Source of the DNA: Salinigranum marinum
GTDB lineage: Archaea > Halobacteriota > Halobacteria > Halobacteriales > Haloferacaceae
NCBI RefSeq assembly: GCF_024228675.1
Contig: NZ_CP100461.1
Coordinates: 1,054,001-1,118,000, forward strand
Direction: 5' to 3'
DNA: 64,000 bases
In this document: positions 1 to 64,000 of the stretch, one piece after another
How the letters are laid out: every line of letters starts with the position of its first letter
How positions within the stretch are numbered: position 1 is the first letter of the stretch
The notes under the pieces: generated by a model
What the model saw: only the letters and a program-made list of their open reading frames with translations
Databases searched by the model: none
Told to the model about the DNA's origin: nothing
Translations under genes and position numbers: made by a program

Positions 1-1
1 C

Positions 2-406
2 GACCTCGGACGGACGCCCGGGGTCCGGGTGTACGCCGACGACCTCCTCCCGGCCGCGTTCGACGCGCTCCTCGAGAACGCCGTCGTCCACAACGACAAG
101 GACGTTCCCCGGGTCGAGATCGAGGCGCTGGATCGTCAGACCGACGTCGTCGTCCGGATCAGCGACAACGGTCCCGGCGTCCCGCCGGGGCAGGAAGACC
201 TCATCTTCGGCCGCGAGGACGTCGATGTCGTCCACCACGGGACCGGCCTGGGCCTGTTCCTCGTCGACAGCATCATCAGCAACTACGACGGCACCGTCTG
301 GGTCGAGGAAAACGAGCCCGAAGGGGCGGTGTTCGCCGTCCGCCTCCAGCACGCCTCTGACACCACGCTCGGCGAGAACCTCTCCGAACCGGTCTCCGAG
401 GGCTGA
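2..406 (+). CDS. Sensor histidine kinase, C-terminal ATPase domain (partial, 5' end outside window)
   Basis: The reading frame is open from base 2, so the gene begins before the window. What remains is a GHKL ATPase domain: an N-box (ALLENAVVHN), a G1 box (DNGPG), a G2 box (GTGLGL) and the closing strand GAVFAVRL. This is the ATP-binding half of a two-component sensor kinase, which phosphorylates a histidine in its missing dimerisation domain. Haloarchaeal kinases of this kind often carry PAS or GAF sensor domains upstream, but none can be seen here, so the signal is unknown. A short acidic tail follows the domain. Confidence 0.9.
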   Translation, partial: DLGRTPGVRVYADDLLPAAFDALLENAVVHNDKDVPRVEIEALDRQTDVVVRISDNGPGVPPGQEDLIFGREDVDVVHHGTGLGLFLVDSIISNYDGTVWVEENEPEGAVFAVRLQHASDTTLGENLSEPVSEG

Positions 407-496
407 CCGGTTCGGGGCGATCCGGGCCACGAAGTCGAGTGGTGAACGGCCGGCCGGTAATGCTCGTCGGCCGTGTCGCTCGTTCGCGCCCCATCG

Positions 497-991
497 TCAG
501 TACCGTCCGTCCTCGCGGTCAACAGCACCGTCCTCGCCACCGCCGTTGTCGTCGCGCTCCACTGTCGACACCACCCGTGCCGGAACCCCCGCGACGGTCG
601 CGCCCGCCGGAACGTCCCTGTCGACGAGCGAGTTCGCGGCCACCTGCGCGTCCGCGCCGATCCGAACACCAGGTAAAACGACTGCCCCCGCGCCGATCAT
701 CGCCCGCTCGCCGACGTGGACCTCGCCCGTCCGGTACTCCTCCTGGAGGAACTCGTGACAGAGGAGCGTCGCGTCGTAGCCGACGATGGCGTCGTCCTCG
801 ATGGTGACGAGTTCTGGCCAGAAGACGTCCGGCGTCGACTCCAACCCCCACGCAACCCCGTCGCCGACGGTCATGCCGAGCGCGCGGAAGAGGCGGTTTT
901 TCAGGCGTAGGCTCGGTGAGACGCGCGCGAGGAGGACGACGGCGTAGTTCCGCGTGACGGCAACCGGCGACTTCGCGTCGGTCCACCGCAT
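497..991 (-). CDS. Acyltransferase of the hexapeptide-repeat (left-handed beta-helix) family
   Basis: Imperfect hexapeptide repeats run through the second half (for example VHVGERAMIGAGAVVLPGV, then IGADAQVAANSLV and VPAGATVAGVPARVV), the hallmark of trimeric CoA-dependent acyl- or acetyltransferases of the maltose/galactoside O-acetyltransferase type. A histidine in the LLCHEF segment is a candidate catalytic base. The acceptor is unknown. I chose the ATG at 991 (164 aa). The frame stays open to a start at 1144, but those 51 extra residues are low complexity and not family-like. It lies downstream of purD on the same strand and may be co-transcribed. Confidence 0.85.
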   Translation of the reverse strand: MRWTDAKSPVAVTRNYAVVLLARVSPSLRLKNRLFRALGMTVGDGVAWGLESTPDVFWPELVTIEDDAIVGYDATLLCHEFLQEEYRTGEVHVGERAMIGAGAVVLPGVRIGADAQVAANSLVDRDVPAGATVAGVPARVVSTVERDDNGGGEDGAVDREDGRY

Positions 992-1165
992 CAGCGAGTT
1001 CCCCCGCCCACCCGTCGGGTGGCGGGTGAGCCGGTCGTGGCGGCTATCGACCCTGCCGTGCTCGTCCGTCCCGTCACCCTCGCCGTCGCCGGTCGCGCCC
1101 GCGGCGTCGTCTGTCACGGCCGCGGCTTCGGCGGCGGCGGGCAAAAACCCCGGTGGGCCGCCCGT

Positions 1166-2449
1166 TCAGCCGCGCAGTCGGTTTACGTGGTCGATCCGTG
1201 CCTGGAGGAGGTCGTGCGTCCCGATGTCGTGGCGGATACGGAGGCCGTCGCCCGCGGCGGCGAGCGCGCCGTCGGCCACGCCCTCGGCCTGCTCGATGGT
1301 GTCGCCGACCCCGACGACGGCGAACGACCGCGAGGTGGTGGTGTAGATGCCGTCCTCGCGCTCATCGACCGAGGCGTAGAACAGGAGGGCGGTGCCGACG
1401 CTCTCCTCGTCCACCTTGATGCGCGCACCGGCGGCGGGGTCCGTCGGGTACCCCTCGGGAACGGCGTACTTACACACCGTCGCCTGCTCGTCGAAGTGCA
1501 GTTCAGGGAGGGAGTCGCCCTCGCGTGCGGCGGTCAGCACGTCGATGAACGGCGTGCGCAGGACGGGCAGGGTGTTCATCGCCTCCGGGTCGCCGAAGCG
1601 GGCGTTGAACTCCACGACCCTGGGGCCATCCGCGGTGAGCATGAACTGTCCGTAGAGGACACCTTTGTACTCCGGAAGGGCGTCGACGACGGCCTGGATG
1701 ATCTCGACGGCGGCGGCGTAGTCGCCCTCGGTCATGAACGGGAGGTGGAGCGACGCGTCGGAGTACGACCCCATCCCGCCCGTGTTGGGCCCCTCGTCGC
1801 CCTCGTAGGCGCGTTTGTGGTCCTGCACCGCGGGCGTCACGCGCACGTCGCCGTCCGCGACGAACGCCTGGACGGTGAACTCCTCGCCGACGAGGCGCTC
1901 TTCGAGGACGACCCGGTCGTACGCCTCCTCGCGGAGGTACGCCTTCGCCTCCGCCTCGGTGACCTGGTCGCCGATGACCTTGACGCCCTTGCCCCCGGTG
2001 AGGCCGGCGGGCTTGACCGCGAGATCCCCGTTGTGCGAGTCGATGTAGTCGCAGGCCGCCTCCACGTCGTCGAACGTCTCGAACGCGGGACAGCCCGGGA
2101 TGTCGTTGTCGCGCATGAACCGCCGCTGGAACGCCTTGTCCGTCTCGATGCGCGCCTCCTCCTTCCGTGGGCCGAACGTGTACACCCCGGCGTCGTCGAG
2201 CGCGTCCGCCACCCCGGCTTCGAGCGCCGACTCGGGACCGACGACCGCGAGCGTCGCGTCGATCGACTCGGCGTAGGCGACGATCTCCTCGACGGCCGTC
2301 TCGTCGACGACCTCGGTCCCCGCGGCGAGACGAGCGATCCCCGGGTTCCGGTTCGACGCGCAGGCGTACAGTTCGCAGTCCTCGGCCAGCGCGCGAGCGA
2401 TCGCGTGTTCGCGGCCGCCTCCACCCACCAAGAGTACGGTTTCGGTCAT
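1166..2449 (-). CDS. purD: Phosphoribosylamine--glycine ligase (GAR synthetase)
   Basis: Second step of purine synthesis: joins glycine to phosphoribosylamine using ATP. The protein starts MTETVLLVGGGGREHAIARA, the diagnostic PurD N-terminal nucleotide-fold motif, and continues with an ATP-grasp domain (KPAGLTGGKGVKV, GPNTGGMGSYSD, VVEFNARFGDPE). At 427 residues it is of normal family length. The ATG at 2449 was chosen because the family motif begins there; upstream in-frame codons encode non-homologous sequence. The acyltransferase follows downstream on the same strand. Confidence 0.97.
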   Translation of the reverse strand: MTETVLLVGGGGREHAIARALAEDCELYACASNRNPGIARLAAGTEVVDETAVEEIVAYAESIDATLAVVGPESALEAGVADALDDAGVYTFGPRKEEARIETDKAFQRRFMRDNDIPGCPAFETFDDVEAACDYIDSHNGDLAVKPAGLTGGKGVKVIGDQVTEAEAKAYLREEAYDRVVLEERLVGEEFTVQAFVADGDVRVTPAVQDHKRAYEGDEGPNTGGMGSYSDASLHLPFMTEGDYAAAVEIIQAVVDALPEYKGVLYGQFMLTADGPRVVEFNARFGDPEAMNTLPVLRTPFIDVLTAAREGDSLPELHFDEQATVCKYAVPEGYPTDPAAGARIKVDEESVGTALLFYASVDEREDGIYTTTSRSFAVVGVGDTIEQAEGVADGALAAAGDGLRIRHDIGTHDLLQARIDHVNRLRG

Positions 2450-2612
2450 AGTCGGAGGAGTTGAGCACTGGAGTGTAAAGGTTGCTTTTCGGACGAGCGA
2501 GGCTGTCCACGAACGTGCGTACACAGCCGACGCGTCCGGACCGAGCGCTTAATCTCTGTATGTGTGAATACGTGGTTCGTTCACACTTGTTGGAAAGCCG
2601 GAAACGGAGACC

Positions 2613-4068
2613 ATGCCACACGCGCGTCACGCCGCCGTCGTCTGTCTCGTCGCCGCACTCTGTGTGACTGCCACGTTCCCGGCCGCCATGGGACACGAGA
2701 CCTCCCCACCGTACCCTCAGTTGGAGCCGAACGACGAGTTCGACCGGGCGACTGAGATCGGTCCCCGAACGCTGCACGGACTGCGTCCGATCAAGCACAC
2801 GTCGACGAGCCCGGGGTCGGAGATCGACGAGCCGAGCGGCTTCTGGACGATCGAGGACGAAGACGAGGACATCTACGCCGTCGACCTCGACCGCGGGGAT
2901 CCCCTGCCCGTCACGCTGTACCACGACGGCAGCGACGGCAACCTCCGGTACACGGTCTACGATCCCTCGAAGAGCGAGGTGAGAACCGTCGATCCCGACG
3001 GAAACTGGCAGCGCACGGGTTCCGCGCTCGTCCGCACCGACCGGGCCATCCAGCGCGGAAACACGACTGTCACCGCACGGTGTGCCGGCACCTACTACGT
3101 CGAGGTCCGGAACGACGGGCCGACCCGTGCACCCTACCGCCTCGAAGTCGACGACCGGTTCGAACACAACGACGCACGCGGGACTGCCCCGACGCTCACG
3201 GAGGGAGCTTACGAGAACCTCACGGTCACTACCTACGACGAGGACTTCTACCGGCTCGACGTCGAAGCGGGCGAGACGATCGACGTCACTATCGACCTCA
3301 CGACGCAGGCCCACTGGGAGCGAAGCCCCACCGTCAGACCCGTGCGTGTGCAGGACCCGATCACGGACGAGGAGTGGGCACCGTACAACCACGCCCGCTG
3401 GGACGAGCCGTCGTTTCAGTTCCGCCCGACGATCGGTGCGTCGAACCAGTCCGGCGACTACCGCGTCAACCCTGTCGACCAAGTGGCGTACGACGAACTC
3501 CACCGCGACAAGTCGTCGATCGACTGATCCCATCGACGGTGCCGCCGAGTGGGCCGGCAACAGCGCACGCTACACGCTCACCGTCACCCGCACTGGCGCA
3601 CCATCGGAGCCGCCCGGATCGGACGGCGATGGCGACGACTCGTCGGACGACGTGCGTTCCGCGCTCGAACGGGTCGACGCACAGGCGGCGAACGACGACC
3701 TCGGGGTCGGGGTGTCCCAACTCGGGGGCGAAGTCGTCAACCTCCGCGTCGCCGACCGGGGGACGTACTCCTTCGAACTCGGCGAGAACCTCGAGGTCGA
3801 GGACGTCCGCGGCTGTGGCCGCGAGGACGCCACCCTCGACATCGAGACCGACCGCGGGACGGTTCACGAGATCGCGGAGAGCGATGCCCCGGGCCGGGAG
3901 ATCGGCCGGGCGTACCGGCGCGACGACCTCCATGTCGAGGGGGTCGGGACCGTCGACGCCGTGAAGTGGACGGTTCTGAACCGCGCAGCGGACGCCGTCG
4001 ACTGGACCCGTAGTCGAGCGGTCGCCGGGCGGCCGGTCCAACGGTCGGACTGGCCGCCTTTTAGGTAG
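2613..4068 (+). pseudogene. Secreted protein with two PPC-like domains, interrupted by a frameshift
   Basis: The first fragment (2613-3527, 304 aa) has a signal peptide (hydrophobic stretch AAVVCLVAALCVTA, cleavage near residue 25-28) followed by two copies of a pre-peptidase C-terminal-like fold, each opening with an E-x-N-D motif (EPNDEFDRATEI, then EHNDARGTAPTL) and containing DxYxVDL/DFYRLDV strands. The frame closes at TGA 3525-3527, but the +1 frame is open at once and runs to 4068 with coding-like, acidic sequence (DPIDGAAEWAGNSARYTLTV...). Together they form one protein of about 485 residues. One extra base around 3515-3527 (or two missing) explains the break. The function is unknown; export from the cell is inferred from the signal peptide. 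Confidence 0.75.
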
Positions 4069-4088
4069 CCCGAGCCCCAGGTTCGACC

Positions 4089-6191
4089 ATGAGCGAACGC
4101 GCGGGCCGCAACCGACTCGACGAGGAGGAGAGCCCGTACCTCAGTCAGCACGCGGACAACCCCGTCCACTGGCAGCCGTGGGACGGCGACGCGCTCGAAG
4201 AGGCGCGCGAACGAGACGTGCCGATCTTCCTCTCGATCGGCTACTCCGCCTGTCACTGGTGTCACGTCATGGAGGAGGAGTCGTTCGCGGACGAGGAGGT
4301 CGCGGCCTTCCTCAACGACCACTTCGTCCCGATCAAGGTCGACCGCGAGGAGCGACCCGACATCGACTCGGTGTACATGACGATCTGTCAGCGCACGACG
4401 GGCCGGGGTGGCTGGCCGCTGTCGGTGTGGCTCACGCCCGACGGCCGGCCCTTTTTCGTCGGGACGTACTTCCCCCGACGGGCACGCCGGGGGATGCCGG
4501 GCTTTCTCGACCTGCTCGAACGCCTCGCGGAGTCGTGGGGACAGGATCGAGAGGAGATCGAGAACCGCGCAGACCAGTGGAGCGCACTCCTGCGCGACGA
4601 ACTGGAGGAGACGCCCGACTCCCCGGGCGAGGTCTCCACCGAGGCGCTGGCGAACGCGACGAGCGCCGCGCTCCGCAGCGCCGACCGCGAGTACGGCGGC
4701 TTCGGCTCCACGGGACCGAAGTTCCCCCAGCCCACGCGGCTCGAACTCCTCATGCGCTCGTACGTCCGCACCGGTCGCGACGAGTGTCTGGCGGTCGTGA
4801 CGAAGACGCTCGACGCGATGGCCGACGGCGGGATGTACGACCACCTCGGCGGCGGCTTCCACCGGTACGCCACCGACCGGGAGTGGGTCGTCCCCCACTT
4901 CGAGAAGATGCTGTACGACAACGCGCTGCTGCCGCGCACGTACCTCGGCGCGTACCAGCTCACGGGCACGGAGCGGTACGCGCAGGTCGCCCGCGAGACG
5001 TTTGCCTTTCTCGACCGCGAGCTCTCACACCCCGAGGGCGGCTTTTACAGCACGCTCGACGCACGCAGCGAGGGCGAGGAGGGGACGTACTACGTCTGGA
5101 CGCCAGAGGGGGTCCACGACGCCCTCGACGACGCTACGCTGGCCGACCTCGTCTGCGACCGCTACGGCGTCACCCCCGGCGGCAACTTCGAGGGGAAGAC
5201 CGTGTTGACGCTGGCAACGAGCCTCGCGGAACTCGCCGAGGAGTACGACTCGACGGCCGAGGACGTCCGCGAGCGACTCGACGACGCGCGCGCTCGGCTG
5301 TTCGACGCGCGCGAGCGACGGCCCCGTCCCGCCCGTGACGAGAAGGTGCTGGCGTCGTGGAACGGGATGGCGATCTCGGCGCTCGCCCTGGGCGGGCGGG
5401 TCCTCGACGACGCGTACGCCGAGCGCGCGAGCGAGGCGCTGTCGTTCGTGCGCGACCGGCTGTGGGTGCCGGACAGCGGGCTCGCCCACCGGTACAAGGA
5501 CGGCGACGTGAAGGGACCGGGCTTCCTCGAGGACTACGCCTTCCTCGCCCGCGGCGCGTTCGACCTCTACCAGACCACGGGCGAGGTCGACCACCTGGCG
5601 TTCGCGCTCGACCTCGCCCGCACGATCGAAGCGGAGTTCTGGGACGAGGGGAAAGAAACGCTGTACTTCACGCCCGAAAGTGGCGAGACGCTCGTCACCC
5701 GTCCGCAGGAACTGTCTGACCAGTCGACGCCCTCGTCGCTCGGCGTGACCGTCGACCTGCTGTTCGCCCTCGACGGCTTCGCGCCCGACGCCGGGTTTTC
5801 GACCGTCGCCGAACGCGTCCTGGAGACGCACGCCAACCGCCTCCAGGGGAACCCGATGGAGCACGTTTCGCTCGCACTCGCCGCCGACACGTACCACCGC
5901 GGCGTCCTGGAACTGACGCTCGCGGCGGACTCGCTCCCCGACGCCTGGCGCGAGACGCTCGCAACCCGGTACCTCCCCGGGGCGGTGGTGGCCCGCCGGC
6001 CCGCGACGGACGAGGCTATCGAGCCGTGGCTTCGACGGCTGGATCTCGACGAACTACCGGCGGTGTGGGCGGGTCGGGACGCCCGCGACGGGCCGACGGT
6101 GTACGCCTGTGAGGGCTTTTCGTGTTCGCCGCCGCGGTCCACGGTCGAGGACGCACTCGCGTGGTTCGACGGCGCGGACGAAAACGAGTGA
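4089..6191 (+). CDS. Thioredoxin-domain protein of the DUF255 / YyaL family
   Basis: The N-terminal domain is a thioredoxin-like fold with a CHWC motif at residues 55-58 and the family signature SPYLSQHADNPVHW. The remaining ~500 residues form the (alpha/alpha)6 glycosidase/epimerase-like toroid typical of YyaL and the eukaryotic SPATA20 proteins, including FGSTGPKFPQP and HFEKMLYDNA. Its 700 residues match the family. The true activity of the family is poorly known. It starts 20 bases after the frameshifted gene and converges with the thioredoxin-like gene, leaving 3 bases between the stops. Confidence 0.93.
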   Translation: MSERAGRNRLDEEESPYLSQHADNPVHWQPWDGDALEEARERDVPIFLSIGYSACHWCHVMEEESFADEEVAAFLNDHFVPIKVDREERPDIDSVYMTICQRTTGRGGWPLSVWLTPDGRPFFVGTYFPRRARRGMPGFLDLLERLAESWGQDREEIENRADQWSALLRDELEETPDSPGEVSTEALANATSAALRSADREYGGFGSTGPKFPQPTRLELLMRSYVRTGRDECLAVVTKTLDAMADGGMYDHLGGGFHRYATDREWVVPHFEKMLYDNALLPRTYLGAYQLTGTERYAQVARETFAFLDRELSHPEGGFYSTLDARSEGEEGTYYVWTPEGVHDALDDATLADLVCDRYGVTPGGNFEGKTVLTLATSLAELAEEYDSTAEDVRERLDDARARLFDARERRPRPARDEKVLASWNGMAISALALGGRVLDDAYAERASEALSFVRDRLWVPDSGLAHRYKDGDVKGPGFLEDYAFLARGAFDLYQTTGEVDHLAFALDLARTIEAEFWDEGKETLYFTPESGETLVTRPQELSDQSTPSSLGVTVDLLFALDGFAPDAGFSTVAERVLETHANRLQGNPMEHVSLALAADTYHRGVLELTLAADSLPDAWRETLATRYLPGAVVARRPATDEAIEPWLRRLDLDELPAVWAGRDARDGPTVYACEGFSCSPPRSTVEDALAWFDGADENE

Positions 6192-6194
6192 GGC

Positions 6195-6590
6195 TCAGTC
6201 GTCGGCTTCGACCGCGTCGGGCGCGAGACGTTCGGCGAGGAACACCGCGACTGGCACCTCGGCCTCCTCGACGAACCGGACGATCTCCGTGCCGTCGCGC
6301 TCGACGACGACCGTCGGGATGAACTCGATGCCGTACTCGTCGACGCCGGGACCGGCCTTCGATCCGTCGTCGTGCTTCTCGACGGGGTAGTGTTCGATCC
6401 GCTCGTCGGGGACCGCCGCGGCGTCGAGCGCCGCGCCGAAGTCGGGTAACTGCGCGCGGCAGTCCTTACACCAGTCGCCGCCCCACACCTTGAACACGAG
6501 ACCCTCCTGTGAGAGCGCCTCGACGACCTCGGGGTAGGAGGCGGCGTCCCAGGCCGGGTTCGGCCGCATCGTCTCCAGTCTGTGGCTCAT
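6195..6590 (-). CDS. Thioredoxin-family protein
   Basis: A 131-residue thioredoxin fold with the redox motif WCKDC (cysteines at residues 41 and 44) and the cis-proline segment IEFIPTVVVERDG, followed by a helix. It is likely a cytoplasmic thiol-disulfide carrier or reductant. The active-site pair is CKDC rather than the classical CGPC, so its redox potential and partners may differ. The ATG at 6590 is preferred over an in-frame GTG two codons upstream. It faces the DUF255/YyaL gene, which also carries a thioredoxin motif. Confidence 0.88.
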   Translation of the reverse strand: MSHRLETMRPNPAWDAASYPEVVEALSQEGLVFKVWGGDWCKDCRAQLPDFGAALDAAAVPDERIEHYPVEKHDDGSKAGPGVDEYGIEFIPTVVVERDGTEIVRFVEEAEVPVAVFLAERLAPDAVEADD

Positions 6591-6625
6591 ACGCACGGGT
6601 TCGGAATCGAGCGTCTTAACCCTGT

Positions 6626-7174
6626 TCAGCCGCGTCGACGGATCCGCCGCTGGCCGTCGTCGCCCGTGACGGCGATGTCGAACGGCTGGGTGATGGTGGC
6701 GATGGTCTGTTCGTCGTGCGCGGCCGGATCGACGGTGGCGGCGAGAACCGCCGTCTCGCGGTCGACCCGGCCACAGAGGACGTGGATGAACCGGAACGCG
6801 GCGTCGGCCGAGACGTGTTGGAGGAGGGTCGTGAGCGAGTCGATCCTGACGAACAGTGGGTCGTCGACGTCCCCGAGCACCTGTGTGAGCGCCACCCCGT
6901 ACCCCGTGAGGTCCCCCGGCCCGGCGACCGTGTAGACGGGGACGTCGCCGACGGATCCGGCCTCGGCCGGCCCGACGAGCACGACGTCGTCAGCCACGTC
7001 GTCCGCGGCGGGGAGCCGTCCGAACCGGACGTCGGCCGTGACGATTCGACCGCTCCCGAGTCGGGCGGTCGCGTCGATCTCGGGCCGTTCGGCCACGGCC
7101 AAGGGGTCGCCGTGGACGAGCACCGACGACTCCTGGGGGCGCAGGCTGACAGCGCCGTCCGACAGCTCGGTCAT
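6626..7174 (-). CDS. RecA/KaiC-derived DUF7504-like protein
   Basis: 182 residues. The segment DPLFVRIDSLTTLLQHV, then FRFIHVLCGRVDRE and VLAATVDPAAHDEQTIATI, resembles the core of the haloarchaeal DUF7504 family, thought to derive from RecA/KaiC-type ATPases. I see no Walker A loop, so ATP hydrolysis is doubtful. The family often sits near signalling genes, but nothing here shows a partner. The ATG at 7174 is chosen over a GTG two codons earlier. The family name is from memory and is only moderately certain. Confidence 0.75.
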   Translation of the reverse strand: MTELSDGAVSLRPQESSVLVHGDPLAVAERPEIDATARLGSGRIVTADVRFGRLPAADDVADDVVLVGPAEAGSVGDVPVYTVAGPGDLTGYGVALTQVLGDVDDPLFVRIDSLTTLLQHVSADAAFRFIHVLCGRVDRETAVLAATVDPAAHDEQTIATITQPFDIAVTGDDGQRRIRRRG

Positions 7175-7285
7175 GTTCACCCGTTGAAGGGAGAGGGGAG
7201 TATATAAAATCCGCCCTCTCGACGTCGAACCCCCACCGTCGCCGGGTCCGTCACCGGTTTACCATCGGGTAGTGTAGCGGACGAC

Positions 7286-8227
7286 ATGAACCGGAGCATC
7301 CTCGACACCATCGGGTCGCCGCTCGTCCGGGTCTCCTCACCCCCGGGAACGACGGTGGCGGCGAAGATCGAGTCGAAGAATCCGGGCGGCTCCGCCAAGG
7401 ACCGCCCGGCACTGGCGATGGTCGAGGCGGCCGAGGACGCGGGCGAGATCGAACCCGGCGACGCCCTCGTCGAACCGACAAGCGGCAACACGGGGATCGG
7501 ACTCGCCGTGGTCGCCGCGGCGAAAGGGTACGACCTCACGGTCGTCATGCCCGCGTCGAAGTCGCCCGAGCGGCGGGGAATCATGCGGGCGTACGGTGCG
7601 ACGATCGAACTGGTCGACGGCGACATCTCGGCGGCGAAAGACCGCGCGGACGAACTCGAAGCCGAGGGAATGCACCAACTCAGACAGTTCGAGAATCCCG
7701 CCAACCCCGAGGCACACTACCGGACGACGGGCCCGGAGATCATCGAACAGGTCGACGGCCGGGAGATCGACGCCTTCGTCGCCGGTGTCGGCACCGGCGG
7801 CACCATCACCGGCACGGCTCGTCGGCTCCGCGAGGCCTTCCCAGAGATGGCGGTCGTCGCGGTCGAACCCGCCGACAACGCCGTGCTCTCGGGCGGCGAA
7901 CCGGGGATCGACGACTTCCAGGGGATGGGCCCCGGCTTCGTCTCGCCGAACCTCGACGTCGACCTCCTCGACGACGTCGAGACGGTCACGATCGAGGAGG
8001 CAGAAGCAGAGTGCCGGCGACTGGCGCGCGAGGAGGGCGTCCTCGTGGGCCAGTCGAGCGGGGCCTCGAACCTCGTCGCCCGGCGCGTCGCCGAACGGCT
8101 CCTCGAACGCGGTGTCGACGACCCGCTCGTCGTGACGGTGTACTGGGACAGCGGCGAGCGGTACATGTCGACGGGGATGTTCGATGTCGACGAAGAGTCG
8201 GGCGAGAGTGGAGCCGAGACCGACTAA
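7286..8227 (+). CDS. cysK: PLP-dependent cysteine synthase
   Basis: Replaces the acetyl (or phosphoryl) group of activated serine with sulfide to make cysteine. The PLP lysine lies in NPGGSAKDRPA (K38), the substrate loop is TSGNTG (66-70), the phosphate cradle is GVGTGGTITG, and QSSGASN is the C-terminal serine motif that contacts the pyridine nitrogen. 313 residues, as expected. CysK and CysM types cannot be told apart by eye, so the activated-serine substrate is uncertain. Its stop overlaps the stop of the convergent gene by 4 bases. Confidence 0.94.
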   Translation: MNRSILDTIGSPLVRVSSPPGTTVAAKIESKNPGGSAKDRPALAMVEAAEDAGEIEPGDALVEPTSGNTGIGLAVVAAAKGYDLTVVMPASKSPERRGIMRAYGATIELVDGDISAAKDRADELEAEGMHQLRQFENPANPEAHYRTTGPEIIEQVDGREIDAFVAGVGTGGTITGTARRLREAFPEMAVVAVEPADNAVLSGGEPGIDDFQGMGPGFVSPNLDVDLLDDVETVTIEEAEAECRRLAREEGVLVGQSSGASNLVARRVAERLLERGVDDPLVVTVYWDSGERYMSTGMFDVDEESGESGAETD

Positions 8228-8679
8228 CCGGCGTCGAACTCCGCGCTCGTCAGCCGGACGACGACCGTCTCCGCGACGTCGCGGAGGTCGTACTCCGGCA
8301 GTCCGCCGTCGATGCGCGAGGCGTACATCGGCTCGACTAACCGGCCGTCGTCGACGCCGAACACCGCGACGTACTCGTCCGTCTCGTCGGGGTCGAGGCG
8401 TCCGTCCCGCACCGCACTCGCCAGATCGCGGGAGAGCCACTCATCGGCGTCGATCGAGGGGTCGCGGACGAACGCCCGGTCGGCGAAGCGCACCAGATAC
8501 CAGTTCAGATCGTTGAGGAGCGAGACGGCCGCACCCAGGCTGACGGTGTCGACGGCCACGCTGTTCTCGAACGGCTCGTCGAGGTCGTACGTCGCCAGCG
8601 CGGCCCGCGACGTCTCTCGGGAGAGCAGTTCGTACCGGAGGTTCACGTCATCGCTCCCGACGACACAGACCCGCGTCAC
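8224..8679 (-). CDS. DUF5804-like haloarchaeal protein
   Basis: 151 residues, acidic, starting at GTG 8679 with MTRVCVVGSDDVNLRYELLSRE. The conserved-looking core (RAALATYDLDEP, AVSLLNDLNWYLVRF, SIDADEWLSRDLA) resembles the haloarchaea-restricted DUF5804 family. No catalytic motif, membrane segment or metal site is visible, and the function is unknown. It overlaps the cysK stop by 4 bases, tail to tail. Confidence 0.75.
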   Translation of the reverse strand: MTRVCVVGSDDVNLRYELLSRETSRAALATYDLDEPFENSVAVDTVSLGAAVSLLNDLNWYLVRFADRAFVRDPSIDADEWLSRDLASAVRDGRLDPDETDEYVAVFGVDDGRLVEPMYASRIDGGLPEYDLRDVAETVVVRLTSAEFDAG

Positions 8680-8717
8680 GTCTCGGCGGAGACCGCCTGC
8701 GAGTAAAGTGGTTGCGG

Positions 8718-8972
8718 TCAGTCACGGCGCCAGATATCGACACACCGCGCCGAACAGAAGACGAACCGCTCGCGTTCGACGCTCCGTTTCTCGCCCGCGT
8801 CGTCCGGTCGCAGGAGTTCCATTCCGTAGTGGGTACCGGTCAGGTCGACGTCGGCCCCGCAGGCGGCGCACTCGGTGATCCCCTCACGCCAGGAGGCGTA
8901 CGGACGCACGTCCTGAACGACCCAGTCCGGGCCGGGGCGGGGACGGGCGACGTGGCGCTTCGTGTGGGACAT
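8718..8972 (-). CDS. Small zinc-binding protein (CxxC / CxxxC)
   Basis: 84 residues with a CAAC pair and, 40 residues later, FCSARC, spaced to bind one zinc ion like treble-clef or zinc-ribbon proteins. The ATG at 8972 fits the start of the conserved part. Haloarchaea carry many such small zinc-finger proteins, some shown to affect stress, biofilm or lipid traits; the role of this one is unknown. It lies 38 bases upstream of the DUF5804-like gene on the same strand. Confidence 0.75.
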   Translation of the reverse strand: MSHTKRHVARPRPGPDWVVQDVRPYASWREGITECAACGADVDLTGTHYGMELLRPDDAGEKRSVERERFVFCSARCVDIWRRD

Positions 8973-9105
8973 ACTCCCCTGTACGAGCTACAGCTATGTA
9001 AATCCATTTTTGTGTGATCGTTCACCGTGTTTCAGATCGTATCTCGTGGAATAATCCGACTCGGTTAGCACTGTTCGTGTTCGGTCGGACGACATCTTCG
9101 ATCTG

Positions 9106-10290
9106 TCAGGTCTCGTCGCTCCCGGGTTCCTCCTCGGCCACGGTCGCCTCGCGGGCGGCGGCGGCCGCGCGGTCGAGGAGGTCGTCCGGTTCGGCCGCCC
9201 GCACCGCGGCGCGGGCGGCGGCCGTCTCGGGGTGCGACGGCGCGACGCGCTCACAACCCACGGGGAGCGTCGCGTCGTCGAACGTCCCGATGTCACGCGC
9301 GCAGGCGACGATGTCGTCTTTGTCCCACGTCAAGAGCGGTCGGTAGACGGGGCAGTCGACGGCGGCGGCCGTGACCGCGAGGTTCGGGCCCGTCTGACTC
9401 GACTTCTGGCCCACCGACTCGCCCGTCGCGACGGCGTGTGCGCCCTCGGTCTCGGCGACGACTTCGGCCATCCGGAGCATCGCCCGGCGGAGCGAGAGCA
9501 TCCGCGTGTCGCCGACCTCCCGCACCAGGCGCTCGACCACCGGTCCCCCGGGGACGACCCGGAGGCGGACGTCGGCGTTCGGCGCGCGCCGCCGGAGGCC
9601 GCGGACCGTCTCGGCCGCGCGGGCGCGGTGGTCAGCGCCGCCGTACGCCCCGATATCCACGTACAACGGCACGACACCGCAGCCACGCCGCAACAGTTGC
9701 CAGGCGGCGACGGGGGAGTCGATCCCGCCGCTCACGAGCGCGACGACGGTCCCCTGCGAGCCGACGGGAAACCCACCCGGGCCGTCGTACTGGACGGCGC
9801 TGACGAGGGCCCGCGCCTCGCGACAGTCGACCCGGTAACAGTGGTCGGGGTCGTCGAGGTCGACGGTGCCGCCGACGGCGTCGAGCACGGCGTCGCCGCC
9901 GACGCGTTCGATGTCGGCGCTGGTGAACGGGTGCGCGTCGGTCGGTCCCGCGCGTTCCCCACGGATCGCGAACGTCTCGTCTCGGGCGTGGTTCGCGGCC
10001 GTCCGGAGCGCCTCGGCGATGCTGTCGAGGGTCGGCTCGCGCTGCCGTGCCGGCCGCGCCCAGACGACCCCGGGGGTCTCGGCGGCGGCCCGGGCACGCC
10101 GGTCGAGTTCGGCGGTCGGCCCGTGGAGGTAGAGTCGCGACCACGTCCGCTCGACCGTCGCGTCGAGTCCACGGTCGGCGAGGACCGCGTCGAGGTTTAC
10201 CGCAAGCCGATCGAGCAGTTTCGTCCGGACCGACGCGCTCTTGATCCCGATCTCGCCGTATCCGACGACGACGGTCGCGCTGGATACCAC
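9106..10290 (-). CDS. thiI: tRNA sulfurtransferase ThiI (tRNA 4-thiouridine synthesis)
   Basis: Puts sulfur into U8 of tRNA and may supply sulfur for the thiazole ring of thiamine. The N-terminal ferredoxin-like/THUMP region (VVVGYGEIGIKS, TWSRLYLHG) is followed by the PP-loop ATP pyrophosphatase motif VALVSGGIDSPVAAW, then TGESVGQKSSQT and LLTWDKDDIV. There is no rhodanese domain. I chose GTG 10290 (394 aa) because the family begins at about VVVGYGEIG; an in-frame GTG at 10350 would add 20 atypical residues. It diverges from ppk1. Confidence 0.92.
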   Translation of the reverse strand: MVSSATVVVGYGEIGIKSASVRTKLLDRLAVNLDAVLADRGLDATVERTWSRLYLHGPTAELDRRARAAAETPGVVWARPARQREPTLDSIAEALRTAANHARDETFAIRGERAGPTDAHPFTSADIERVGGDAVLDAVGGTVDLDDPDHCYRVDCREARALVSAVQYDGPGGFPVGSQGTVVALVSGGIDSPVAAWQLLRRGCGVVPLYVDIGAYGGADHRARAAETVRGLRRRAPNADVRLRVVPGGPVVERLVREVGDTRMLSLRRAMLRMAEVVAETEGAHAVATGESVGQKSSQTGPNLAVTAAAVDCPVYRPLLTWDKDDIVACARDIGTFDDATLPVGCERVAPSHPETAAARAAVRAAEPDDLLDRAAAAAREATVAEEEPGSDET

Positions 10291-10468
10291 AGTCGACGTT
10301 ATCTCCCCGCGGGCTTCAGCGTTTCCGGTCCGCGCCGCACGGCCCCGCACAGGCGAGCCTTCGTACCCCTCACCGGGGCTATGTAGCCCACTTCCGAATT
10401 CATATAAACCCTCTTGTGTGCTGAAGCCCTCTTATTACTCAACTGACGGCTCTCGCTCCCCCGCGCTC

Positions 10469-12994
10469 ATGTCACAGAACGGCAACACACCCCCCGCACC
10501 GACCGCCGACACCGACGTCGACTTCGGCGACCCCGAGCTGTATCTGAACCGCGAACTCTCCGAACTCGCGTTCCAGCGGCGCGTCCTCCACGAGGCGCTC
10601 GACGAACGCAACCCGCTTCTCGAACGCGTCCGCTTTCTCGCCATCTTCACCAAGAACCTCGACGAGTTCTTCATGAAACGCGTCGGCGGCCTGAAACAGC
10701 AGGTCGACGCGGGCGTCACCGAGCGGACGGCCGACGGCCGTACCCCCTTTGCCCAGTGGACGGCGGTCCACGAGGTCGCCGGCCCGATGTTCGACCGGCA
10801 GTCGGCGTGCTACCGAGAGACGGTCCGCCCGGCGCTGGCCGAGGTCGGCATCCACGTCACCGACTACGACGATCTCACGGAGAGCCAGCGAGCGGAGATG
10901 CGGTCGTACTTCGAAGAGAGCGTTTTACCGACGCTGACGCCGCTGTCGTTCGACCCCGCCCACCCGTTCCCGTTCATCTCGAACCTCTCGCTATCGCTGG
11001 CGGTACTGACCCGGAAACCGGGGCAGACCGACCCGACGTTCACCCGGGTGAAGATCCCCCAGAACCGCCCCCGGCTGGTCGAGGTCGACGCCGATGTCGG
11101 CGACCCCGAACGCCGGTTCGTCCTCCTCGAAGAGGTCGTTCGCGCGAACCTCGACCTCCTGCTCCCGAACGTGGAGATCGTCGACACGGCGCTTTTCAAA
11201 CTCACCCGGAACGCCGAGGTCCGGCGGAACGAGGAGGTCGCGGAGGACCTCATCGAGGTCATCCAAGAGGTGCTCGAACAGCGGCGGTTCGCCGCCGCGG
11301 TCCGGATGGAACTGGAGGCCGACGCCCCGGACCGGATCCGCGATCTGCTGATCGAGGAACTCGACCTCGTCGAGCGGGAGGTGTACGACGTCTCCGGGCC
11401 GATCGACTACCGCGAGTTCATGGCCCTCACCGAACTGGACCGGCCCGAACTGAAGCTCGACGACTGGTCGCCGCTCCCGCATCCGCGGTTGCCGAACTCG
11501 GAACGAATGCCGGAGGGGCCCGACGGGCGGAGCCACACCGTCTTCGACGAGATCCGCCGTGACGACGTGCTCCTCCACCACCCGTACCACTCGTTTACCG
11601 ACACGGTCCAGCGGTTCCTCGACGAGGCCGCCCACGATCCCGACGTGCTCGCGATCAAGGCGGCGATCTATCGGACGGCGTCGGACTCGAAGGTGATCCA
11701 GTCGCTCATCGACGCCGCCGACAACGGCAAGCAGGTGGCGGTGATGGTCGAACTCAAAGCGCGGTTCGACGAGCAGAACAATCTCGAGTGGGTGCGCACG
11801 CTGGAGGAGGAAGGCATCCACGTCGCCTACGGGACGGTGGGGTTGAAGACACACACGAAGACCGCACTCGTCGTCCGCGAGGAGGCAGACGGCGTCCAGC
11901 TGTACTCACACGTCGCCACGGGTAACTACCACTCCGGTACGGCGAAGGGGTACGTCGACCTCGGACTGCTCACGGCGGACCGCGACATCGGCCAAGACCT
12001 GGTGAAAGTGTTCAACTTCTTCACCGGCCCCTCGCTCGACGAGCAGTTCCGCAAACTGCTCATCTCGCCGGTGACGATGCGACGGCGGCTCACGGAACTG
12101 ATCCGCCGTGAGGCCGAACACGCCCGCGCCGGTCGCCGCGCCCGCATCGTGATCAAGGCCAACGCGCTCGAGGATCCGAGCCTCGTGCGGGAACTGTACT
12201 GCGCGTCGATCGCGGGCGTCGACATCGACCTCGTGATCCGCGACATCTGCCGGCTCCGACCGGGCCTCGACGGCGTGAGCGAGACGGTCGACGTCTACAG
12301 CATCGTCGACCGCTTCCTCGAGCACTCGCGCATCTTCTACTTCGAGAATGATGGGAACCCCCAGTACTACGTCGGCTCCGCGGACTGGATGACCCGCAAC
12401 CTCGACAACCGGGTCGAGGCGGTCGCGCCCGTCTCCGACCCCGCTATCCGCGAACAGCTCCGATTCGTGCTCGACCTCTGTCTGCAGGACAACCGGTCGG
12501 CGTGGGTGATGAACGCCGACGGTACGTACGACCAGCGCCGGCCCGGCCCGGACGAGTCGACCGTCTGCACGCAGGAAGTCCTGATGGACCGCGCCCGTGC
12601 CGCACACGAGGCCGGCGACGACCGCGGCATCGTCCCCGAACACCCGGCCGTCGAGACGACCCTCCTGTGCGAGAGACCGGCCGACACGGCACCGGATACC
12701 GGCCCGTCGCTGGAGGCGGACGGAGAACACCGTTCCGACGCGGACGACACGGACGGCACCGACCCCGCGACCGAGGGTGAACCGAACGCCCACATGGCCT
12801 CGGGCGACGGGGGACGCGACCCAGACACCGTCGCCGACGGGGAGCTCCCGGCGGTGCTGGCCGACTACCCCGACCGCTGGTACGTCCCCGACAGCGACCG
12901 CTACGGGTTCGCGGTCCGGACGCCCGACGGCGGCCGCGACTACCGGAAGACGAGAGAGGCGGCGGCCGCCTTGGTGGAGCGGTACTGGGCGTAG
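10469..12994 (+). CDS. ppk1: Polyphosphate kinase 1
   Basis: Reversibly polymerises the gamma-phosphate of ATP into polyphosphate. The family order is clear: N-terminal helical domain (YLNRELSELAFQRRVL, TKNLDEFFMKRVG), then two phospholipase-D-like catalytic domains with IKAAIYRT, MVELKARFDEQNN, the active-site histidine in GLKTHTKTALV, and SHVATGNYH. 841 residues, longer than the ~700 usual in bacteria because of an acidic linker (about residues 735-790) and a short terminal domain ending RKTREAAAALVERYW. The ATG at 10469 follows an AT-rich promoter-like stretch at about 10390-10440. Confidence 0.96.
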   Translation: MSQNGNTPPAPTADTDVDFGDPELYLNRELSELAFQRRVLHEALDERNPLLERVRFLAIFTKNLDEFFMKRVGGLKQQVDAGVTERTADGRTPFAQWTAVHEVAGPMFDRQSACYRETVRPALAEVGIHVTDYDDLTESQRAEMRSYFEESVLPTLTPLSFDPAHPFPFISNLSLSLAVLTRKPGQTDPTFTRVKIPQNRPRLVEVDADVGDPERRFVLLEEVVRANLDLLLPNVEIVDTALFKLTRNAEVRRNEEVAEDLIEVIQEVLEQRRFAAAVRMELEADAPDRIRDLLIEELDLVEREVYDVSGPIDYREFMALTELDRPELKLDDWSPLPHPRLPNSERMPEGPDGRSHTVFDEIRRDDVLLHHPYHSFTDTVQRFLDEAAHDPDVLAIKAAIYRTASDSKVIQSLIDAADNGKQVAVMVELKARFDEQNNLEWVRTLEEEGIHVAYGTVGLKTHTKTALVVREEADGVQLYSHVATGNYHSGTAKGYVDLGLLTADRDIGQDLVKVFNFFTGPSLDEQFRKLLISPVTMRRRLTELIRREAEHARAGRRARIVIKANALEDPSLVRELYCASIAGVDIDLVIRDICRLRPGLDGVSETVDVYSIVDRFLEHSRIFYFENDGNPQYYVGSADWMTRNLDNRVEAVAPVSDPAIREQLRFVLDLCLQDNRSAWVMNADGTYDQRRPGPDESTVCTQEVLMDRARAAHEAGDDRGIVPEHPAVETTLLCERPADTAPDTGPSLEADGEHRSDADDTDGTDPATEGEPNAHMASGDGGRDPDTVADGELPAVLADYPDRWYVPDSDRYGFAVRTPDGGRDYRKTREAAAALVERYWA

Positions 12995-13429
12995 TCAGTA
13001 CGGGCCGAGCGTGGTCGACGGAGACCGACGGAGAAGAGTAGAGGGGTGACGTGTCCAAATGGATGGGCTGGGCCGAGCGTTCGGATTACGTCGAGAGTTC
13101 GTCCATCGTCCGCTGCATCGAGCAGTACGCGGCCGTCCGACGCGTCCTCGTGCCCGACGCGGTCGCCGAGTCGTCCTCGGGCAGTCCGTGGGAGCGCGGG
13201 CGGGTCGGGTCGGCACTGGCGTCGGCTGGAACGGGGTCGGTGATGGGTGCGTCGTCTGCTGACATTGTTCACATTGATGTCGAATAGGGTGTTAAAACTT
13301 GCCTACAGACGCATATAAGGTGTAGATATTGTATGTAGAGCGGTCCCTTGGTGAAAGATCTGATTACTCGCACGCGACGACCGAGTCGGGTGGGCCGGCG
13401 GCCGACCCCCGACCGCGACGACACCGGCC
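12995..13429. other. Intergenic stretch after ppk1, no firm gene
   Basis: The left part is GC-rich and holds a 78-codon plus-strand frame (13051-13287). Its middle (SDYVESSSIVRCIEQYAAVRRV) and end (SADIVHIDVE) look mildly protein-like, but it has no homology I can name. It could be the N-terminal remnant of a membrane protein. The right part (13255-13345) turns AT-rich with possible TATA elements (CATATAAGG near 13310-13320, and a TTGTATGTA stretch). Nothing obvious is driven by them on the plus strand, since the next gene lies on the minus strand. Confidence 0.5.
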
Positions 13430-14647
13430 TCAGAAGGTGCGCAGTTCGCCGTCGATGACCCGTTCCGTGATCTCGGTGACGGCCGCGAGCTCGCGGTCGA
13501 CGATCGTCTCCACCGCGCCCTCGATGTCGCCGACCTGGACGCCCGGTTCGGTGACGAGTTCGACGTCGGCGACGTGTGGCTGGTCGATTGGGCGGCCGAT
13601 CTGACTCAGCAGGCGGACGCGGAGGTCACGGATCCCGTCGACCTCGTCGACCACACGATGAGCGATCTCCGTCGAGAGGAGGTTGTAGATCTTCCCGATG
13701 TGGTTGACGGGGTTCTTCCCCGAGGTGGCCTCCATCGACATCGGCCGGTTGGGGGTGATGAGCCCGTTCGAGCGGTTCCCCCTCCCGACGGAGCCGTCGT
13801 CACCCTGCTCGGCCGAGGTGCCCGTAGTCGTGAGGTAGATCGCGCCCTCGTCGTAGTCGTCGGCGGTGTTGACGTCGACGTGGACCTCCCGGTCTGTGTA
13901 CTCGCCCGCGAGGTCCGCCACGAACGCCCGGACGTCGGCGACGGCCTCCTTGTACGAACTCATGTCCTCGACGTAGGCGTCGACCAGCGCGACGGCCACG
14001 GTCAGGTCGATCCGGTCGTCCTCGCGTTTGCCCATGATCTTCACGTCCGGACCGATCTCGGGGTTGGCCTCGGCGTACCGGCCGTTCAGCGCGTCCTCCG
14101 CTTCGAGGACGATCTGTTCGGTCTCGGTCAGCGGCGCGTGGCCTACCCCGAAGCTCGTGTCGTTGGCCATCGGCACCTGGCCGTCGTCGCCGAAGACGTC
14201 TCTGAGGTCGCCCGACCCTTCGCCCAGACGGACGTCGACGACGACGTCGGTGCCGACTTCGAGTTCGGGGATGGTCTCGTTGAGATAGTCGCGCGCGGCT
14301 TCGAGCGCGACGGCGTCGACGGGGAGGGTGTACTCGGTGCCCTCGTCGTCGACGTAGTGTTTGGTCGCACGGCCGACGATGAGGACGTAGATCGGCTCGA
14401 GGATCTCGCCGCCGCCGAACGCCGGCGCGGCCGACCCCGCGACGAGCTGCGTCTCGTCGGTGTTGTAGTGGAGGACGTGGCCCACGCGGTCGAGATACAG
14501 CGTCGAGAGCGCGCGGGAGACGCTCTCAGCGATGCCGTCGCAGATGGAGTCCGGGTGGCCGAGACCTTTCCGTTCGACGATCTCTACCTGCTGGTCTTCC
14601 ACCGCGAGCCGGTCGACGGACTCGATCTGGATGTTCCGCTCGGTCAT
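13430..14647 (-). CDS. mat: Archaeal-type methionine adenosyltransferase (S-adenosylmethionine synthetase)
   Basis: Makes S-adenosylmethionine from methionine and ATP. The protein belongs to the archaeal branch: it begins MTERNIQIE, has [18 protein letters not shown], and contains [20 protein letters not shown] and the [13 protein letters not shown] segment. It has 405 residues, the family norm. ATG at 14647. It supplies the methyl donor used elsewhere in the window by the DNA methylases, trmO and diphthamide pathway proteins. Confidence 0.97.
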
Positions 14648-14755
14648 TGAGGGAGGATAAACCCGGCCATCGCCTATAACTTGCGGAAAGTTTCTCGAAC
14701 GGATGTATTACCACGGTGTATTATCTTCGGCCCTGCCCTCACTGTCCGCGCTCGC

Positions 14756-15355
14756 TCACGTCGTGTCCGTCCCGACGTCGACTCCTGCGTCTCTGCCGTC
14801 GTCGCCTCCAGTCCCGTTCGCGTCGTCCCGCGCGAGGAGCAACCCGAGGTAGGAGGTCCTGATCTGGTCGTCGGGGTCGAGGCCGAGGTCGCGGACGAGA
14901 GCGAACACGCCCTCCCGGGCGTCGTCGACGGCGGCCGACTCGGTTTCGACCTCGACGTACTCGCCGAGGTCGGTCACGGCGTCGAGGGTGACCGTGTACT
15001 CTCCCAAAGGGAAGCGTTCGCGGTCCTTCTCGACGACGGCCGCCGGCCGGAACCCGAGCGCGCGCAGGATCTCGTCCATCGTCTCGTCCTCGGCGACGCC
15101 CGTCTCGTGTTCGCGGCGCGTCTTCGAGTCGGCGTCGACGAGCGGCCCCTTGTACGTGACGAGCGTCTCTCCCCCGTCATCCCCGCGTACGCGGCGGATC
15201 CGGAGCGCTTCGTCGGTCTCGGCGAACTCGCGGTGGGGAGCGTCGTAGTACGTGTCGCGCTGGGTCACCGTACCGAGCGACTCCGCACCCAGTTCCGCGA
15301 GTCGCTCTCGAACGCCGGCGTGGTCGGCGGGCAGTTTCACTTCGACTTCGTACAC
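14756..15355 (-). CDS. CYTH-domain protein, class IV adenylate cyclase / thiamine-triphosphatase family
   Basis: Starts MYEVEVK, giving the ExExK metal/phosphate signature of CYTH enzymes (E3, E5, K7). Further alternating basic and acidic strands follow, as in the tunnel fold (RQTDTYY-like QRDTYYDA, ALRIRR, TYKGPLVD, VTLDAVTDLGEYVEVE). The family binds triphosphates; haloarchaeal members are usually named cyclase CyaB, but phosphatase activity is as likely. GTG 15355 is chosen because the motif starts there; a TTG at 15382 would add nine residues. A short Thr/Asp-rich tail ends the protein. Confidence 0.85.
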   Translation of the reverse strand: MYEVEVKLPADHAGVRERLAELGAESLGTVTQRDTYYDAPHREFAETDEALRIRRVRGDDGGETLVTYKGPLVDADSKTRREHETGVAEDETMDEILRALGFRPAAVVEKDRERFPLGEYTVTLDAVTDLGEYVEVETESAAVDDAREGVFALVRDLGLDPDDQIRTSYLGLLLARDDANGTGGDDGRDAGVDVGTDTT

Positions 15356-15634
15356 GCCCCCGAGAGGGTGAGCCGTGGACAAAAGCGTGGTCGTCTCCGG
15401 CCGTGGGGCGACGAAGCGGCCGGGCGTGACCTGGAAGGGGGCTCGATCGCTCGCTCTTCGCGGGAGTTCGAGCCGATGACGCCGCTGTCAATCGCTTCGA
15501 CGTTCTCCGACTCCCCGTTCCCGACGACGACCCGTCTCGCGTGCGGTCTCCGTCGTGGGGCCGACGATCCGGGAGTAACGCCGCGCGCGGCCCGAAACGT
15601 GATTCTTAAGAGTCGGACGACTCACCGTTGGGGT

Positions 15635-16660
15635 ATGACCGATGACCAGCAGGCGGAGTCGACGGACGTCGACGCCGAGGTCGAGGCGGAGACCGACGCC
15701 GACGCGGAGACCGACGCCGACGCGGAAGAACACGGTATCCAGCACGGCGACTTCGTCCGTCTCGCGTACACGATGCGGACCATCCCCGACGAAGACGAGG
15801 ACGAGGAGGGAATGGTCGTCGACACTACGGACCAGGAGGTCGCCGAGGAGGCCGACATCGACACCGAGGAGTACGACTTCGAGCCCCGCATCATCATCGT
15901 CGGCGAGGGCCACGTGTTCGAGGCCGTCGACGACGCGCTCGTCGGCGGCGAGGCCGGTGACGCCGGCACCGTGACCATCCCCGCCGCCGAGGCCTTTGGG
16001 GAAGTCGACGAGGACGAGATCCGCACGGTGAGCGCCTCGAAGATCGACGAGGACGACCGCTACCCCGGCGCGCAGGTCCAGATCGACGGCGAACAGGGCC
16101 GGATCGAGACCATCATCGGCGGCCGCGCGCGCGTCAACTTCAACCACCCGCTCGCGGGTGAGGACCTCGAGTACGAGTACGAGATCCTCGATCTCGTCGA
16201 CGATCGCACGGACAAGGCCAAGGGCCTCCTGGGGCTGTACCTCCAGCAGACGCCCGAACTCTGGATCCAGACCGACGAGGTCGAAGAAGAAGTGGAAGTC
16301 GAAGTCGAATCCGACGACGACGACGACGAGGAGAGCGAACCCGAGTACGAGACCGAGCTCCAGACGGCCGAGAAGGAGACGCTGTACATCGAGGCCACGC
16401 CGCAGATGACGATGAACCAGCAGTGGCTCTTCTCGAAGCAGCAGATCGCCCAGGACGTCATCAACCGTCTCGACCTTGACCGCGTCATCGTCCAGGAGAC
16501 CATCGACGGGATGGGCGGAATGATGGGCGGCATGGGCGGAATGATGGGCGGTATGGGCGGCGGTGCGGCCCCCGAGGATATCGAAGAGGCCCTCGACGAC
16601 GTCGACGTCGACGCGGACGAGATCGCCGACGAACTCGACGCCGACCTCGACGAGGAGTAA
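15635..16660 (+). CDS. FKBP/SlyD-type peptidyl-prolyl isomerase with acidic extensions and GGM-rich tail
   Basis: Catalyses proline cis-trans isomerisation and likely acts as a folding chaperone. The FKBP domain with SlyD-like insert runs from about residue 45 (HGDFVRLAYTMRT) through GEGHVFEAVDDALVGGEAGD and GGRARVNFNHPLAGEDLEY. A second part from about 230 (TLYIEATPQMTMNQQWLFSKQQ, INRLDLDRVI) is typical of archaeal long FKBPs. Between them lies a Glu/Asp-rich linker. Residues about 291-312 are a Gly-Met tract (GGMMGGMGGMMGGMGGG), followed by an acidic tail. The ATG at 15635 fits the acidic N-terminus. 341 residues. Confidence 0.93.
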   Translation: MTDDQQAESTDVDAEVEAETDADAETDADAEEHGIQHGDFVRLAYTMRTIPDEDEDEEGMVVDTTDQEVAEEADIDTEEYDFEPRIIIVGEGHVFEAVDDALVGGEAGDAGTVTIPAAEAFGEVDEDEIRTVSASKIDEDDRYPGAQVQIDGEQGRIETIIGGRARVNFNHPLAGEDLEYEYEILDLVDDRTDKAKGLLGLYLQQTPELWIQTDEVEEEVEVEVESDDDDDEESEPEYETELQTAEKETLYIEATPQMTMNQQWLFSKQQIAQDVINRLDLDRVIVQETIDGMGGMMGGMGGMMGGMGGGAAPEDIEEALDDVDVDADEIADELDADLDEE

Positions 16661-16764
16661 CGCCCCGTCCTTCGACGGCCGACCGTTCGACTCGGCTCGC
16701 CGTTCCGGTTGCGAGCCCGTAGCGTATCGTATCCGTTATTTGGGTGGGCTACGCCCTCGCTCGT

Positions 16765-17022
16765 ATGGAACTCCCCGGGAGCGTCCGTGACGACCTCCTT
16801 GTCGCCCTCGTCGCGGCCGGTTGCACCGTCGCGCTCACCCTCTCACTCCGGTACGGTGTCGGCCTGCGCCCGCCGCTGCTGCTGCGGCTCGCGCCGATGG
16901 TTCCGTACTTCGGCTATCTGTTCTCGAAACGGAGCGGTCCGCTGTCGACGCTCTCGCCGCGCAGTTGGATCGGTACGACGGTCGTCGTGACGCTGGCGAC
17001 GTTCGCCTCCTTCGTCGTGTGA
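16765..17022 (+). CDS. Small membrane protein, unknown
   Basis: 85 residues from ATG 16765 (an in-frame GTG at 16744 would add seven). Two or three hydrophobic segments are visible: LLVALVAAGCTVALTLSL, a middle LLLRLAPMVPYFGYLF, and a C-terminal TTVVVTLATFASFVV. I do not recognise the family. It follows the FKBP gene by about 100 bases, with a TATA-like TATCCGTTATTTGG between them, so it probably has its own promoter. Confidence 0.6.
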   Translation: MELPGSVRDDLLVALVAAGCTVALTLSLRYGVGLRPPLLLRLAPMVPYFGYLFSKRSGPLSTLSPRSWIGTTVVVTLATFASFVV

Positions 17023-17149
17023 GGACTCGGAGCGCCGCGAGTATCTCGGTGACGTGGCCTCACCGCCTCGGAGTCCGCGCTGTCCCTCCCCGGTCGACCG
17101 CCGTCGGAGCCGAGCCGCGTCCGGGTCGCGTCCGAGTCGACCGACCGCG

Positions 17150-17776
17150 TCAGGCGATGTCGCGGCTGGTGTCGACGTCGACTTCCTCGGTGAGCCGGAG
17201 CTTGATCGTCTCGTCGAGCGCCCGACCGCCGCGGAACTTCGGGATGGCGAGGCGGTTCTCGATCTCCGAGCCACTCACCGAGGTGTCGAGATCGAAGACG
17301 ATGTCGGACATGTGTTTCGTCAGCCCGCGGTTTCGCGGCAGGTTCGCGGACTTCAGTCCGTGGAGGACGGTGAGTCCGCCGGTGTTGATCATGTGGGTCT
17401 GGACCTCGTTGAGGAAGTTCTGATACCGAGCGGGCTCGACGCGTTCGAGGACGTCGACGATATCGATGATGAGATTTGCTTCCTCGGGGAGGCCACGGAT
17501 GAGTCGGTGTGCCTGGTCGACCGGACCGTCGCCGTCGACGCCGCGAACCGTCGGGTTCCCGGTGCGGACCGACGAGCGGTCGAGCGCATCGCGAACCGCC
17601 TGGTCCGAGCGCGCGGTCGTCAGGTAGAGTGTGCCGCGTGCGGCGGTCAACTCGTAGAGAATGAGCTCCGACTGGCTCGCTGGATCCGCACCGAGGAAGA
17701 CGATACTCCCGGCCGGAATGCCGCCGTCGAGTTGCCTGTCGAGGACGGTGATCCCGGTCGGAAGTCGCTTCGTCAT
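17150..17776 (-). CDS. RecA/RAD55-like (KaiC-type) protein with degenerate P-loop
   Basis: 208 residues with the KaiC/RAD55 opening TGITVLDRQLDGGIPAGSIVFLGADP and the Walker-B-like strand ANLIIDIVDVLE. The P-loop position reads GADPASQSE (about residues 29-37), without the GK[T/S] needed for ordinary ATP binding, so it is probably a non-hydrolysing regulator or binding platform. Its start lies 9 bases after the stop of the MinD-like gene, so the two are very likely one operon and may act together. Confidence 0.85.
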   Translation of the reverse strand: MTKRLPTGITVLDRQLDGGIPAGSIVFLGADPASQSELILYELTAARGTLYLTTARSDQAVRDALDRSSVRTGNPTVRGVDGDGPVDQAHRLIRGLPEEANLIIDIVDVLERVEPARYQNFLNEVQTHMINTGGLTVLHGLKSANLPRNRGLTKHMSDIVFDLDTSVSGSEIENRLAIPKFRGGRALDETIKLRLTEEVDVDTSRDIA

Positions 17777-17785
17777 ACAGGGTTG

Positions 17786-18469
17786 TTACACGTCGTCACA
17801 CATATGAGTTGTCATACTGATATCGGATCTGATACCCTGAGTGGTGAGATCGTGCTCGCCCGTCCGCCTCCCGCGCGAGGCCACCCGTTCGGCGACGGTC
17901 GTGTACGCGCTGTGGACCCGGTCGTCGGTGAGGACCGGGGCGGCGACGTTCGGAACGGTCCCCAGGACGCGACAGTCGAGCAACGACTCGACGCCCCGTG
18001 GGGTCGCGCTCGTCCGCGTCAGGACGACTCCGTGGACGCGACAGCCGAGTGCGCGCGCCATCGCGGCCGTCTTCGCCGCGTCGCGGAGCGCCGGCGCACA
18101 GGCCGTCGAGACGAGCACCACGTCCGAGACGGCGGACAGCGGCGCGGCCGCGTCCGGCCCCGCACCCCCCGGGCAGTCGACGAGGACGCGCGCGTCCGTC
18201 GCTGCGGCCACGCGGGACAACACCGTCGTCACCTCGGCGTCACTGGTCGTCGGTGGCGGTGCGGGAAGCACCGAGACGCCTTCGATCACGCGCTGGGGTT
18301 CCACGCCGTCGGCGGCCGTCGGTTCGCGCGCGACGCCGGCCATCGCGTGGAGGTTCGGCATGTCACGGTCGGTGTCGACGACGACCGCCTCCCCGTCGAG
18401 GGCGGCTCCGAGGCCGAGCGCCGTGGTCGTCTTCCCACACCCTCCTTTCCCGCCTGCGACTGCGAGCAT
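17786..18469 (-). CDS. MinD/ParA-family ATPase
   Basis: 227 residues opening MLAVAGGKGGCGKTTTALG, the deviant Walker A motif (first lysine K8, second K13) of ParA/MinD proteins. VLVDCPGGAGPD is the Walker B-like strand and VVLTRTSATPRGV follows the typical switch region. These ATPases form sandwich dimers and place or segregate cargo. The C-terminus lacks a clear amphipathic membrane helix, so membrane binding is not supported. First gene of an apparent two-gene operon with the RAD55-like protein. Confidence 0.9.
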   Translation of the reverse strand: MLAVAGGKGGCGKTTTALGLGAALDGEAVVVDTDRDMPNLHAMAGVAREPTAADGVEPQRVIEGVSVLPAPPPTTSDAEVTTVLSRVAAATDARVLVDCPGGAGPDAAAPLSAVSDVVLVSTACAPALRDAAKTAAMARALGCRVHGVVLTRTSATPRGVESLLDCRVLGTVPNVAAPVLTDDRVHSAYTTVAERVASRGRRTGEHDLTTQGIRSDISMTTHMCDDV

Positions 18470-18523
18470 AGACGACGCTGGCGGCGTGATGGTATTTGAA
18501 TCCGGGGACCGCCCCCGCGTCGG

Positions 18524-18898
18524 TCAGTCCTGGCAGCAGCCGCCGGCCTCGCCGCCGAAGTCGACCGCGAGCGGCGCGGAGATGGCCTGGTTGATCGATT
18601 CGAGCCGCGACTGGAGTTCGGACTGCGCGTCGAGGTAGTCGGCCATGACCGGCAGGTCGTGGAGGTTCTGCTGTTTCTCCTGGAGCTTCTGCATCCCCTC
18701 CTGCGTCGCGTTGCCGGTCTGGCGGGCGAACATGAACTCCTCGCGGAGCTGGTTGAACTCGCGGATGCGTTCCTGCGCTTCGTCGTCGGCTTCGACGGCC
18801 GCCTTGGCCTCCTCGAAACGCTCGTACTCGTCGGTCTCGGCGATGGCCGCTCCGAGTTCGCGACCCAGTTCTTCGAGGCTCGTCGTCTCGACGCTCAT
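18524..18898 (-). CDS. YlbF-family protein with C-terminal cysteine pair
   Basis: 124 residues from ATG 18898. It is predicted almost wholly helical (YERFEEAKAAVEADDEAQERIREFNQLREEF, written here in parts: YERFEEAKAAV, EAQERIREFNQL), matching the YlbF/YmcA domain, which in Bacillus forms a complex acting on RNase Y and competence. The archaeal role is unknown. The protein ends in a Gly-rich GGEAGGCCQD tail with adjacent cysteines. It lies 54 bases upstream of the MinD-like gene on the same strand. Confidence 0.85.
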   Translation of the reverse strand: MSVETTSLEELGRELGAAIAETDEYERFEEAKAAVEADDEAQERIREFNQLREEFMFARQTGNATQEGMQKLQEKQQNLHDLPVMADYLDAQSELQSRLESINQAISAPLAVDFGGEAGGCCQD

Positions 18899-19001
18899 GG
18901 ACTCGCTTGGGGGAGGACACAATTGAATTTGCCGGCTGCGGTGGCGCGGCGTCCGACGAAACGTTCGAGTGCGTGGGTGCCGTTCACGTGGTGTGGGTTC
19001 G

Positions 19002-20392
19002 ATGCAGTCGTCGACGGTGCGGACCGCGGCTGTCGAACGCCGACTCCGACGGCTCGACAGCCGGCAGTTCGTCGCCTTCTGCGCGGGGCTGTGGGCCGCC
19101 CGGGGCTACGAGACGCAAATCGACGACGACCTGATCGTCGCGACGCGGGGTGACGAGCGTCTCTCCGTGCTCCCGCGGGCCGAGCCCGGCGTGGTCGCCA
19201 GAGCGGCCGCCAGGGTTCGCTCCCGTCTCGTCGACCGGTCGGCGACGACCGTCGACCGGGGGATCGACGTCGTGGTCGCGCCGGTCGACGCAGCGTGGGC
19301 GTCGCGACTGGCAAACCGTCACGGGGGCGTCTCGTCGGCCCGCGAGAGCTCGCCGACCGCCTGCTGTACGGGCTCTCGCGGGCCGACGCCGACGGGCTCG
19401 CCGTGCGGTATCTGGGCGTGCCGACGGCGACCCTCCTGGCCGCGGGCGACGTGACACCGCGGTTCGCTGTCGCCCGTTCGCGCCCCGAGCTGACGACGGT
19501 CACGGCCCTCGCCGCCGTCGTCTGTCTCGTGGTGGCCGCGGCCGCCGCCGGCGCGTGGGCGCCCGGTGGAGGCGACACCACGGCGACGGGCACCGACGCA
19601 CCACCGGCGGTCGCAGCCACCGAGCGGATCGCGCCCGAGCGCACCGCATCCGCGAACGCGACGTACCCGCCGGGCGTCGACGACGACTTCCTCGACGTGT
19701 GGGTGCTCTCGGCGGCCCACACGGCAGCGGTCGACGGGCGATCCTATCGGTTCATCGCCCGGCACACGGGGGCCGAGGCGCTCGACGGCGACCGACGCTG
19801 GGACACCGCGTGGCAACACGCCGTCGTCGACGACGACGTTTGGCTCTACTCGATAGTCGGGTACACCGCCGCCGGAAACGACTCGCGGCTCGTCCAGTAC
19901 ACCACCTACGCGGACGGCAACTCCGTCTACCGTCGCGCCGAAAACGGGACCGATCCGGCCTACGAGCGGCGGCCGGTCCGTGCAACCGCCGGCGGCTCGG
20001 ATCCACACGCCGACCGGGCCGGTCGCTACCTCCGCCGGTATCTCGCGACGACGGCGGTCAGGATCGACCGACCCTCCTGGAACCCCTCGATGTACCGCAT
20101 CGTCGCGACCGGACGGCCGACGGCCGTCGACGGTGACGTCTCGAACTACACCGCGACGGCCCTGGTCGACCGCGACGGATTCGTCTCGACGCTCTCGGTC
20201 GAGTACACGCTCGACGAGGGGACGAGCGAACGGACCGTCCGGTTCCGGTTCGAGTACGCCGCTGTCGACGACACACGGGTCCGGCCACCGGGATGGTACG
20301 ACGACGCGCGCGCCGCGACGGGAACGAACGCCACTCGCGAGCGCCTCGCCGACGGGCGTCCGGCGACGACCGTCTCGGTCTCGTCACCGTGA
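19002..20392 (+). pseudogene. Membrane protein with Mrr-like endonuclease-fold N-terminus, interrupted by a frameshift
   Basis: Two frames make one protein. The first, from ATG 19002 (MQSSTVRTAAVERRL), carries LDSRQFVAFCAGLWAARGYETQI...LIVATRGDERLSVLP, which resembles the Mrr-cat endonuclease fold; a catalytic D-(E/Q)xK set is not certain. It should pass into the -1 frame at a G run (19323-19327), which continues GRLVGPRELADRLLYGLSR..., a transmembrane helix (TALAAVVCLVVAAAAAGAW, about 19498-19560) and a ~270-residue outside domain with several N-x-S/T sites. One more G would restore a ~460-residue protein. It overlaps the convergent esterase stop by 9 bases. Confidence 0.7.
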
Positions 20393-21034
20393 CTCGACGA
20401 ACGAGACCACGTCCGCGAGTTCGTCACGAGCGACACCGTGGCCGGCGTCGTACGCCTCGTAGGTGACTGCTGCCCCCAGTTCGCGGAGACGGTCGGCGGC
20501 GGCGGTGACCCGTGACTCGGGGATGATCTCGTCGGCGCGGCCCGCGCCGAGGAACACCGGGCACCCGTCGAGGCCCTCGTCGCGCTCCGCGTGCGAGGCG
20601 GCGAGGTAGCCGTGGAGCCCCACGATCCAGTCGTAGGCCGCCGGCGACTCCACCAGCAGTGCCGTACTCATGATCGCGCCCTGTGAGAACCCGAGCAGGC
20701 CGACCGCGTCGGCCCCGAGTTCTTCCCGCGCGCGGTCGATCGCCTCCGTCGCGCGGTCGAGGCTGCGACGGAACCCCACGGGCTCGGGCTGGCTCCGGTG
20801 GAGGTCGCCGTCGGGCATGTCGAGGTCGTACCAGGTGTACCCGCCCATGAGCCGGTCGGGCGCACGGAGGCTCACGACGTGTGACGGTGGGAGTTCGGCG
20901 GCGATCGGGAGCAGGTCGGTCTCGTCCGCGCCGCGTCCGTGGAGGACGACGACGAGCCGGTCGCTCTCACCCGTGGGCGGTGGCCGGTAGACGAACTCGA
21001 GCGGCAGGTCGGTGCCGAGCGGCTGGTCTGTCAT
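20384..21034 (-). CDS. Alpha/beta-hydrolase, phospholipase/carboxylesterase family
   Basis: 216 residues from ATG 21034. The oxyanion region is VVVLHGRGADETDLLPIA, the nucleophile elbow GFSQGA (serine), the acid in GRADEIIP and the histidine in YDAGHGV. This matches the small carboxylesterase/lysophospholipase family (E. coli YpfH, human APT1-like). The likely activity is cleavage of carboxylic esters in the cytoplasm; the natural substrate is unknown. Confidence 0.92.
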   Translation of the reverse strand: MTDQPLGTDLPLEFVYRPPPTGESDRLVVVLHGRGADETDLLPIAAELPPSHVVSLRAPDRLMGGYTWYDLDMPDGDLHRSQPEPVGFRRSLDRATEAIDRAREELGADAVGLLGFSQGAIMSTALLVESPAAYDWIVGLHGYLAASHAERDEGLDGCPVFLGAGRADEIIPESRVTAAADRLRELGAAVTYEAYDAGHGVARDELADVVSFVESR

Positions 21035-21164
21035 CGCGGATCGATACGGCGGCGACCTGCAAGAACCCCCGAGTGACATCGGTGTCACCCCCGATTTGCG
21101 GACTGTCTGGCGAGTCCCCACGGGATACTATGCTCGTCGCGCCCGTACCACTCAACGGAGTGAT

Positions 21165-22265
21165 ATGACTCGCCAAGGGGGGAGAGACGGCCGTACCGGC
21201 GGTCCGGGGCGTCGGCTCGTCGACGGGGGAGCCGAGACTGGGCTCGACGCGGAGCCGCGTCCCGCCGACCGAACCGACTCGTTGTTCCGGGCGGTGTTCG
21301 CGCTCGTTCGTGGCGAGACGAGCCACATCGAGCTGTCGACGCGTCTCGCGACCCTCGACGCCGAGTTGACCGTGCTCGGGTCGAGGCTCGACCAGTCGCG
21401 TTCCGCCACGTCCGAAACGGACGACCCCGCCCGCGCCCAGGCGTACCTGACGGCCGCCCAGGACCTCGTCTCCGACGCACGGTGCCTCCTGGCTCGCGGG
21501 CACATCGAAGCAGCCTGGGGACGGTACCACGGGGCCCGGCGGTTAACCGTGTTCGTCACCGAGGCGGTGGGGGACACCGACAGCCTCACCACACGGGCAC
21601 GGACCGTCTACGAGGACGCGCTGGGGACGCTGGCGGGGAACCACCGGCGGGCGGTCGTCGCACTCCTCACCGACGGGTCGACGCTGAAGGCCCCACCCAC
21701 CGCTGACGAACTCGCGGAGTCGATGCGCGTCCTCCACCAGCAGTACGAGCGTCTCCTGCTCAGGCGGCGGTATCTGCAGTCACAGTTCAACCAACTCCTC
21801 GTACAGGGCACGGTCAGCCTCCTGGTCCTGCTCGCGGTCGCCTTCGCCGCCGAGCTCGGGCTGTCGCCGATCCTCGTCAGCCCGCTGACGACCACGGATC
21901 TCACCTCCGTCGGCTTCGCGCTCTACGTGGTGCTCGTCGGCGTCATCGGGGCGTCGCTCTTCGGGATGCGGTCCCTCCGGAGTTTCCCGCTGTCGGTGCA
22001 GACCGCGAGCCAGGTGCCGGGGCTGTTCGTCACCGGCGCACGGGTGTTCATCGGCGCGTCGTCGGCGCTCATCTTAGTGTTCGTGCTGTTCACCGGACTC
22101 TTACCGATCCAGGAGGGGGTCACCGCGCCGCTGGCGCTCGCGATCGCCTTCGCCGGCGGCTACTCGGAGCGGCTGGCACCCCAAACGATCGAAGTTGTCT
22201 CGCAGGTGATCCCGACGGGCGCGACCGGCGACGGCCAGCAGACCGTGACCCCGATCGACGACTGA
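21165..22265 (+). CDS. Membrane protein with N-terminal soluble helical domain, unknown
   Basis: 366 residues from ATG 21165. Residues ~40-215 look helical and soluble (SHIELSTRLATLDAELTVLG, ARAQAYLTAAQDLVSDARCLL, LHQQYERLLLRRRYLQSQ), then four hydrophobic segments follow (GTVSLLVLLAVAFAAELGL; VGFALYVVLVGVIGASLFG; VFIGASSALILVFVLFTGLL; ALAIAFAGGYSERLAPQ). The end motif GGYSERLAPQTI looks conserved-like. I cannot name the family; a role as a membrane sensor or scaffold is only a guess. Confidence 0.75.
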   Translation: MTRQGGRDGRTGGPGRRLVDGGAETGLDAEPRPADRTDSLFRAVFALVRGETSHIELSTRLATLDAELTVLGSRLDQSRSATSETDDPARAQAYLTAAQDLVSDARCLLARGHIEAAWGRYHGARRLTVFVTEAVGDTDSLTTRARTVYEDALGTLAGNHRRAVVALLTDGSTLKAPPTADELAESMRVLHQQYERLLLRRRYLQSQFNQLLVQGTVSLLVLLAVAFAAELGLSPILVSPLTTTDLTSVGFALYVVLVGVIGASLFGMRSLRSFPLSVQTASQVPGLFVTGARVFIGASSALILVFVLFTGLLPIQEGVTAPLALAIAFAGGYSERLAPQTIEVVSQVIPTGATGDGQQTVTPIDD

Positions 22266-22380
22266 GACGCTCTGTTGTCACCGTGTACCGGTCGTCGCCG
22301 CCTCCGAGGCAGCAACGGCCATCGATGACTGATAACAACTCTTCTGAGGCGTCGAGCGGTCCGTCTTCACCGTCGCGATC

Positions 22381-22575
22381 TCAGTCGGCGTCGCCTCGAC
22401 CGACGCCGAGCGGCTTCCGGCAGTTCTTACAGAGGTAGAGGTTCCGTGTCGCCTCACCGTAGCCGATGCCACCTTTCGGGGTCGAGTGGATCTCGTGTAG
22501 CTCCTCGCTCTCCAGTTGGTCCATCGATTCGATCTCCGCGCCGCACTCGGGACACTCGATCTGTTCCGTGGCCAT
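22381..22575 (-). CDS. Small zinc-ribbon (CPxCG) protein
   Basis: 64 residues with two cysteine knuckles, CPECG at residues 8-12 and CKNC about 40 residues later, forming a typical zinc ribbon. The ATG at 22575 begins MATEQIECPECG. It is probably a nucleic-acid or protein-binding adaptor; no specific function can be assigned. Confidence 0.75.
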   Translation of the reverse strand: MATEQIECPECGAEIESMDQLESEELHEIHSTPKGGIGYGEATRNLYLCKNCRKPLGVGRGDAD

Positions 22576-22682
22576 AGCTGTGTGTCGTCGCGTCGATACT
22601 TAATCTCTCTACCCCCGTGCGACGCGAACGCACGACAGCGAAACTCCGGCCTGCCGCGCCGCCCGCGTCACGAAACGCCGAC

Positions 22683-22689
22683 GTTAAAC
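22683..22689 (+). promoter_or_regulatory. TATA-like box for dph2
   Basis: GTTAAAC is centred about 27 bases before the dph2 ATG, the spacing seen for leaderless haloarchaeal transcripts. A further AT run (ATTAAATAGGGG) lies between it and the start. Confidence 0.45.
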
Positions 22690-22712
22690 GACTCGACAAT
22701 TAAATAGGGGTA

Positions 22713-23744
22713 ATGAGCAACGACGCCTACTCCGAGGGCGACCTCCGAAAGACGGGGATGGCCCTGAAACACGACCGAGAGTGGGACTACGAACTCGATC
22801 GCATCGTCGACGCCGTCGAGGAGCGCGGCGCGACGAAGGTCGGACTCCAGTTCCCCGAAGGGCTCAAGCGGCGGGCCCCGGCGGTCGCCGACGACCTCCG
22901 GGCGCTGACCGACGACGTCACGTTCATGATTTCCGGGCAGCCGTGTTACGGCGCGTGCGACCTCGACACCTTCCTGATGCGCCGGACGGACGTGTTCGTC
23001 CACTTCGGCCACTCGCCGATGAAGGAGTCCGAGAAGATCATCTACGTCCCGCTGTTCTCGAACGTCGACCCGTTCCCGATCCTCGAGGACGCCGTCGACG
23101 AACTCCAAGAGGGAGAAGTAGGTCTCGTCACGACCGCCCAGCACATGAACCGGTTTGGGGAGATGGTCGAGTGGCTCGAGGATCGTGGCTTCGACGTCCA
23201 GACCCGCCGCGGCGACGAGCGACTCACCCACGAGGGGCAGGTGCTCGGCTGTAACTACGCCTCTGCCGACATCCCCGCCGATCAGGTGCTGTACGTCGGC
23301 GGCGGGAAGTTCCACCCGCTGGGACTGGCGATGGAACACCCCGACAAGAACGTCGTCATCGCCGACCCCGTCAACAACGTCGTCACGATCGCCGACACCG
23401 AGAAGTTCATGAAACAGCGCTACGGCGCGGTCCACCGCGCGATGGACGCCCGGACGTGGGGCGTCATCTTCTGCACCAAGATCGGACAGGGTCGGTGGGA
23501 GCAGGCCGAGAAGATCCTCGCGGAGAACGACGACGCCTACCTGGTGACGATGGACGAGGTGACCCCCGACCGCCTGCGCAACTTCGACTTCGACGCCTTC
23601 GTCAACACCGGCTGTCCGCGCATCACGACCGACGACGGCCCCCGGTTCCACAAGCCGATGCTCACCCCCGGTGAGTACGAGATCGCCGTCGGCAACAAGC
23701 CCTTAGAGGATCTGTCGTTCGACACGTTCCACGGCACCTGGTAG
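22713..23744 (+). CDS. dph2: Diphthamide biosynthesis enzyme Dph2 (archaeal Dph1/Dph2 homologue)
   Basis: A radical SAM-like but non-classical enzyme that moves the 3-amino-3-carboxypropyl group of S-adenosylmethionine to a histidine of elongation factor 2, the first step to diphthamide. The three cysteines that bind its [4Fe-4S] cluster are visible: C78 (with C82 nearby, SGQPCYGACD), C181 (LGCNYASAD) and C302 (NTGCPRI), one in each of the three repeated domains. 343 residues, the family norm. Starts at ATG 22713. Confidence 0.95.
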   Translation: MSNDAYSEGDLRKTGMALKHDREWDYELDRIVDAVEERGATKVGLQFPEGLKRRAPAVADDLRALTDDVTFMISGQPCYGACDLDTFLMRRTDVFVHFGHSPMKESEKIIYVPLFSNVDPFPILEDAVDELQEGEVGLVTTAQHMNRFGEMVEWLEDRGFDVQTRRGDERLTHEGQVLGCNYASADIPADQVLYVGGGKFHPLGLAMEHPDKNVVIADPVNNVVTIADTEKFMKQRYGAVHRAMDARTWGVIFCTKIGQGRWEQAEKILAENDDAYLVTMDEVTPDRLRNFDFDAFVNTGCPRITTDDGPRFHKPMLTPGEYEIAVGNKPLEDLSFDTFHGTW

Positions 23745-23799
23745 CGCCCAGTCCGCCAGTCGCCGCGTCGTTTTTGTCCAGTTGGTGTCGATCCATCGT

Positions 23800-24186
23800 A
23801 TGCACTGTGATCCCATCGGGACCGTATCGACGCCGTTCGAGACGACGGGCGAGGCCCCGCCACAGGGCTTTCAGGGCGACGCCGAGGGGGTCGTCCGCGT
23901 CCGCGAGGAGTTCGCGGCGGGGCTTTCGGGGTTCGACGCGCCGTCGGTCGTGATCGTCTGGTGGGCCGACCGCGCCGACCGGTCAGTCCTGACGCTCGAC
24001 CGTGACCCCTCGCGCGGGGTGTTCACCTCGCGGTCGCCCGCGCGGCCCAACCCCGTCTGCCTCACCGAGTGTACGGTCCTCGCGGTCGACGACCGTCGCC
24101 TCCGCGTGCGCGGGGTCGACATGGCCGACGGCTCGCCGGTGGTCGACCTGAAGGCGTCCGTCCGCGACCGCCTCGACCGGAGCTAA
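23800..24186 (+). CDS. trmO: tRNA (N6-threonylcarbamoyladenosine37) methyltransferase, TrmO/TsaA family
   Basis: 128 residues from ATG 23800. The small beta-barrel begins CDPIGTVSTPF and has the signature RGVFTSRSPARPNPVCLTECTV, the SAM-binding RxPxRPNP motif, then GVDMADGSPVVDLKA. In bacteria this family N6-methylates the t6A at position 37 of tRNA. The enzyme lies directly after dph2, and both use SAM on the translation apparatus. Its stop overlaps the convergent gene by 4 bases. Confidence 0.9.
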   Translation: MHCDPIGTVSTPFETTGEAPPQGFQGDAEGVVRVREEFAAGLSGFDAPSVVIVWWADRADRSVLTLDRDPSRGVFTSRSPARPNPVCLTECTVLAVDDRRLRVRGVDMADGSPVVDLKASVRDRLDRS

Positions 24187-24593
24187 TCCAGGTCGAGCGC
24201 CGCCTTCTCGCCGGTCTCACAGTCGCAGTCGGCGTAGCGATCCCCACACCGGGGACACTCCTCGACCACACAGCCCGGGTGGTGGAACGCGCCGACGGCG
24301 ACGCCGCAGTCGCGACACGGCCGGTCGTCGAACGCCGCCTCCGTCCAGCGGCTCGTGAACTGTTCGCGTTCCTTGACGAGTTCGGAGGTCGAGAGCGGCC
24401 CCCACTGTCCGGCCGCGATCCGCTCGTCGAAATGCGCCAGGAGCTCCTCGTAGGTGAGGTAGCCGTGGCCCGCGCCGTACGGCACCGGCTCGGCGTCGGT
24501 GCCGTCGTCGAAGCGCAGGCGACGATCCGCCGCACAGCCGTCCGCGTCGGGAACCGACCGGCCACATTTCCAGCAGTCGCTCCACTCCGTCAC
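24183..24593 (-). CDS. Zinc-finger protein with three cysteine clusters, unknown
   Basis: 136 residues with CWKC near the N-terminus, CRDC in the middle and CVVEECPRCGDRYADCDC near the end, enough for two or three zinc sites. The middle (YLTYEELLAHFDERIAAG, SELVKEREQFTSRW) is helical. The function is unknown. The start is GTG 24593, and the GTG overlaps the TGA stop of the upstream LOG-like gene (GTGA), so the two genes are translationally coupled. Confidence 0.8.
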   Translation of the reverse strand: MTEWSDCWKCGRSVPDADGCAADRRLRFDDGTDAEPVPYGAGHGYLTYEELLAHFDERIAAGQWGPLSTSELVKEREQFTSRWTEAAFDDRPCRDCGVAVGAFHHPGCVVEECPRCGDRYADCDCETGEKAALDLD

Positions 24594-25054
24594 AGCGCTC
24601 CCTCCCGGCGGTCGTCGACCGTCCGCTCGATGTAGTCGACGGCCTCGGTGGGCGTCTCACACGGACGGACGCCCGCGGCCGCGTGCGTCCCGAGCCCTGC
24701 CACGGGCCGATCGAAGACGGAGGCGAAGCCGATCTCCGACAGCGTCCCGCCGCCACCGTCGACCGCCACGACCGCGTCGCCGTTCATCACGACGAGCGCG
24801 TTGCGTGCGTGACCCAACCCGGTCGCGACCGCCGTCTCGACGAACTCGTTCGCCGCCGTGGGATCTTCGCCGGGGAGGATCCCGACGGTGCGTCCGCCCG
24901 CGGTCAGAGCACCCTCACAGACGGCTTCCATGACGCCGCCGAGGCCGCCACAGACGACGACGTGGTCGCGGTTGGCGAGCCGAACGCCGAGCTCGCGGGC
25001 GGTCGATCGCTCGGGAGTGTCCACGGCGCTGCCGCCGATGACGCTCACCCGCAC
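24590..25054 (-). CDS. LOG/SLOG-family protein (TIGR00725-like)
   Basis: 154 residues from GTG 25054. A Rossmann-like nucleotide fold opens MRVSVIGGSAVDTPE, followed by VVCGGLGGVMEAVCEGAL and the VDGGGGTLSEIGFA loop, similar to the GGxxGxM and PGGxGTxxE motifs of lysine-decarboxylase-like LOG proteins. Plant and bacterial LOG enzymes release cytokinin bases from nucleotides; here a nucleotide-binding or nucleoside phosphoribohydrolase role is plausible but untested. It is coupled to the zinc-finger gene downstream. Confidence 0.85.
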   Translation of the reverse strand: MRVSVIGGSAVDTPERSTARELGVRLANRDHVVVCGGLGGVMEAVCEGALTAGGRTVGILPGEDPTAANEFVETAVATGLGHARNALVVMNGDAVVAVDGGGGTLSEIGFASVFDRPVAGLGTHAAAGVRPCETPTEAVDYIERTVDDRREGAL

Positions 25055-25303
25055 GGACTGTTCTCCCCCCCGGAGTTCGGTCCCATGTCGACGACGTCGT
25101 GGTCCGCCCAGTTAATTCAGGCGGGTCGCGGCGTCACGTCGTCCGACGCGCCGACGCTCAGCGCGCGGAGCGTCTCCGACATCTGACCGAAGTGGGCCGT
25201 CCGACGCTTCTCGGATGGCATGGTACTCCTTATCAGCCCCCGGTGGATATATGTCTTTCTTCTATACTCTCTATGGATTCGATATTATACCGTAAATAAA
25301 ACG

Positions 25304-25320
25304 TGTGAACATAGTTCACA
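25304..25320. promoter_or_regulatory. Perfect 17-bp palindrome (candidate operator)
   Basis: TGTGAAC-ATA-GTTCACA has 7-bp arms matching exactly around a 3-base centre. It sits in the 362-base space between the divergent LOG-like and TOBE genes, about 70 bases before the TOBE gene's TATA box. It is a candidate binding site for a dimeric regulator, perhaps the TOBE/HTH protein itself. Confidence 0.5.
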
Positions 25321-25386
25321 GTGACCGACCGTTCGGACGCGCTCGCAGTCGTGGACTGTCGACTGGCCCGACGGACCGTCGGGACA

Positions 25387-25394
25387 CCTATATC
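25387..25394 (+). promoter_or_regulatory. TATA-like box for the TOBE/HTH gene
   Basis: CCTATATC is centred about 26 bases before GTG 25417, supporting that start as a leaderless one and arguing against the longer frame from 25321. Confidence 0.5.
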
Positions 25395-25416
25395 GGGCGC
25401 GGTCGTAGCCTGCTAC

Positions 25417-26112
25417 GTGGATGGAATACCCGACGCCGCGGTTCGAATCGAGTCCGACGGCGTCGTCTTCGAGGCGCGCGACGCCGCCCTGTTGCGCGCC
25501 ATCGACGAACAGGGCTCGCTGAACGCGGCGGCGACGGCGCTCGAACGGTCGTTCGCCCACGCACAGCGGCGCGTGGTCGAACTGGAGGAGGCGTTCGGCT
25601 CGCTGGTCGAACGGCGGCGCGGCGGCGCCGGCGGGGGCGGGAGCGAACTCACCGACAGGGCCCGTGACCTCCTCACGCGGTTCGCCCGGCTCCAGGCGGA
25701 GTTCGCCGGCGTCGCCGACGCGACGCTCTCGGTGTTCACCGGGGCGGTGCGAGCGCGCGACGGTGAACTGGCGACGGTCGACACCGAACCCGGCCGCGTT
25801 CTCGCGCTGGTGCCGAAAGGCGTGGTCGTCGGAGCGACGGTCGACGTGTCGGTCCGGGCCGACGCGGTCACGGTCGAACTCCCCGGCGAGGCACCCGCAC
25901 CCGACGCGACGAGCGCCCGGAACCGGTTCGAGGGGCGGGTCGCGGCGGTGACGCGCGGCGAGGCCATCGGGCGCGTCGCGGTCGACGTCGGCACCGAGAC
26001 ACCCCTGCGGGCGCTGCTCACGACGAACAGCCTCGACCGGATGGCGTTCGCGGAGGGCGACGACGTGGTCGTCTCGTTCAAGGCGACCGCGACGCGCGCC
26101 ATCGAACGGTGA
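25417..26112 (+). CDS. ModE-like HTH and TOBE-domain transcriptional regulator
   Basis: 231 residues. The N-terminal winged helix is LysR/ModE-like (DAALLRAIDEQGSLNAAATALERSFAHAQRRVVELE, split here: LLRAIDEQGSLNAAA, SFAHAQRRVVELEEAFG). The C-terminal half has TOBE repeats (VFTGAVRARDGELATVDT, then NRFEGRVAAVTRGEAIGRV) that in ModE and transporters bind molybdate or tungstate. It is likely an oxyanion-sensing repressor. The GTG at 25417 is preferred because of the TATA box; the frame is open to 25321. Confidence 0.85.
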   Translation: MDGIPDAAVRIESDGVVFEARDAALLRAIDEQGSLNAAATALERSFAHAQRRVVELEEAFGSLVERRRGGAGGGGSELTDRARDLLTRFARLQAEFAGVADATLSVFTGAVRARDGELATVDTEPGRVLALVPKGVVVGATVDVSVRADAVTVELPGEAPAPDATSARNRFEGRVAAVTRGEAIGRVAVDVGTETPLRALLTTNSLDRMAFAEGDDVVVSFKATATRAIER

Positions 26113-26553
26113 CGTAACTCGTGATGCGTGCTGATCGGTGTCGGTCGAACGGATCGTCGGTGTTCAAGCGTGAACGACAGGCAGAGCGAGTGCTGTCGCC
26201 AGGGCGGCGATGAGCCACGCCCTCCCCAGCCGATTCGCTCACTCGCTCACCTCCGTTCGCTCGCTCACTCATCCCTCGCGCGGCGGTCCGACCGACGTCG
26301 GACCGGCCGCGCCACCGGAGCGACCTCGGCGCTCGGTCACTCGCGAACGAGGCGCGCGGGGGCTCGAAGTGGCGGGGCCACTTCGGTGACTGATCTCGTA
26401 CGTCGCACGCCGGCTCCGGTCTCGTTCTCGTCCCTACCGGTTGCTCGGTACCGGTGGCCTCGCACCGTTCACGGTCGGAACGTACATCGCCCGCACCGAC
26501 CGACCGACTCCGCATCCACAACGCTTAGACGGACCCCCGTCGAACCCCCGCGT
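26113..26553. other. Structured intergenic region with two strong hairpins and simple repeats
   Basis: 441 bases without a plausible gene. Bases 26225-26275 repeat CGCTCACTCGCTCAC-type words. At 26278-26312, arms GCGCGGCGGTCCGAC and GTCGGACCG-G-CCGCGC pair with one bulged G around a CGAC loop. At 26366-26384, GAAGTGGC pairs with GCCACTTC around a GGG loop. Repeated TACCGG words occur at 26435-26460. The stretch could be a terminator zone, a dispersed repeat or an unrecognised RNA. Confidence 0.5.
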
Positions 26554-27387
26554 ATGTCCACATCCGACTGGGGGGACTGGCTCCCGCGCGCGGTCAGCGA
26601 GGCGACGCCCGACACGGTCGCCGTCTGGTATCTCGGCTGTAACGGCTTCTTCCTGAAAGGCAGCGAGGGGACGACGCTCGCAATCGACCCGTACGTCGGA
26701 CTCGGCGACCCGCCGCGGACGGTTAGGATGATCCCCGTCCCGTTCGATCCCGACGACGTCGCGGAGATGGACGCCGTCTTGGCGACCCACGAACACACCG
26801 ATCACGTCCACGGCCCGAGCCAGGCACCCATCCTGGCGAACACGGGCGCGACCCTGTACGGGCCGGACGACGCGCTCGCGGTCGCCCGCGAGACGGAAGC
26901 CTGGACCGAACACTGGGACGTCACCGACGACCAGTTCTCGGAGGTCACGGAGGGGGACACGTTCGAGGTCGGCGAGTTCACCGTCAGTGTCGAGCCGTCG
27001 TACGACCCCGACTCCACGCACCCCGTGAGCTACGTCATCGAACACCCGGGGGGAACGTCCTTCCACGGCGGCGACACCAAGCCGGCCGAGGAGTTCGTCG
27101 ACGTCGGCGAACGGTACGACATCGACCTCGGCGTCCTCGCGTTCGGTGCCGAAGGCAACATCCCCGACAAAGAGACCGGCGAACCCGTCCACACGAAGTG
27201 GTACGCCGACGAGAACGAACTCGCCCGCGCCGCGAAGGATCTCCGGCTCACCCGCTGTCTCCCCTCGCACTGGGACATGTGGAAGGGCATGACCGCCGAC
27301 CCGACGGTGTTGCACCACCACACTGCCTCGTTCGCCTACCCCGAACAACTGGAGATCGTCGAGATCGGCGACCGCGTCGACCTCTGA
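26554..27387 (+). CDS. MBL-fold metal-dependent hydrolase (UlaG-like)
   Basis: 277 residues from ATG 26554. Metallo-beta-lactamase fold with the metal motif THEHTDHVHG, a further ligand in FHGGDTKP and LPSHWDMW near the end. Together with WYLGCNGFFLKGSEGTTLAIDPY, this points to the UlaG (L-ascorbate-6-phosphate lactonase)-like branch. Likely a lactonase or phosphodiesterase; the substrate is unknown. It is preceded by the hairpin-rich spacer. Confidence 0.9.
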   Translation: MSTSDWGDWLPRAVSEATPDTVAVWYLGCNGFFLKGSEGTTLAIDPYVGLGDPPRTVRMIPVPFDPDDVAEMDAVLATHEHTDHVHGPSQAPILANTGATLYGPDDALAVARETEAWTEHWDVTDDQFSEVTEGDTFEVGEFTVSVEPSYDPDSTHPVSYVIEHPGGTSFHGGDTKPAEEFVDVGERYDIDLGVLAFGAEGNIPDKETGEPVHTKWYADENELARAAKDLRLTRCLPSHWDMWKGMTADPTVLHHHTASFAYPEQLEIVEIGDRVDL

Positions 27388-27516
27388 GGGCCCCGGTCCG
27401 CCCCGAGCGCTCGCCGCGGCCGTCGCTCGGCCCGTTACGTTCCCCTCGCACCGGCAGTCTCAACTGTGATACCTGCCCCCACGTACTTTATGTGATAGCT
27501 AACGGAACTGAGTCTC

Positions 27517-29373
27517 ATGAGTTCCGATCCCGACCTCGACGCCGCGCTCTCGGTCACGGAGGGGCCGGTCACGGTGACGAAGTCGTTCGAACCCAACGAG
27601 TTTCCGGTGCCGGCGATCAAGTTCGTGCTGGAGTCGACCGCGACGGAGCCGGTCCGTATCCGCCTGACGGACGCCGTTCCGGAGGCGTTTCCGATGGAGA
27701 ACGTCGGGTTTCACCCCGACTTCGAGAAGGACAACTGGACCGCGTACAAGAGCCACCGGGTCGAGTACGAACGGACCCTCGACCCGGAAGCGTCGACGAC
27801 GACCGTCTACGGCGTCCGTCTCGACGGGACGGACCCCGCGACGTTCCTGACCGAACCGACGCTGTCGTTCCCCGAGGCGGACGCCGGACCCGACGCCCGC
27901 GGTGCCGTCGACGACGTCCTCGGCGAGGACTCGAACCAGATCGTCCGCGACGTCCTCTCCGGCGAGCGTGACTCGCTCCCGGGACTGGGCGAGGACGACG
28001 GCGTCGACGCACCGGACCTCACGCCCGATGCGGCGGTCGACGCCGAGATGACGGCGGCCGACTCGTCGACGGACCACGCCGAGGCGACGACAGATGACGA
28101 CGCTGAGGATCTACCCCCCGAGGACATCGAACTGAACTTCGACGAGGACGAGGGCGACGACGCGGACGACGCGGCACCGACCGACGACGAAGCCCCCGGC
28201 GATCCGGACGCGTCGAGCCCACACCCGTTCGACGGGTCGGGCGACTCGTCGACGGACGACGTCGAGACGACGGCGGTGAGCGCAGTCGAGACGGACGACG
28301 CCGGCACGGACGACCTCGAGACGGGCGAACTGGACCTGGAACTGGACGAGGGTGACGACGAGGGCGCTCCGGTCGCGGATTCGGGGTCGGCCGAGGGTGA
28401 CGACGGCCACCGCGTTGCCGGCGGGAGCGTCGTCTCGACGCTCGCCGCGGAGGTTCGCCGCGGCGACGCGGACGAGGAAGACGTGGCGGCGCTCAGGGAT
28501 GCCCTCGGCGTCAACGACGACCCGGCCGAGATCCCGCGGAGCCTCGACCTCCGGATCGGCCGGCTCCAGACCCAGGTCGAAGACCTCGCGGCGTACGCCG
28601 AGGGGATCCGAGAGTTCCTCGACGACGAGGGGACGGCGGAGGAGCTCATCGAGGGGTTCCGCGCGGACGTCGAGTCGGTCGAGGAGGGACTCGAAGAGCT
28701 CTCGACGCGCGCGGACGAGGCCGCCGACGACCGGAGCCACCTCCAGGAAGACGTCACCGACCTCCGCGCGGACGTCTCGGAACAGGACGACCGTCTCGAC
28801 GGGGTCGACGACCGACTCGACGGGATCACGGAACGGCTGGGCGGCGTCGACGACCGACTCGACGGCGTCGACGACCACCTGGCCGCGGTCGACGACCGGC
28901 TCGACGACGTCGACGCACGCGCGACGGCGGCCGAAGAGACGGCCGAGCGCCTCGACGACGAGATGGGCGAGGTGCGAGAGGACCTCGCGGCGCTCGACGG
29001 CGACGTCACCGAGGTGCGGGAGACGCTCGGCGAAGAGCTCACCGAGACGCGAGAACAGTTCACCGACGATCTCACCGAGACGCGGGAACAGCTCACCGAC
29101 GACCTCGCGGAGACGCGCGAGGCGCTCGACGAGGACGTCGTGGCCGTGCGTGACGACGTGGCCGCGCTCGAGGATGACCTGGACGACCTGGGCGAGACGG
29201 TCGCGGAGTTCCGGGCGTTCCGTGACAGCCTGGGCAGCGCCCTGGGGACGATCGCCGGCGGTGACTCGGCGGGCGACGGCGCGGACGGGACGAGCGACGC
29301 GGACGGGACCGGCGAGACCGACGACTCCGACGGTTCCGACGGTTCCGGCGAAGCTGCCGCGGACGGGACGTAA
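27517..29373 (+). CDS. Long acidic coiled-coil protein with tandem repeats, unknown
   Basis: 618 residues from ATG 27517. Residues 1-115 form a beta-rich globular domain (SVTEGPVTVTKSFEPNEFP, AIKFVLESTATEPVRIRL, HRVEYERTL). An Asp/Glu-rich low-complexity stretch follows to about 300, then a folded patch (VSTLAAEVRRGDADEEDVAALRDAL) and a long coiled coil. The coil holds repeats of a DDRLDGV-type seven-residue unit (about 424-466) and TETREQ(F/L)TDDL units (about 503-538). No enzyme motif is seen. It is likely structural or a scaffold, and no partner is visible. Confidence 0.85.
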   Translation: MSSDPDLDAALSVTEGPVTVTKSFEPNEFPVPAIKFVLESTATEPVRIRLTDAVPEAFPMENVGFHPDFEKDNWTAYKSHRVEYERTLDPEASTTTVYGVRLDGTDPATFLTEPTLSFPEADAGPDARGAVDDVLGEDSNQIVRDVLSGERDSLPGLGEDDGVDAPDLTPDAAVDAEMTAADSSTDHAEATTDDDAEDLPPEDIELNFDEDEGDDADDAAPTDDEAPGDPDASSPHPFDGSGDSSTDDVETTAVSAVETDDAGTDDLETGELDLELDEGDDEGAPVADSGSAEGDDGHRVAGGSVVSTLAAEVRRGDADEEDVAALRDALGVNDDPAEIPRSLDLRIGRLQTQVEDLAAYAEGIREFLDDEGTAEELIEGFRADVESVEEGLEELSTRADEAADDRSHLQEDVTDLRADVSEQDDRLDGVDDRLDGITERLGGVDDRLDGVDDHLAAVDDRLDDVDARATAAEETAERLDDEMGEVREDLAALDGDVTEVRETLGEELTETREQFTDDLTETREQLTDDLAETREALDEDVVAVRDDVAALEDDLDDLGETVAEFRAFRDSLGSALGTIAGGDSAGDGADGTSDADGTGETDDSDGSDGSGEAAADGT

Positions 29374-29406
29374 CCGATCCGCTCCGCGCCCGCGGTCGGG
29401 AAACAC

Positions 29407-29425
29407 AACCGGTTTATCACCGGTT
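29407..29425. promoter_or_regulatory. Inverted repeat upstream of the HisG-like gene (candidate operator/promoter)
   Basis: AACCGGT-TTATC-ACCGGTT has perfect 7-bp arms around an AT-rich centre and ends 15 bases before the ATG at 29441. The TTTATC core could itself be the TATA element, so a protein bound to the arms would block transcription. Confidence 0.5.
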
Positions 29426-29440
29426 CTCCTCACTCCGACA

Positions 29441-30337
29441 ATGACAGCGACGGTGCGCGTCGCCGTCCCCCGCAAGGGACGGCCGCTCGAGGCGGTGCTC
29501 GAACGCCTCGCCACGAACGCCGGCATCGACGAGATCGTTGACGAGATCTCGTCGACGCTCCGCTACGAGAAGAGCGTCACGAAGGGTCGTGCGGAGCCGG
29601 ACCGTGACGTGTACGAGCGGCTGGCCGACTACAGCGACCTCGCCGATCCCACGCGCCCGGAGTACACGCTCCTGCGCGACGACAGGGACGGGATGCCCCG
29701 CCGAATCGTCTTCGATTCGGTCGACGTCGACGCCGGCGACGTACGCCTCCAGCTGATCGGACGCGAGGAACCGTTCCGCGCCCTCCGGACCCACGAGTTC
29801 GCCTTGGGGTTCGAAAGCGCGGATCTCGTCCTCGAAGAGGTCGTCGCGCTCGGCGAGACCGGGATCGCCGACCTCGCGGACGTGAACGCCCGAATCGATC
29901 CGATGGAGTCCGACGTGCGCGTCGTCTCGGGGCTCGGAGACACGGTGTACCACACCCTGATGGCGACGCCCGAAATCCTGCCGCCGGGTGCCGACCTCGA
30001 TCGGGAGTTCGTCCACGGGTACGAGGGGCCGCTCTGTATCTCCCCGCGGTACGAACGGCTGGTCGAGGCGGTCCTCGGGACGGGTGCGATCGAGGACGTC
30101 GACTTCGTCTACCCCGCCGACCCGGCCGAAGAGGAGGCCGCAATCGCCGAGACGGGGCTCGGGGTCTACCTCACCGTCACGGGTTCGACCGCACGCGACC
30201 ACGGGCTGGTGCTCGGCGATCACCTCTTCCCGAGCGAGACCGTCCTGATGGAGAACGAGGCCGAGGTACGCCCGTCCGCGAGCGAGGCGAAGCGGCTCCT
30301 GTCGGCACCACGAGACGAGACCCAGCTGGTCGTCTGA
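29441..30337 (+). CDS. HisG-like protein (ATP phosphoribosyltransferase fold)
   Basis: 298 residues from ATG 29441. The opening VRVAVPRKGRPLEAVLERL resembles the HisG start, and LTVTGSTARDHGLVLGDHLFPSETVLM matches the phosphoribosyl-pyrophosphate loop region of HisG (consensus SxTGxTLrxNGL...I..S.A.LI). The middle (about 60-230) diverges strongly from ordinary HisG. It may be a divergent histidine-pathway enzyme or a paralogue with another substrate; I do not assign hisG. Confidence 0.7.
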   Translation: MTATVRVAVPRKGRPLEAVLERLATNAGIDEIVDEISSTLRYEKSVTKGRAEPDRDVYERLADYSDLADPTRPEYTLLRDDRDGMPRRIVFDSVDVDAGDVRLQLIGREEPFRALRTHEFALGFESADLVLEEVVALGETGIADLADVNARIDPMESDVRVVSGLGDTVYHTLMATPEILPPGADLDREFVHGYEGPLCISPRYERLVEAVLGTGAIEDVDFVYPADPAEEEAAIAETGLGVYLTVTGSTARDHGLVLGDHLFPSETVLMENEAEVRPSASEAKRLLSAPRDETQLVV

Positions 30338-30414
30338 GCCGACTCCTCGCTCGATTCGGCTCCCGAGGCAGACGCGACCGAAAGAGCCTCGGGCCGGTCG
30401 GTCCATCCGACGGT

Positions 30415-31440
30415 ATGTCCGATCCCGCAGACCACAACCGCGTGTGGACGCTCGCTCGTCGCCCGAGCGGGACACCGACCGACGACTGCTTCGCGTTCGA
30501 GTCCCGTCCGCTGCCGGAGCCCGGCTCCGGCGAGGCGCTGGTTCGGACGCTGTTTCTCTCTGTCGACCCGTACATGCGCGGGCGGATGCGCGCGGGAGAG
30601 TCGTACGCGGAGCCGTGGGACGTCGGCGCGCCGCTCGAAGGCGGCGTCGTCGGTGAGGTCGTCACGTCGAACGGGACGCCCTTCGACCGTGGCGATCTCG
30701 TCGTCGGCAACCTCCGGTGGGCCGACTACGCGACCGCGCCCGCCCACGCGCTCACCCCTGTCGACGTCGGTGACCTGCCGGCGTCGACCGCGCTCGGCGT
30801 GCTCGGGATGCCCGGCCGGACCGCCTACTTCGGCACCCGCGAGGTCGCCGAACCGCGGCCTGGCGACACCGTCGTCGTGAGCGCGGCGGCGGGCGCGGTC
30901 GGCTCCGTCGTGGGACAGCTCGCGTCGATGGCCGGGGCGCGCGTCGTCGGCACTGCGGGCTCCGAACGCAAGCTCGAGTGGCTCCACGAGATCGGGTTCG
31001 ACGCGGCCGTCAACTACCGCGCCGCCGACGACTACGACGCCGCGCTCGCCGAGGCCGCCCCCAACGGCGTCGACGTCTACTTCGACAACGTCGGCGGACC
31101 GCTCACCGACGCGGTGTTCGATCGCCTGAACGTCGACGCCCGCGTGGCCGTCTGTGGGCAGATCGCGCTCTACAACGCCGAGGAACGACCGGTCGGGCCG
31201 CGAAAGCTCGGGAGCCTCATCGCGAGCCGCGCCCGCGTCGAGGGCTTTCTGGTGAGTGACTTCGCTCCGCGCTTCGAGGCCGCCACCGCGGACCTCCGGC
31301 GGTGGGTCGAGGCCGGCGAGATCGACTACCGGGAGACGGTCACCGACGGACTCGAGAACGCGCCCGACGCCTTCCGCGGGCTGTTCGAGGGCGAGAACGT
31401 GGGCAAACAGGTGGTCCGGGTCGCCGACGACTACTCCTGA
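30415..31440 (+). CDS. NADP-dependent oxidoreductase, zinc-free MDR family (PTGR/LTB4DH-like)
   Basis: 341 residues. The medium-chain reductase layout is a GroES-like N-terminal domain (LFLSVDPYMRGRM, the family signature) then the Rossmann domain (VVVSAAAGAVGSVVGQLA, VVGTAGSERKLEWL, VDVYFDNVGG). The zinc-binding cysteines and histidines of alcohol dehydrogenases are absent. Relatives reduce enones, curcumin or prostaglandins with NADPH. Starts at ATG 30415. Its stop overlaps the convergent UbiB-like kinase by 10 bases. Confidence 0.93.
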   Translation: MSDPADHNRVWTLARRPSGTPTDDCFAFESRPLPEPGSGEALVRTLFLSVDPYMRGRMRAGESYAEPWDVGAPLEGGVVGEVVTSNGTPFDRGDLVVGNLRWADYATAPAHALTPVDVGDLPASTALGVLGMPGRTAYFGTREVAEPRPGDTVVVSAAAGAVGSVVGQLASMAGARVVGTAGSERKLEWLHEIGFDAAVNYRAADDYDAALAEAAPNGVDVYFDNVGGPLTDAVFDRLNVDARVAVCGQIALYNAEERPVGPRKLGSLIASRARVEGFLVSDFAPRFEAATADLRRWVEAGEIDYRETVTDGLENAPDAFRGLFEGENVGKQVVRVADDYS

Positions 31441-33137
31441 CGGCGGCGCATGTTGTACCGCGTGAAACTAGGCTGGACGCTGAGTCCCCCCGGCCCACGG
31501 CGGATCGCGCGGGCGAAGAAGAGGCCGACAAGCGCCGTGCCGACGGCGGTCACTTCGGCGGCGAGGATGTCCGAGAAGACGTACAGTACGGTCGTCGAGA
31601 GGGCTCCCGCGGCGAACAGCGCCCCCCAGACGACCCGGCTGGCGAGGTGGTCGAGCGCGACGTTGCGCGCCGTGAGGTCGATCTCGACGGTGACGGCCTC
31701 GCGGTCGACGTCGGTGAGGACGTCGTCGATCCCGGTCGGAGCGCCCAAGAAGCCGCGGACGATCTCGTCGGCGTCGTCCCCGAACCGATCGACGAGCGTC
31801 CGCACGTTCTCTTCGGTCCCGCCGCGTTCGCGGACGTAGTCGCTGACGACGGCGATGAAGTCGAAGTCGTCGTCGAGGGTGCGACAGACGCCTTCGAGCA
31901 CCGTCGACACCCGGACGATGAGCGCGAGGTTCTGGGGCAACCGGAGCGGGAACTCGTACAGGGTCCCCTGGAACTGCGTGACGATCTCGCGGACCTCGTA
32001 CGCCTCGACGCCCCCGCCGCGGAGGCTCTCGAAGACGATCTCGAACACCTCATGCATCCAGCGTCGGTCGACGGTCGGGTCGAGCGCGCCGAGGTCGATG
32101 AACGCGTCGATGACCGCCTCGATGTCGTCGCTGGCGACGGCGACGTAGAAGTCGAACAGCGTCTCCTGCGTGCGCGCGTCGAGGGTTCCCGTCACCCCGA
32201 AGTCGTAGAACACCAGCGTCCCGTCGGGCTGGACGGCGATGTTCCCGGGATGGGGGTCGGCCTGGAACTGCCCGTGCTCGATGATCATCTCGATGTACGT
32301 CTCCTCTAGCCGCCGGACGAGCGCCTCCCTGTCGAGCCCCATCTCGTCGATCGCGTCGACGTCGTTGATCTTCGTCCCGTCGACGTACTCCATCGTCAAC
32401 ACTCGGTCCGTCGAGTACGCCGGGATCGCCCGGGGGATCCGCACCATGGGGTCGTCGGCGAAGTTCTCCCGGACCGCCGTCAGCATCGCCGCCTCGTGTC
32501 CGTAATCGAGTTCCTCGCGGATGGTCGTCTCGAACTCATCGGCGAGGTTCTCCATGGTGAACGCCTGCCCGGGCGGGGCGAACCGGACGATCGGCGGCAG
32601 CAGCGTCCGGATGACCCGCAGGTCCGCCTCCACCCGTCGCACGATACCCGGCCGCCGAACCTTGACCGCGACCCGCTCGCCGTCGGCCACCGCCGTGTAC
32701 ACCTGTCCGAGCGACGCGCCGCTGATCGGCTCGGTGTCGAACTCGTCGAAGGCCTCCGCGACCGCCCCCACGTCGGCCTTGACGAGCGGTTCGACCTCCG
32801 TCCACGGATCCGGAGGGACGCGGTCTTGCAACCGCGAGAGCACCTGGACGTACACCCGCGGGAGAACGTCGGGACGAGTCGAGAGGATCTGTCCGATCTT
32901 GATGAACGTCGGCCCGAGGTCCACAAGCGTCTCTAAGAGCTGTTCGGCCCGCCGCCGCCGGTCGGCGTCCGTAACGCGCCGTGGACCACCGAACAGTACG
33001 AACCGTCGCGAGTCGCGCGCGTACGCAACGAGTAGCGGGAGGAACGACCACAGTACGACCACGAACCGCCAGTACGACCGGAGGGCGACGCGGAGTCCCC
33101 GCGGTCGGTCGACACCTGCCGTCGTGCGGCGTGACAC
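31431..33137 (-). CDS. ABC1/AarF/UbiB-family atypical kinase
   Basis: 568 residues. Family motifs in order: the KxGQ motif FIKIGQILSTRPD, the alanine-rich loop ISGASLGQVYTA, VAVKVRRPG with the ion-pair lysine, ELDYGHEA, the catalytic QADPHPGN and the DFG in FYDFGVTG. Two hydrophobic helices near the end (VVWGALFAAGALSTTVLYVF; EVTAVGTALVGLFFA) anchor it in the membrane. Relatives control isoprenoid-quinone and lipid metabolism. GTG 33137 is chosen because a TATA-like TTAACC lies about 27 bases before it; the frame is open to 33233. Confidence 0.93.
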   Translation of the reverse strand: MSRRTTAGVDRPRGLRVALRSYWRFVVVLWSFLPLLVAYARDSRRFVLFGGPRRVTDADRRRRAEQLLETLVDLGPTFIKIGQILSTRPDVLPRVYVQVLSRLQDRVPPDPWTEVEPLVKADVGAVAEAFDEFDTEPISGASLGQVYTAVADGERVAVKVRRPGIVRRVEADLRVIRTLLPPIVRFAPPGQAFTMENLADEFETTIREELDYGHEAAMLTAVRENFADDPMVRIPRAIPAYSTDRVLTMEYVDGTKINDVDAIDEMGLDREALVRRLEETYIEMIIEHGQFQADPHPGNIAVQPDGTLVFYDFGVTGTLDARTQETLFDFYVAVASDDIEAVIDAFIDLGALDPTVDRRWMHEVFEIVFESLRGGGVEAYEVREIVTQFQGTLYEFPLRLPQNLALIVRVSTVLEGVCRTLDDDFDFIAVVSDYVRERGGTEENVRTLVDRFGDDADEIVRGFLGAPTGIDDVLTDVDREAVTVEIDLTARNVALDHLASRVVWGALFAAGALSTTVLYVFSDILAAEVTAVGTALVGLFFARAIRRGPGGLSVQPSFTRYNMRRRQE

Positions 33138-33532
33138 GCTACAGCGAAAGGCGGCGTGGGGGTTAAGGGTACTGACCACGGCCGCCGACCCACCGTCCTC
33201 CGGTGGCCTCACCCGAGTCCCGAGACGGTCCACCGAGCGAACGCCTGCCCGATCTCTTTCATAAAATACTATAGAAGTCTATAGAGTCGGCGTTTTCGGT
33301 TGAATTACATATAATCAGCTTATCGTCGTATAAATTGAATAGCTGTTCTCAGTCGAAGCTCAGAAATAAAATTCACTAAAATAAATTAAATATAAAGTTT
33401 CGATTGATAGATCAAAAGCGATCTATACAATGACTTACGTCGGATCGACGCAAAAAATCGTTCGGCTCGACCCGGGCGGTATATTACACGCGTATCGGTG
33501 TAACGAACGTGAGACACGACCCGTCGCTGTCG
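33138..33532. other. Intergenic region with an AT-rich core
   Basis: 395 bases. The part next to the kinase holds its TATA-like box (near 33160). From about 33255 to 33470 the sequence becomes sharply AT-rich, with CTATAG palindromes (ACTATAGAAGTCTATAG), an inverted repeat ATAGATC-AAAAGC-GATCTAT at 33407-33426 and CGTCG-GAT-CGACG at about 33447. No gene fits. It lies upstream of one gene (kinase) and downstream of another (IclR), so most of its length is not explained by promoters. Confidence 0.5.
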
Positions 33533-34306
33533 TCACTGCGGATACGCGAGGTTGAGTTCGATCTCGTTCACCATCCCGAGCATCAGGTCGGGGATCTCCC
33601 GTTCGAGCGCCTCCCCCCTCATCCGGTGAGAGGGACCGGAGACGCTCAGTGCGCCGAACACCTCGCCGCTCGCGCCACGGACCGGCACGCCGACCGCGTT
33701 GAGGCCGGCGAGGTTCTCCTCACGGTTGAACGCGAAGCCGCGGTCGCGGACCGCGTCGAGTTCGTCGAACAGGGCCTCCTCGTCGGTGATCGTCCGCTTC
33801 GTCACCGCGGTCAGTCCGCGTTCGTCGACGATCTCGCGGACGCGCTCGGTGGGGAGGCTCGCCAGGATCGCCTTGCCGGCCGCGGTCGAGTGGAGGTGGA
33901 CGCGACGACCGACGCCCGAGTCGGTCTGGACCGCGTGGCTCCCCGTCTCCCGGTAGACGTACACCCCCTCGCCGTTCTCTTCGACGATGAACTGCGCCCG
34001 TTCGTCGAACCGCTCCGCGAGCGTCTTCACGTGGTCGTGGACGAGCAGGTACTCCGACCGGTGGTTCCGGGCCTCCTCACCGAGTTCGAGGAACCGCAGC
34101 CCGAGCCGGTAGTCGTTCTCGTCACGGACGACGAACCCGAGGTCGGTGAGTGTCGCGAGGTGAGCGTGGACAGTGCTCTTTGCGAGCCCGGTCTCGGCCG
34201 TCAGCTCCGCGAGCGTCGTCCTCCCGTGTTCGCGGACGAGTTCGATGATGCCGAACGAGAGCTCCACCGACCGGATGTTGTCGTCCGAGTGGTCTATCGT
34301 CACCAT
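33533..34306 (-). CDS. IclR-family transcriptional regulator
   Basis: 257 residues from ATG 34306. Winged helix-turn-helix first (SFGIIELVREHGRTTLAEL, ETGLAKSTVHAHLATLTDLGF), then the GAF-like effector domain with GRRVHLHSTAAGKAILASL and DRGFAFNREENLAGLNAVGVPV. IclR proteins bind small acids and usually control catabolic operons; the nearby acyl-CoA dehydrogenase, MaoC and aminotransferase genes are candidate targets. A TATA-like GCTTAAG lies about 28 bases before the start. Confidence 0.95.
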   Translation of the reverse strand: MVTIDHSDDNIRSVELSFGIIELVREHGRTTLAELTAETGLAKSTVHAHLATLTDLGFVVRDENDYRLGLRFLELGEEARNHRSEYLLVHDHVKTLAERFDERAQFIVEENGEGVYVYRETGSHAVQTDSGVGRRVHLHSTAAGKAILASLPTERVREIVDERGLTAVTKRTITDEEALFDELDAVRDRGFAFNREENLAGLNAVGVPVRGASGEVFGALSVSGPSHRMRGEALEREIPDLMLGMVNEIELNLAYPQ

Positions 34307-34611
34307 CTGATGGTCCCTATACCGATGCCTGGTTCTTAAGCCTGGCCCCACTCCGTGCCGCGGGGTCGGTCACGGAACACGCGCTCGGGGTCGGCCGCAC
34401 ACCGTTCGGCCTTGGGAAACGCTGACGGCCCCAGCCATCGGAGCACGGAAGCCGGGGTGAACGGGAGTCTCTGTACTGTTCTGGGCTCGTCCGCCGAGCG
34501 GATTATCGCCGACACCGTTCGGCTCTCCCGATCGCTCGCTCGGATTCGACGGCTTGCCGTCCACCGGGAAGCACCTGCGTTCTCGTCCGTCTTCGGCCGT
34601 GGACGCGGCGA
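34307..34611. other. Intergenic spacer between IclR and acyl-CoA dehydrogenase genes
   Basis: 305 bases holding the IclR promoter (TTAAG near 34334, minus strand). The rest is GC-rich with no convincing frame, repeat or hairpin. Confidence 0.4.
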
Positions 34612-35817
<1,206 letters not shown>

Positions 35818-35994
35818 ACAGGTCCAGTATGTGGGTCCGGGCGATAAACGTATGGCTCCCGCGTGTCCGACCTCGAACGCCACTGTTGCCCCGACAGCGC
35901 GCTCGGTACCGTGCCGGTCGACGCTGGAGAGTCGGTCGGACGACCGTGCGCATCCAAACCTTGGTATTGGTCGGCGTCGTGGCCTCGGCTACCG

Positions 35995-36576
35995 ATGACA
36001 GACCACGAGACGGACGACGCGGGCGGGCAGGGACGCCGACTGGTGAGCGGCTGGCAGGGCCGGTTCTACGAGGACTTCGCCGTCGGCGACGTGTACAAAC
36101 ACCCCTACGGACGCACCGTGACCGAGACCGACAACGTCTGGTTCACGAACGTGACGATGAACCTCAACCCGATGCACTTCAACGAGGCGTACGCCGCCGA
36201 GACCGAGTTCGGCGAGCGACTCGTCGACGGCACGTTCGTCATCGCGCTCGTCGTGGGAATGAGCGTCATCGACGTCTCCGCGAACGCCACCGCGAACCTG
36301 GGGTACGACGACGTCCGCCACCACGCGCCGGTGTACCACGGCGACACGCTGTTCGCCGAAAGCGAGGTGCTGGAGAAACGCGAGTCCTCCTCGCGCGACC
36401 ACGTCGGCATCGTCACCACCGAACTGCGGGCGTACAATCAAGACGACACGAAAGTGCTCTCCCTCGAACGGACGCCGATGGTGCTCAAGCGCGAGCACGC
36501 CCGGCCCTCGCCCGCGCGACCGACGGGGTGGCCCGATGGGATCGGGACACAGCCCGAAGACCTCGAAGGGGAGTGA
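35995..36576 (+). CDS. MaoC-family (R)-enoyl-CoA hydratase-like protein
   Basis: 193 residues from ATG 35995. Hot-dog fold with the hydratase 2 motif: YEDFAVGDVYKHPYGRTVTETDNVWFTN, then the catalytic-type segment LNPMHFNEAYAAETEFGERLVDGTF (written in parts: NPMHFNEAYAAE, FGERLVDGTF). The aspartate/histidine dyad of MaoC enzymes reads N-x-x-H here, as in a subset of the family. It probably hydrates enoyl-CoA or mesaconyl-CoA-like thioesters, acting after the divergent acyl-CoA dehydrogenase. Confidence 0.9.
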   Translation: MTDHETDDAGGQGRRLVSGWQGRFYEDFAVGDVYKHPYGRTVTETDNVWFTNVTMNLNPMHFNEAYAAETEFGERLVDGTFVIALVVGMSVIDVSANATANLGYDDVRHHAPVYHGDTLFAESEVLEKRESSSRDHVGIVTTELRAYNQDDTKVLSLERTPMVLKREHARPSPARPTGWPDGIGTQPEDLEGE

Positions 36577-36643
36577 GTCGGGTCGGTACCACTGCCGGGT
36601 GTCCTCGTTCGTATCGGAGTCGGGAGTTTATCATCGGTGGTCC

Positions 36644-36687
36644 CCCGACGCCGATGAACGGCGATCTCCCGACGCGGATGAACGGCG
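36644..36687. repeat. Short tandem repeat, two 20-bp units at a 24-bp period
   Basis: CCCGACGCCGATGAACGGCG (36644-36663) and CCCGACGCGGATGAACGGCG (36668-36687) differ by one base. A partial third copy (CCGATGAGCG) follows near 36694. It lies in the 135-base space between the MaoC and aminotransferase stops. Confidence 0.6.
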
Positions 36688-36711
36688 GCCGGCCGATGAG
36701 CGTCGCCCGGT

Positions 36712-38130
36712 TCAGTCGACCTGCGCCTCGATGGCCTCGACGACGACGTCGAGTCCCGCTTCGGCCTGTTCGTGCGTCATGACGAGCGAGGGCAACAGCC
36801 GGAGGACGTTACCGTGGCGGCCCGCAGTCCAGACGAGGACGCCGCGCTCGTAACAGTACGTCTGAATGTCTTCGACCATTCCCTTCGCTGCTTTCGACGG
36901 TTCGCCCTCGCCGTCGAGGAACTCCGCGCCGATGAACAGCCCTCGCCCCCTGACTTCGGCGAGGTGGTCGTTGCCGGCTTCGCGGAGTCGGCCTCTGATG
37001 TAGTCGCCGAGTTCCCCGGCGTGGGCGAGCAGGTCGTGGGACTCGATGTAGTCGATCGCCGCGACGCCGCCGCGCATCGCCGGCACGTTCCCGCGGAAGG
37101 TCCCGATGTGGCCGCCCGGACCCCAGGTATCGTACTCCTCGTGATACATCATCGCGCCGATCGGGAGGCCGGCACCGCCGATCCCCTTCGCCATCGTCAT
37201 CGCGTCGGGGGTGACTCCGTGCCACTCGGCGGCCCACCACTCGCCGGTCCGCCCGAAGCCCGACTGGATCTCGTCGAAGATCAGCATGACGTCGTTGTCG
37301 TCGGCGATGTCGCGCAAGCCCTGGAGGAAGCCGGCCGGTGGAACGACGACGCCACCTTCGCCCTGGATCGGTTCGACCCAGATGGCCGCGGGCTTCTCCT
37401 GGCCCGCGTAGGGGTCTTCGACCGCGACCTGCACCCGTTCGAGCGCCCGGCCACACGAGAGGTCGCCACAGCAGTCGGCCGCGGGACAGACCGCACGCGC
37501 GTTCTCCGCGTCGGCGTTTCCGCGCTCGCGGAGCGGGTACGGGTACGGCATGTGGGTCACGTCGGGCAGCATCGGGTCGTACCCCTCCGTGTAGCTCCGT
37601 CCGCCAGTGAGGCTCAACGCGCCCGCCGTGGCACCGTGGTACGACCCCTCGAACGCCATCATCGCGGTGCGACCGGTGTTGTGTTTGGCGAGTTTGATCG
37701 ACCCCTCGATCGCGTCGCTCCCGCTGGGACCGCCGAAGACGATCTTGTTGTGATCCTTCAGGCCGTCAGGGGCGATGTCGTTCAGTCGTTCGATGAACTC
37801 CAGTCGCGCCTCGGTCGGGAAGTCGATCGTGTGGACGATCTTCTCGGTTTGCTCGTGGACCGCGTCGAGAACGTAAGGGTTCGAGTGGCCGACGTTGAGG
37901 ACGCCGATGCCGGCGAAGAAGTCGAGAAAGACGTTGCCGTCGACGTCGCGGATGGTCGCCCCTCGCGCCTCCTCGAGCGCGATCGGGACGCTTCGCGGGT
38001 ACGCGACCGCGCTCGAGTCGACCTCGCGCTGTCGCGCGAGCAGCGCCTCGGAGTTCGGGCCCGGGATCGGCGTCGTCACGGAGGGTGCGTCGGCGAAGTG
38101 CAGGTCCTGGATCGGTGGTCCGGCTGTCAT
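36712..38130 (-). CDS. Class III aminotransferase (aspartate aminotransferase superfamily, GabT-like)
   Basis: 472 residues from ATG 38130. PLP-dependent transfer of an omega- or alpha-amino group. Seen: [18 protein letters not shown], the PLP aromatic loop [41 protein letters not shown] and the lysine in MAKGIGG (K315). An unusual insertion with four cysteines ([12 protein letters not shown], about residues 213-224) sits between the two halves of the large domain, where it might bind a metal. The substrate is not deducible. A TATA-like AACTTATTTG lies near 38155. Confidence 0.92.
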
Positions 38131-38497
38131 ACGCGATTTGTCGGCAACGGCGCTCAAATAAGTTTGGCATGGGTGGCACGAGCATGCCACGATCCGACCA
38201 GCCGTCACGCCGGCTCGACCCCGACTACTCGGCAAAGAGCGGGCGATCCGCCGTCTCCGACGGCGTGTCCCGGTCTCGATGCCGGACTCCCGAGTGCGCG
38301 CGCGACCCACCTGAAGGCAGGCACGTGGCCAAATAATCGGTTGGCTGGCGGTTTCTATCGACTAAAATCACACTGTGCTAAACCCCCGAGAGAGCAAATG
38401 GAACAGCCAGTACAGGAAGCCAGCGTAACTCAGCCGAAAACAAGGGGTACAGAACAGTGCCGCCGCTCAGTAGTCAGCGGGCACGGGGAGACGTGAG
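38131..38497. other. Intergenic region spanning the left edge of the island
   Basis: 367 bases. Near 38166-38190 overlapping palindromic words (GGCATG...CATGCC and GTGGCA-CGAGCA-TGCCAC) lie just upstream of the aminotransferase promoter. At about 38330 the base composition shifts to AT-richer sequence. The rest, up to the transposase-like stop, holds no coding frame and no clear terminal repeat. Confidence 0.45.
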
Positions 38498-40480
38498 CTA
38501 GTCGGGCGGGTCAAGACCGTAGAACTTCTTCGCCACCGTCAAGAACTGATTCGCGTCCACACGCGGCGAATACGTCGCATTCTCGCCCTCGATAGCGAGC
38601 TTTACCAACAAGTCCACAAGACGCCAGACATTGTACAAGACGCACGCGAACGCGAAATTGAAGAACCGATACGTGTGGCGTTTGCTCGTCGTACGGACAC
38701 GAAACGTCTTGATTTGCTTATAGCCGTTCTCGATACCCCAGCGGTGGCGGTACCGGCGAACCATCCGCTCCACCATGTGGATGCGCTCTTTCTCGCTATC
38801 TCCCTCATCTATCGTCACGCTGGGATGGTTAGTTTCGAACAGCACGTACGCCTGTACGTCTTCGTCGTTCCCGGGGGTTGGCTTGTTCGCCTCGTCATCC
38901 CGAACTTCATCTACGACTGACCCGAACCCATGCCGGTCGTCGTCTTCCTCAAGGCCGATACCGAGGTCGGCGAGTTCTTCGCGCATCTCCTCCCGGATAC
39001 TCGGCCTCTCCTCATCGGATTCTCGGGGCTCTTCCGTGTCCTCTGTCTCGGGAGTGGTGTCCTTGCTGGACGGGAGAAACATTTGCTTACGGTTCGGGCC
39101 ATCCTCAACGCGGTTCTCTTCGATATGAACCGTCTTCCCTGCCCGACGAAGCCGCGTACACGTCGCTCTCTCGGACTGGAACTTCCGTGCGCCGTTCAGG
39201 TAGTAGACACCATGCTTCTCACACGCGTCCTTCACACCCTTCTTGTCGAACTCTCTGTCCATCATCACGAGTTCGATATCGTCCACGAGGTCGAGTGCGT
39301 TGTCCAGCAGACTGTCCACGATATCAGCTCGCTTCATCCCACGCTTGACCGGAACCGCATCAAGAACAAGTGGGATATCATAGCCTACAATCTGGATAGT
39401 CGCCCACTGATAATACACCTCGCCATCCTTGTAGCCGAGAAGCCAGTCTTCGGTGATGCGGTTGTCCTCGCCGCGCTCAATTTGGCCAGTCCACGGGTTT
39501 CCTTTCGTGATGTCGATGGCCGCCCAGAGTTTTCCGACGAGCTCTGCATTATGCCGAGCGCGGGCGATGAGCATCCGCGTGGCTTCGTGGAGCATTGAGC
39601 GAATTTCTTCGACAGTGAGCTTCCCCATCTGGTAACGGTGATTCGACGCACTGGGCGTTCGGTCACGTTGAGAATCGATGAAGAAGGAGTGCTGACCACT
39701 CTGGGCGTACATATTCTCCCGCATCCCCATGTAGGCATGCTGCTCCCAGAACGCATTCTCGTGAATCGACGTATTCTCAGCCCGCTTCAAGTAGAACGTA
39801 TCTGTGACGAACGGTTTGGCCTGTTGCCAGACCTCTTCCGTTTTCTCTGTGATGAGACGGGTTTCCGACCGCTTGCTTGTCGCGGCGGTCGCCTCCGGTT
39901 GGAACACCTCGTCTGGAGCAGGGATGTTGTTCTCACGTGCGACACGCACCACCTCTTTAGCAACTACACGACAGAACGCCTTCGTCGTCTCAGGGAACGA
40001 ATCTGTCCACAACTCCCAGAGTCGAGATTGTTTTGGCGGGGCTGGCTGAATCACATCGCTATCGGTCGTTTCAACAAACCCGTATTGGACTGCCATCTCA
40101 GGGTGTTGCTGGAAGTACCGTTCAAGACGCGTCTCTCGCCACCCCATCACTTCACGCAGGATATGTGCCCGTAGTAAGGGTGGTAGCCCCGTGTAGTTGT
40201 AATGCCACCTTGCGCGGGTATCAGGCACCGCAGAACTGAACTCAAGGGCCGCTACGAGGTCTTTGACACTGTCGTTCTCCTCCTCGTGCTTACCGTACCA
40301 CAGGCTGGCTCGGAGAGGTGAAGGGGTTTCGCCTATTGATATGTAGATATCGTGGGCAATATCAAACGGGTAATCAGGGAGTTGGTGACGCCAAATATCG
40401 GCCCCACGAGAAAGCCCCACCCAGTGCTGGCTCTCATCGGAGGGGGCGGTGGTTGGTGGGTCCGAGGCGTCGTCTGACAT
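38498..40480 (-). CDS. DDE (RNase H-fold) transposase-like protein
   Basis: 660 residues from ATG 40480. A DDE triad is visible: D323 (AAIDITKGNPW), D408 (VMMDREF) and E584 (RHRWGIENGYKQIK), the last in the Y/R-(2)-R-(3)-E style motif of IS4-like transposases, followed by the conserved YRFFNFAFACVLYNVWRLVD. The ~320 residues before the first D and the acidic insertion between D2 and E (about 470-545) make it longer than most. I found no terminal inverted repeats or target duplication, so it may be a transposase whose ends are lost or a domesticated one. Confidence 0.85.
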   Translation of the reverse strand: MSDDASDPPTTAPSDESQHWVGLSRGADIWRHQLPDYPFDIAHDIYISIGETPSPLRASLWYGKHEEENDSVKDLVAALEFSSAVPDTRARWHYNYTGLPPLLRAHILREVMGWRETRLERYFQQHPEMAVQYGFVETTDSDVIQPAPPKQSRLWELWTDSFPETTKAFCRVVAKEVVRVARENNIPAPDEVFQPEATAATSKRSETRLITEKTEEVWQQAKPFVTDTFYLKRAENTSIHENAFWEQHAYMGMRENMYAQSGQHSFFIDSQRDRTPSASNHRYQMGKLTVEEIRSMLHEATRMLIARARHNAELVGKLWAAIDITKGNPWTGQIERGEDNRITEDWLLGYKDGEVYYQWATIQIVGYDIPLVLDAVPVKRGMKRADIVDSLLDNALDLVDDIELVMMDREFDKKGVKDACEKHGVYYLNGARKFQSERATCTRLRRAGKTVHIEENRVEDGPNRKQMFLPSSKDTTPETEDTEEPRESDEERPSIREEMREELADLGIGLEEDDDRHGFGSVVDEVRDDEANKPTPGNDEDVQAYVLFETNHPSVTIDEGDSEKERIHMVERMVRRYRHRWGIENGYKQIKTFRVRTTSKRHTYRFFNFAFACVLYNVWRLVDLLVKLAIEGENATYSPRVDANQFLTVAKKFYGLDPPD

Positions 40481-40502
40481 TGGCTTTCTGGCTTGCCGAG
40501 GC

Positions 40503-40521
40503 TAGGTTTGATTCAAACCTA
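40503..40521. promoter_or_regulatory. Operator-like palindrome, copy 1
   Basis: TAGGTTTGA-T-TCAAACCTA has perfect 9-bp arms. It lies 23 bases before the transposase-like start codon, on the side of that gene. It aligns with two more 17-bp sites nearer the wHTH gene. Confidence 0.55.
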
Positions 40522-40602
40522 ATCTTCGGCGTGTGGCTTCCACTTCTTCCACTTCAGATACCACTATGACCGGCACGATTGATAGGTAGGAAGCCAGAAC
40601 CT

Positions 40603-40619
40603 GAGTTCGACCAGAACCC
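40603..40619. promoter_or_regulatory. Operator-like site, copy 2
   Basis: GAGTTCGACCAGAACCC matches copy 3 (GAGTTTGATTAGAACCT) at 13 of 17 positions and has the same half-site spacing as copy 1. Confidence 0.5.
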
Positions 40620-40620
40620 G

Positions 40621-40639
40621 CTGTAACAGCAAGTTACAG
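40621..40639. promoter_or_regulatory. Inverted repeat in the divergent promoter region
   Basis: CTGTAAC-AGCAA-GTTACAG has perfect 7-bp arms and abuts operator copy 2. It may be an additional binding site or a small hairpin in the leader. Confidence 0.45.
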
Positions 40640-40653
40640 TATGTATAGAATCT

Positions 40654-40670
40654 GAGTTTGATTAGAACCT
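40654..40670. promoter_or_regulatory. Operator-like site, copy 3
   Basis: GAGTTTGATTAGAACCT ends 42 bases before the wHTH start codon, overlapping where its promoter must lie (TTCATATCTTATC follows at 40673-40685). This position suits repression of the wHTH gene, perhaps by its own product. Confidence 0.5.
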
Positions 40671-40712
40671 AAGTTCATATCTTATCAACCTCGGGCGAGC
40701 GATTCCCAGTTG

Positions 40713-41153
40713 ATGTCCCTCTCTATCGAGGATTACCTCTTCAAAGACTCCGCAATCAACGTTCTATGCGAACTTGACCCGGAAGGGTCCCGCTTGGACG
40801 AACTCGACGAAAGGTGTCCAACATCGAGAAGCACGATTAGTGAGGTACTGGGGCAGGGGCGAATGCTGGGTCTCCTCGAACAATACGCAATAACAGGGCC
40901 AGAGGGTCAATTGGGGTGGCGGTTTACGCCGAAGGGAGCAACGCTTCGGCTGGTACTGGAAGATATGGGTACGACAGGGGCCTACAAAGACTACAAATCT
41001 GCGAAAGCACGGTATGAAAAACACGTCGGGCAGGCCCGCCACAGAATCTTCGAGAATCTCGAAGGACTAGAAAACGCAGAGGCAAACGAGAACAGCTTAG
41101 AGCGTCTTCTCGACCGTTACAAACAGGTCGAAGAAACAGACGACGAGAAATGA
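40713..41153 (+). CDS. Winged-helix DNA-binding regulator
   Basis: 146 residues from ATG 40713. A winged helix-turn-helix occupies residues ~10-85 (AINVLCELDPEGSRLDELDE, STISEVLGQGRMLGLLEQY, GQLGWRFTPKGATLRLVLEDM), and a helical tail (NAEANENSLERLLDRYKQVEE, in parts) may dimerise it. No ligand domain is seen. It is divergent from the transposase-like gene with three operator-like sites between them, which suggests autoregulation and joint control. Confidence 0.8.
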   Translation: MSLSIEDYLFKDSAINVLCELDPEGSRLDELDERCPTSRSTISEVLGQGRMLGLLEQYAITGPEGQLGWRFTPKGATLRLVLEDMGTTGAYKDYKSAKARYEKHVGQARHRIFENLEGLENAEANENSLERLLDRYKQVEETDDEK

Positions 41154-41192
41154 CAGACAAACACTTGCCGCACTGACCTTTACGTCGCCGAT

Positions 41193-41840
41193 TCAGCCAT
41201 CGGGGGGACTGAGATTCTTCATTCGGAAGTCTGATTTCGGAACGTACCGCCCAGCGAGGACGGCGAGCTCACGTGTCCGCTCGATGTCGGCGAGGTTGTG
41301 CAACAACAACGGAACCCAATCGCCGTCTCGGTGCGTTTGCACGGCACTTGCGCTGTCGTCGAACGGGTCACAGTCGTCCTTCCCGATTAGCGCGTCGTAC
41401 ACGCCTACGAGGTCGCTGACATCGCCCGTGTCGAACCGGTCCACCATGTCCATCGTGTCCGCGTACGCTACGTCAGGGAACGGCCATGATACGTCTCGGC
41501 GGAGGCACGCACTCCGGATGAACGGAAGGTCGAAGCCGCCCCGCCACCGCTCGCCATTGTACGCAGTGAGGTAATGGCGGTCTCCGTCGATGGTTCGGGT
41601 TGCGAAGTCCTCCAACCCGGTCAAGAGGTGCTCTTCGTCTTGAAAGACGGACACACGGACGTTCGAGCCGGATTCATGCTCAACCTCGGTTGAGAGTCGA
41701 GTGGCGTCGGCTTCACGCCCAGTGGTGTTTAGTGCGAGCCACGAGCCCATATCTGTGGTCAGGCCTGCGACTGTGACGACCGACCCCGGTTCTAATCCCG
41801 AGGTCTCGATGTCGAACGCAATGGGACTGAGATTACCCAT
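41193..41840 (-). CDS. DEDD-type 3'-5' exonuclease-like (RNase H fold) protein
   Basis: 215 residues from ATG 41840 (MGNLSPIAFDIETSG). Exo I motif is D10-x-E12. YNGERWRGGFDLPFIRSACL supplies the Exo II aspartate, and NLADIERTRELA gives a likely Exo III aspartate. This matches the DnaQ-like/YprB-like fold; the role could be trimming DNA or RNA. It is convergent with the wHTH gene. In haloarchaea such genes occur in plasmids and islands, which would fit here. Confidence 0.75.
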   Translation of the reverse strand: MGNLSPIAFDIETSGLEPGSVVTVAGLTTDMGSWLALNTTGREADATRLSTEVEHESGSNVRVSVFQDEEHLLTGLEDFATRTIDGDRHYLTAYNGERWRGGFDLPFIRSACLRRDVSWPFPDVAYADTMDMVDRFDTGDVSDLVGVYDALIGKDDCDPFDDSASAVQTHRDGDWVPLLLHNLADIERTRELAVLAGRYVPKSDFRMKNLSPPDG

Positions 41841-41989
41841 ACGAGTATCCAGAACGAATCCGATAGTAAGCAAAGGCGTGTCATTTCCACACTTCCAATA
41901 GAGCGTCTGAGCCCCTCGCCACGGTCCAGAAATCCTCGTCCGTACCCCGCTGAAGCAACTCTTTTAGCGCGATGTAGTGAGGTGTAGGT

Positions 41990-42403
41990 ATGGGAAATCT
42001 TGTGGAAATCTCCCCAGCGATTGCTCTCCGGCTACACGAAATCACGCCCTCGGATGAACAGACTCTCGTTCGTATCGGACCTGAACGACCCGACATCAGG
42101 CGACCTCGCGTCTTCCATGTCCCTGTATCGACCCCGAACGCTGGGGAGACCGTTGTTGTTGGATATCTCTTTGAGGCGGCAGGTGAGTCAAAGGCGTTCG
42201 AGTGTCTCCTCTCCAAGTACGATAATGACTGGGAGACCGTTGGGTGTCAGAAAATAGCCGAACTGATTCACGAGGCAGCTATGGGTGTCTCTGTCGATAC
42301 AGGTGAACGAACGCCTATTGAATTCGATGGTCCGGAGACCACTGTCGACCGGATTCTTTCCGAGTTGGAAGGGTTCGGCGGTGAATTGGAAATCCTTCGA
42401 TAG
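41990..42403 (+). CDS. Hypothetical island protein
   Basis: 137 residues from ATG 41990, with a TATA-like CTTTTAGCG about 25 bases before it. It is alpha/beta in look (RPRVFHVPVSTPNAGETVVVG, GYLFEAAGESKAFECLLSKY, KIAELIHEAAMG). I do not recognise it. It lies divergent from the exonuclease gene and just before the Orc1/Cdc6-like gene on the same strand (98 bases), so it could belong to either unit. Confidence 0.65.
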   Translation: MGNLVEISPAIALRLHEITPSDEQTLVRIGPERPDIRRPRVFHVPVSTPNAGETVVVGYLFEAAGESKAFECLLSKYDNDWETVGCQKIAELIHEAAMGVSVDTGERTPIEFDGPETTVDRILSELEGFGGELEILR

Positions 42404-42470
42404 CACGGCCACTACCCTCCCACAGAGCGAGTCGGAGACAATTGGAAGAATTGGAAACCACCCACTTCCA

Positions 42471-42477
42471 CTTATTA
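42471..42477 (+). promoter_or_regulatory. TATA-like box for the Orc1/Cdc6-like gene
   Basis: CTTATTA is centred about 28 bases before ATG 42502, supporting a leaderless transcript with that start rather than the ATG at 42442. Confidence 0.5.
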
Positions 42478-42501
42478 CGTTGGAATCAGAATACCGACAA
42501 T

Positions 42502-43506
42502 ATGATTCAAGATGCACGGGTGCTCCAGCCGGAGTTTGTCCCCAAGGACATCGTGCATCGAACCCATCAGGTCAACACGCTTTCCGCGGCTCTCGACCCC
42601 GTTACCGACGGGGAACAAGGGGAAACGTCACTCTTGTACGGCCCATCGGGGACCGGAAAGACCTGCATTGCCCGGTACCTCACCGAGAAACTCCACGAGA
42701 GCGTCATTGACCTCACCACCCAGTACGTCAACTGCTGGGAGGACTACTCACGCTTCAAGACGCTCTACCGGATACTCGATGGGATTGGTCGGACCATGAA
42801 CGTGCATCGTCAGTCCACGCCGAAAGACGAGCTCCTCGAACGTCTACGAGAATACAACGATGCGCCCTATGTCGTCATCCTCGACGAAGTCGACCAACTG
42901 GAAGACAAGAGCGTCCTCTATGAACTGAACCGGACACCGAATCTTACGCTGATTCTCATCGCTAATCAGGAACAAGAACTCTTCGAACCGCTGTCTCCCC
43001 GTGTTTCCAGCCGACTGAGGGCAGCAAGCCGAATTGAATTTGCACGGTACGGCACCGACGAACTCATCGGTATTCTTGAACCTCGTGTTCGTTGGGGGCT
43101 ACACGAAGACGCGATAACGCACGCGCAATTGAAACTGATTGCTGAAACTGCGGCAGGTGATGCACGAGTCGGACTTGAAGTCTTGCGAGTGGCGGCACGT
43201 CAGGCCGAGCACCAAGGTCTCGATACAATTCCCGACGAGGTGATTCGTGAGGCGGTACCGGAAGCAGAATCGGAAATCCGGAAGCGAAACGTCGACGTTC
43301 TGACTGAGCATCAGCGAGTGCTCTACGAAATCATCACGGACTACGGAGAAATCCAACCAAGCGACCTGTATGCGGAGTACCGTAACCGCGTTGACGACCC
43401 GAAGTCAGATAGGATGGTTCGGAACTACCTCAGGAAGATGGAGCGGTACAATCTCGTTCGCGCTGAGGGCCAGAACCGCGGGCGCACTTATCACTCAGTC
43501 GCGTAG
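42502..43506 (+). CDS. Orc1/Cdc6-family AAA+ ATPase
   Basis: 334 residues. Walker A GPSGTGKT (47-54), Walker B VVILDEVDQ (124-132), sensor 1 TLILIANQ, an arginine-bearing box VSSRL, a lid domain, and a C-terminal winged helix (LTEHQRVLYEIITDYGEIQ, RMVRNYLRKMERYNLV). The N-terminal PEFVPKDIVHRTHQVNTL is the Orc1 signature. It is shorter than chromosomal Orc1 (about 400), as many plasmid or island copies are. It may start replication of a mobile element or serve the neighbouring restriction genes. Its stop overlaps the M-S gene's stop by 12 bases. Confidence 0.92.
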   Translation: MIQDARVLQPEFVPKDIVHRTHQVNTLSAALDPVTDGEQGETSLLYGPSGTGKTCIARYLTEKLHESVIDLTTQYVNCWEDYSRFKTLYRILDGIGRTMNVHRQSTPKDELLERLREYNDAPYVVILDEVDQLEDKSVLYELNRTPNLTLILIANQEQELFEPLSPRVSSRLRAASRIEFARYGTDELIGILEPRVRWGLHEDAITHAQLKLIAETAAGDARVGLEVLRVAARQAEHQGLDTIPDEVIREAVPEAESEIRKRNVDVLTEHQRVLYEIITDYGEIQPSDLYAEYRNRVDDPKSDRMVRNYLRKMERYNLVRAEGQNRGRTYHSVA

Positions 43507-45588
43507 CAATTGTCCATTTACTGCGTGATGTATGAGGGATTCACGGAGTTCTTCAGTGTAGTCTCTTACCTGTACTGCATTCGTCTCTGAGCCTTCTGTA
43601 TGACCGGTCGCTCGGTCCAGCAAGTTCACGATATGCTCCTGTTCATCCAGAGGTGGCTTTGGAATCGTGAATGAGAGCAAGTCTGATTTGCTAATGCGCG
43701 GCTGATTAGCCCCTTTCATCAGTGATTCTGCCTGTCTCCAGACGGTTGGAGACCGAAGAAAGTACGCAATGTATTGCTTAAGGAACCCTTCCTTCGGTTC
43801 CAGAACTAGAAGTTCGCTTGATGCAACTCCCTCGAAGTCGGGGCACACCACTTTGTTGAGATATGGTCGAAGTTTGCAGTAAAGGATGTCACCGGGTCCG
43901 AACTGCCGCTTACTTGAACCAATTTCTGACCCGACCACCTGCTTTGTTCCAATGATACGCCCCGTGTGAGACTCTACATCTTCGAGGTCAAGAAGAGTGA
44001 ACTCTTTATCTGGCGTGTCGCTTGGTGTCGTTAGGTTCGATTTGTACTCAACCGCTTCCCTCAATTCGCACGCCCCCCAGTCATCTGGAGTCGCTATATC
44101 ACCTGTTTGGAAGTGCGAGATTGCACGAACAAGTTCGCTGACGTTATTTTGTAACCCGTCAACGTGTCGTTGAAGGTCGTCGACCACACTATCTGGAGGA
44201 CGAGGAACGCTCGGAGGGGCATCCGTGTATGAGGAATAATTAAGAGCGTAGTTTTCGGATTTGACATCATCTATTGATACCTGAAACGCCCACTCGCTTT
44301 CCTCTCGCGAGGCCGAATGATAGAATTCTTCAAATCTCCTGAAGTGGTCCTCTGTCAGCGGATTTGCTTTATTGATAGGTTCTTCAGTGCTTCGGAGGTC
44401 GTAGTACCACACATTCTCCGTTCCACCTGAGTCTCGGTTGAAGAACAGAACATTTGTGTCAACAGGTGTATACGGGGCGAACGTGTTCTGTGGCAGGACA
44501 AGAATCGTATGGAGGTTGTAATTCTCCAATAAGAACTTCCGATGTTGCTCAGCATCGTCATTGAACAGTACGCCTTCTGGAACGATGACCGCCGCACGCC
44601 CTTCATCATTTAGTCGACCCATTATGTGTTGAAGGAAGAGGAATTCAATCGCCCGAGGATTCTTGAAGCGAATCTGTTCGTTGCTATCGAGGTTTTTGTT
44701 GTACCCCGGGCCGAACGGCGGATTTGCGATGATTACGTCGAACTCGTTATCGATATCCTCGTCATCGTACGTGGTCGGCTTGAGCGAGTCTGCCTGTTTG
44801 ATTGTAGTAGGTCGGATGTCGTGGAGAATCATGTTCATCAAGCCCAGTCTACGCGTCTGGGGAACCAGCTCTACGCCAGTTACACCACTGGAGAAGTCCG
44901 CCACCTCGTCGAAGGAATAGTCCGCGAACGAGTCAGTCTCCTCGTAGACGTGTCGAAACGCGGTTGTAATGAACCCGCATGTCCCCGACGCAGGGTCATG
45001 AATCGTCTCACCAAAATCCGGGTCAATCGCTTGGACCATCGTGCGGATGAGCGGCCTCGGTGTGAAGTATTGACCCAACCCACTCTTGGATTCCTTTGCG
45101 TATCGGCCAAGAAGTTCCTCATATGCCGCTCCTAGTGTATCGGGGTCGAGCGTGTTTCCCTCCCAGAAGGGCATCGCCTCAATTTCGTAAACAACGCGCT
45201 TGAAATTCGAAGAACTCTGAAACTTGTTCGTCACTCCTTCATATGCTTCCGAGAAAAAATCCCCATCGTTCCTCAACGCAACAAGAACGTCATTATAATA
45301 TTCAAATACCTCCTCGTACTCGTGTCCTTCCTCATAATCGAGAGCATTACTGTCGATTCGGAACGTACGGTCAAGTGACTCAACGTTCGAAAGAATATCA
45401 TCCCATCGAGTCCCCCGCGGTAGTTCCGACTGGAGGTCTGTCAGGCGGTCACTCTCTTTGACCGATTTGAGGAAGAGGAGTGCTGTGAGCTGTTCGATAT
45501 AGTCCCCGATGAAGACACCATCGTCCTTCAGCGGGTCACACGCTTTCCAAAACGCTTCACGTGCCTCCCGCTCATCTGCTGTACTCAT
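43495..45588 (-). CDS. Type I restriction-modification methylase fused to a specificity domain (HsdM-HsdS)
   Basis: 697 residues from ATG 45588. The HsdM part has the helical N-terminus (FLKSVKESDRL), GLGQYFTPRPL, the SAM-binding motif HDPASGTCGF (about 197-206) and catalytic NPPF (289-292) for N6-adenine methylation. From about 500, a single target recognition domain follows (GDILYCKLRPYLNKVV, SSELLVLEP, ISKSDLLSFTIPKPPLDEQEHIV). Only one TRD is present, so a dimer would read two half-sites. Translated after hsdR (38-base gap). Confidence 0.93.
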   Translation of the reverse strand: MSTADEREAREAFWKACDPLKDDGVFIGDYIEQLTALLFLKSVKESDRLTDLQSELPRGTRWDDILSNVESLDRTFRIDSNALDYEEGHEYEEVFEYYNDVLVALRNDGDFFSEAYEGVTNKFQSSSNFKRVVYEIEAMPFWEGNTLDPDTLGAAYEELLGRYAKESKSGLGQYFTPRPLIRTMVQAIDPDFGETIHDPASGTCGFITTAFRHVYEETDSFADYSFDEVADFSSGVTGVELVPQTRRLGLMNMILHDIRPTTIKQADSLKPTTYDDEDIDNEFDVIIANPPFGPGYNKNLDSNEQIRFKNPRAIEFLFLQHIMGRLNDEGRAAVIVPEGVLFNDDAEQHRKFLLENYNLHTILVLPQNTFAPYTPVDTNVLFFNRDSGGTENVWYYDLRSTEEPINKANPLTEDHFRRFEEFYHSASREESEWAFQVSIDDVKSENYALNYSSYTDAPPSVPRPPDSVVDDLQRHVDGLQNNVSELVRAISHFQTGDIATPDDWGACELREAVEYKSNLTTPSDTPDKEFTLLDLEDVESHTGRIIGTKQVVGSEIGSSKRQFGPGDILYCKLRPYLNKVVCPDFEGVASSELLVLEPKEGFLKQYIAYFLRSPTVWRQAESLMKGANQPRISKSDLLSFTIPKPPLDEQEHIVNLLDRATGHTEGSETNAVQVRDYTEELRESLIHHAVNGQLLRD

Positions 45589-45626
45589 TAGTTCCGCAGT
45601 CAAAGAATCCGATTAAACCCATTTCC

Positions 45627-47849
45627 TCAATACGCCGGTTGGAGCAACTCGCCACGAATCCGTTCTAACACGTCAACCAAAGCCTCGTCAGAACCGAAGG
45701 CATCTGCGGCCGACTGCCACCCACCAGCATCCACAAGCTGGGGATGCGTGAAGTGAATCCGCGTTAGTGCCGTCTCTTCGACCGATGTTCGCTTGACGAG
45801 TATGCGTAGCCACCAACGTTCCTCGTCGGAAACCGACTCTTGTTCCGTCAATCGTTCTACAGCTGCCTCCTCGCGGTCTTCCGGCGTGGAGATGACCTTG
45901 CGGGGTGAGACCCCCCAATAGATGAAATCGATGAGTTCGGACTGCTCGCTACCGAACACGCGCCGGAGGCGGTCCAGTGAAAACTTCTCTTCCTGCGCCT
46001 CAAGCACTTCCTCTGCATCAGCTATCTGTTCCTCAGTCGTTGGTCGTGTCGTATCCGCAATCGCTGCTATAACGGTATCGTCGTTGAGAGCATCCTGAAC
46101 GAAATCCATGAATCGGAGTTGGTAGGCCTCATACGGGAGAATCTCTTTCCGGGTGCGAATGAATCGAGTGTTCTCAACGACCTCGTCCAAATCGTTGACA
46201 ATGACCAACTCCGACTCGGGTGGGTTTCCACCGCCTTCAGTCGGGTCACCGTCTGTCGGGTCATTCGGAGGCCACGTCTCAGTATTGAACGGTGGAACTG
46301 CCGCGAAGTATTCGCTTGCACCGACGCAATCGTATATAGTGAAGTGGGTCTTTCCATCGTACTGGCGCGTCCCCCGGCCCATCATCTGATTGTAGAGAAC
46401 GGGGGTCTGGACGGGACGGAGGAGAATGATATTGTTGAGTGCGCGGATATCGACACCGGTGGTGAGCATATCGACCGTGACGAGAATCCGAGGGTTGGTG
46501 TGACGGTCGCGGAAGTTCTGCAGTACCGTGTCCTGATTGCGGCGTTTCGAAGTTAACCAGTCAACCTCGTCCTTGTTGAATACGGTTCGGAAGTCCTTGA
46601 CAACCTCTTCTGCATGGGCTTGACTGACTGCGAACACCAGTGCCAAGTCCTTCGGTCCAGAATTCTGTTTATATATCTCTGCAACTTTTCTATGAGTGTC
46701 CTTCGGGTGAAATGACCGTCCGAGCGTGTCCGCTGAGTGGAAAACTCCATCTTTGTCCTCGATACCCTCCATTGTGATTCGTGTTCGAATACGGTGCATA
46801 TCGAACGGAGCAACGTACCCATCTTCCACACCACGTTCGTATCCATATCGTGCCGCGACCTTCCCTTCGAAGCGGGCAACAGTTCGCTTCGTCGGGGTTG
46901 CTGTCAGTCCGATTTCGAACGCATCGAAGAGGTTGAGAACTGCACCGTAGCCATCGTTCTTGTAAATCGACCGGTGGCACTCGTCAGTCACAATGACATC
47001 GAAATCGCCAATCCGAAGCTCGAAATCGTCGCGTTCGGTGAGCGTGTACATTTTCTGGAGCGTCGTGACGACTACATCGGCTTTTCGAAGGTCTGAATCA
47101 TCCTCCTCAAGATTCGTCACGACGAACTCATCGGCAAGGGTCTGGCCCGAGGGGGTCTTATACGAGCAGAACGACCCGTGTGCTTGGTTTGCCAACGCTC
47201 GCGTGTCTGGAATAAAGAGGACGCGTGTCGCGAGACCGCTTCGAAGCAACCGATAAACAGAGGCGATTGCTGTTCTGGTCTTCCCCGTCCCGGTGGCCAT
47301 GTGAATTAGTGCTGCCATCCGACCGTCCGCAAGTTGCGCTTCAATTGCCTCTACAGCGTCTTTCTGATAATATCGGAGACCAGAGTCTGTCGTCTCCACG
47401 GGATTGTCTGAGAGCCATTCGAGCCCCTTCGTGTAGTCCTTCGATAGGAGCCGTTCAAGCTCGTCGGGAGAGAAGAACTGTGAGAGTTCTCGTTCGCGAA
47501 ACGTGTTCGGACGGAGGTCGCGGAACCGGATTTCCGACCCGTTCGTGGCTGCCGCAAAGGGAACGTGTCCGAATTCAGCAGGTCCGGGAAGGTCAAGTGC
47601 GTACTCTTCAGATTGCTCAAGTGGCGCGTATGCACTTTCGTCGAGCGGTTTCGCTTCGAGAGTCATGGCCTCGATGCCCTGTAGATAGAATACGTAGTCG
47701 CAGCGAATTCCGCTCTCTGTGATGACTTCAGTTCGATACCCTGTGTCATCAGTGTCTGTGTCGTCTATTCGGTCCCATCCGGCGTCAGCAAGCTTAGAGT
47801 CGATAATCTGTCTGGCTTCGTGTTCGGGGCCGTCGGACGGGGGTTTCAT
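45627..47849 (-). CDS. hsdR: Type I restriction endonuclease subunit R (HsdR)
   Basis: 740 residues. The PD-(D/E)xK nuclease comes first: D51 (RCDYVFYLQG), E65-A-K67 (LEAK). The superfamily 2 translocase follows: Walker A MATGTGKT (184-191), DECH (290-293), GLTATP, and the C-terminal motifs VTVDMLTTGVDI and QMMGRGTRQ. It cuts unmodified DNA after ATP-driven translocation with the M-S protein. It is shorter than EcoKI-type HsdR (about 1,000+) and like the EcoEI/compact group. First gene of the R then M-S unit. Confidence 0.95.
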   Translation of the reverse strand: MKPPSDGPEHEARQIIDSKLADAGWDRIDDTDTDDTGYRTEVITESGIRCDYVFYLQGIEAMTLEAKPLDESAYAPLEQSEEYALDLPGPAEFGHVPFAAATNGSEIRFRDLRPNTFRERELSQFFSPDELERLLSKDYTKGLEWLSDNPVETTDSGLRYYQKDAVEAIEAQLADGRMAALIHMATGTGKTRTAIASVYRLLRSGLATRVLFIPDTRALANQAHGSFCSYKTPSGQTLADEFVVTNLEEDDSDLRKADVVVTTLQKMYTLTERDDFELRIGDFDVIVTDECHRSIYKNDGYGAVLNLFDAFEIGLTATPTKRTVARFEGKVAARYGYERGVEDGYVAPFDMHRIRTRITMEGIEDKDGVFHSADTLGRSFHPKDTHRKVAEIYKQNSGPKDLALVFAVSQAHAEEVVKDFRTVFNKDEVDWLTSKRRNQDTVLQNFRDRHTNPRILVTVDMLTTGVDIRALNNIILLRPVQTPVLYNQMMGRGTRQYDGKTHFTIYDCVGASEYFAAVPPFNTETWPPNDPTDGDPTEGGGNPPESELVIVNDLDEVVENTRFIRTRKEILPYEAYQLRFMDFVQDALNDDTVIAAIADTTRPTTEEQIADAEEVLEAQEEKFSLDRLRRVFGSEQSELIDFIYWGVSPRKVISTPEDREEAAVERLTEQESVSDEERWWLRILVKRTSVEETALTRIHFTHPQLVDAGGWQSAADAFGSDEALVDVLERIRGELLQPAY

Positions 47850-47936
47850 GTGACAGTTGACTCGTAGCGAGCCTATTGCCCTTCCTTCGACCTCACAGAT
47901 GAACTGACGCTTAGGAGGCCGTGGCGAACGACGAAG

Positions 47937-50864
47937 TCAGAAGTCGTCTAAAGTCGTACTCTCGCGGGCCTCTGCGACACCGGGGAGTTCTACCACGTTC
48001 GAATCTGCCTCGCGCCGCGCTTCCCGACCGACAAGAACCGTCGTCAATTCTCCAGCACCCTCTTCACGCATCTGGAGCATTGCGTCAATAGATGCTTTGA
48101 GCTCGTCGAGGCGGTCACCCATCCCCAACGTTTCCATTACAGCTTGGTCCAACTTGTCCCTTTCCTCCTCCGTGTCCTTGTGTGTGGGCTCCTCGTGTGC
48201 TAATTCGGCCTCCATGAGGTCGTCGAACGCGGATTTGATTCGTTCCGTCGTCTCGTCATCAAATTCACGAGGATTCGGCACCTTCCAGAGTTCAGTTTCG
48301 TACACCTTAGTCTGCAACCGCGTCATCCCCTGCCCTCCAGCACGTCTGCCCTTCAGTTCGTTCGAGAGCCAGACGACCCGGGAGTTCAGCAATCCACCAA
48401 GCAGTTTCTGGTCTACGTCGCCATGCGGAGCCACGTAGTAGAACTGGTCACTCGTCGGCGCGTCCGCGTTGTTCCAGAAGACTCGATGCGTCGTCCACGT
48501 GAACATCGTCGAGAGAATCTTTGGACGAGGGAGATTACCGAGGTCGAACCAGATGTCCCTTGTTCGCGTGGTGGGGCGGTCGTGATATCCATTATCCTCT
48601 CCCCACTCGATATACTCCAGCAACGCTGAGTGGTCATTCTCTTCTAACCATCCCTTCACCTGTTGCTCGCCTGTCGTGCCGAATTCAGCGTCGTCTTCGG
48701 TTGCCTCGTCGACGTACTCGTGAACGTCGAGAATACTCCATTCACTGGCGTCCTCGTCGGTGACTTTGATTGTGTCTACCTGACCAGTGGCCTTCAGTGC
48801 GTGAGAGGTGTACGGCTCTAACCCGAGTTCGTGGAAGTCCTCAGTATGGTCGAAATAGAAGGGGTTTGCCCCGGTAGTGATGCCGCGGCTTACTTCGGCA
48901 ATGTCACCGAGGTCAACCACGTTCTCGTGAGCGTCAAGGTCGAAGTAGAGCGGAGGCGCGAAGAAGAAGACGTTCCACTTCGCCTCGTGGTGGAGGGCCG
49001 CTTGCTTCCGAGTCACGAGCCGATAGTCGTCGTTCGTGATGAGTTTGTTCGGTTCCTCGTCCTGCTCCACGACCGCTGCGATTTCGTCCAGACTGAGCTC
49101 CTGCTTAATCCGTAGGAATTTCGCTACGTTGGAGTCTCGTTCGCTCTCGTCGCTCTGTTTGCGGAGGATGAGGATGCTACTATCGACCAGTGCGTCGTCG
49201 AACAGTTGCCGGTCGAATTTGATGACGGCGCGAACCTCGTAGTGGTCGAGAATGAACTGTTGAACGTCCTCGCCGTACTGCGTGTCGAGCCAGCGGTCAC
49301 TCGTGATGAAGCCGAAGTCACCGCCTTCGGAGAGGAACTCCGTGCTATGCGTGATGAAATACGCGTAGATGTCCGCATAGCTTGAGATGTAATCCGCGTC
49401 GATTTCCGCGTTAGTGAGGTGGTCACGGACTTTGTCCTTGTCATCGATGCTGTCCTGTGGGATGTACGGTGGGTTTCCAACGACAGCGTCGTAGCCGCCG
49501 CGTTGCTCTCCGAGACCGCCTTCGCTTTCCGACCCGCTCGCCCCTGCCATCTCACGTTCACCGAGGAGCTGGTACTTCTTCACGTCGAAGAAGTCCTTGA
49601 TTTCGATGTCGACCTCATCTGTGTATGCGGAGAGGTCCTGAATAGCGAGGTTAATCGCTGTGAGATGCGCGGGGAATCGGTTGATTTCGACACCAGAGAG
49701 GTGACTCAGGACGTGGTCGTGGCTTCCCGTGGATTCAGGAAGGTTGTTTCGGAGCCGGTGATACGCGCTCACAAGGAAGCCGCCACTGCCACAAGCCGGG
49801 TCCAGAACATCATCATCTGATGATTGGATGGTTAGCCGCGTAATCAAGTCACAGATGGCTGGAGGCGTGTAGTATTCGCCCATGGCTCGCCGCCGCTCAG
49901 CGGGGATGACGCCCTCGTAGATGCGCCCGATAACGTCGCTGTTGAACTGGCTAAGGTCGTAGTCATCAAGCTCATTGATGAACGCACGGAGTTTGCTTTC
50001 TACAGAATCGAGCGGTATCTCGCTGTATATGTCGTCATGCTCGTAGATGGCCTCGAAATCGACTTCCTCTACGAGATGCGTGAAGTATTCTTCGAGGTCA
50101 TCCTGCACGTGGTTCGGTCGTGGAGCGAGCGGGTCGATATCCTGCGAGTACGTCGGAGAGTCTTCCAGTATCTTGTAGAAGATGACCTTGTTGATTATCA
50201 GGTACGCTGCTTGCTCAGCGAATTCACGTCGAACTTCTTGGCTCTCGTCTTCGTCACTCGGGTCGTACTCGATACCCTGTGCCGCCGTCCACTGGCTAAA
50301 ATCCTCTTGGAAACTATCGTCTTCTTCGAGGTGGTCTTCGAGTTCGTCCTCTACGCGCGGGGCCATGAACTCGTGAAGCGTGTTCACTCGCTCGATGAAC
50401 ACGTCGTCTACGGCGTCCCATTTTTGCGCTCCCTCCGAGAGCCGCGCGATTTCGTCGAGGAGCGTTCCTGCGAACTCCTCTGGGTCGGAGATGATGTAGG
50501 ACTTCTGTGACCGTTCCAGCAGGGGGACGCCCTCCTCGAAGGCGTCGAAGACGACCATCCGCTTCTGGTTGTAGGTACAGAAGAAGGGAGCTCCGAGGTC
50601 TCCTGCGTATCCGAACGCTTGGCGGACTACGTCGGCTGCGTACGGGTCTGTTTCACGGGAGCCGTCGCCCTCGGGACGCTTGGCTTCGACGACGAAGACG
50701 GGGTCGTCCTTGTTGTCGAATACGACGATGTCGGCGCGACCTGAGATACCGTCGCTGTATTCAGCGCGTACGTCGCCGTACGTGATTGCCCCTCGATTGG
50801 GTTGTTCGTTGATTGCGCTCTTGAGGTGGGCGTAGAAGTCGAAGTGGATATCTGCTTCACTCAT
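47937..50864 (-). CDS. Type IIG-like restriction endonuclease/adenine methyltransferase
   Basis: 975 residues from ATG 50864. The N-terminus has a nuclease-like D45...E60-A-K62 (ADIVVFDNKDDPVFVVEAKRP in parts). A helical linker leads to GEYYTPPAICDLI, the SAM motif DPACGSGGF (355-363) and catalytic NPPY (464-467) of gamma-class N6-adenine methylases. The C-terminal third (about 650-975) should be the target recognition domain (TRLQTKVYETELWKVPNP). One chain can thus both cut and modify. A TATA-like box supports this start. 87 bases separate it from hsdR. Confidence 0.92.
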   Translation of the reverse strand: MSEADIHFDFYAHLKSAINEQPNRGAITYGDVRAEYSDGISGRADIVVFDNKDDPVFVVEAKRPEGDGSRETDPYAADVVRQAFGYAGDLGAPFFCTYNQKRMVVFDAFEEGVPLLERSQKSYIISDPEEFAGTLLDEIARLSEGAQKWDAVDDVFIERVNTLHEFMAPRVEDELEDHLEEDDSFQEDFSQWTAAQGIEYDPSDEDESQEVRREFAEQAAYLIINKVIFYKILEDSPTYSQDIDPLAPRPNHVQDDLEEYFTHLVEEVDFEAIYEHDDIYSEIPLDSVESKLRAFINELDDYDLSQFNSDVIGRIYEGVIPAERRRAMGEYYTPPAICDLITRLTIQSSDDDVLDPACGSGGFLVSAYHRLRNNLPESTGSHDHVLSHLSGVEINRFPAHLTAINLAIQDLSAYTDEVDIEIKDFFDVKKYQLLGEREMAGASGSESEGGLGEQRGGYDAVVGNPPYIPQDSIDDKDKVRDHLTNAEIDADYISSYADIYAYFITHSTEFLSEGGDFGFITSDRWLDTQYGEDVQQFILDHYEVRAVIKFDRQLFDDALVDSSILILRKQSDESERDSNVAKFLRIKQELSLDEIAAVVEQDEEPNKLITNDDYRLVTRKQAALHHEAKWNVFFFAPPLYFDLDAHENVVDLGDIAEVSRGITTGANPFYFDHTEDFHELGLEPYTSHALKATGQVDTIKVTDEDASEWSILDVHEYVDEATEDDAEFGTTGEQQVKGWLEENDHSALLEYIEWGEDNGYHDRPTTRTRDIWFDLGNLPRPKILSTMFTWTTHRVFWNNADAPTSDQFYYVAPHGDVDQKLLGGLLNSRVVWLSNELKGRRAGGQGMTRLQTKVYETELWKVPNPREFDDETTERIKSAFDDLMEAELAHEEPTHKDTEEERDKLDQAVMETLGMGDRLDELKASIDAMLQMREEGAGELTTVLVGREARREADSNVVELPGVAEARESTTLDDF

Positions 50865-50881
50865 GGTCCGGGATATGACCT

Positions 50882-50891
50882 CAGTATAAGC
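50882..50891 (-). promoter_or_regulatory. TATA-like box for the type IIG-like gene
   Basis: On the minus strand GCTTATACTG lies about 23-28 bases before ATG 50864. Confidence 0.4.
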
Positions 50892-51016
50892 CCAATCAGT
50901 AGTAAGTTTCTGAAAAATCACCACACGAACAGTTCTTCCGACTCACCCGCATCCTATTCGAGACTCATTTTCGGGGAGGGGGAATGATTTAGTCCGAATG
51001 TACGGGTGTTCTGTCT

Positions 51017-51295
51017 ATGGGTAAGAACTGGGGAATGCTGAAATACATGGTGAACGCTCCGTTCGCTCGCCCAGTGAACTTCTTCAAGTATGGTGGTGGG
51101 TTCTACGCAATCCTCCGAGCGATTGATGCAGGACCTCCGTCTGGCCATTTCACGGTCGAGACATTCATCCCCATTCTGGTCACGTATCTCCAAACGAAGT
51201 ATCTGCCACCAAGTTCGGTCTGGGATGTAATCATCCCAATAGTGCTGGGTGCTGCAGCGGCGGGATTGAAATGGCGGGCTTCGCAGCGGTACTAG
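51017..51295 (+). CDS. Small membrane protein, unknown
   Basis: 92 residues from ATG 51017. The N-terminus is basic and aromatic (MGKNWGMLKYMVNAPFARP), and two hydrophobic stretches follow (TFIPILVTYLQ and WDVIIPIVLGAAAAGLKW). AT-rich base use matches the island. No known family. It is divergent from the type IIG-like gene. A small membrane protein beside restriction genes might be an effector, a holin-like protein or unrelated. Confidence 0.55.
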   Translation: MGKNWGMLKYMVNAPFARPVNFFKYGGGFYAILRAIDAGPPSGHFTVETFIPILVTYLQTKYLPPSSVWDVIIPIVLGAAAAGLKWRASQRY

Positions 51296-51551
51296 CTGCA
51301 CTCCTTGTCTCGGCCTCAGAGTTCCTACAGAATCTCCGACGCAGGCATCTCGTCCTCAGATTCCTCTGAGCTGGTCAATCCAACCGGTTATTCTTGACGT
51401 GCCTGACTTCAGACCCACAAATTGATATAGCGATATACAATTTACGAGTCGGGAGCCGGACGCCGAACAGTTCGGTGTTTAGACATTTGTGCCGGTAGGG
51501 TTCGACTACCAGACCGGAACGGACGGGGGGAGAGCGTGCCAGTTCGAGACC

Positions 51552-52574
51552 TCAACACAGCGAGTAGATGTGGTGTTCGTACGTCTTCCGGACGCGGTCG
51601 CCCCAGTTGTGAGTGTACGTGTCGACGATGTCGCCCGCGACGTCGCCGCGGAGATACTTCACGATGCCCCTGTCGCCCGTGCGGTCGCGGAGATGGGTGG
51701 TGAAGAAGTGACGGAAGTAGTGTGGCGTGACGTTCTCGTCGCTCCCGCCGCCCGTGCGGTGCCACCCCGCCGCCTCGGCGTGGTTGACGACGATCCGTCG
51801 GGCGGCCTTCGCCGACAGGCGCGTCCCCCAGTGGTCCCGGGTGCGGACAAAGAGTGGTTCGGCCGGCGAGCGGACGTCCGGACGGATCGCGAGCCACTCC
51901 GTGAGCACGGTGGCGAGTTCGTCGTCCACTGGGACGACCGTCGATCGTTCCCGTTTGTTCGAGTCGGTTCGGCGCTCGCCGTTCGTGGTCTCCCCGCGTG
52001 TCGGTTTCGACGAGACGAACAGCGAGTCGCCGCGGCCGTCGAGCTGGGGTCGTCCGCCGAGGCTGTACTCGTCTGCCGCGGCGGTGTCAGACAGTCGGAG
52101 GTCACGAACGTCGAGGTTGCAGAGCTCTCCGACCCGGACGCCACTCTTCAGAAGCGTCACGACGACGGCCCGGTCGAGCGGGTGAGTGATACTACCGACG
52201 AACGACCGCATCTCGGGCACCGACACGTCCCGCCGCGTCGGGTTCGTCTCGATCCGTTCGTCGAGTTCCTCCATCACCAGCGTCATGGGGTTCGACTCGA
52301 ACGCCTCGACCGAGTTCATGTACGTGTAAAACCGGTGGAGGTACGCCGCGTACGTCGCGATGGTACTCTCGGCCGCACTCCCCCGCTGGCGGTGGATCCA
52401 CGCCATGCAGTCGCGGTTCGTCGCCTCGTCGAGCGCCGTCGACCGCCCGTCGAGGAACGCCTCGAAGTCCTCGAGGACCCGTCGGTACGCCTCTTGCGTC
52501 CGATCCGACCGACCGTAGTACTCCATGTCCTGGAGGAAGTAGTCGATCGGCCGTTCCGATGCCGTCTCACTCAT
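51552..52574 (-). CDS. Tyrosine-type site-specific recombinase (integrase/XerC-like)
   Basis: 340 residues. The N-terminal SAM-like core-binding domain (TQEAYRRVLEDFEAFLDG) is followed by the catalytic domain: R147 (LLKSGVRVGEL), H285-x-x-R288 (HYFRHFFTTHL), H322 (TYTHNW) and the likely nucleophile Y332 (RKTYEHH). It probably breaks and rejoins DNA at a specific core site. GC-rich like the host chromosome, it lies just outside the AT-rich island, so whether it moved the island is open. It overlaps the upstream DUF5805-like gene by 8 bases. Confidence 0.92.
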   Translation of the reverse strand: MSETASERPIDYFLQDMEYYGRSDRTQEAYRRVLEDFEAFLDGRSTALDEATNRDCMAWIHRQRGSAAESTIATYAAYLHRFYTYMNSVEAFESNPMTLVMEELDERIETNPTRRDVSVPEMRSFVGSITHPLDRAVVVTLLKSGVRVGELCNLDVRDLRLSDTAAADEYSLGGRPQLDGRGDSLFVSSKPTRGETTNGERRTDSNKRERSTVVPVDDELATVLTEWLAIRPDVRSPAEPLFVRTRDHWGTRLSAKAARRIVVNHAEAAGWHRTGGGSDENVTPHYFRHFFTTHLRDRTGDRGIVKYLRGDVAGDIVDTYTHNWGDRVRKTYEHHIYSLC

Positions 52575-52968
52575 CGGTCAGGACGTAGCCGCCGTCGCGT
52601 CCGCTGTACCGGAGCCGGTTCGCGTCCTGCAGCGCGGCGAGCGCGTCGTCGAGCCGATCCTCCACGTCGGCCGTGAGGTGCTCGACCAACTGGTCCCAGT
52701 CGAGCGGCCCCTCGCGGCCGAGGAGATCTGTCACCGCCTCTTCGATGTGTTTACCCCCGGGGTCAGGGCCTGAAGACACCTCTCCAGGTGTTTGGCCGTC
52801 GCGGCCCCCACTCGAGAGGAACCCTCGCCGGCCGGCCTGGACCATCGTCCGGACAAACTCGCTCTGCGTCATGCCGAGGTCATCCGCGTGGTCCTGCCAG
52901 ACGTCTTTTTGATACCTCGGTACGTACGTCTGCACACGGGTTCGTTCCGAGTCGGCTTCTCCGGTCAC
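52567..52968 (-). CDS. DUF5805-like protein, possible ribbon-helix-helix partner of the recombinase
   Basis: 133 residues from GTG 52968. The first half (RVQTYVPRYQKDVWQDHADDLGMTQSEFVRTM, in parts: RVQTYVPRYQKDVW, LGMTQSEFVRTMVQAG) resembles a ribbon-helix-helix DNA-binding fold; the second half (VTDLLGREGPLDWDQLVEHL, LRYSGRDGGYVLTDE) looks like a small winged helix. The gene precedes the recombinase and overlaps it, suggesting one operon. A TATA-like TTTGATATC (52991-52999, minus) supports the GTG start. The DUF5805 name is from memory. Confidence 0.8.
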   Translation of the reverse strand: MTGEADSERTRVQTYVPRYQKDVWQDHADDLGMTQSEFVRTMVQAGRRGFLSSGGRDGQTPGEVSSGPDPGGKHIEEAVTDLLGREGPLDWDQLVEHLTADVEDRLDDALAALQDANRLRYSGRDGGYVLTDE

Positions 52969-54492
52969 GGTTCGGCCATCGGACCGGCGTGATATCAAAG
53001 TACCCCCTCAAACAGCGATAAGGGATCTTATCTCCGATATACTACCTACTGTGGCGGCGGAATGGGCTTGTTATCTCTTTTTGAATACCCAAAAATTGGC
53101 TGTCACGTGATTTAATCAGTGATATACTTCATACTCGACGACTCCACTCGAAGCGACCGGAGTCAAGGGAGACGGTCCGAGCCGACTCGACTCCGGTCAG
53201 TTCTCTGATCCGACAATCCGGTCGCCTCGTCCCCCGAGTCAGACGGGCCAACCGGGCGCGTATCGCGACGGTCGACGGAGACAAAGGGGGTCTCGGCAGT
53301 TACCACGTCCCGCTGGCTGGTATCTCGAGAGCGTGTCTCGGTACGGCCGAGTTCGTCAACGAGTGACTGCAGGACAACACGGACCGAGCAGTGATCCGGG
53401 TTGGGAGCCGTCGGGGGACCGACTCTCACTCATGGGACGCGCGAACTCCCTGCCGGGGATACAGAGCGCTGTCTGTCTGCGTCTCGTGTACCGACACGAC
53501 CTGCCGGTCGTCACTCCGTGCTGCACGAACCGTGCGCGATTGCGAGAACGCGGACCGAGCGTAGCCGTCACACCACCGTAATCGGCGGCGTGTGGAGCAG
53601 GAGGGGAAGTACGACTCGGACGGGCTGACCGGGACGCGGGTCACTGCTCTCCCCGTGAACTGCCGTCCGCACGCCGAGACGAACGAGCAGACGACCGGTC
53701 GAACGTAGGAAACAGTGTCGAATTCGCGTGAACGGTTCGAACCGAGCGTCGTTCCCGTCGCGTGCCATCACGGCCTGGTGTCCGCTTGCCTGCGTGGCCG
53801 TGACCTCTGTCGTCTCGAGGAGCGACTCGCCAGTGTTCCAGGGGATATCCTCCGTCTTCACGCGGCCAACGGGCTGTCCAAGCGCCGACCGTTCGGACCA
53901 ACTCCGGTCGTTCAACCGAGCGCGACACCTGCTGGCGTGCCGACCTTCCTGTCCGGATCCGACCGCGCGGACCCCGTTATCCGGCGTCCCCTCGTCGTCT
54001 ACGGGTAACGGGAACCACGTCCGACGTGACTCGCTCTGGAACAGGCGAGCGCGAACAGGTCCACGGAGGACGACACGACGTGAGAGCGTCTCATCCACCC
54101 GTTTGTACCGTCGGGCGACGGAGTCGAGCAGCGGTCCCATCGCGGCGCCTGAGGGAGCGATGCTGGCCTTCGACAGACGCTCTCATCGACCCTTCCAGGA
54201 CTGATTCGGGCGCGATCACCGTGGGCGCGCACACACTCCGGCAGCGGGCGTGACTCGTCGGGAGTGTCCCATCGCCGGACCGACCGCACGCGGCACTCAT
54301 TCGCCGAGCGAGAGGCCGGGTGGCGGTCAGCACGGGGAGTTTTTGACCAGTCGCGTTTTATATTATGAGATCGACATGTTCCTCACCTGAACGACGGTCG
54401 TCCCTCGGACGTGTAAATCGTATCTCGCTATATCGAATTGGCTCGATCTCGCGCCGCTCCGCTCCCCACCGAGAACACCGACGAGAACCGGC
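52969..54492. other. 1.5-kb stretch without a supportable gene
   Basis: Next to the DUF5805-like gene is an AT-rich part with GATAAG-GGAT-CTTATC (53017-53032) and a 15-bp direct repeat, GATATACTACCTACT (53036-53050) and GATATACTTCATACT (53121-53135). From 53140 to 54340 every frame is broken or rich in Arg/Ser and lacks the acidic bias of haloarchaeal proteins. Inverted words TGAGAGCGTCT (54081-54091) and AGACGCTCTCA (54175-54185) face each other. It is probably a decayed gene remnant or an unrecognised RNA locus. Confidence 0.5.
54356..54366 (-). promoter_or_regulatory. Orphan TATA-like box reading into the gene-free stretch
   Basis: TTTTATATTAT (plus-strand reading) stands out in GC-rich surroundings. 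On the minus strand it lies about 28 bases before a GTG at 54333, which opens an 80-codon frame without acidic character. It indicates a transcript whose product is either lost or is RNA. Confidence 0.45.
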
Positions 54493-55185
54493 TCACTCGA
54501 CCGCTTCGAGGAGTTCGGGGCCGTCGTTCGCCGGGCTGTTCACCGCGGTCGACACCGGGTACGCCTCCCAGTCGTCGGCGGGCGCGGGATCGAGTAGTTC
54601 GACGACTGCGTCGGGGTCGCCGTGGAGCCAGGTCGACTCCTCCGCCGGATCGAGCACGACCGCCATCCGGTGGTGGAGGTCGGAGACGACCGCGTTCGGT
54701 TCGGTCGTGACGACGGTGAACGTCTCGACGGTCTCGGCTTCGCCTTCGACACCACCGCCGAACTCCCCGAGTCCGGTCTGCCGCACGCGTGGCGTCCACC
54801 GCTCCCACAGCCCCGCCATCGCGAAGAGGCGGTCGTCGTCGTACGCGACGCGGTACGGCTGTTTGCTCCCGCCGCGGTCGGTCCACTCGTAGAACCCGTC
54901 GGCGGGCACCAGACAGCGCCGGGACTCGAAGGGTTCGGCGAAGCTCCGCTTTTCACGCACCGTCTCGGCGCGTGCGTTGATGAACGACTTGGAGTCGTCG
55001 TCGGCCCACGAGGGGATCAACCCCCACTTCTTGAAGGAAAACTGGTCGGGGTCGTCGCTCGTCAGCACGGGGAGGTGCTGTCCGGGCGCACAGTTGTACC
55101 GTGGCTCGACCCGCCGGGCGAACGAGGCGTCGAAGCGGTCTTCGATCGCCGACTGTGAGGCGAAGAGGGTGTATCGACCGCACAT
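54493..55185 (-). CDS. SRAP-domain protein (HMCES/YedK family)
   Basis: 230 residues from ATG 55185. After methionine removal, C2 (MCGRYTL) becomes the nucleophile that forms a thiazolidine crosslink with abasic sites in single-stranded DNA, shielding them. Other active-site residues are visible: N70 (FINARAET), E100 (DGFYEW) and H171 in LHHRM. A TATA-like AGTATATG lies about 27 bases before the start. It is divergent from the YprB-like exonuclease gene. Confidence 0.96.
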   Translation of the reverse strand: MCGRYTLFASQSAIEDRFDASFARRVEPRYNCAPGQHLPVLTSDDPDQFSFKKWGLIPSWADDDSKSFINARAETVREKRSFAEPFESRRCLVPADGFYEWTDRGGSKQPYRVAYDDDRLFAMAGLWERWTPRVRQTGLGEFGGGVEGEAETVETFTVVTTEPNAVVSDLHHRMAVVLDPAEESTWLHGDPDAVVELLDPAPADDWEAYPVSTAVNSPANDGPELLEAVE

Positions 55186-55447
55186 ACGACGTCGAACGGG
55201 GCGACCGGACATATACTGTGGGTCGCGACACCGAAGCCGGATCTATCAGCCACCGCGGCGTCGACGACGGCTCCGACGAGTGGCTGACCGCTCACCACCG
55301 GATAAACGGGAGACCACGATACGGATCGGTTCCCGGAGGCGGGCCGATGGGTTCTCCTCACGGCGACACCGGATTGGGCCCGTCGGCCGGGTTCCGTCTC
55401 CCGGCCGAGCGAGGGGTTTACCACCGTCGGCTCCCCTTCTCCCGAGC

Positions 55448-56209
55448 ATGCGCGTGGAGAACTCTTTCATCCCGGTTCGCGGCGTGGGCGAGACGACCGA
55501 ACGGCGGCTGTGGCGACAGGGCGTCCGGGAGTGGGGAGACTTCCACGCTGGCGTCGACGGCGTGGGACCGACGACCGCCGAGCGCATCGAGGCGTTCATC
55601 GAGGAGGCACGCCCCCGCCTGTCGGACCGCGATTCGGCGTACTTCGCCCGGACGTTCCCCGACGGGGAGCGGTGGCGGCTCTACGAGACGTTCCGCGACG
55701 ACGCCTGCTTCTTCGACATCGAGACGACGGGACTGAACCACGCTCGCGACGCGGTCACGACCGTCTCGCTCCACCGCGACGGCGAGACAATCACGCTCGT
55801 CCGTGGCGACGACCTCACCGCCGAGGCGCTCGAAGAGACCTTCGCCGACACCGGCTTGCTCGTGACGTTCAACGGCGCGCGGTTCGACGTGCCGTTCCTC
55901 GAGACGTCGTTCGACGTCGATCTCGACTACCCACATCTCGACCTGATGTACGCCTGTCGCTCGGTTGGGTTGACGGGCGGGCTCAAAGCCATCGAAAACG
56001 AGATCGGCATCGACCGAGACCGACCGGACCTCTCGGGGAGGGACGCCGTCCGCCTCTGGCGGCAGTACGAACGCGGCGACGACGGTGCGCTCGACACGCT
56101 CGTCTCGTACAACCGCGAGGACACGGTGAACCTCGCGACGCTCGCGGACCACGTCACCGCGCGCCTCGACGAGCAGGCCTTCGGCGACGACGGCGCATCC
56201 GCCGAGTGA
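55448..56209 (+). CDS. YprB-like ribonuclease H-fold exonuclease
   Basis: 253 residues from ATG 55448. A helix-hairpin-helix-like opening (VRGVGETTERRLWRQGV, VDGVGPTTAERIEAFIEE) precedes a DEDD exonuclease domain: Exo I D90-x-E92 (FFDIETTGL), VTFNGARFDVPFLE and NREDTVNLATLADH. The order (DNA-binding HhH then exonuclease) suggests processing of structured or damaged DNA. It lies opposite the SRAP gene, so a shared repair role is plausible though unproven. Confidence 0.9.
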   Translation: MRVENSFIPVRGVGETTERRLWRQGVREWGDFHAGVDGVGPTTAERIEAFIEEARPRLSDRDSAYFARTFPDGERWRLYETFRDDACFFDIETTGLNHARDAVTTVSLHRDGETITLVRGDDLTAEALEETFADTGLLVTFNGARFDVPFLETSFDVDLDYPHLDLMYACRSVGLTGGLKAIENEIGIDRDRPDLSGRDAVRLWRQYERGDDGALDTLVSYNREDTVNLATLADHVTARLDEQAFGDDGASAE

Positions 56210-56238
56210 TTTTTACCTCGTCCGGCGGTGGTGGCGGT

Positions 56239-56576
56239 ATGTCTGATCAGAGTGCGCACGCGGGGACCGACTCCGGCGCGACGACCGACACGGAACCGGA
56301 GGCCGCCGTCGACGACGAGGAGGGAGACGACGAGCGACGACTCGGCACCGTCGAGAACACGACCCCCCGGCGCACGCGACCGACGGCGACGAGGGCAACG
56401 GCACCGAGACGGTCCCCGCGGTCGAACTGGACCTGTACGACCTCTCGGTCCGGGTCAGCGGCCAGTCGACGGACGACCTCGACGCGGCCGAAGACGCCGC
56501 ACGGGGGCTCATGGACTACCTCGTCGGCCAGGCGCAACGGCTGGAGGACCGCTCGGACGACCGTGGGCTGAGCTAA
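56239..56576 (+). pseudogene. Small acidic haloarchaeal protein, interrupted by a frameshift
   Basis: From ATG 56239 the frame reads an acidic start (MSDQSAHAGTDSGATTD..., VENTTP) and then becomes Arg/Ser-rich noise after the C run at 56363-56368. The -1 frame from there gives ATDGDEGNGTETVPAVELDLYDLSVRVSG... ending GLS at TAA 56574-56576. One missing C restores a ~112-residue protein with a helical end (DLDAAEDAARGLMDYLVGQ). The family is unknown to me. Confidence 0.65.
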
Positions 56577-56660
56577 CCCGACCCCGGTCCCACTTCGACC
56601 CGTCGTTCGTCAGTCGTCAAGCCGTCCAACCATCGGCCCTCACCCGCCGACCGTCAGCCG

Positions 56661-59381
56661 TCAGTCGCGACGGAGCGCGAGCAGGAAGGCGACGAGCAGC
56701 GCCGCGAGCGCTACGACCACCCCGAAGCCGGGGAACTCAGTCGACGTCGTGGGCGACTCCGTCGTGGTGGGGGTATCGGTTCCAGTGTCGGTCGGCGTGT
56801 CGGTCGGCGCGGCGGTTTCCGTCTCGGTCGAGGTGTCGGCCGGCGTCTCCGCCGGCGTGGTCAGTTCGTCGACCACCTCGAACTCGACGGAGGCGTCGGT
56901 CTCGTCGTCGCTCGCGCGGAGCGTGTAGGTCCCCGTCTCGACGCCGGAGAGTTCGACCGTCGTCTCCCACTGGTTCGTCGAGCCGTCGACCTCGGCCTCG
57001 CCCGTGGCGACGACCTCGTCGTCCGCGTCGACCACTTCGACGAAGACGAGCGTTCCGTCCTCGCGGTTCGAGGCCCCCGACACCGTGAGCTCCTCGGCGA
57101 GCACCTGTCCGTTCTCGCCGAATTCGTCGATCGAGATCGACGGGTTCTCCGCCACGACGGAGTGTTCGACGACGGGATCGTCGACGCCCGCACCCGAGTA
57201 CTCGTCCCTGACGATCTCGACCGCCTGCTGGGGCGTCAGGCCACGGCGGAGTTCCCCGCCGAAGCCGATGTCGGAGCCGTACTCGCCGTCCCGTCCCTGC
57301 CCGACGACGAAGAAGGTGTACTGGCCGCGTTGCTCGAACGTGGCGTACTCCTCTTCGAACTCGTTGTCGTCCACGGAAACGGTCTCGGCGCCGAAGCCGC
57401 CGTCGGCGGTGAGGAACTGTCCGCGCGGACCGACGAGATAGACGCGGACGGAGTCGCCCTGTCCGAACGCCGTCCCCGAGAGGACGACCTCGTCGCCGAC
57501 GTCCGCGGCGATCGACGACGACGACACGTTGGACGTGAGTTCACCCTCGGCCGTCCGAACCGTCGTCGTGGTCGCCGTGTCGAACTCGCTGTAGACGTCG
57601 GTCGAGATCGACTCGTCGCTCCCGATGTAGTTTGTGCCGTCGGCGACCGGGTCCGCGACGATCGCGATCCGGTAGGTGTCCGGGATGTCGATCACCTGTC
57701 CGGAGTCGATCTCGACGCTGAACCGGCCCTGGCTGTCGACCGCGTCCTCGGCGAGGCTGCCGTCGTCGTCGCGGAGCGGCACCCACTCGTCGTCGATGCG
57801 GGCGTACGCCTTCACGTCGTCGGACTCGGGAGCCGTCCCTTCGAGGACGAACTCCTCGCCGATCTGGACGATGCCGAGGTCGTCGGTGAAGACGAGCTCC
57901 CGCTCGTCGACGTCGAGTTCGACGCTGTCGTCCGCGCTCGCGTCGAAGCCGGCTCTGAGGGTCCCAGGGTCCGTGTTCGGTGCGTCGAGCTCCACGAACT
58001 CGACGTCGACGGTCGTCGCGCCGAGGAACGCGGTGTCGATGCGGACCTGCGCCTTGCCCTCGTCGTCGAGGTCGACCACCGCACCGACGGCGACCTCGGT
58101 CGTGCCGCCGAGCGTGTCCGTTCCGACGAGCGACTGGACGTCGCCCGTCGCCGCGAACACTCGCTCGGCGTTCTCGTCGGTCGCCGCCAGCGCGTCGAGG
58201 TCGGCGGCGTCGATCCGGACCAGCCCGTACTCGCCGGGTGAGCCCCGAACCGTCGCGACGACGGTCTCGCCCTGGGTCACCGCGGACTCGTCCAGCGAGA
58301 TGGTCTGTGCCTCGTCACGGACCCCGGCCCCGACGGTCAGCCGCACGTCGTCGAGGTCGTCCGCTCCCTCGACCTCGATGGTGTAATCGCCGGGGTCCAG
58401 TTCGCCGACACCCGTGAGCACCAGGGTCCCGCCGGACTGGCTGATCCGGTTCGTGCTGGTGAGCTGTCGCGTGACGTCGATGCCGTCCTCGTCGGTGACG
58501 GTGACTTCGACGTCCTCGGCGTCGGCGAAGTTGAACTCGACGGCCAGCGTCAGGGCGTCGATCGTGATGGGGATCGAACCGCCGGTGACGTCGGCGCCGC
58601 TCGTCCCGTTGCCGCGGTAGAGCGTCGCCTCGGTGATGCGCGGTTCGACGACCGAGAGGCCGACCGAACCGTCCGGTTCCGTAAAGCTGTAGCCGCCGGG
58701 CTGGAAGTCGTTCGCCTCCGTGATGTCGGCCCGTCGAACGTCGCCGACGTTGGCGATCCCGCCGTCGGCGTCGCCCGCGACGCCGAACAGCGTCACGCCC
58801 CCGGCGTCCGGGATGTCGTCAATCCCCGTCAGGTCGACACCGCGGTCCCCCAGGAAGACGCGTCCCACGGGCCCGGTGGGGCCGACGTACCTGACGACGT
58901 CGAACTGAGTCGTGTCCGAGCGGCCACCGGCCGAGATGGTCGCGTCGAGCCCCGCGGTGGGGCCGACGTTCGCCAGGTTGTGCGTCACCGTGACCGTCAC
59001 CCGGACCGTCTCGTCGGCACCGTCGCCCGCGTTCGTGTCGGCGAGGCCGACCGTGACGCGGGTGGGGCTGTCGACCGAGAGGTCCGACGCGCTCACGTCG
59101 GCGTTGTCGACCGAGACGCCGGTCGCGCTCACGATGTTCCCGTCGGGGACGTCGACGGCGACGGTGTTGCCCGAACTCCCGTTGGTCACCGTGACCGTCC
59201 CCACGACCGTCTGTGTGCTCGCCGTTCTGTACGCCTGGACGTCGCTCGCGCTCTCGGCCGTGACGGCGCCCGTGACGAGCGCGCTCGCCGTCCCAGCGAA
59301 GGTGATACTTCCCGCGAAGACGGAGCTGACGAGCAGCGTCGTGAGTGCGAGGACCTGTAGTTTCGTTGCAGTTGAACTCAT
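56661..59381 (-). CDS. Secreted surface protein with PGF-CTERM anchor (S-layer-like)
   Basis: 906 residues. A signal peptide (VLALTTLLVSSVFAG, cleavage near residue 34) is followed by a series of beta-sandwich domains rich in Asp and Thr, a Thr/Pro/Glu-rich stalk (about 850-880) and the sorting signal: FPGFGVVVALAALLVAFLLALRR, given here as PGF, a hydrophobic helix and RR. In haloarchaea archaeosortase A cuts such tails and lipid-anchors the protein. Several N-x-S/T sites suit N-glycosylation. A glycosyltransferase gene is divergent upstream. Leader of ~85 bases likely (TATA-like TTATCACG near 59490). Confidence 0.92.
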   Translation of the reverse strand: MSSTATKLQVLALTTLLVSSVFAGSITFAGTASALVTGAVTAESASDVQAYRTASTQTVVGTVTVTNGSSGNTVAVDVPDGNIVSATGVSVDNADVSASDLSVDSPTRVTVGLADTNAGDGADETVRVTVTVTHNLANVGPTAGLDATISAGGRSDTTQFDVVRYVGPTGPVGRVFLGDRGVDLTGIDDIPDAGGVTLFGVAGDADGGIANVGDVRRADITEANDFQPGGYSFTEPDGSVGLSVVEPRITEATLYRGNGTSGADVTGGSIPITIDALTLAVEFNFADAEDVEVTVTDEDGIDVTRQLTSTNRISQSGGTLVLTGVGELDPGDYTIEVEGADDLDDVRLTVGAGVRDEAQTISLDESAVTQGETVVATVRGSPGEYGLVRIDAADLDALAATDENAERVFAATGDVQSLVGTDTLGGTTEVAVGAVVDLDDEGKAQVRIDTAFLGATTVDVEFVELDAPNTDPGTLRAGFDASADDSVELDVDERELVFTDDLGIVQIGEEFVLEGTAPESDDVKAYARIDDEWVPLRDDDGSLAEDAVDSQGRFSVEIDSGQVIDIPDTYRIAIVADPVADGTNYIGSDESISTDVYSEFDTATTTTVRTAEGELTSNVSSSSIAADVGDEVVLSGTAFGQGDSVRVYLVGPRGQFLTADGGFGAETVSVDDNEFEEEYATFEQRGQYTFFVVGQGRDGEYGSDIGFGGELRRGLTPQQAVEIVRDEYSGAGVDDPVVEHSVVAENPSISIDEFGENGQVLAEELTVSGASNREDGTLVFVEVVDADDEVVATGEAEVDGSTNQWETTVELSGVETGTYTLRASDDETDASVEFEVVDELTTPAETPADTSTETETAAPTDTPTDTGTDTPTTTESPTTSTEFPGFGVVVALAALLVAFLLALRRD

Positions 59382-59744
59382 GTGTGCGGCCTCCTGGCAC
59401 CCGTGGCGACCGCGTCACTCACTCGCGCGCGCCCGACGCGAGTCGTCACGTCCGAAGGTCTCGTCTCGGACGGAGGACGTATGACGTGATAAGCCTTCTA
59501 GGAAGCAATACTACTCGCAGTTACACCCGGATCTCCCTGACTATCAGCTACGAAATTCTCAGCTCAAAAGCGTCAAGTCAGCATAATTCAGATTTTCCCT
59601 TCGATATAATATAGCTTATTTCGCACACTATTAAACGAGCCGACTCCCTCGAAAGCGGTGTTGCCAGGGGTACCGGTCGTACGGCTGACAGCTGTTTTTG
59701 GCGAACCTAAAAGTTCAAATCACTCCACGCGTAAGCGGTGGACG
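59382..59744. other. AT-rich divergent promoter region of the surface-protein and glycosyltransferase genes
   Basis: 363 bases. Near 59485-59496 a minus-strand GCTTATCACG could drive the surface protein with a leader of about 85 bases. Bases 59560-59640 are AT-rich (GATATAATATAGCTTATTT). CCTAAAAGTTC at 59706-59716 lies about 33 bases before the glycosyltransferase ATG. No gene is seen. Confidence 0.45.
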
Positions 59745-60470
59745 ATGACCGCGTACACCTTCGACGACGTCGCCGTGGTGATGGGGACGTACAACGAAGA
59801 AGCCGCTATCGAACACGTACTCGAAGACATCGACCGCGTCACCGACGGCCGTGCGGAGGTCGTCTGCGTCGACGGCTCCTCGGACCGGACGGCGGCGGTT
59901 GCCCGCGACCACGGCGCGCGCGTGATCAAACAGGAGCCACAGGGGTACGGCGTTGCGGTCCGCGAGGCCGTGCTCGCGCCGGATCGCCCCGTCGTCGTCA
60001 CGACCGACTGCGACGACACCTACCCGATGGAGCGCCTCCCGGACTTCCTCGACGCGATCAACGAGGGGTACGACGTCGTCTCCGGCGACCGCCTCTCGCG
60101 CGGCGCGGAGACGATGCCGCGGTTCAACCGTCTGGGCAACCAGGCGTTCGCGCTCTGTGCGTCCGCGCTCGTGGGCCGTCGGCTGCGCGACACGACGACC
60201 GGCATGCGGGCCTACCGCAAGGAAGTGATCGAGGACGTGACCTGGACGGAGAACACGGGTCTCTCGGCGGAGTTGCTCCTCAGACCCGTGATGCGCGGCT
60301 ACCGCGTCCGGGAACTGACGATCGACTACCGCGAGCGACGCGGGGAGACGACGCTCGATCCGCTGTCCGGAGGGGCCGAAATCGCCGGTTCGATCGTCCG
60401 CGTCGCGGGCGAGGAGTGGCTGCGTCGGCTCTCGCCGGACACGGGCCGCGCGTCGACCCGGTCGGCGTAG
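59745..60470 (+). CDS. GT2-family glycosyltransferase
   Basis: 241 residues from ATG 59745. GT-A fold: VVMGTYNEEAAIEHVLEDI, CVDGSSDRTAAVA (nucleotide-sugar site), the metal motif TTDCDDTYP, and SGDRLSRGAETMPRFNRLGN, RDTTTGMRAYRKEV downstream. This resembles dolichol-phosphate mannose/glucose synthases without C-terminal membrane helices. It may serve protein N-glycosylation, possibly of the divergent surface protein. Confidence 0.92.
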   Translation: MTAYTFDDVAVVMGTYNEEAAIEHVLEDIDRVTDGRAEVVCVDGSSDRTAAVARDHGARVIKQEPQGYGVAVREAVLAPDRPVVVTTDCDDTYPMERLPDFLDAINEGYDVVSGDRLSRGAETMPRFNRLGNQAFALCASALVGRRLRDTTTGMRAYRKEVIEDVTWTENTGLSAELLLRPVMRGYRVRELTIDYRERRGETTLDPLSGGAEIAGSIVRVAGEEWLRRLSPDTGRASTRSA

Positions 60471-60508
60471 CTCGTCGCCGAGCCGACGGGAAGACGTCGA
60501 TCGTCGAC

Positions 60509-60709
60509 CTACCGCCGCAGGATGTCCTGGATGCGGCGCGGTTCGCCCGACAGCGCGGGGTTCTTTTCGACCATCTTCAGCACCTCGTGGTCGGTCACGT
60601 CCGGGTAGGATTTGCCGGTCGCCTCCTCGATGAGCGTTCGTTCGAGCCGGAAATCGGTTCCCTGGTAGACGACGTCGACACCGTGTTCGTCGAACGACAG
60701 GGCAGTCAT
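60509..60709 (-). CDS. DUF5800-like small protein
   Basis: 66 residues from ATG 60709 (MTALSFDEHGVDVVYQGTDF). A mixed sheet-helix protein with the conserved-looking RTLIEEATGKSYPDVTDHEVLKM (in parts: LIEEATGKSYPDVTDHE). It resembles the haloarchaeal DUF5800 family; the function is unknown. It converges on the glycosyltransferase gene. Confidence 0.75.
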   Translation of the reverse strand: MTALSFDEHGVDVVYQGTDFRLERTLIEEATGKSYPDVTDHEVLKMVEKNPALSGEPRRIQDILRR

Positions 60710-60844
60710 GGAGGCTTCTATCGCTCGGGGGTATAAAAGCACACGGCCACGAATCGACCGGGGCCGGTCGTCACCGCACGCCGGGCCGCACGGCGACCCG
60801 TCGCCCTTCCGTACTATTTAGACCCTTGCTGTCGTGCGTCCGCT

Positions 60845-61600
60845 ATGGCAGACGCCGAGGTCTCTCACCGACCGGTTCGAGGTATCAGGGGGCTCGCGGG
60901 GCAGGCGAACCCGGCCTTCGCCGGCGGGGCCGTCGCGGTGCCGATCGTCGCGCTCGCCGCGGCGCTCGTCTCGAACGACGTCCGACATCTCACCTACGTC
61001 CACGTGATGACGGGCGTGCTGTGGACCGGGATCGATCTGTTCATCGGGCTGATCGTCGGCCCCGTGATCGGCGGGATGGACCCCGAGAGACGGGCGGGCT
61101 TCTTCCGTCGGTTTACCCCGAAGATGACGTTCCTGATGCCCGTGCTGGCGACCGTCACGATCGTCGGCGGGATCGTGCTCGCACGCCGATTGGGACACTT
61201 CCCGAACGCCGATCCCTGGCTCGCGATCATGAGCGCCGCGACGCTCGTTCCGGTGGTCGTCCTCGTCGGCTACCAGTTCGACGCGCTCGCCGACCCGCGA
61301 ACCCTCGCGGTTCTCGGCACCGTGATCGTCGCGTCCGGGGCGGGGCTGTTCGTCACCCTGCCCTCGCTCACGATGGCCGACCCGTGGATCCTCGCCGCGC
61401 TGGCGATCGTCACGCTGCTTACGATCGTCGGGTTCGGCGTCATCCTCCCTGGGGAGATCCGCATCTACCGGCAGCTGACCTCCGCCGAACCCGACATCGA
61501 TCTGATCGGAGCGATCGGGATGCGGAACGCCAAACTCGGCGGCCTCCAGGGACTCATGCAGCTCGCGATCGTCTTCGTCATGGTGAACCTCCGGTTTTGA
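60845..61600 (+). CDS. Multi-pass membrane protein (DUF2269/CopD-like)
   Basis: 251 residues with about six hydrophobic segments (VAVPIVALAAALV; VHVMTGVLWTGIDLFIGLIVG; MTFLMPVLATVTIVGGIVLA; SAATLVPVVVLVG; LGTVIVASGAGLFV; ILAALAIVTLLTIVGFGV; ending LAIVFVMVNL). The first helices carry HVMTGVLWTGIDLF with FRRFTPKMTF, like CopD/DUF2269 proteins, whose histidines may bind haem or metals. Starts at ATG 60845. Function unknown. Confidence 0.75.
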   Translation: MADAEVSHRPVRGIRGLAGQANPAFAGGAVAVPIVALAAALVSNDVRHLTYVHVMTGVLWTGIDLFIGLIVGPVIGGMDPERRAGFFRRFTPKMTFLMPVLATVTIVGGIVLARRLGHFPNADPWLAIMSAATLVPVVVLVGYQFDALADPRTLAVLGTVIVASGAGLFVTLPSLTMADPWILAALAIVTLLTIVGFGVILPGEIRIYRQLTSAEPDIDLIGAIGMRNAKLGGLQGLMQLAIVFVMVNLRF

Positions 61601-61644
61601 GTCCCGTCGGTCCAGAGGAGTCGAGGATCCGAGACGGGCCGGTG

Positions 61645-62295
61645 TCAGTTGCGGAGCTGCGCTTCGACGTCCGCGACGAAGCTCCGCACCGCGACGTCGG
61701 CATCGTCGTCGAGCGAGATCCCGACACGCAGGTCGTCGACGACGAGATCGACCAGCGTGACGTGTTCCAGCCCGTAGACGGTGAACTCGTGTCGGCCCGT
61801 CGATCCGGAACTCAGCCCGTCGGCTCCACGCGAGTGCTCCCACAGTCGCGTGATCGGGGCCGTTCGGTCGTCGGCCGGCTCCCCATCCAGGAAGTGAACG
61901 TAGGCCACGTCACCGTCGTACGTCGCCACCGCCTGCGCGACGGCGGCGTGGCGCTCCTCGAGGAACTCGACGAGCCCGCCGCACGGAAACCCCTCGCGGG
62001 AGACGATCCGGAGGTCGACCGCGTCTCGTCCACGCGTCAGTCGGTCGAGCGCGACCCGGCCGGTCTCCGTGAGATCGTAGAGGCGTCCTTTCTGTTGTGA
62101 CTCGGGGACGAGGAGTTCGACCACGTCGTGCTCGCGGAGTTCCGACAGCGCCCGGGAGACGTGCGGCTGGGCGAGGTCGGTGTCCGACGAGATCTCCGAC
62201 GGCAACCCGGGACCGTATTCGGAGAGGTACTCGCAGACGGAGAGCCGGTAGCGCGAACTCGCGACGTAGCCCGCCGCGTCCCATGTGTCAGTCAT
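61645..62295 (-). CDS. Winged-helix transcriptional regulator
   Basis: 216 residues from ATG 62295. An ArsR/MarR-like winged helix comes first (SSRYRLSVCEYLSEYGPGL, DLAQPHVSRALSELREHDVVEL, LYDLTETGRVALD). The rest (VSREGFPCGGLVEFLEERH, YVHFLDGEPADDRTAPI, LVDLVVDDLRVGISLDDD) is a haloarchaeal C-terminal domain of unknown ligand. It is divergent from the lipoprotein gene, and converges on the membrane-protein gene, leaving a 44-base gap. Confidence 0.85.
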   Translation of the reverse strand: MTDTWDAAGYVASSRYRLSVCEYLSEYGPGLPSEISSDTDLAQPHVSRALSELREHDVVELLVPESQQKGRLYDLTETGRVALDRLTRGRDAVDLRIVSREGFPCGGLVEFLEERHAAVAQAVATYDGDVAYVHFLDGEPADDRTAPITRLWEHSRGADGLSSGSTGRHEFTVYGLEHVTLVDLVVDDLRVGISLDDDADVAVRSFVADVEAQLRN

Positions 62296-62494
62296 TCGTG
62301 ATCGTCTCTCAGTTTGTTGTTCTTCCGACGCCCTCGTATAGTATTTTCGTGTGGTATCTATCGAAGGAAACACGGCTCGAACGGGCACGCCGGCCGCTGC
62401 CGGGCGTTCGGCTGTCGTCGTCGACGCCTCGCGGGACGGTCGTCCCGACGAACTGTCAGTGACAGTATCGGTCGCGAGTCGTTCGTGTGCGGTA

Positions 62495-62520
62495 TACTTA
62501 TTTGCACACCGACAGGAGGG
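62495..62520 (+). promoter_or_regulatory. TATA-like box and Shine-Dalgarno for the lipoprotein gene
   Basis: TACTTATTT (62495-62503) is followed by GGAGGG (62515-62520), six bases before ATG 62527. A clear Shine-Dalgarno is unusual beside the leaderless starts of this genome, and it fixes the start. Confidence 0.55.
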
Positions 62521-62526
62521 GTGGAC

Positions 62527-63534
62527 ATGGATCGACGCTCGTTCCTCACCGTCTCGGCGGCGTTTCTCGCCGGGTGCGGTCAACTACCCTCCAACGACTC
62601 GACGGCGACGCCGACGGCGACGACGACGACGACGGCGACGACGACGACAGAACCCGCGACAGACACCCCGACTGAAACCGAGACCCCGACGGCGACAGAG
62701 ACCGAAACCGCGACCGACGCTCCGACCGAAACCGAGACGCCGGAGCTGAGCGCACGCGAGGAGAACGCCGCGCTGGCGTTCGATCGGGCCATCAGGGAGT
62801 TGAACCAGGCCGTCTACACGTACGCCGGGAGCGAGGACGGCTCGCTTCTCGACGTGTCCGCCGCGGACGGGTCGTTCCCCCGCGTTTCGATCATCGGGGA
62901 CCTCTCGGACGCCGACGACTACATCGAGGACGCCCGCGCGTCCGCGAGCGAGCGGCAACAGCCACGGCTCGCCGCTATCGTGGAGGCGAGGCGGTTCCTC
63001 TCGCTCAGCGTCGACACACAGAGCCGCGTCATCGCGGCGTTCGACGAGGCCGAGCGCGCACGCGACGCCGTCGACGGCGAACAAGAGGGGGAGATCGAGA
63101 ACGCGGCCAGGGACCTCCGTGACGGACGTCGTCGGGCCGCCCAGCCGCTCCAGACCATCCAGGACGAGACGAGCGCCGAGAACGTCTCCGTGGTCCCCGC
63201 GATTCCCGCCGCGGACTACGAGGCCAAGGTCGGGCAGTTCGACGCCGAGATCGGTGGATTTGAGTCGCTCGCCGACTTCTTCGACAGGCTACAGGCGGCC
63301 GTCGTCGACCTCAACGACGCCGAGCGGTTCGACCGGGTCGAGAGCGAGCGGAACGCCCGGACGCGGGCCCAAGAGGCGGCCGAGGCGTTCGAGACGCTCG
63401 CGACGGAGCTCGAAGAGTTCGCGACCGGGCTTCCTGACGGCGGGACCTCGATCAGCGACCTCGCGACCGACCTCGCAGACATCGCGGCGTCGAAAGCCGA
63501 AGAGGCGCGCGAGATCGAGGAGGACAACTCGTAA
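62527..63534 (+). CDS. Tat-exported lipoprotein with helical domain, unknown
   Basis: 335 residues. The start MDRRSFLTVSAAFLAGCGQ has the twin-arginine signal and a lipobox (LAGC, lipidated at C17). Next is a Thr/Pro/Glu-rich stalk (about 20-75), then a helix-rich domain (EENAALAFDRAIRELNQAVY, IEDARASASERQ, AQEAAEAFETLATELEEFA) that may be coiled coil. It is likely bound to the outer face of the membrane. No enzyme motif is seen. Confidence 0.85.
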   Translation: MDRRSFLTVSAAFLAGCGQLPSNDSTATPTATTTTTATTTTEPATDTPTETETPTATETETATDAPTETETPELSAREENAALAFDRAIRELNQAVYTYAGSEDGSLLDVSAADGSFPRVSIIGDLSDADDYIEDARASASERQQPRLAAIVEARRFLSLSVDTQSRVIAAFDEAERARDAVDGEQEGEIENAARDLRDGRRRAAQPLQTIQDETSAENVSVVPAIPAADYEAKVGQFDAEIGGFESLADFFDRLQAAVVDLNDAERFDRVESERNARTRAQEAAEAFETLATELEEFATGLPDGGTSISDLATDLADIAASKAEEAREIEEDNS

Positions 63535-63625
63535 CCCCGGCGCGTCGAACGAGCAGTCGCCGGTGGACGCCTCACCCAGCGTGCCAGTGGCATCGGCGTT
63601 ACCCGGTGACACCAATGTCAGGGAA

Positions 63626-63636
63626 CTTATATATTT
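63626..63636 (+). promoter_or_regulatory. TATA-like box upstream of the DoxX gene
   Basis: CTTATATATTT is centred about 27 bases before GTG 63658, the start of a possible leader peptide. Confidence 0.5.
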
Positions 63637-63657
63637 GGCCGGCTCGTCGACTAACCT

Positions 63658-63699
63658 GTGACGCAACAACCGGCCAACTCGGAGGCACACCCCCTGTGA
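63658..63699 (+). CDS. Possible 13-residue leader peptide ahead of DoxX
   Basis: GTG 63658 lies where a leaderless transcript from the TATA box should begin. It reads MTQQPANSEAHPL and stops at TGA 63697-63699, overlapping the DoxX GTG at 63696 as GTGA. GGAGG (63681-63685) inside it can serve as the DoxX ribosome site. It may be a coupling peptide; translation is unproven. Confidence 0.35.
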   Translation: MTQQPANSEAHPL

Positions 63700-64000
63700 G
63701 TACCGATGTCGTCCTGCAGAGCACTCAGCTGTTCGGCTCGCCCGGCGCGGAGCTCGTCTTCCTCGGCGCGCGCGTCCTCTTCGGAGCCGTCATCGCCTTC
63801 ACGGGACTGAACCACTTCGTCAACGCCGAGACGATGGCGGGGTACGCGGGAGCGAAAGGCATCCCCGCGCCCGACCTCGCCGTGCCCTTCACCGGTGGGA
63901 TGCTGCTCTTCGGTGGCCTCGGCCTCCTCCTCGGTGCGTTCACCGCGCTGGCCGCCGGTGCCGTCGTCGTCTTCCTCGTCGTGGCGACGCCGAAGATGCA
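63696..64000 (+). CDS. DoxX-family membrane protein (partial, 3' end outside window)
   Basis: The frame runs from GTG 63696 to the window end (101 residues seen). It has the DoxX layout: FLGARVLFGAVIAFTGLNHFVNAET (in parts: LGARVLFGAVIAFTGLNHF), then MAGYAGAKGIPAPDLAVPFTGG and GLGLLLGAFTALAAGAVVVFLVV. DoxX proteins are four-helix membrane proteins, in some species linked to quinone or thiol redox chemistry. GTG 63696 has an SD 11 bases upstream. Confidence 0.88.
   Translation, partial: MSTDVVLQSTQLFGSPGAELVFLGARVLFGAVIAFTGLNHFVNAETMAGYAGAKGIPAPDLAVPFTGGMLLFGGLGLLLGAFTALAAGAVVVFLVVATPKM

Follow-up and report, generated by a model that had tools for sequence, protein, structure and literature searches.

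A predicted operator switch run by an HxlR-like winged-helix protein in a haloarchaeal cargo transposon

An HxlR-like winged-helix (wHTH) protein encoded beside a DDE transposase in Salinigranum marinum is likely to run an element-encoded switch. The two genes are divergent, and their shared spacer carries sites that we read, by sequence comparison, as operators of the wHTH protein, with a specificity that would be insulated for each element family. Both genes belong to a 13.1-kb transposon within the 64,000-nucleotide stretch of DNA analysed here (the window; contig NZ_CP100461.1, positions 1,054,001 to 1,118,000). The gene order, the element boundaries, the pairing of the sites and their lineage specificity are observed directly. 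The gene pair, its spacer and one related promoter site are laid out as follows, in window coordinates.

38498 to 40480, minus strand: DDE transposase, 660 aa, ISH7/ISNCY-like (Pfam DDE_Tnp_1, E=1.5e-8)
40503 to 40521: candidate operator site 1, a perfect 19-bp palindrome TAGGTTTGATTCAAACCTA over the expected transposase BRE/TATA region
40528 to 40550, plus strand: conserved motif GGCGTGT-N3-TTCC-N5-TTCC, a candidate activator site adjoining the transposase core promoter on its upstream side
40603 to 40619: possible, weak operator site 2 (9/17 against site 1, 13/17 against site 3)
40621 to 40639: inverted repeat CTGTAAC-AGCAA-GTTACAG, with 7-bp arms
40654 to 40670: candidate operator site 3, directly upstream of the wHTH core promoter
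40713 to 41153, plus strand: HxlR/MarR-like winged-helix regulator, 146 aa (fold model, structural matches, and Pfam matches in relatives)
41875 to 41896, plus strand: second copy of the conserved motif, GGCGTGTCATTTCCACACTTCC, at the exo promoter

The transposase is an IS4-superfamily DDE enzyme with catalytic residues D323, D408 and E584 and a YREK motif. It aligns with the ISH7A transposase at 43.9% identity over 89%, and its score with the NCBIfam ISH3 transposase model (71.5 bits) does not reach the cut-off of 225. The AF2 model of the wHTH protein has a confident winged-helix fold (pLDDT 86), and its best PDB matches are MarR, HxlR and ArsR regulators, YodB included, with E values of about 1e-3. 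Three of four tested relatives pass the Pfam HxlR threshold (25.4-29 bits); the window protein scores 14.3 bits against a gathering cut-off of 20.8.

The initial annotation described three related operator-like sites in the spacer. All three are present, as 17-mers at 40504-40520, 40603-40619 and 40654-40670; the annotated span of 40503-40670 starts one base early for the 17-mers, and 40503 is where the site 1 palindrome itself starts. In ungapped alignment, sites 1 and 3 agree at 13 of 17 positions, as do sites 2 and 3, and sites 1 and 2 at just 9 of 17. The best in-register pair in the spacer, formed by sites 1 and 3, matches at 15 of 17 positions (GTTTGATTCAAACCTAA and GTTTGATTAGAACCTAA; p=0.010 against dinucleotide shuffles). 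Across the 4.9-Mb genome their common core GTTTGATTMRAACC has two copies, one at the transposase promoter and one at the wHTH promoter, and a reversed-pattern control found none. The resemblance between sites 1 and 3 is beyond chance. The site 1 palindrome has 9-bp arms, and arms of at least 8 bp arise in 3% of dinucleotide shuffles. Site 2 is weakly supported. The extra inverted repeat CTGTAAC-AGCAA-GTTACAG, also part of the initial annotation, exists but is not significant alone, because inverted repeats with 7-bp arms occur in 12% of shuffles; a functional role for it is not supported.

Haloarchaeal promoters are usually leaderless, and the TATA and BRE positions given here assume this arrangement rather than mapped starts. 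Site 1 then spans -24 to -40 from the transposase start (ATG at 40480, minus strand), site 3 spans -43 to -59 from the wHTH start (ATG at 40713), and site 2 spans -94 to -110. We infer binding, repression, autoregulation and induction on entry by the wHTH protein as follows. The protein most likely binds a 15-19 bp palindrome as a dimer. Bound to site 1, over the transposase BRE/TATA, it would block TBP/TFB and hold the transposase off; bound to site 3, a short way upstream of the wHTH core promoter, it would control how much wHTH protein is made, with site 2 perhaps auxiliary. An activator probably binds the GGCGTGT motif at the transposase and exo promoters. On entry into a cell without the cognate wHTH protein, the transposase would fire and then be shut off. 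As each element family would have its own wHTH/operator pair, coexisting elements would not cross-regulate.

Autoregulation could be positive, since the position of site 3 is upstream of, and not over, the core promoter of the wHTH gene. Upstream of BRE/TATA is the usual place for archaeal activators, HxlR/MarR proteins are often ligand- or redox-responsive, and YodB is among the structural matches. The wHTH protein might then be an activator, or else a dual regulator that responds to a ligand or to stress, activating itself from site 3 and turning the transposase on under a signal. We regard this as unlikely: site 1 occupies a repressing position at the transposase start, and C19 is invariant across ten aligned wHTH proteins, yet no sensor domain is visible in the protein.

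Relatives of the wHTH protein were sought in several hundred haloarchaeal genomes. A divergent DDE transposase lies beside the wHTH gene in 112 of the 132 fetched loci (duplicates counted), usually across a gap of 170-500 bp, and about 15% of wHTH loci have no transposase within the fetched stretch. The 101 divergent transposase-wHTH pairs form 42 clusters at 80% wHTH identity. This recurrence lends comparative support to the earlier proposal of a wHTH protein in control of both its own gene and the transposase gene, but not to site 2 and the extra repeat as functional parts of that control. The paired transposases belong to several families, some about 22-24% identical to that of the window. 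The transposase families vary and the wHTH stays, so the regulator, and not the transposase type, is the constant. These pairs mark the HxlR-like wHTH proteins as a family of dedicated partners of transposases. A search of viral contigs gave no match, and a single-sequence search of plasmid records gave one wHTH match.

The wHTH genes occur in elements of several kinds. This genome has two, whose exo proteins are 85% and Cdc6 proteins 73% identical; their wHTH proteins are just 37% identical and their operators differ. The C4 element has the candidate operators GATTAGATTCTAAC and GTTAAATTCTAAC. At L070-L073, and also L251, a 6.6-kb wHTH-bearing element carries a heavy-metal P-type ATPase as cargo. 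Copies of this transposon in four genomes, which represent different genera or families, are about 99% identical; it has the terminal inverted repeat (TIR) CATAGTTTCGGAAAGTAG and, in one genome, the 8-bp duplication AACTCCCC. The L074 element (3230-9731, reversed) has a perfect 18-bp TIR, CCAGAAGTTCGGCGTTTG, and a 5-bp duplication, ACCGT; its transposase is from another family, but its regulator is of the same kind. For compact two-gene elements (L220-L239), alignments show the pair moving as a unit of about 2.7-3.1 kb, and a scan for TIRs and duplications found no convincing ends in most.

Each pair was searched for two 17-mers that resemble each other and are separated by 45 bp or more. Twelve of 41 loci gave p<0.05 (Fisher p=8e-5), and the other 29 were not individually significant. 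In most pairs that bear the motif, the transposase promoter contains an AT-rich palindrome, such as AGTTAGAATTTAACT (L036), TTAGTCCATATTGGACTAA (L162) and AATACTTTGATTCGAAGTATT (L200), and the wHTH-side copy often starts 52-68 bp ahead of the wHTH start codon. Over 21 loci, the transposase-side sites are palindromic at a constant place, centred about 17 bp ahead of the motif (Fisher p=3e-4).

The resemblance between the sites could be a by-product of two AT-rich core promoters with TATA/BRE-like elements in a GC-rich genome, with no dedicated switch. The spacer is 47% GC in a window of 65% GC, sites 1 and 3 lie at or beside the expected core-promoter positions, and many single loci gave p>0.05. 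We compared the transposase-side site with the wHTH-side region of its own locus and of other loci. Across the 18 motif-bearing loci the own-locus match was better than the cross-locus match (mean 11.67 vs 10.42, sd 0.24; permutation p=5e-5), which argues against generic promoter AT-richness, since generic elements would not match better within a locus. Moreover, perfect or near-perfect palindromes at a fixed place are not TATA/BRE features, and the core GTTTGATTMRAACC is unique to the site pair in the genome. We give a promoter by-product little credence.

The operator sequence is lineage-specific and matched within the locus. The more alike two wHTH proteins are, the more alike are their operators (Mantel r=0.38, p=2e-4), and shared ancestry may account for part of this trend. 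The coverage of both divergent promoters claimed initially is borne out, in that each carries a matching lineage-specific site and the operator sequence tracks wHTH similarity, consistent with the predicted regulation. Homologous loci do not keep the letters of the sites, yet they retain sites at the same position and of palindromic form, as expected for a co-evolving repressor/operator pair. Least probable of the alternatives is that the operators are real but serve another regulator, a host factor or the transposase itself, while the wHTH protein acts on other genes: the second conserved spacer motif suggests more than one protein acting there, but the operator sequence co-varies with the adjacent wHTH, palindromes of the same kind stand beside transposases only about 22-24% identical with wHTH as the common gene, and a host factor would not switch specificity between one genome's two elements.

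Alongside the proposed wHTH operators, the conserved motif at 40528-40550, absent from the initial annotation, has a different behaviour. It adjoins the transposase operator, does not vary with the wHTH, and is found in about half of the clusters. The form GGCGTGT-N3-TTCC-N-TTCC is matched exactly three times in 4.9 Mb, and each match belongs to this module (the window element and the second element). It is probably a site for an activator shared by the transposase and exo. A terminal repeat was ruled out because the motif is internal, lies beside different transposases and at exo promoters, and is also missing from related elements without a wHTH. A host regulon site is not supported, with just those three matches in the genome.

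The boundaries and remaining genes of the element are listed below.

38304 to 38310: target-site duplication GACCCAC, left copy (TIR and duplication scan)
38312 to 38345, plus strand: left terminal inverted repeat TGAAGGCAGGCACGTGGCC..., transposase-side end (top pair in the scan)
41193 to 41840, minus strand: RNase H/DnaQ-like nuclease (exo), a neighbour kept in six related pairs
41990 to 42403, plus strand: 137-aa ORF, cargo (no match in family searches)
42442 to 43506, plus strand: Orc1/Cdc6-family replication initiator, cargo (TIGR02928, 203.7 bits)
43495 to 45603, minus strand: type I HsdM-HsdS fusion, cargo
45627 to 47849, minus strand: type I HsdR, cargo
47937 to 50924, minus strand: Eco57I/type IIG-like restriction-methyltransferase, cargo
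51378 to 51411, minus strand: right terminal inverted repeat TGAAGTCAGGCACGTCAAG (minus-strand reading; same scan)
51412 to 51418: target-site duplication GACCCAC, right copy (same scan)
51426 to 51444, plus strand: target-associated motif TATAGCGATATACAATTTA, 14 bp beyond the end of the element

When the window is scanned without bias for terminal repeats that come with a duplication, 38312-51411 ranks first (TIR 14/18, duplication 7/8). This 13.1-kb element has the TIR TGAAGGCAGGCACGT and the 7-bp repeat GACCCAC. Transposase relatives about 70% identical have the common terminal sequence TAGAAGGCAGGC..., and nine of the related elements have the same termini, each with an inverted partner and a duplication of about 6-8 bp. 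The flanks are separated by 339 bp in a congeneric genome, against 13.1 kb here, and the exact junction there is not alignable. The unit is a transposon, with terminal inverted repeats, a target duplication and an empty locus in a congener. Its boundaries take in the transposase, wHTH, exo, the 137-aa ORF, Orc1/Cdc6, HsdM-S, HsdR and the Eco57I/type IIG-like enzyme, and so place restriction-modification (anti-virus) genes inside the element. The comparison with ordinary insertion sequences drawn initially does not apply, as the gene pair sits in a cargo transposon of this size and not in an ordinary IS. Among the proteins that the element encodes, we recognise neither a recombinase nor a TnsA, TnsB, TnsC or TnsD homologue; the tyrosine recombinase encoded at 51552-52574 is beyond its boundary. 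An Orc1/Cdc6 gene and an RNase H-like nuclease also travel with the transposase-wHTH pair in L065, L067, L068, L074 and L077.

Insertion follows a motif. Each of the ten window-type elements has a copy of TTnATATnGCGnTATnnnATTTA at a distance of 13-15 bp. Under leave-one-out scoring, equally high scores are reached by no more than 15 of 528,000 background positions, in a background that includes true targets. Insertion beside the motif is seen at 51426-51444 and in the flanks of L070-L085, L089, L226-L231 and L250. The insertion distance is fixed by family, at 13-15, 17 or 22-24 bp, with ISH7A among the families. Of 293 haloarchaeal genomes, 198 have the pattern form of TTnATATnGCGnTATnnnATTTA; a reversed control gave three hits overall. 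TTnATATnGCGnTATnnnATTTA is a conserved AT-rich haloarchaeal motif that loosely resembles archaeal dif. The tyrosine recombinase just outside the element is XerA-like and stands beside the target motif; three congeneric genomes encode it at 84-85% identity and have the motif about 125-150 bp from the stop codon of the gene. The two are a candidate Xer/dif-like pair, a pairing that is rare elsewhere. The idea that the motif belongs to the XerA-like gene was rejected, since of 32 loci with the motif only three, one weak, have such a gene within 1.5 kb. The motif was also rejected as one gene's promoter, given its recurrent neighbours on either side, which we take to be a RIO2-kinase-like and a DUF5783-like protein. 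The literature searched held no description of a haloarchaeal dif, and a review of H. volcanii leaves the question open (PMC7776575). Other shared flanks, CACAACCTCGGAGGATRGATTTGATGCGTG and GAGACTAYAGCGGGTATAGCGGG..., were seen at the L070 far end and the L085 transposase end, and at the L070, L073 and L220 transposase ends; these are possibly other targets or remnants.

We put forward tentatively, as a possibility somewhat short of even, a large haloarchaeal class of cargo transposons built to one plan. Its transposase would be silenced by a dedicated HxlR-like repressor with private, fast-diverging operators (immunity groups), and it would insert at a fixed distance from TTnATATnGCGnTATnnnATTTA, maybe a dif/Xer-like or other chromosome-maintenance site.

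In bacteria, repression of a transposase through a dedicated partner gene is textbook knowledge, with Tn3 as the example. Tn3 TnpR represses both divergent genes, tnpA and tnpR, from res (PMC7157771). The present element is alike in its divergent transposase and small DNA-binding protein genes, with sites in the common spacer over both promoters, and by analogy zygotic induction would be expected. It differs in that TnpR is a serine resolvase whose sites are recombination sites, whereas here the regulator is an HxlR/MarR-like winged helix with no resolvase, the transposase is IS4/ISH-like and the element is archaeal. Tn7-like transposons (PMC8649781) also combine defence cargo with a preferred insertion site, but the window element has no recognised TnsA/B/C/D homologue. 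ISH7A (ISNCY group, Halobacterium NRC-1 pNRC100), with about 3.3 kb between short repeats, has a homologous DDE transposase (44% identity), extra genes divergent from it and the same flanking target motif. However, its divergent genes encode a membrane protein and a 65-aa XRE-type HTH protein, in place of the HxlR-like wHTH, exo, Cdc6 and restriction-modification genes found here; its ends are about GAyGTTGCGAAGATAGG against TGAAGGCAGGCACGT, and it has no defence cargo. HxlR/MarR factors such as YodB (PDB 5hs7) are similar to the wHTH protein in fold and sequence and have palindromic operators, but the wHTH family is transposon-borne, appears dedicated to the neighbouring transposase and has a C-terminal helical extension. 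The immunity repressors of temperate phages form element-specific repressor/operator pairs that diverge faster than neighbouring genes. The pairs proposed here are likewise element-specific and fast-diverging, but no phage genes are present and the predicted target is a transposase.

In the literature searched we found no description of an archaeal transposase repressed by a dedicated partner gene. Supported by comparison, the proposed switch would be a new and widespread archaeal variant of a known form of transposase control. If this is correct, an entire family of small regulators in archaea would gain a function, and natural repressor/operator pairs of differing specificities would become available by the dozen, for study and for haloarchaeal gene control. 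It would also account for how defence-carrying elements stay quiet side by side in one genome. The preferred insertion by a motif conserved across haloarchaea offers a handle on an unexplained chromosomal site.
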